IMG/VR virus record: IMGVR_UViG_3300009788_000356
Coordinates: 1 to 20,037 of that record
DNA from: a virus
DNA length: 20,037 bases
Reading direction: 5' to 3' (one strand)
The translations under genes and the position numbers were made by a program. The notes beneath the pieces are model-generated. The model was not told the origin of the DNA. It searched no databases and saw only the letters and a program-made list of their open reading frames with translations. How positions within the stretch are numbered: the stretch's first letter is position 1; the number at the start of each line of letters is the position of its first letter. Positions 1-20,037 of the stretch are shown here, one piece after another.

Positions 1-1757
1 GCTAAAGTTAGACCGCCAACATTCTGATTTAGCGTGTCTGTCGTTATAGCCACCGTTGTTACTCCTACTCCCAAATTGATTATCACGATTTCTGTTCCAA
101 CAGGGAAAGCAACCGAACTATTAGCGGGAATAGTAAGGGTGTTTGCTGACGCATTACTCATTGTTACGATTGCAAACCTATCGAATAAATCTAACTCGTA
201 AGCTGTCGTGGTGTCGGCAGATACTTCTTTTTTAATTTCTACGTTGTCATTCGTATCTATTTCTAATGCGGGTGTTGTTGTAAAAGTACTACCTGTCGAT
301 ATTGCGAATCTATCACTTGAACTATTGTCTGCTCCTATTGTCCAATCTGTTAAGCCTGTTAGGTCAAAATGTAATAGAGCATCACCCGTACCGTCTTGCT
401 CTATGGTTACTCCTGTTTCTGCCCCTGTTGTCGCAGTATCTTCATAAATTCCAACTCTTGACGGAGTTGAAAATCTACCTAATCCCCAATTTCCAGTATC
501 ACCCTCAATAATTCCTTTTGTCGTTGTACTTGTACCTGTTCTAAATAGAATATCATCAGCGTCTCTGTGAGTTTCAATTTGCAGGTGTCCTAATTCTGCG
601 GCAAGTATGGTATTTGTTGCTCCACCTTGTAATGTGATATAAGATGTTGCCCCCGAAACTTTAACAGAGCCACTAACTTGAAAAATCTCGCCAGTTGTAT
701 TGGCTTCAAAGTTATCAATTCCAATTCCGATTTCACCATTTTTTAATACAGTAAAGGCATCTGCCCTTGCGCCAATACCCGTACCATTTCCAATATTAAA
801 AAGCCTGTCTGCGGCATTTAGTGTTGTTGGTGATAAAGGAATATATGTAGTGCCAAAATTTCCGATAGAAAATTCTGCATAAGAATAGGCTTCATTTTCA
901 ATTCCCCCAACAAAAGAATAATGCCCCGAAGCATCATTTGAAAGCCCTGTCGAAGTAGAAATTAGTCCAGACGCAATCGTGGATTGCCCCATAGCTACTG
1001 CGTCCGTATTCGAAGCAGTAGTGGCTGTTCCAGACGCAAACGAACCAACGCCCGAAGCAGTAGTATTAAAACCATGAGATAAAGAATAATCCCCTGTCGC
1101 TCCCCTTGTAGAACTCGCTGCGTTGCTAAAACTTAAATCCGAAGCCCCTAATCCGACATTTCCAAAATTAGCGGCTGTTCTGCCCTCTACAACATACCCT
1201 ATTCCATTTCCCTCGTCTATTGTAGAAAATGCCAAATTGCTTAACATAACAAAAGTTCCCGCTATGTCTGGTAAGGTGTGTATTCTATTGGCAACACCAT
1301 TAAACTCTAAATCACTATAAAAGGTATTGGCATTATTATAAGAACGTAAATTAACGCCGTTTTCCAACCGTAAATTATTTTGAATTAAAATATTTGTAGA
1401 ACTATTACCGATTGTTATTTCTTGTGTGCTGTCGTCTATGGCAATAATCGTTCCGTTGGTGCTTGAATCATGGTCGCCTATGGTAACAATCAAATTTCCA
1501 CCTGCCCTTGTTCCACTTTCATCATAGCCCTCATTGGCTGCGGCAGCAGCAGTCAGATCACTCCATATAGTACCATTGTATTGTCTGAACTTACCGAGCG
1601 TATCGTTCCAATATATCTGCCCCTCTTTAACTCCTGTGGGATCGCCAGATGTTCCAATAGGATCACCTAATACAACACCGTTAGTATGTCTTGCGGGTTG
1701 TTGTGCGCTTAAAGAAAACGCTAAAAATAGTCCGAGTAATAAAATTAATTTTTTCAT
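1..1757 (-). CDS. Tail fibre / receptor-binding adhesin, partial (C-terminus beyond left edge)
   Basis: An open frame runs from the ATG at 1757 to the window edge (585 complete codons, no stop). The start overlaps the stop of the upstream gene as TAATG, which supports this ATG and suggests coupling. Residues 1-18 form a Sec-type signal (two Lys, a Leu-rich core, then SLSA before QQ). Around residues 40-70 is the motif GQIYWN...KFRQYNGTIW, common near the N-terminus of Bacteroidetes surface proteins and phage fibres. Residues 222-305 are six 14-residue repeats like YadA heads. After them comes the pattern DRLFNIGNG...ADAFTVLKNGEIGIG, typical of Bacteroidetes tail-fibre and adhesin stalks, then Ser/Thr/Gly-rich beta sequence. 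Position last in the tail module fits a host-contact fibre. The fibre role is inferred; no catalytic motif is visible. Confidence 0.75.
   Translation of the reverse strand, partial: MKKLILLLGLFLAFSLSAQQPARHTNGVVLGDPIGTSGDPTGVKEGQIYWNDTLGKFRQYNGTIWSDLTAAAAANEGYDESGTRAGGNLIVTIGDHDSSTNGTIIAIDDSTQEITIGNSSTNILIQNNLRLENGVNLRSYNNANTFYSDLEFNGVANRIHTLPDIAGTFVMLSNLAFSTIDEGNGIGYVVEGRTAANFGNVGLGASDLSFSNAASSTRGATGDYSLSHGFNTTASGVGSFASGTATTASNTDAVAMGQSTIASGLISTSTGLSNDASGHYSFVGGIENEAYSYAEFSIGNFGTTYIPLSPTTLNAADRLFNIGNGTGIGARADAFTVLKNGEIGIGIDNFEANTTGEIFQVSGSVKVSGATSYITLQGGATNTILAAELGHLQIETHRDADDILFRTGTSTTTKGIIEGDTGNWGLGRFSTPSRVGIYEDTATTGAETGVTIEQDGTGDALLHFDLTGLTDWTIGADNSSSDRFAISTGSTFTTTPALEIDTNDNVEIKKEVSADTTTAYELDLFDRFAIVTMSNASANTLTIPANSSVAFPVGTEIVIINLGVGVTTVAITTDTLNQNVGGLTL
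843..1094 (-). repeat. Six tandem 14-residue (42-nt) YadA-head-like repeats in the fibre
   Basis: Residues 222-305 divide exactly into six 14-mers: GDYSLSHGFNTTAS, GVGSFASGTATTAS, NTDAVAMGQSTIAS, GLISTSTGLSNDAS, GHYSFVGGIENEAY and SYAEFSIGNFGTTY. Gly at position 8 is invariant, positions 13-14 are mostly Ala-Ser, and small or aromatic residues alternate. This is the left-handed beta-roll pattern of trimeric autotransporter heads. DNA identity between units is only partial (GCTTCG or GCGTCT recurs), so the repeat is old or under protein-level selection. Confidence 0.75.
1704..1757 (-). other. Sec signal peptide-like N-terminus of the tail fibre
   Basis: Codons 1-18 encode MKKLILLLGLFLAFSLSA, followed by QQ. 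The Lys-Lys n-region, 13-residue hydrophobic core and SLSA/Q junction match the usual Bacteroidetes type I signal peptide pattern. Residue -3 is Leu rather than a small residue, so cleavage is likely but not certain. No other Met is available nearby to make a leaderless form. Confidence 0.7.
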
Positions 1758-2131
1758 TATATGTCGATTGCTTGATTTTGTGTATAATTAACTCTTAATT
1801 GTTCTGCGGCAGCATCACCACCATCCCACGTTTGCCCCATAAGGGTTAATGGATCACCCGCATTAGTTATCTTTCTAAAATAAACCTCATCGTTAATTTC
1901 TAAAGCTGTAAGGTCAGTGTTTCCAGAGCCTTTTTGAACCCAATATGAATCTATCCAAACCCAACCTGGAAATCCAGAAACCTGTGTTGAGTGAATCTTC
2001 TCTATCCGAGCCGCCGTGACGTTCCAAAATATAAACCAATCAGTTGAGGCGGGTAGCGCAGTCGCAGTAGGAATTTCTAAAATAGTCTTACTTGCTGCTA
2101 AAATACTTAATACTTGATCTATTGCGTTCAT
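1757..2131 (-). CDS. Small distal-tail protein of unknown function, 124 aa
   Basis: The gene has an ATG start 16 nt after the stop of the 686-aa gene, and its TAA shares one base with the fibre ATG (TAATG), so it is probably translated in step with the fibre. The protein starts with a helix-like stretch (residues 1-20), followed by a Trp-rich part (WFIFWN near 32 and GWVWIDSYW near 56) and a charged C-terminal part (EVYFRKI near 83). There is no signal peptide, membrane segment or recognised catalytic motif. Position between the large tail protein and the fibre suggests a fibre-attachment or fibre-assembly protein, but this is inference from context only. Confidence 0.7.
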   Translation of the reverse strand: MNAIDQVLSILAASKTILEIPTATALPASTDWFIFWNVTAARIEKIHSTQVSGFPGWVWIDSYWVQKGSGNTDLTALEINDEVYFRKITNAGDPLTLMGQTWDGGDAAAEQLRVNYTQNQAIDI

Positions 2132-2147
2132 ATCTTAATTTATTAAT

Positions 2148-4208
2148 TTATTCAATCCATAATAATCCATCCGCACCTGCATCTATCTGTAATGGAACAC
2201 CACTACCAAGCAGAATCTCACCTGCTGTCGTTCCTTTAGTGCTATCGAATACATAGTCGGTCCGAACCAAATTAGCCTTTATAGCATAAAGGTTTGTTGT
2301 TCCAAACGACTTGCTTTCCACTTCGCCCTCTAACAGATAACTTTGCCCCTCTATAAATATCCTGTTATGAGCCAAAATCAAAACAACTTTTTGAGCCATA
2401 GCGGTAGGTAGTGGCAGCAGGTTTAGTTCGTAAAATTCCCTCACCTTACTATCCAAATGGATCGTTTGCGTGTCTGTGACATATATTTCCTGCTCATCAT
2501 TGGGCTTCCATTTCAAATTCATTACATAGGCAAATCTCGCCACATAAGTAATCGCTGTGCCGTAATTTATCTCATTATTTTTGGTTGAGAACCATTCAAT
2601 TTTATGACAGCCCTTTTGAACGGTCTGAACATTAAACCACTCTGAAATAAATTCTTTAGCAGGGAAAGTAGCGTCTGTTCCGTTAACTTTAATGTAATAA
2701 TTTCCCGATCTTGAGGCTAAAGCTGTTATAAATTCATGCCTGTCATAATCAACCACATTATAAATTGTTGTGATCTTAAGCACTGTGTCGTCTGCGTAGG
2801 ACAGATCATTTGTTGCGTTTAGTTCTACAACGTAGAAACTAAAGCTGCTTGTAGGCTGAATTAACTTTGTCACTTTAAGCCATCCAACACCCTCAACACT
2901 CATATAATCCCCAACATTAACCCAATCCATTAGGTTTTCCAGTAAATTGTAGCTTCCGATTTGAGTTGCGGGTGAATCTGGGTCCCAAGTGTTGCCAGAG
3001 CCAAAATATATTCCTAAAATGTTTCCTGGCAAGACTTTAACCCTGCCATCACGCAGGTCTTTGACATTCATGTTTTCGGTCATTTGGACCACTGATAAAG
3101 CGGCGACAAGCCCATCACAATCCCAAAGTGCGGCTGCCACTGTATCATAGTTGGTTTTTACCTGTGTATTAGGACTGTCACATTTCTGAAACGGTTGCAG
3201 GTAATTTCTGTGGTTTATCTTTGTATCTTCCTCAAAAGAAAGCGTATTTGATACTTTTCTTCGTATTCCACATTCAGTATCCCAAATCTCGTTTAGCTTA
3301 AATCTAAAGGCGTTAACATTAGAAATCTCAAAAACAGGATCAAAGTCCACTAAATTTGCTGAAAATGCAGGAACGGTTATCGGAATATTGATCTCGCAGC
3401 CTATTTGGTCCTTGATATAAACCGTGTGCGCTCCTGCCGAAATACCACTCCAAGAATTTGCTACTTGATAAAAACCACCAATGTCCATTCTATACTCAAA
3501 AGTCAAAAGCAGAGGATAAGTTGTTGGTCCTATCTGCGATAAAGGGTATAGCCTGTTAACAATTACAATCCCGCCAGAGGGTGTTGGCTCAATATCAATA
3601 CTGATATTAGCCGTTAAAAGAAGTGGAATCCTTGCTTTAAAGGTTGCTGCAACACTGTCAAAGTCCATAGTAATATCAATCTCATTACCTCTTACTGTTT
3701 CAAAGATAAAAGGATTAGTCGCTACCGATTGAGAAATAGGCGAAGTGATATTGTCTGCCTGTGGAGTTGTTGTTACAGTTAACTTCACATCGTCGCAAGG
3801 AACTCCGACTGTCGCTGCTGAAAGAGCAACCGTGTCAATAGTGAAAGTACTTGCAGGAGCGTCATTAAAAAACGCAATAGTTATAGCCCCTGCTGTGGTG
3901 TTTGTTACAAGCGCAAATTGTGTTGCTGCGTGTAGATTAATAGCCGTAATAATAACTTTATTATTAGGAAAATCCATAACAACAGTATAAAGCGAAAAGT
4001 TGTTATAGAAAGTCGAATACCCTTTAGCAAGAATAGAAACCTGGTGATCTATTCCATCGCCGAGAACACCAATAGTTACCTCGCCAATCGCACTTCTCAC
4101 CGCTTTAAATATCAAAAACAGGTCAGTTCCCGATATAGAATCACTTACTGATATAACCTCGTCTATTGCGGGTAGAGAAACTACTGTAACTTCAAATCTT
4201 GATGCCAT
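2148..4208 (-). CDS. Large distal-tail protein, 686 aa, with SprB-repeat-like segment
   Basis: The ATG lies 1 nt after the stop of the 757-aa gene. The first ~290 residues are Thr/Val/Ile-rich beta sequence. Within them, residues 232-283 resemble a SprB-type repeat of Bacteroidetes gliding adhesins: YRMDIGGFYQV, then WSGISAGAHTVYIKDQIGCE. The middle part (300-380) contains Cys pairs and a mixed helix/strand region. The C-terminal half has GW/GDY-type motifs (GDYMSVEGVGWLKV near 427-440) and ends GADGLLWIE. There is no signal peptide. Position between the tape-measure-proximal tail protein and the fibre suggests a baseplate or tip protein carrying adhesive beta-sandwich domains. I do not recognise an assigned family for the whole protein; a hub or adhesin role is inferred. 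Confidence 0.7.
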   Translation of the reverse strand: MASRFEVTVVSLPAIDEVISVSDSISGTDLFLIFKAVRSAIGEVTIGVLGDGIDHQVSILAKGYSTFYNNFSLYTVVMDFPNNKVIITAINLHAATQFALVTNTTAGAITIAFFNDAPASTFTIDTVALSAATVGVPCDDVKLTVTTTPQADNITSPISQSVATNPFIFETVRGNEIDITMDFDSVAATFKARIPLLLTANISIDIEPTPSGGIVIVNRLYPLSQIGPTTYPLLLTFEYRMDIGGFYQVANSWSGISAGAHTVYIKDQIGCEINIPITVPAFSANLVDFDPVFEISNVNAFRFKLNEIWDTECGIRRKVSNTLSFEEDTKINHRNYLQPFQKCDSPNTQVKTNYDTVAAALWDCDGLVAALSVVQMTENMNVKDLRDGRVKVLPGNILGIYFGSGNTWDPDSPATQIGSYNLLENLMDWVNVGDYMSVEGVGWLKVTKLIQPTSSFSFYVVELNATNDLSYADDTVLKITTIYNVVDYDRHEFITALASRSGNYYIKVNGTDATFPAKEFISEWFNVQTVQKGCHKIEWFSTKNNEINYGTAITYVARFAYVMNLKWKPNDEQEIYVTDTQTIHLDSKVREFYELNLLPLPTAMAQKVVLILAHNRIFIEGQSYLLEGEVESKSFGTTNLYAIKANLVRTDYVFDSTKGTTAGEILLGSGVPLQIDAGADGLLWIE
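3360..3515 (-). other. SprB-repeat-like domain segment within the 686-aa tail protein
   Basis: Residues 232-283 follow the SprB/adhesin pattern: a tyrosine strand with an Asp-x-Gly-Gly turn (YRMDIGGFYQ), a Ser-rich link with 'SGISAGAHTVYI', then 'KDQIGCE' followed by alternating hydrophobics. In SprB-type repeats the corresponding pattern is roughly Y-x-x-D-G-G ... L-x-x-G-x-Y-x-V-x-x-x-D-x-x-G-C. The match covers one copy only; the position of the single Cys is conserved. Confidence 0.6.
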
Positions 4209-4209
4209 A

Positions 4210-6483
4210 TTATATTGCTTTTAAAACTTTCCATTTACCCTCTTTATTGGGCTTTAATTCAAATAAATAACCATATTCCTTTAGCCCATCTTCATTTATG
4301 AACTGTATTTTGCCGAAATAATTAGGAACTTGTCGCCCATTTATTTCTGTTGTTCCATATACCTGCTGATTAACTAAAAAATCTACTTCGTATTCAAAGG
4401 TAATCCATTCATTTATAAATCTGGACTTTTCGATCTCACTTATTTGAAGATCACCATTTTCAAAACGCTCAACTTCCCCTGTTTTTTTAGTTCCAAGCCC
4501 ACTGTTCCCAATGCTGTTAGAATATCTTAAATATTCCTGCTGAAATACTCTTAACCCGCTACCGAAAAACCATTGGTGTCGCTCACTGTTGCGAAAAGGA
4601 GTAAGACGCAGGTTTGTTGCCGTTTCTGGACTAAACACACCCGTAGGTGCTTGAGCGTAATCATCCTGCCATAGCCTTTGAGCCAAAGCATTACCAAAGG
4701 GCTTTAGGTCCATAACAAAAACTGTCTTATCATATCTGGTATCTTCCTCTGGAAAAATCTCTTTAGACTTTCTTCTTGCAAATTCCATCCCGTAGCTGTC
4801 TGCCCTTGCCTCGCTGATCTTATCATATTTTTTATCTATTCTGGTTATGGGTGTGGTATATCCAGTTTGAGTATTGTACTCATCCAAGCCCATAGCTTCT
4901 TCATATAGGTTGTCACCAGAGGGCTGCTTATAGCCAAATTTCATGTTAGCATAATACATATCGTCGGCAGTTTTTCTCTCTACATTTGAAACTTGATTCG
5001 GCAGGATAATAGTTGTTTCCTGCTGAAAAAAATACTCCATATCTTCCATAACAAACACATCCGTTTCACTTATTCTCTCGATAGTGTACCCTACATTGTG
5101 TATTGAATTAGCCGTCTTTATTAGTTTGTCAAGGCTAAACTCAAGTTTTTCATTATCAAATCCCCGAACCCAAAATCCAGAGGAAAGTCCTGTATATGCA
5201 AATTCCCCGTCAGAGCCATATCCTAACTCCGTTCTTCCGTAAAAATCACTCTTAAATTTCATTTTATCGCCTGTGATTATTTGCAATAGCTTTTCGCCAA
5301 CATCGTGCATTAGTACGGTTTTTGCTTGAGTTGGATCGAAATAACTTTCTTCCTCTACCTTTAAAGTACACTTGACATCTTGGGCATACACCCGAACTCC
5401 TGCGTTATTATCTACATACATATCCGAGCGAAGCCAGAGTTCAAAACAAAGGCTTTCCCCCGCAAGTAAATCAACAGTAGTTGAGTAAGAGCCGTCCATT
5501 TGGTGAGAGAACTTGCCAAGAGGAAAATCCTTATTAACAGGTAAAATTTCTTCACCTGTTATTGCTGTTGAGGTATGTCCTATGGACGATAGTTCATGGA
5601 TCAGCGCAATACGTTCTTTAAAGTCAAGATTAGCCCCATTCTCAAATCTAACCAAACTCAACTTATACCGACACCATTGGACGTTTTCGTACTGTTGAAA
5701 CCACGCATCGAAATCGTAGGTAAATGTTATATCTAAAGTTCTTCTCTGGTCCGAATTAAAAAAGAACATATTAGCGGCTGAACTCGTATAGTTGACACCA
5801 CCTGGACTTGGACCATCTGTGCCTAATGCTGTTGGAACTATATTTTCTGCAAAGCCTATATGAGATTGCCCGATTAACCTTAATGGAAGTGCTGATATAT
5901 TTCCTCTTGTTCCACCAGAGTTTGAAGCCACTTCAAGTTTTGTGTTTTTATCCCCGTCATTCCCAACAATGGTGTTTACATTGTCGGTATCCCAAGTGCT
6001 AACTAAAAATATCTTTCTTCCGTTAAGACCTACTGTTTTTTCGTTCAGAGCATCAATAGTTTTGCTATTTATAGACGTTAGGCGGTCCATTTCAAACTTT
6101 TCGTTTAATTGCGCCTTTATTAGAGCCGCCAAGCCGCCTGTTTTAAATGGAATACCAACAGATATTTCGTTTGACTTAAATTTACTGAAATTGAATGTTC
6201 CAGTGCTATGAAGATAAAATCCGTCCTCTGTTGGCAGGTTACGCCATTCTTCAAGTTCTACTTTAGCCTCAACATCCCTGTTTGATCTTGCTGTATTAAG
6301 GAAATCTATCGCTTCTTCCGTAAAACCTAAATTTTTAGAAAGTTCGGTCCATATACCAAAAGTCTTTACGCTTCTCTTGAGGGTTTTGTCGCTTTCATCC
6401 CAACCCATAGGATCGGTTGTAAGTTCTAATTCCTTGCCCCTATCCCTGTCAATTAATTTATATTTTACCCTTTCGTATCTCAT
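4210..6483 (-). CDS. Large tape-measure-proximal tail protein, 757 aa (distal tail/hub candidate)
   Basis: The ATG overlaps the tape measure stop by one base (TAATG). The N-terminus has the arrangement KLIDRDRGKELEL, then DPMGWDE...LKRSVKTFGIW and a further ELSKNLGFTEEAIDFL. I recognise this pattern from tail proteins that recur after the tape measure in Bacteroidetes phages and prophages (GWDE, LKR, hydrophobic-G-I, then an acidic amphipathic helix). The remainder is mixed alpha/beta without a signal peptide or an obvious protease, lysozyme or glycosidase motif. By synteny it should take the place of the distal tail or tail-associated hub proteins that cap the tube and nucleate the tip. The exact assignment (Dit-like or Tal-like) cannot be decided from sequence. 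Confidence 0.75.
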   Translation of the reverse strand: MRYERVKYKLIDRDRGKELELTTDPMGWDESDKTLKRSVKTFGIWTELSKNLGFTEEAIDFLNTARSNRDVEAKVELEEWRNLPTEDGFYLHSTGTFNFSKFKSNEISVGIPFKTGGLAALIKAQLNEKFEMDRLTSINSKTIDALNEKTVGLNGRKIFLVSTWDTDNVNTIVGNDGDKNTKLEVASNSGGTRGNISALPLRLIGQSHIGFAENIVPTALGTDGPSPGGVNYTSSAANMFFFNSDQRRTLDITFTYDFDAWFQQYENVQWCRYKLSLVRFENGANLDFKERIALIHELSSIGHTSTAITGEEILPVNKDFPLGKFSHQMDGSYSTTVDLLAGESLCFELWLRSDMYVDNNAGVRVYAQDVKCTLKVEEESYFDPTQAKTVLMHDVGEKLLQIITGDKMKFKSDFYGRTELGYGSDGEFAYTGLSSGFWVRGFDNEKLEFSLDKLIKTANSIHNVGYTIERISETDVFVMEDMEYFFQQETTIILPNQVSNVERKTADDMYYANMKFGYKQPSGDNLYEEAMGLDEYNTQTGYTTPITRIDKKYDKISEARADSYGMEFARRKSKEIFPEEDTRYDKTVFVMDLKPFGNALAQRLWQDDYAQAPTGVFSPETATNLRLTPFRNSERHQWFFGSGLRVFQQEYLRYSNSIGNSGLGTKKTGEVERFENGDLQISEIEKSRFINEWITFEYEVDFLVNQQVYGTTEINGRQVPNYFGKIQFINEDGLKEYGYLFELKPNKEGKWKVLKAI

Positions 6484-9400
6484 TAAAGCGTGTCGTTTTT
6501 ACTTAAAATAAAAGCAATATCATCCTCAAGGCTAATGGTCTGATTTAGCTTGAATGACATTTTCTTTTTATTGATTGCATCAACCATTTTATTCGTCTGT
6601 GTATCCATTCTATCGACAAACAGATCGCCCATCATTAAATAAGAACTCATATTCTCTGGATGCGTATAATTATAAGGTTTCATATCGACCTGCGCCATAG
6701 ACATTTGATGAATCAGTTTGTTGGCGTTAGGATGTATAACATCATCTTTTTTAACATAGGTTAGATGATCCCCAATCTTTTTCGGGCTGATCTCTACCTT
6801 GCCATCGGCAGATATTTTGGCTTCCCTGCGCTTTTCGCCCCATACGCCCCAACCCTCATACCTATCATATTCACCTTTACCACCTGCAAATTTAGGAATT
6901 GGTGTTGCAAGTATGGTAGCGGCTTGAATCGCTCCCAATGCAAGTACGGCAGGAATAGATGTTAGGAAAGCGAGAACTCCTGTTTGTGCGGTTACTTTAG
7001 TTACCGCAATAGCAGTATTTATTGCAACTTCAACCAATGCTGCGGCTTTATTCAAGATCGCCTGTTTACGTTCCTCTTTTCGTTTCTGTTTCTCTAACTT
7101 GGCATTTTTATTATCCCTTTCGGCTTCTATTGCGCTTCGCTGTTCTTCTGATAAGAGTTGGTTGTCTAATAGTTCAGCATAAAAATCGTTATTCTTTTGA
7201 ATCTCATCGTCATATCTCTGTATTGAAGCATCAAAAAGGGTTGAGCCTAAATTACCCAATTCACTTGCGAACTCACCTGCCCTTTCCAAGTTTTCAATAA
7301 GGGTTTCTTTTTGCTTCTCACCCTCATCATCAGAATCTTTGGTTTTCTTCTTGGCGAATTTTATAAAGTTCTTATAATCCCAATCATAAAGTTTATTAAA
7401 TTCAGCGAACAGTTCTGACGCTGAAACACCTAACTCATCCGCAAGTTCATTCATGGCTTTAGTAAGATCAGCTTTCATGGCATCAAGAGCATCCGCATCG
7501 GATAATTCTTCCTGCGCTTGTTCCCAAGCGTCGATAGCACTTTGCGCTCCTGCATCAATTATCTTATCACGCTCCTTATTTCCGTTTTTAGTGATGTCCG
7601 TTAGGGCTTGGTCAAATTTTTCAACAGCCAATTTCCTTTCATTCTCATTTTTTGTTGGATCACGGGTAACTAACAATAATTCTTCCCTTGCCAATCTTTC
7701 CCTTTCACGCATAGAGGCAGAAATGGCATCTAACCTAACCTGCTCGGCATTACCCTCATTCTTGGCGATTTCATCGTTAGCATTTATGTTTTGAAGTATT
7801 CTAAATTTCTCAAGGTCAAAGGCTGTTTTTCTTCTTTTGGCTGCCGCTTTTTTGTCAAATTCCTCTTTTTCTTTATCCTTGCCCTTTTGGAAATTATTGC
7901 TGTCGTCAATTATTTGATTGAGTTCATTTGCTCCGATAACTGCTTCTGCAATTCTTTTTTTAGAGTTTTTACTGAACGAAGTAAATTCATGTTCTGCAAA
8001 TTTTGCAGCCGCTTTAGCATCAAGACCTCTTTGGTTAGTTACCTGCTTTATGATTTCCTTTTTTCGGAGCAGCCTTGTTCGGCTATCTTCAATAAATGCA
8101 AGTTCTTTGTCAAGCACCTCAACTAAAGCATCTTCTATTTTAAATAGCTGTCCAGTGGCAGCCGCAGCCCTTAAAGTGCCATTAGCTATATTATCCATAG
8201 ATTTTTCAACCTTACTTCCAAAACGATCTAACCTTTCAACTTCATCATTAAATTCCTCTAATTCCTTTTGGGCATCACTAACATTATCCTTAAACAAGAT
8301 AAATGCTGCGGCTACTGCCCCCAATATTGCTATAATAACTCCCGCAGGACTTGTTTTTGTGGCTATATTAAAGGCTTTCATCGCTGCTGTGGCAATATTA
8401 GTAGAACGAGCCAATGCTAATTTAACGGCAGCCAAAGTTTCAATAACTATCGTGTATCCCCTCACAATAGAAGTAAGAAGAACAACAGTTAGTTTATATA
8501 CCACAAAAGCTTTAATTAATTTTATGGTTATAAGAAGTACTTTTTCAAGGTTATCGGCTAAAAAATCAAAGCCTCGCATTAATCGCTGCGATACACTGTT
8601 GGTTTTACCAAATTCCTCTACAATAAGTATCCATTTATTTCTTAATCTTGTGACAGCCGCTTGTAGGGTACTTACTTTATTAAAACTATTAAGACCAAAG
8701 GCGATCTCAACTTGTTTTGCGAATCCTGGCAATACATCTTTAGTTATAACCTCACCTTTTTTAAGCATTTTATCCAGTTCGGCGGTAGTAACTCCAAGCG
8801 AGTTCGCCATAATATCCATCGCACCAGGTAATCTTTCGCCTAACTGACGACGAAGTTCCTCTGTGGTGATTTTACCTTTAGAAACCATCTGCTCAAGGGC
8901 AAGGAAGATGCCTTGAAGTTCATCGGTTTTAAGTCCTAAAACACCTGCGGCTTTGGTCATTGTACCAAAAATCTTTTGGGTTTCTCTGGCACTTAATCCC
9001 GCTTGATCGGAAGCTGCTCGGAATTTAATATATCTATTGGTAACGGTGATTAATTCAGCACCATAATCCTGTGCAATTTGCTTTAAAAATCGCTCCGTCT
9101 GACCGAGTTCCATTTCATCGGTAATCACCGCTTTCATAGAGAATCGTAAAGAATCCAATGTTTTTGTTAGTGTAAAGACGTTTTTTATCATGGAAGCGAA
9201 CAGTGCTGCCCCGCCCAATACACCAAATGCACTCACAAGATTTCCAACGCTTCTTACCAGACCGCCTAATCCTGTATTTTTGAAGTTAGAAACCGCTTTT
9301 TTAGCTTGATTAGCCTTTTTTGCAAGGGCATTATATTCTTTCTGCGCCTGTCGGATTTTCTTATTGTGAGCGTCCTGGTTTTTAATTGCACTTTTCTCTG

Positions 9401-9917
9401 TGGATATTAAATCTTGAAGCCTATCTCTGGCAGCTTTTAACCTTGTGGACAACTTAACATAGGACCGATTAAGATGTGCGTTTTTTGTTGCTACCCGTTG
9501 AGCAGCACGTTCTTCTTTTTTCTTCTCGGCAATCAGTTTATTAGTAAGTTTAATGTCTTTATCGACCTGCGCCTTTCTTGCTTTTTCCTCTTTCTTACCT
9601 AAAGCTATTTTTTTGGCTGATCGCTGCTCATCCTCTATCTGCATTTTATTAACAAAGGTTGCTATCCTTTGCAGTTCAATAAGTTCTTTTTTCTTAACTT
9701 CATCGAGTTCTTTCTGCTTGGTAATAACTTTTTGAAGCCCCTCAACCTGCTTCCTTAAACTGTCCTCGACGGTACTTGGAGTTTTTTTATTGGCAAAGTC
9801 AGTAAGTAGCCTGGTAGCTTTGGTCAATGCCTCATTTAGAGCGGCGATTTCGCCCCGAATTTGCTTTAATGCCTTTTTCGCTGCTGTTACGGCAGGTTGA
9901 TAGCTATTTTCTGCCAT
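6483..9917 (-). CDS. Tape measure protein, 1144 aa
   Basis: This is the longest gene. It sets tail length and forms the core of the tail tube. Residues 10-210 are Lys/Glu/Ala-rich coiled coil. Residues ~215-245 are Gly-rich and hydrophobic, and ~250-440 match the tape-measure N-terminal domain (LKTDELQGIFLALEQMVSKG near 328, then TEELRRQLGERLPGA). Hydrophobic, probably membrane-active stretches lie at ~460-485, ~523-543 and ~957-1003. Further coiled coil covers ~545-950. The C-terminal ~140 residues (PKFAGG, GWGVWGEKRREA) resemble the conserved tail of Bacteroidetes tape measures. At about 1.5 Angstrom per residue the length implies a tail near 170 nm, an estimate from the usual rule. Its ATG lies 14 nt inside the end of the 218-aa gene. 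Confidence 0.93.
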   Translation of the reverse strand: MAENSYQPAVTAAKKALKQIRGEIAALNEALTKATRLLTDFANKKTPSTVEDSLRKQVEGLQKVITKQKELDEVKKKELIELQRIATFVNKMQIEDEQRSAKKIALGKKEEKARKAQVDKDIKLTNKLIAEKKKEERAAQRVATKNAHLNRSYVKLSTRLKAARDRLQDLISTEKSAIKNQDAHNKKIRQAQKEYNALAKKANQAKKAVSNFKNTGLGGLVRSVGNLVSAFGVLGGAALFASMIKNVFTLTKTLDSLRFSMKAVITDEMELGQTERFLKQIAQDYGAELITVTNRYIKFRAASDQAGLSARETQKIFGTMTKAAGVLGLKTDELQGIFLALEQMVSKGKITTEELRRQLGERLPGAMDIMANSLGVTTAELDKMLKKGEVITKDVLPGFAKQVEIAFGLNSFNKVSTLQAAVTRLRNKWILIVEEFGKTNSVSQRLMRGFDFLADNLEKVLLITIKLIKAFVVYKLTVVLLTSIVRGYTIVIETLAAVKLALARSTNIATAAMKAFNIATKTSPAGVIIAILGAVAAAFILFKDNVSDAQKELEEFNDEVERLDRFGSKVEKSMDNIANGTLRAAAATGQLFKIEDALVEVLDKELAFIEDSRTRLLRKKEIIKQVTNQRGLDAKAAAKFAEHEFTSFSKNSKKRIAEAVIGANELNQIIDDSNNFQKGKDKEKEEFDKKAAAKRRKTAFDLEKFRILQNINANDEIAKNEGNAEQVRLDAISASMRERERLAREELLLVTRDPTKNENERKLAVEKFDQALTDITKNGNKERDKIIDAGAQSAIDAWEQAQEELSDADALDAMKADLTKAMNELADELGVSASELFAEFNKLYDWDYKNFIKFAKKKTKDSDDEGEKQKETLIENLERAGEFASELGNLGSTLFDASIQRYDDEIQKNNDFYAELLDNQLLSEEQRSAIEAERDNKNAKLEKQKRKEERKQAILNKAAALVEVAINTAIAVTKVTAQTGVLAFLTSIPAVLALGAIQAATILATPIPKFAGGKGEYDRYEGWGVWGEKRREAKISADGKVEISPKKIGDHLTYVKKDDVIHPNANKLIHQMSMAQVDMKPYNYTHPENMSSYLMMGDLFVDRMDTQTNKMVDAINKKKMSFKLNQTISLEDDIAFILSKNDTL

Positions 9918-10560
9918 TTCTTTCCCTTTGTTCGTTAATTCTGTTGGCTATTTTACCGATCTCTAACCATTTAGCCACACTTATCTTTTTTATGTCAATA
10001 TTGTTCTTTCCAGTTATCTGTTCCAATACAACAGCCTGTCCAACCAATGTTTTTTCGCTCTCGGAATGTTCTTTCTGCATATTCTCTAACTCACTTTTCT
10101 TTATACCGAGTTTATTCTGTGAGCCTTTATTGATAGCTATAAGACGCTCAATTTCTTTTTCCTTATCATTGTCCTTATTATAGAAGTAACGCCAATCCTT
10201 GAGTGCTTCTATGAACATATCAAGGGTTTTCTCGTTCATGTCTTGGGTGTGCATTTCGTAAATCAAGATTTTACTCACCGTGTAGCGGGTTTCCAGGTAC
10301 GCTACCTCTGATAGAAGTTGGTAGTAATACATAAGGGTATTGCTGTCACTCAAGACAACCCACTGATCGAAGATCGCTTTCCACCTTTCACCTGCCCCAA
10401 TAGGTATCCCAACATCATTATACCCATCATAACCAACAACCAAAAACCTAAAGTCTTTACTCTTGAATACCATATCAAAATTATAGATTGGTAGATCATA
10501 GCAGTCATTATAAAGAAATTGCTTTTTTATACCTTTAAATATGTTTCTTAACGCCACCAA
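9904..10560 (-). CDS. Tail protein upstream of tape measure, ~218 aa (tail assembly chaperone candidate)
   Basis: The frame opens just after an in-frame TAA at 10563-10561, and its first possible starts are TTG (10560) and GTG (10557); there is no ATG until codon 30. The TTG/GTG pair lies within the last codons of the 156-aa gene, which suggests coupled re-initiation. Residues 1-110 are mixed, with aromatic-rich patches (WKAIFDQWVVL near 60). Residues ~125-170 are a charged coiled coil, and the C-terminus reads DIKKISVAKWLEIGKIANRI. Position directly before the tape measure is where siphophages keep tail assembly chaperones, and the helical C-terminus fits that role. No slippery heptamer is visible in the overlap. 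The function is positional. Confidence 0.7.
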   Translation of the reverse strand: MVALRNIFKGIKKQFLYNDCYDLPIYNFDMVFKSKDFRFLVVGYDGYNDVGIPIGAGERWKAIFDQWVVLSDSNTLMYYYQLLSEVAYLETRYTVSKILIYEMHTQDMNEKTLDMFIEALKDWRYFYNKDNDKEKEIERLIAINKGSQNKLGIKKSELENMQKEHSESEKTLVGQAVVLEQITGKNNIDIKKISVAKWLEIGKIANRINEQRERNGRK

Positions 10561-11018
10561 TTATCTTCTATATAAATTACAAGTCCTGGCTCTATGATTG
10601 TATCATTTACCAAGTCATTATTTTCTTTTGTCAGATCAAATATAATCCCATAGGTCTTTCTTAAAAAAGCAGCCTTGCCATCTGTTGAGAATATCGAATA
10701 TTTGTTTTTGGAAAGTGTTTTTAGATTCAGCCCATTGAAAGTGCCGCCTGTCCACTGAAAATTGTACGGCTCACCCTCTTTTTTAGGCTCTACCGTGAAC
10801 TCCGTTTTAGCAATTTCCTCTGTGCGTTTCGCATAAGTTCCATCACCATAAGCCCAACTTAAAGGACCACCGCTTGAGTTCAAGCCAATACCCAACTGCT
10901 TCTTCTCTAATATAGATATAATAGCATCCATATTAGCAATAACAATCTTCTTGGCTTCATCTTCAATAGTTTCTGAAAGCGCATCAATACGCCGCAACTG
11001 TTCTTCGACAATACCCAT
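10548..11018 (-). CDS. Small tail-region protein, 156 aa
   Basis: I use the ATG at 11018 (MGIVEEQLRR); a TTG two codons upstream at 11024 is possible but less likely. The protein begins with an amphipathic helix (residues 1-40), followed by a Gly/Ser loop (LNSSGGPLSWAYGDG). The second half is beta-like (YNFQWTGGTFNGLNLKTL, then KYSIFSTDGKAAFLRKTYG). There is no signal or membrane segment. The gene begins only ~20 nt after the terminator that follows the tail tube and overlaps the next gene by 13 nt. It could be a tail completion or assembly factor; I do not recognise the family. Confidence 0.75.
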   Translation of the reverse strand: MGIVEEQLRRIDALSETIEDEAKKIVIANMDAIISILEKKQLGIGLNSSGGPLSWAYGDGTYAKRTEEIAKTEFTVEPKKEGEPYNFQWTGGTFNGLNLKTLSKNKYSIFSTDGKAAFLRKTYGIIFDLTKENNDLVNDTIIEPGLVIYIEDNWWR

Positions 11019-11031
11019 CCCCAAAAGATTT

Positions 11032-11065
11032 AAAAAAAGCCTCTAACGTTTTCAGCTAAAGGCTT
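11032..11065 (-). terminator. Intrinsic terminator after the tail tube gene
   Basis: Read on the minus strand, 11065-11037 forms an 11-bp stem, AAGCCTTTAGC against GTTAGAGGCTT (two G-T pairs), with a 7-nt loop TGAAAAC. It is followed by a run of seven T (11038-11032). It lies between the tail tube stop (11095) and the next ATG (11018), with no promoter-like element behind it, so it probably acts as a partial terminator that raises tail tube expression over downstream tail genes. Confidence 0.8.
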
Positions 11066-11094
11066 AATTCAATTAGCTATAAACCAAACCCATC

Positions 11095-12018
11095 TTATAC
11101 CGCAATTTTACTTGGAGTATTAGACTTATACAGGTCTGTGCCTTGCAGGATGATCTCTCTTACATTTGCCGTATCGTGCAAATGAGCAGTCCATACTTCA
11201 CCTACCCCTATTGCGGCAACGGTAAAGGTGTAATCGCCATTTGGCGATTCTACAACAGTTTGCGATTCCACCACATCATCACGACGAAGTTCAAAGTCGC
11301 CTGTTAAGCCACCCACCCAAACGTTCTGATTAGCTTTGCTTTTAGCAGTAATAACCCATGTTGTTGCCAAATCAGCAGGTATGGGAGCAGTAAGAACAAC
11401 CTCATTAACACCATCCAAGTTTTGAGGTTGGAATGGATCAATTTGAACTTGCTGAATATAAACGTACTTATCGTCTAATTCACCCCTGCTGCTAAACTGG
11501 AACTTAATACTCTCTTTCTGCCCTGTCGCATCGGTTGGGAATTGTAATTTACCCGCTTGTAACATACCGATAGAAAAGCCTTTCATTGAGCCGTCTGCCG
11601 CTTCTGTTCCAAGTAAGTTCCCATCCCTGTCAACAAATACCATATCATAACTGCCGAAGCTGTTAAGTGAATGAAGTGCTGCGTGAAATGCTAAACCATT
11701 GATAAAGGTTGCCATGAACTCGTAAAGTCCTAATGTGGCAATCTGTTTTGTTCCATCATCAAGTGTTTCTTCAACATCATCACTGGAATTGTCGGTAAAG
11801 GTTTTGATGCCTTTCAGTATAATCAGATTCCCCTTTGCCTGTTCTAATTGGGCATAGGTTTCATCCAATGTCGCTGTTCCATCATATTTGAATCCTTGTT
11901 GAGTGATCCAAAGTGAGGTTGCTTTCTTAAGGAATTGTTTGCATCCTTTTGTGCCAGTTCCTAATATGGCATCTGTGCCACATGAAACTAAATTATAAAT
12001 TGTGTTTAGTAATGCCAT
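11095..12018 (-). CDS. Probable major tail (tube) protein, 307 aa
   Basis: The ATG is 1 nt after the stop of the 54-aa gene. The N-terminal ~205 residues are a compact alpha/beta region (GIKTFTDNSSDDVEETLDDG near 69; YDMVFVDRDGNLLGTEAADG near 123), and residues ~140-200 carry beta hairpins with RGELDDKYVYIQ. The C-terminal ~100 residues read like an Ig-type beta sandwich (VVLTAPIPADLATTWVITA, then ESPNGDYTFTVAAIG). Tail tubes of many siphophages carry such surface Ig-like domains. The gene sits between connector genes and the chaperone/tape measure genes and is followed by a terminator, as expected for a gene with high product demand. A minor tail protein is the main alternative. Confidence 0.7.
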   Translation of the reverse strand: MALLNTIYNLVSCGTDAILGTGTKGCKQFLKKATSLWITQQGFKYDGTATLDETYAQLEQAKGNLIILKGIKTFTDNSSDDVEETLDDGTKQIATLGLYEFMATFINGLAFHAALHSLNSFGSYDMVFVDRDGNLLGTEAADGSMKGFSIGMLQAGKLQFPTDATGQKESIKFQFSSRGELDDKYVYIQQVQIDPFQPQNLDGVNEVVLTAPIPADLATTWVITAKSKANQNVWVGGLTGDFELRRDDVVESQTVVESPNGDYTFTVAAIGVGEVWTAHLHDTANVREIILQGTDLYKSNTPSKIAV

Positions 12019-12019
12019 T

Positions 12020-12184
12020 TTATACTATATTTAGTCGTTTATAAAATTTTCTTCCATCTTCGTTAAGTTGGATTTTGAATCCAATAGGCTGAACTTTATC
12101 CCCTATCTGCGTTGGTTTTTTCAGAGGATACCATTTAAACCCTTTCTTTAACGTAGGCTTTTTATTATTTTTTTTACTTGCCAT
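12020..12184 (-). CDS. Small lysine-rich protein, 54 aa
   Basis: This short frame starts with ATG at 12184 and stops with TAA at 12022-12020. It fills the space between the 180-aa connector gene and the tail tube with 1-nt gaps on both sides, which strongly supports it as a gene. The product is very basic: MASKKNNKKPTLKKGF..., with GDKVQPIGFKIQLNEDGRKF in the second half. There is no membrane segment. A role in the connector/tail tube step or in nucleic acid binding is possible, but no family is recognised. Confidence 0.65.
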   Translation of the reverse strand: MASKKNNKKPTLKKGFKWYPLKKPTQIGDKVQPIGFKIQLNEDGRKFYKRLNIV

Positions 12185-12185
12185 C

Positions 12186-12728
12186 TTAATTACATTTTTC
12201 GGTTAAATAATATTCTAAATCCCCTATAATCGCAAACGAATGTAAAGGGTGCATATCTGTTTCTAACTCGATGTTACCATATTCGTATCCGTTAAAGATA
12301 TTTCTAACGCCTTTTTCAAGACCTGTTACTTGAAACTGATTTGTGGGATGCTCGTTTAAAAGCCCTACCACATCATTTTGAACCGCTACATCCCGTCTTT
12401 CCTCGTCACATACTACCTCATCAAGATTAAGCATAAAGCAAATTTTAACCCTTACCTTAAACTTAAACCCATCGTCGGTATTATGATCCTGGTTTTCCAG
12501 AAAAAACATAATGCCTTTTTTATTATCGCTGTCGCTGTAATAGGCATTTTTATATTCGTTATTTCCTAAAAAAACCTCTGGAACGAAACCTAACTCCTTT
12601 CTATTTTTATATGCTCTGCCGTGTGCATCAATTTTGCCCCATGAATCTACAAGACCATCATAAAGATACTTTTGTATTGATTGAATTTCTTTGTCTATCC
12701 CAATGGGATTAGAGAGTAAATAATTCAT
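12186..12728 (-). CDS. Head-tail joining / tail completion protein candidate, 180 aa
   Basis: Starts with ATG at 12728, 20 nt inside the end of the 207-aa gene. The N-terminus NYLLSNPIGIDKEIQSIQKY and the motifs GRAYKNRKELGFVPEVFLG, KFKVRVKICFMLNLDEV and DMHPLHSF match a protein pattern I know from Bacteroidetes phage and prophage head-tail regions. The protein is soluble mixed alpha/beta with no signal. Placement between the capsid/connector genes and the tail tube is typical of tail terminator or completion proteins. The specific role is inferred from order. Confidence 0.7.
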   Translation of the reverse strand: MNYLLSNPIGIDKEIQSIQKYLYDGLVDSWGKIDAHGRAYKNRKELGFVPEVFLGNNEYKNAYYSDSDNKKGIMFFLENQDHNTDDGFKFKVRVKICFMLNLDEVVCDEERRDVAVQNDVVGLLNEHPTNQFQVTGLEKGVRNIFNGYEYGNIELETDMHPLHSFAIIGDLEYYLTEKCN

Positions 12729-13332
12729 CGCCTGGTGCTACATAAATGTTTATTGCCTCGCCTCTTGTAATAGATTTAAGGAACTTTTGCTGTCCAAAAA
12801 ATCGTTTCACTTCCCAAACCTCTGCACCGTACCGTGAAGTTATGCCCATAGAATACTTGTAATTTCTATTGGTAACTGCAAACCTTACGTTGGAACTTCC
12901 GATTACGTCGAAGTGTAACTTGTCTAAAAATTCGTTAGAGAATCTTTGAGTTTTATTACTTCGTGTGCTTGTAATAATAATCTCGGAAACTACTATAACC
13001 ATCCGCAATAAGATCAACTGATCGAACATTGTTAAGTTCGCATCAACCTCATCTTGAATAATATCTTTCTTATTAAAAACATCTGAAAGGACTTGATATA
13101 CTACCTGCTCTTGTAGCTGCGCTAAATAGGTATTAAAGTTCGCATCGCTTATATCAACTAACGGCTGTGCATCCCTAATATTAGTAAGGGAAACAGCAGA
13201 GTGTTCGTCTTGAAAAAAACGCCCACTGTCCGTAGTGAGATTAGCTGCGCTAACAGTAATAGGGCTTCCAATTTCTTGTCGCCAACCTATTCTTTGCAGT
13301 AGTACAACTTTTATTTCAGTATGCGTAGCCAT
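12709..13332 (-). CDS. Head-tail connector candidate, 207 aa
   Basis: The ATG lies 3 nt after the capsid stop. The first ~60 residues are polar beta/loop (SPITVSAANLTTDSGRFF), the middle is strongly helical (QLQEQVVYQVLSDVFNKK, then MFDQLILLRMVIVVSEI), and the end is beta (NYKYSMGITSRYGAEVWEV, GDELFTL). Hydrophobic residues in the middle helix are amphipathic, so a membrane protein is unlikely. The first gene after the major capsid protein in this type of module usually encodes a head completion or adaptor protein. No family motif is recognised with certainty. Confidence 0.6.
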   Translation of the reverse strand: MATHTEIKVVLLQRIGWRQEIGSPITVSAANLTTDSGRFFQDEHSAVSLTNIRDAQPLVDISDANFNTYLAQLQEQVVYQVLSDVFNKKDIIQDEVDANLTMFDQLILLRMVIVVSEIIITSTRSNKTQRFSNEFLDKLHFDVIGSSNVRFAVTNRNYKYSMGITSRYGAEVWEVKRFFGQQKFLKSITRGEAINIYVAPGDELFTL

Positions 13333-13335
13333 ATC

Positions 13336-14349
13336 CTATGCTTGAACAAATTTGAATATTGGCGTTGCTGTTGCAGTGCTTTCAAATGCACCTTGAGTGG
13401 TAAAGATAGTAGTGATTTCATACTCATCAACTACATCCTGTACGTTACCACCTGCACCAGAAGTATCTACTAAACTTCTCATAATATGCATATCGTGTTG
13501 GATACCCATAATGCTGTCACGGAACGTAGTAAACATACCCTCGTTCTCACCTGGTCCACCTAAACCTCTACGGTTTTGTGGCTCGTTCCAGGTAGTCATT
13601 CCTACCATGCCTTTTTTCCAGGCATAACAAGTACCACTTGCGGAAGCTGTTAATTGTTCTTCCTCAATGTAGTTAAGACCTGGCATCTGATACACTTGAT
13701 TGGTAGCATTTGCCTTTCCTTGAGCCGAAAGTCGTCTAAACTCTGCCGCATTGACTTGATCGCCAACCACATCATAAATAGGTCGATATTTATTCTTCCT
13801 TAAAGCCGCTTTTAAATAATCGAAGAATCGGTCATTGTCTGCGGATAGGTTATCGAACTGATCGTTTGTAGTTTCGTCAAAAAGCATAATCGAATCCGTA
13901 CCAACTTGACTTCTATTGGTGTCAATCCAAGAAGTGTTATAAGAGGATAAATCCTCGTATAAATTAATCAGTGCGTTTTTGATATTATGCTGCAAAATCT
14001 CACCATAAGTGAATATGTTGTTATCCGCTTGTTTATATGAAACCTTAAATGTCTGTACTCTTTTCAAGAAAGCCACATCAACTTCAAAAGAATCTGCAAA
14101 AGCAGCCGCAGCGTGAGCCGCAACTTTAGCTGTTCCAGAAGCTATTGAATTTCTATTGAATAGAATAGCCTTTGTAGGCTGCTCATCTGACTTCTTTAAA
14201 GCGGTCAAGTTACGGAACACATTGTTCTGATTCCCCATTAGCATAGCCAGTAAGGAGTGTTCCCAAGTTCTCATTTCTGCATCACCCATAATGCCTACTT
14301 GAGCCTTTGTTATCGCTTTTAATAATTGGGTTGCTGTTAAATTTGCCAT
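13336..14349 (-). CDS. Major capsid protein, 337 aa
   Basis: ATG at 14349, 3 nt after the scaffold stop, in the order scaffold-capsid-connector. The length and composition suit an HK97-fold coat protein. An N-terminal helical part (TATQLLKAITKAQVG) precedes an Ala-rich segment (SIASGTAKVAAHAAAAFADS near 68). The central domain has YDVVGDQVNAAEFRRLSAQG near 192, and the C-terminal part has KGMVGMTTWNEP near 246 and an MRSLVDTSGAGG stretch. No cleavable N-terminal delta region is evident, and no protease gene lies in the module. The capsid shell role is inferred from synteny and overall pattern. Confidence 0.85.
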   Translation of the reverse strand: MANLTATQLLKAITKAQVGIMGDAEMRTWEHSLLAMLMGNQNNVFRNLTALKKSDEQPTKAILFNRNSIASGTAKVAAHAAAAFADSFEVDVAFLKRVQTFKVSYKQADNNIFTYGEILQHNIKNALINLYEDLSSYNTSWIDTNRSQVGTDSIMLFDETTNDQFDNLSADNDRFFDYLKAALRKNKYRPIYDVVGDQVNAAEFRRLSAQGKANATNQVYQMPGLNYIEEEQLTASASGTCYAWKKGMVGMTTWNEPQNRRGLGGPGENEGMFTTFRDSIMGIQHDMHIMRSLVDTSGAGGNVQDVVDEYEITTIFTTQGAFESTATATPIFKFVQA

Positions 14350-14352
14350 AAT

Positions 14353-15165
14353 TTAATCATCTAAAAATTTATCATTATTTTTTATATAAGTTTTTAGTAA
14401 AGCCTCTGCTTGTTCGCCGCCTGGATGATAACCTTTTTCTTTAAGTTCATTCTCAAAATCTTCGTATGTCGCTCCATCTGTACCAGATTTGGGTTTAGGG
14501 TTATTGCGCCGACCTTTTGGATCGCCGTTTTCACTAAATTCCCAACCTTTATCTTTTACAAACGAGCCAATAACTTCGGCTACTTTAAGATTGTTCTGTA
14601 AATTATCTTTTAAGGTTACTCCGTCTTTTAAAACAGTGCCATCTTTTATTTGGTGCGTTTTCAAAAACAAGTCCAGAACATCATCGTTATTAAGTCCTAT
14701 GTCTGCAAGTTTTGGAATGTGCGAAATTAAACTTGATCGGGTTTTGAAAGTTGTAACTTCCCCCTCTAAAGTCTGGTACGCAGTATCTTTGTCCTTGATC
14801 GTATTTCTTAATTTTTCCAAATCAGTTTCCAATTCTGTAACCTTTTCATTTGGCTTTTTATTTGCCTCTTTCAAGATACGCTCTTTAAATTTGTCGATGA
14901 ATTTTTGAGGATTCTTAATGGTTTCCTCAAATCCTACCAACTTACTCATATCTTTAAGCTGCATTTCCCTTGCTGCTTCACTTCCTGCATCGTAGCGAGT
15001 TTTACCGTGATTATCTTTAAGAGTTTCCTCTTGATCTTTAGTTAAAAATCGCCCCTCTGCTAATTTTAATTCGACTTCATCTTCCGAAGCCCATCCTGTT
15101 GCAAATTCCTCTGCTTTAAGACCAAGCGCACCTGCTATAAGGTCTTGTGATTCCTTGTTATACAT
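14353..15165 (-). CDS. Capsid scaffold protein, 270 aa
   Basis: The gene lies directly before the capsid gene (3-nt gap). The N-terminus (DLIAGALGLKAEEFATGW) is followed by acidic and Lys/Glu-rich helices, with coiled coil at ~105-150 (NEKVTELETDLEKLRNTIKD, then TAYQTLEGEVTTFK). The C-terminal part is basic around RRNNPKPKSG and ends KTYIKNNDKFLDD. Length, high helix content, charge and placement fit the phage minor structural GP20/scaffold type that guides coat assembly and then leaves. No Ser protease motif is visible, so this does not look like a protease-scaffold fusion. Confidence 0.75.
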   Translation of the reverse strand: MYNKESQDLIAGALGLKAEEFATGWASEDEVELKLAEGRFLTKDQEETLKDNHGKTRYDAGSEAAREMQLKDMSKLVGFEETIKNPQKFIDKFKERILKEANKKPNEKVTELETDLEKLRNTIKDKDTAYQTLEGEVTTFKTRSSLISHIPKLADIGLNNDDVLDLFLKTHQIKDGTVLKDGVTLKDNLQNNLKVAEVIGSFVKDKGWEFSENGDPKGRRNNPKPKSGTDGATYEDFENELKEKGYHPGGEQAEALLKTYIKNNDKFLDD

Positions 15166-15167
15166 AA

Positions 15168-15401
15168 TTATTTTTTCTTTTCTTCCTTTTCTTTAATTGC
15201 TACATACCGAATACCATTAACCTTACTGTCATAATTCATGGATTTGGCGTACTCTGGTAAAATATTAACGATGCAAGGCTGTTTTTTATGCGTCAGCTTT
15301 GATGCGTGTTTTTCAGCTTTTACTGAATGTTTTTCGGTTTCGATGAGGTCATATTTTTGTACCCATTTACCGTTTACTAAAATTTCTACTTTGTGCTTCA
15401 T
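15168..15401 (-). CDS. Unknown small protein between portal and scaffold, 77 aa
   Basis: Overlaps the 119-aa gene by 4 nt (ATGA), the pattern of coupled translation, and ends 2 nt before the scaffold ATG. The protein is basic: MKHKVEILVNGKWVQKYDLI, then a Lys/His-rich helix (EKHSVKAEKHASKLTHKK), and a Lys/Glu tail (KEKEEKKK). It has a single Cys and no membrane segment. I do not recognise a family; the position suggests a head-assembly accessory. Confidence 0.65.
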   Translation of the reverse strand: MKHKVEILVNGKWVQKYDLIETEKHSVKAEKHASKLTHKKQPCIVNILPEYAKSMNYDSKVNGIRYVAIKEKEEKKK

Positions 15402-15757
15402 TTTGAATGGTTTTCAATTTTTTTCCTTAATTCTTTTACCAGATCATCCTCGCCAAAAGGAATGTTATTAACCTTACAGTGATGCACTAAATGTGATCTG
15501 TTGGCTACCTTGTAATTAAATTCTTTTACAACAATTTCTTCTGGTTTAGGGGCTTGGATTTTAGAGGGTACGTACTTTATTTTTACCCCTGTGTTCCGTA
15601 GTTTACTAAAATCCCGATTTAGTTCGTCTGCACTCTTTTGAGTAATCTTAACCACTTTGGGTTTTCTTGGCTTATTTTTATCTGTCGTCATAATTGACAC
15701 AAGTTCCCCTCGATGCCATTCCATAACGTCAAAATTAAGCTGTTTGCTGTGTTCCAT
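15398..15757 (-). CDS. Small head-region protein with possible helix-extension-helix C-terminus, 119 aa
   Basis: The longest frame starts at 15757, 23 nt inside the portal end. In-frame ATGs at 15724 (11 nt after the portal stop) and 15691 are alternatives. Residues 23-45 are Lys-rich (DKNKPRKPKVVKITQK). The C-terminal ~35 residues (SHLVHHCKVNNIPFGEDDLV, then KELRKKIEN) look like the SAP/HeH/LEM-type helix-extension-helix fold that phages often place near portal and capsid genes. The domain call rests on pattern only. The role could be DNA binding in the head or decoration. Confidence 0.6.
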   Translation of the reverse strand: MEHSKQLNFDVMEWHRGELVSIMTTDKNKPRKPKVVKITQKSADELNRDFSKLRNTGVKIKYVPSKIQAPKPEEIVVKEFNYKVANRSHLVHHCKVNNIPFGEDDLVKELRKKIENHSK

Positions 15758-17402
15758 CTTTTACTTTTTTAGTTTTAATAAATATGTTGAGTTCTTCTAT
15801 TAGTTGATCTTCGGTTTTCATAATCAGTTCCGCATCTGTCAAAGAGCAGTACCATCCAACGAAATAAACTTTTTTGAGTTTATCTTCCTCTTTTATGATC
15901 TCACTGCCCATAACTTCGGTAACGCTCATATTAGGGAATGGCTCTATCCTGGCTATCTTCTGTTTCTTGGCGAGTTCCACATCATCATTCTGGTATTCAG
16001 CAAAGAAATATTTGGCTCTCATATCATGCAATATTACATCGGACACCTTATCTCTACTGGCTTCCATTAATGTTTTTAGGATTTCGTCTGGATTTTCGCT
16101 GACGTAGCGAGTTCCATAACTAACAAAGGATTTATAGTCTTTTCTGCGTAGAGTAATTATGCCATAGCAGTCCAATATAAATTGGTGCATGAGCGAGAAC
16201 GTATGCGAAATATCCCGAAGCCTGTCTTGAACAGGTTGAACGTCAATAAAACGACCTGTCGCCGTTTCATTTCTTCCCCCTTGCTCAAAGGTTGTTCCCC
16301 AAAGTACTTGAAATAAATAATCCCTTGTAGCTTTAATATTATCATCGTATTTCTTCCATATCTCTATTGAGGGATTGACATAACCCGCTACGTTTGGAGC
16401 AGGATCGTTCTCGTCTTTTTCTGGAACAGGAACAATCATAGTATCGCTTGGGCTGACCTTTTGTTTATAACCTGCGCCGCCACAACTTTCACAAACCTTT
16501 TCAAGCCACATCCCGTCACCTGGCACTGCTTCCCATTTCAGTTCGCCCTCGCCGTGACACTTGGTACAAGCCTCTGGTCGCTGCCAGTATTTTGCATATC
16601 CTTGAGATATTTTATGGATTTTATTAATTGAAACATCATGGAGCAGGTCTTTAGCTTCCTCGTTTATATCTGAAATAAAACTATTAAAGATGTCTATGTT
16701 GGGATTTTTAATGTCGCCCACAATAAAGGCGGGAACAAACCCGAAAAAATTAGTAAGTCTGTCACGCTTGACTTCACGGACCTGCTTTACTCCTGTGGTG
16801 TCATTAGGTTTAGGCTCTACAACAAATATGCGGTCAAGTTTGTCGTCAATAACCCTGTAATACTTTCTTTTGATCGTATCTTCCTCACGTTCCTCGCCCT
16901 CGAAAATAAGTGCCTCAACCGTGTTGCCTCGTTTTTTGTACCATAAAATTTTTGTGGTTGGCTCAAAGGTCGTACTCAAGTCGCCAAACTCATCCAGGTC
17001 AACAAATAAAATACCATTGGGATCAATGATATATTTCTGCACAACAACTTTTTTCAGATACCGTTTTATATTAAGCCCGTCAGCCACTTCCGTAACAGAA
17101 TCCTTAACTTTCTGGATTTCTTCTTCTTTTAAATTATAATTTATCGAGCCGCCTTTAGCAGAGAATATCTTGTCAAGTGGTCGAAGTAGAAATGAAAAGA
17201 CAGCTTTATTGTCTTTCATTAGTTTTTCCCGAAGAATTTTTTGGTTGTTATTTTCGTATTCGTCTAACTTCTCTAAATACTCCCTCGCACCTTTTCCAGT
17301 AACGTGCATATTATTTTCTTTAGCAAGTTTCCTGGACGCAATTATCTCTGGTGAAGTACCTGCGAAAATATATTTTTCAACATCGTCTTTGGTTAAAATC
17401 AT
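15735..17402 (-). CDS. Portal protein, 555 aa
   Basis: The portal forms the vertex ring for DNA entry and tail attachment. Size, position right after the terminase, and sequence features fit: an N-terminal helical part, beta-rich wing (KYIIDPNGILFVDLDEFGD near 123), and a later part with ATRDYLFQVLWGTTFEQGG near 358, ETATGRFIDVQPVQDRL near 379 and a long helical C-terminus. Residues 279-311 contain two CXXCXGXG motifs as in DnaJ zinc fingers, an insert not expected in a portal. The ATG at 17402 follows the AT-rich leader with no Shine-Dalgarno sequence. The end overlaps the 119-aa gene. Confidence 0.85.
   Translation of the reverse strand: MILTKDDVEKYIFAGTSPEIIASRKLAKENNMHVTGKGAREYLEKLDEYENNNQKILREKLMKDNKAVFSFLLRPLDKIFSAKGGSINYNLKEEEIQKVKDSVTEVADGLNIKRYLKKVVVQKYIIDPNGILFVDLDEFGDLSTTFEPTTKILWYKKRGNTVEALIFEGEEREEDTIKRKYYRVIDDKLDRIFVVEPKPNDTTGVKQVREVKRDRLTNFFGFVPAFIVGDIKNPNIDIFNSFISDINEEAKDLLHDVSINKIHKISQGYAKYWQRPEACTKCHGEGELKWEAVPGDGMWLEKVCESCGGAGYKQKVSPSDTMIVPVPEKDENDPAPNVAGYVNPSIEIWKKYDDNIKATRDYLFQVLWGTTFEQGGRNETATGRFIDVQPVQDRLRDISHTFSLMHQFILDCYGIITLRRKDYKSFVSYGTRYVSENPDEILKTLMEASRDKVSDVILHDMRAKYFFAEYQNDDVELAKKQKIARIEPFPNMSVTEVMGSEIIKEEDKLKKVYFVGWYCSLTDAELIMKTEDQLIEELNIFIKTKKVKDGTQQTA
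16470..16568 (-). other. DnaJ-type double CXXCXGXG motif inside the portal
   Basis: Residues 279-286 read CTKCHGEG and 304-311 read CESCGGAG, separated by 17 residues. Four Cys in two CXXC pairs with following Gly patterns are the signature of one DnaJ-type zinc-binding module, and they are the main cysteine cluster in the protein. It interrupts the part of the portal that follows the conserved FGFVPAFIVGD motif near residue 220. Confidence 0.8.
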
Positions 17403-17500
17403 TTTTATAGAAAAGGATTATAAGCCATAAAGATATAAAAAAATTTGTTACCATAGATTTTATTTATAGTGCCAAGAAGAAGAATAAATATTTTATATAC

Positions 17501-17537
17501 AAAAAAGTGGGCGACAATCGAGAGATCATCTGCCCAC
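17501..17537 (-). terminator. Terminator-like hairpin in the terminase-portal gap
   Basis: On the minus strand a GTGGGC / GCCCAC stem (17537-17532 and 17512-17507) encloses a shorter inner pairing around ATGATC...GATTGT with a small loop, and is followed by six T (17506-17501). This meets the criteria for an intrinsic terminator. It lies ~80 nt after the terminase stop and ~30 nt after the promoter-like element, so it could end terminase messages or act as an attenuator in the portal leader. Confidence 0.7.
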
Positions 17538-17569
17538 CTAACTAATTTAAACCTACTATCTATGCATCG

Positions 17570-17577
17570 CAAATATA
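17570..17577 (-). promoter_or_regulatory. Bacteroidetes-type -7 promoter element (TATATTTG)
   Basis: The minus strand reads TATATTTG, a full match to the Bacteroidetes -7 consensus TAnnTTTG. It lies in an AT-rich gap upstream of the portal operon; transcription would start near 17563 and run toward the portal. No good TTG -33 element is present at the usual distance; only T-rich sequence is seen. The assignment is therefore moderate. Confidence 0.5.
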
Positions 17578-17616
17578 AGAAAAATTTATTAAAATAGTTT
17601 TTAAAATAGATTTTAT

Positions 17617-19065
17617 CTATCGAGCGACACTACCCATAAATCGTATTCTGGACGGTTTTAGATCGTAATACATCCGCATTAGAATAGCATCACGGAAGTC
17701 TGGACTTCGCCCAATATCCTGCTTTATATCAGATTTACTTTTACAGTCCAACTTACCTATATCGTTGAGTTTAGAGTGTATTTGGTCCAGTTCTTGCTTT
17801 ATATCAGCCTTTTGATCTCTGGAAACTTCTGCCTTTATCCATAAGCCGCCATGATTTATTTTACGAGCCAGATGGTACAAACATTGGACCTGTAAGTTCT
17901 TGTAGTTTGGCTGCTCATGCTTTTCTCGCAGTGGAGTTGCGCCGTTATTAAATTCCTCGATCCCTGTGTTATCAACCACGCCGCCACCAACGCCATCACC
18001 ATCACCAATACATCGCCTTTTCGGAATTTGGTACTTAAGTCGGAGTTGGGTTATTAGAAGCTGAACCTCTGTGGTCTTTGAAATCGGAAGTGTTTTCATT
18101 TCTATCATGCGCCATCCCCGCCACACCATAACAACAGCCAGGTCACTTCCGAAACGAGCCACATCGCAGGTCATATAAGTTCTTCCCTGCTCCACATGGT
18201 CATTGGAAAAGATTGCCTCTATCATTTCATATTCGCATAAAGCATTTGGATTATCTTCATATTCCCAATTACCTTTAAACAGCCTTTGGTACATGGCATT
18301 ATCTTCACTCGCTAAACGCCTTAAACTTTTGACGTATGCTTTTTCTATAAAAGGATTCTCTATAACCAGGCAGGGCAAGTAGTATTTGTGTGGCTCTAAA
18401 TTACCCGCCAGGTCTTTGTCAAAAAACTCTGTTTTAGTCCAGTTCTTTTTAGGGTTTCCCGTCATAAAAAGCATCTTCTTAATCCCGAAATGAGCGTTAA
18501 GGTGTCGCCCTATTCTGGTCCTTAAAACGATGTATGCTTTCTGGTGAATTTCCCCGATTTCTTCCATCCAACCGCCTGTGTATTCCGTAGAACCCACGCT
18601 CTCAAACAGTGGATCGGACGGCTTGTAAGTAACCTCTATAAAGTTTATATGGCTGCCGTTCCCGAACTCAATATAGTTCTTCACGGCGTTGAATTTATAG
18701 TCGGTAAACCCGTAGGCTATGCAGACCTTTCTGAAAGTAACATAAACGGAATCAACTATATCCTTGAGTTCTTTACGGGCAACAAACCATCTGGTGTTGG
18801 GATATATGATACACATAAACAGTAGCCAGGTACATCCTGTCCAGGTCTTTGCTCCACCTGCCGCACCGTCATAAAGAAATTCCTCGAATTTATTTGAAGT
18901 AAGTATTTCAAGGGCTTTACGCTGCTTTTCGTGGGTTTTAATATCACCGTCCTCATCCTTGCCAGTGACAATAAACTCGTAGTTTTTTCTTCTAAACGCC
19001 TCTGATCTAATGTCGATAGGCTTTAGCTTACCTGCGAGTTGTTTTATCTCTGCGTCATTTGTCAT
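17617..19065 (-). CDS. terL: Terminase large subunit, 482 aa
   Basis: Packaging motor and headful or cos nuclease. The ATPase Walker A is GAAGGAKT (residues 67-74), and a Walker B-type segment YTGGWMEEIGEI (162-173) carries the acidic pair E168/E169. The coupling motif is LFMTGNPKKNW (199-209). The RNase H-like nuclease acidic residues are D301 in TCDVARFGSDLAVV, D355 or D357 in IGDGDGVGGG, and D456/D459 in SPDFRDA. Length is normal for the family. The ATG at 19065 overlaps the upstream gene by 4 nt (ATGA). The stop is TAG at 17619-17617. No recognisable small terminase gene lies in the window. Confidence 0.95.
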   Translation of the reverse strand: MTNDAEIKQLAGKLKPIDIRSEAFRRKNYEFIVTGKDEDGDIKTHEKQRKALEILTSNKFEEFLYDGAAGGAKTWTGCTWLLFMCIIYPNTRWFVARKELKDIVDSVYVTFRKVCIAYGFTDYKFNAVKNYIEFGNGSHINFIEVTYKPSDPLFESVGSTEYTGGWMEEIGEIHQKAYIVLRTRIGRHLNAHFGIKKMLFMTGNPKKNWTKTEFFDKDLAGNLEPHKYYLPCLVIENPFIEKAYVKSLRRLASEDNAMYQRLFKGNWEYEDNPNALCEYEMIEAIFSNDHVEQGRTYMTCDVARFGSDLAVVMVWRGWRMIEMKTLPISKTTEVQLLITQLRLKYQIPKRRCIGDGDGVGGGVVDNTGIEEFNNGATPLREKHEQPNYKNLQVQCLYHLARKINHGGLWIKAEVSRDQKADIKQELDQIHSKLNDIGKLDCKSKSDIKQDIGRSPDFRDAILMRMYYDLKPSRIRFMGSVAR

Positions 19066-19484
19066 GCAATTCCTCTTATCTGCTCACCTGCTGTTTTACG
19101 GATTTCATAGTATGGGATGGCAAATTTATCTCTTTTAGCAGGGTAAATTTCAATCTTATTCTGGAACTTTAGTTTTCTAAATCTTTTTAGTGCCATCACA
19201 AATCCAGACAGGGGCTTCGGTCTTTTTGGATTATACTCCCTTTTTATTGGAACGGTATAGCCTTTAGAGGCTAACCAAATGTTCCTGGTCAAAGTATTTT
19301 GTAGCTGCTTTTGCTTCATGGTGAATTTAGCAACAGCTTTATCAAATTCTTCTTTTGTTGTGGATTTATCAAGCCCTAACTTCTTTTTAAGCCGAGCCTC
19401 AACCCTTTTGGTTTTCCATCCTAAATAACCAAGCAGAGCAACAATAAGAACTGCTATCCCTACTATAATATAAACGTAAATCAT
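19062..19484 (-). CDS. Membrane-anchored protein of unknown function, 140 aa
   Basis: ATGA overlaps link it to the genes on both sides. Residues 3-24 (VYIIVGIAVLIVALLGYLGW) are a single membrane segment followed at once by KTKRVEARLKKKLGL, so the bulk is likely cytoplasmic. Residues 40-70 look like a charged helix, and the C-terminal half is very basic (IKREYNPKRPKPLSGF, LKRFRKLKFQNKIEIYPAKR). It could be a lysis-related or packaging-associated membrane protein, but no motif proves this. It is not a clear small terminase. Confidence 0.7.
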   Translation of the reverse strand: MIYVYIIVGIAVLIVALLGYLGWKTKRVEARLKKKLGLDKSTTKEEFDKAVAKFTMKQKQLQNTLTRNIWLASKGYTVPIKREYNPKRPKPLSGFVMALKRFRKLKFQNKIEIYPAKRDKFAIPYYEIRKTAGEQIRGIA

Positions 19485-19639
19485 TCTATTTCTCTTTTAA
19501 GTATAAATTGTCGTATTATATGTCCTTGCGCTGCAACCATAGAAAATCCCACAACTTCCCATCCTTTTCTTCCTAACACGGAAATAACTTTAATATCTTC
19601 TTCAATTTCCATTACCGAAGCATATTCCCACTTTTTCAT
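19481..19639 (-). CDS. DUF4177-like small protein, 52 aa
   Basis: A short gene with ATG at 19639 and TGA at 19483-19481. ATGA overlaps join it to both neighbours, a strong sign that it is real. The sequence MKKWEYASVMEIEEDI, then LGRKGWEVVGF and FILKREIE, follows the DUF4177 pattern: W/Y-E-Y near the start, helix, L-G-x-x-G-W-E-hydrophobic, terminal K-R-E strand. The family has no established function. Presence in phages and bacteria is common. Confidence 0.75.
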   Translation of the reverse strand: MKKWEYASVMEIEEDIKVISVLGRKGWEVVGFSMVAAQGHIIRQFILKREIE

Positions 19640-20037
19640 AGTTTCGCAAGGATTAAAGATACATATTTTTTCCCTAAATGGTTTTCCTCAATAGAAAGAC
19701 CTACGAAAGTCCAATCATCATAAAGCATATTCTCATTATGGACCTCGCTCTTAACCCATTGGTCAAAGACATTCCTGTACCCATAGGATACGTTTTCACT
19801 TATCAGATCAAGCCCCATGTCCATATACGACTGACGGTGCTTTAAAAAGTTCTTGTGCAGTTTTATAGTGATGTCATTATCTATCAAATACCTGGTCCTG
19901 CTCCTGGCTAACATAATCATATAATCGTCAAGGAGTAATGGAGTTTTACCGTGTTCAATTCTATGAGCCTGGACCTTATCAAGAAGTTCTTTATGGTCTT
20001 TGCCAATGGAAATATTCTCGGTATGCTCAAAAGTAAA
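19636..20037 (-). CDS. CAP/SCP-domain (YkwD-like) protein, C-terminal part (start beyond right edge)
   Basis: The frame is open to the window edge in phase with the 94-aa stretch from the ATG at 19920, so the real gene starts outside; 133 residues are visible. Motifs in order match the CAP superfamily: LLDKVQAHRIEHGKTPLLLD (first helix, R/hydrophobic P-L), a helix with ARSRTRYLID, the GLDLISENVSYGY segment (equivalent to the G-E-N motif), then VFDQWVKSEVHNENML (W-x-x-S-x-x-H-x-x-N-hydrophobic-L), and FVGLSI followed by a C-terminal strand. The acidic residue in SEN and the His in SEVH correspond to the usual CAP cavity residues. CAP proteins are usually extracellular; the signal peptide region, if any, is out of view. 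TGA overlaps the next ATG (ATGA). Confidence 0.8.
   Translation of the reverse strand, partial: FTFEHTENISIGKDHKELLDKVQAHRIEHGKTPLLLDDYMIMLARSRTRYLIDNDITIKLHKNFLKHRQSYMDMGLDLISENVSYGYRNVFDQWVKSEVHNENMLYDDWTFVGLSIEENHLGKKYVSLILAKL

Follow-up and report, generated by a model that had tools for sequence, protein, structure and literature searches.

Gene order of the window

The window, which is the whole stretch of DNA analyzed here, is a 20,037-base IMG/VR virus fragment whose large genes are all encoded on the minus strand. Read along that strand, they encode the terminase large subunit, the portal, a major head-type protein, the tape measure protein, two virion structural proteins, a 124-aa protein, and the fibre. 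The tail end of this series consists of the following genes.

6483..9917, minus strand: tape measure protein (Pfam TMP_3; phrog_18891)
4210..6483, minus strand: tail-tip (hub-like) virion structural protein, 757 aa (phrog_15220, E 3e-92)
2148..4208, minus strand: virion structural protein, 686 aa (phrog_26672, E 1e-35)
1757..2131, minus strand: stand-alone adaptor of 124 aa without a signal peptide, assigned by homology to the fused N termini of fibres that lack one
3..1757, minus strand: tail-fibre coding sequence, 585 aa, ATG start, C terminus cut by the contig end

The fibre gene follows the tape measure, hub/tail-tip, and structural genes, which is the position expected of a tailed-phage fibre. 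Its frame reaches the contig end without a stop, so the C terminus is missing, and a fibre without a signal peptide (SP) could lie beyond that end. The homolog of the 757-aa tail-tip protein in phage phi19:1, gp97, is virion-proven according to its MS/MS note. In the portal gene (15735-17402), residues about 274 to 313 form an insert that resembles a DnaJ-type CxxCxGxG zinc finger (below the Pfam cut-off, with E 1.5e-4); the insert is kept in the portals of loci L083 and L081 and is absent from those of JQ, Freya, Arctus, and phi19:1.

The fibre starts with a predicted Sec signal peptide

Two features mark the start of the fibre.

1755..1759, minus strand: TAATG stop/start overlap coupling the adaptor and the fibre, read from the sequence
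1704..1757, minus strand: predicted Sec signal peptide, residues 1 to 18, MKKLILLLGLFLAFSLSA, with predicted cleavage before Gln19 (crude signal peptidase I rule, shuffles, and controls)

The final A of the adaptor's TAA stop is also the A of the fibre ATG. The original prediction of a TAATG start with no alternative Met nearby was borne out: no ATG, GTG, or TTG occurs in the 10 codons from the preceding in-frame stop to the fibre ATG, and the next Met after the start is residue 171. The N terminus reads MKKLILLLGLFLAFSLSA/QQPARHTNGVVLGDP (the slash marks predicted cleavage here and below), that is, MKK, a Leu-rich core, SLSA, and then QQ.

SPs were called with a home-made, crude Sec/signal peptidase I (SPase I) rule, not SignalP, and its score favours Gln at +1. 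Applied to the window fibre, the rule placed cleavage between residues 18 and 19, with Gln at +1. The leader has the basic n-region, the hydrophobic h-region, the small residues at -3 and -1, and the Gln at +1 that define the Bacteroidota Q-rule; Gln is found at +1 in about 71% of Bacteroidota SPase I substrates (PMC10653852). When the first 40 residues were shuffled, 2.3% of the shuffled sequences passed the rule, and none out of 20,000 equalled the observed score. All of the other window genes tested failed the first version of the rule. Among the controls, the exported protein lambda Lom passed, and T7 gp17, the lambda J and side-fibre ORFs, and T4 gp34 to gp38 failed. The Bacteroidetes-type export signature that had been proposed for this N terminus was thus upheld by the rule, the shuffles, and the controls, and that the window fibre is a real Sec substrate appears well supported by its sequence. 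The low GC content of the leader (26% for the SP compared to 41% for the rest) was considered as a hint of recent capture and was dropped, because the leader is 57 bases of Lys/Leu/Ile codons.

The fibre body carries a module shared with hosts

Beyond the leader, three parts of the fibre could be told apart.

1542..1703, minus strand: mature N-terminal domain, residues 19-72 (QQPARHTNGVVLGDP..GQIYWNDTLGKFRQYNGTIWSDL), a candidate docking domain
723..1199, minus strand: YadA-head-like repeats and the DRLFNIGNG..FTVLKNGEIGIG segment, residues about 187-345 (Pfam YadA_head, sub-threshold)
48..260, minus strand: distal fibre domain, residues 500-570 (ASANTLTIPANSSVAFPVGTEI; phrog_21978, E 9e-7)

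The YadA_head repeats scored 18.5 bits against a cut-off of 25, and the available part of the fibre, whose C terminus lies beyond the contig end, has no YadA-type C-terminal membrane anchor. At the distal end, residues 500-585 matched tail proteins of Shewanella, Ruegeria, Variovorax, and Streptomyces phages by tblastn. Residues 187-341 are common to the tail fibre of Leeuwenhoekiella phage Arctus, and the YadA-like module also occurs in L002 with 49% identity. The same module is encoded in 62 of 300 Flavobacteriaceae genomes, and the host ORFs that contain it mostly start with Q-rule SPs (for example, one with /QNGINYKALIKD). It is found on SP-less N termini as well, in Tenacibaculum L027 and in L061, and a module that sits on both SP-bearing and SP-less N termini is a travelling part. 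This central receptor-binding module is shared, and has probably been exchanged, with secreted proteins of flavobacterial hosts. The proposal that the fibre gene was captured from a host adhesin together with its leader is therefore retained for the central module but not for the leader. Capture does not explain the leader because the SP, the mature N terminus, and the split adaptor are kept together in relatives whose hubs are 32-58% identical, and because arrays of two to five SP genes occur in phages of several families.

A complete SP fibre of 374 aa with the YadA-like module lies in the prophage-like region L067 (10769-11893), before lysis-like genes. The proteins tested from that region gave no terminase, portal, or tape-measure match in PHROGs, and this fibre may be the spike of a non-tailed virus.

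Signal peptides are common in the fibre arrays of Cellulophaga phages

A search for relatives of the tail-tip protein gave 31 phage records. The fibres of the Polaribacter, Tenacibaculum JQ, and Leeuwenhoekiella phages among them have no SP, and in Cellulophaga phages phi19:1 and Nekkels there are arrays of fibre or lyase genes, all of which carry an SP of their own. Altogether, nine Cellulophaga phages (phi19:1, phi10:1, phi39:1, phi18:3, phi13:2, phi46:3, phi19:3, Nekkels, and Ingeline) were seen to have runs of two to five adjacent fibre or pectate-lyase genes with SPs, and the phages with such arrays span at least three ICTV families. MS/MS notes in GenBank place phi19:1 gp101-104, phi18:3 gp85-87, phi10:1 gp91-94, and phi39:1 gp25-26 in the virion or as part of it; this evidence is annotation, covers Cellulophaga phages only, and could include co-purified periplasmic protein.

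The SP rule was passed by 30 of 32 fibre-array genes, 28 of these with Gln at +1, compared to 0 of 61 core virion genes, but the p-value of 2e-22 overstates the evidence, since the two classes were set after the pattern was seen, the score favours Gln, and many of the array genes are homologous copies. The two array genes missed by the rule also look SP-like by eye. From environmental phages, 74 fibre ORFs were collected through a generic fibre repeat; one of them passed the rule, and none had Gln at +1. The assumption that a tail fibre usually has no SP thus fits 73 of these 74 ORFs and fails for the related flavobacterial phages. A need for disulfides was rejected as the general reason for export, because there is no Cys in the window fibre and there are 0 to 2 in many of the array members.

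In the gp102 family, SP codons 2-20 show no nonsynonymous differences, whereas about 30% of synonymous sites differ. Phage phi19:3 carries the same cassette as the arrays, with 97.8% identity from residue 1. Homologs of the pectate-lyase domain in the crAss-like phage phi14:2 and in phi17:2 (44-49% identity) have a conventional SP-less N terminus. An SP pectate-lyase cassette is 97-98% identical between L010 (18142-20475) and L014 (15013-17346), and also in phi19:3, despite different tails; in phi46:3 gp81 the same lyase is swapped to a different SP and N terminus. Small single-TM proteins directly precede the Cellulophaga SP arrays (L010 16450-16599, which is phi19:1 gp100; L009 16459-16602; L011 13781-13993) and could link export and assembly. 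A prophage with a window-family tail tip, L070, has an SP-gene array (10043-13573) that ends in a pectate-lyase-like protein (NCBIfam PelZ match), as in the Cellulophaga phages.

No type IX secretion (T9SS) C-terminal sorting domain was found with NCBIfam in the complete homologs, the window fibre's own C terminus being beyond the contig. Prevalence was sought with TMP_3 and phrog_2335 in 399 Flavobacteriaceae genomes, and the 3 and 0 matches, respectively, were too few for an estimate.

Split adaptors go with signal peptides, and fused adaptors go without

To sample loci blind to the fibre, IMG/VR was scanned with the tape measure protein, which gave 13 loci; scans with the 757-aa protein (single sequence, six-row alignment, and two-row alignment) gave no matches. 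L083, whose head protein is 84% identical to that of the window, encodes an adaptor of 120 aa that shares 55% identity with the window adaptor, and then an SP fibre, MKKYLLLIALFITFLSFG/QNPSKHSNGVILGDP. In L085/L086, whose tail-tip protein is 32% identical, the adaptor has 137 aa (39%) and is followed by a gene of 82 aa and by an SP fibre, MKKIIFLLAFLFATITYA/QTPARHYGGV. Behind this SP fibre, L085 has a second SP-like gene at 17437-17733 (MYKLLLLIPIFSFA/QLP), which may mean that this lineage has an array as well; the leader of this gene is shorter than the rule can score.

In L088 and L091/L092, the same adaptor-type N terminus is fused to the fibre, which is at least 1,858 or 463 aa long, respectively, and has no SP. 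The fibre of Tenacibaculum phage JQ is also of the fused kind, its first 45 residues matching the window adaptor (E 2e-7, z 15.7). It is the sole match of the adaptor among 50,697 phage records; at database scale the E value is 0.3, but the match lies at residue 1 and at the same gene position. In prophage L070, SP fibres accompany a split adaptor of 208 aa, which matches JQ with E 3e-6. The same alternation was seen in a second adaptor family, with L071 (split, SP) and L082 (fused, no SP) related at z 16, and in a third, with L072 (split, SP) and L061 (fused, no SP) related at z 11, which is weak by BLAST (E 0.012). Over the three families, an SP was present in 6 of 6 split cases and absent from 5 of 5 fused cases (Fisher p 0.002), several of the fibres on both sides of this count being cut by contig or locus ends.

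None of the adaptors examined has an SP. In all six split-type phages (window, L083, L085, L070, L071, and L072), the SP fibre has its predicted cleavage after residue 18, with Gln19 next. Adaptor and fibre genes can be apart, with a 956-aa gene between them in L072 and the 82-aa gene in L085. The window fibre has no attachment domain in its own chain; it has a leader instead, and the attachment-type domain lies on the separate gene at 1757-2131. AlphaFold models of the adaptor from a single sequence and from three sequences had mean pLDDT values of 37 and 45, too poor for a fold search.

A candidate docking pair

The adaptor itself falls into two parts.

1997-2131, minus strand: N-terminal part, homologous to the fused N termini of SP-less fibres (JQ)
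1766-1963, minus strand: C-domain, found only in split phages

Among the loci compared, the C-domain, W.WI..V.K..N...LE.ND.VYF..I.N.GDP.TL.G.T..GGD..Y.QNQ, occurs only in the window, L083, and L085/L086. Full-length matches to the fibre N-domain (residues 19-72) are confined to these same loci among those compared, with 63% identity in L083 and 56% in L085/L086 (range, 55-63%). The signal peptides, counted from the alignment, are about 44% identical. A variable leader followed by a conserved mature N terminus, which is common to phages and not to hosts, points to a cleaved signal and then a binding domain, not a hydrophobic tail anchor. It had been said that the idea of a secretion signal on the fibre would fall if homologous phage fibres all carried this segment as a known tail-attachment domain. 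The homologs do carry the segment, but as a leader that precedes the candidate attachment domain.

Alternative explanations

The strongest competitor, which we consider possible but appreciably less probable than a virion role, is that the fibre is an exported enzyme or adhesin like lambda Lom, serving in receptor blocking, matrix clearing, or lysogenic conversion, and that such proteins merely co-purify with virions. In its favour, lambda lom is an SP gene located between J and the side-fibre genes, secreted host proteins often contain the YadA-like module, SP lyase cassettes move among unrelated phages, and the Q-rule proteins of Porphyromonas gingivalis phages were interpreted as secreted (PMC10367356, PMC10653852). 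However, in the Cellulophaga phages every large gene from the tail hub to the lysis genes has an SP, leaving no other receptor-binding protein; GenBank MS/MS notes put array proteins in virions; the distal domain of the window fibre is of the phage-tail type; and SP fibres swap with SP-less ones in the split/fused pattern. Display on the cell surface as the main role, for decoy or superinfection exclusion, would suit the export signal and the adhesin-like module, but it is the least probable of the readings weighed here, as the complete homologs have no T9SS C-terminal domain (that of the window lies outside the contig) and array members were detected in virions. For the same reasons, the earlier suggestion of real export is favoured as a route for a virion part, since comparable arrays are in virions according to the MS/MS notes, and its decoy component is not.

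Two further readings do away with export as a working step, and both seem improbable. The N terminus may be an uncleaved hydrophobic anchor in the tail tip or inner membrane, with no export in practice, as the hydrophobic core with its Lys flanks and the small single-TM proteins beside some arrays (phi19:1 gp100) would allow. The tail-tip anchor, which was one of the first explanations offered, is disfavoured because the segment varies while keeping SP properties and an SPase I site, and residues 19-72 are conserved at 55-63%. The constant cleavage position and Gln19 in six out of six split-type phages, the Gln at +1 in 28 of 30 genes of a mostly different set, and the higher conservation after the cleavage site than before it when the window is compared to L083 or L085 all argue against an anchor. 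Alternatively, the SP may be a relic of recent capture of a host adhesin, on a protein that works in the virion from the cytoplasm, and the module is indeed common to Q-rule host proteins. But the SP is kept in several diverged phage lineages, with L083 and L085 weakening the relic explanation, purifying selection on the SP of the gp102 family is strong, and the mature N terminus is common to phages and not to hosts.

Proposed assembly route

We favour, at somewhat better than even chances for the whole chain, a split fibre in which the exported part belongs to the virion, the two halves are made in different compartments, and docking takes place after lysis. Export by itself is rated higher than this chain and appears well supported by the sequence comparisons, and docking of the exported fibre after lysis would be a further step. 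The SP-less 124-aa adaptor, judging from its homology to fused fibre N termini, would join the tail tip during assembly in the cytoplasm. The fibre would be exported by Sec, for which the sequence support is strong, and cleaved by signal peptidase I at the predicted site before Gln19, with Gln19 probably capped as pyroglutamate. Because the complete homologs gave no match to a T9SS sorting family, the protein would then be kept in the periplasm, where the fibre would form. Lysis would mix the compartments, and residues 19-72 would dock on the adaptor C-domain, as their co-occurrence suggests. T4 and P22 fibres or tailspikes can join particles in vitro, so attachment after lysis is physically plausible. 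Near-identical SP cassettes (gp102, 97-98%) on phages with different tails are odd if docking is tail-specific. Possible gains from export are that sticky fibres are kept off assembly, receptors on debris are blocked, and polysaccharide is cleared at lysis. We give an even chance to the broader proposal that an assembly route in which fibres leave the cytoplasm through Sec, mature in the periplasm by the action of signal peptidase and glutaminyl cyclase, and are attached after lysis is widespread in Bacteroidota phages, with repeated switching between fused and split forms.

In textbook tailed phages, particle assembly is completed in the cytoplasm. Export of Bacteroidota phage fibres with docking after lysis would change the order of assembly, and fibres of co-infecting phages or from neighbouring lysed cells could then mix on particles, altering host range without genetic change. 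There would also be a route for the trade of parts between fibre domains and secreted host adhesins, as well as a function for phage Q-rule secreted proteins listed as unknown (PMC10653852). For annotators, this means that SP-bearing genes in the fibre region should not be labelled bacterial contamination or lysogenic-conversion genes.

Comparison with known systems

Signalling peptides on the lyases of Ingeline and Nekkels were mentioned in passing, with no mechanism, by Bartlau et al. (PMC8776804). The P. gingivalis phage paper reported five Q-rule genes without assigning a function (PMC10367356), and the Q-rule paper repeats the function of these genes as open (PMC10653852). No statement that SP proteins are the split half of a virion fibre was found in the literature searched, most subscription papers being outside its scope. 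The split/fused rule and the mechanism thus appear unreported, whereas SPs on flavophage lyases had already been noted (PMC8776804).

By their description, the P. gingivalis Nixviridae prophage genes follow the Bacteroidota Q-rule as the window fibre does, but they are listed without a function or a tie to the virion (PMC10367356). The JQ fibre (QIG62347.1), L088, and L091 share the window's tail module and the adaptor-type N terminus; unlike in the window, the adaptor is fused to the fibre and there is no SP, which is the conventional arrangement. The Cellulophaga arrays resemble the window in having fibre or lyase genes that follow the tail hub, Q-rule SPs, and one or more short SP-less genes just upstream, and the tail-hub gene of the window is homologous to those of phi19:1 and Nekkels. 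They differ in that the upstream genes are unrelated, the fibre bodies are mostly unrelated, and there are several genes compared to the one seen in the window. Lambda, a tailed phage, likewise has a gene with an SP, lom, in its fibre region, but Lom is an outer-membrane protein of the lysogen and not a virion fibre. The filamentous phage proteins pIII and pVIII are virion proteins made with Sec signal peptides; these phages, however, are assembled in the membrane and extruded, whereas assembly of tailed phages takes place in the cytoplasm and lysis releases them.
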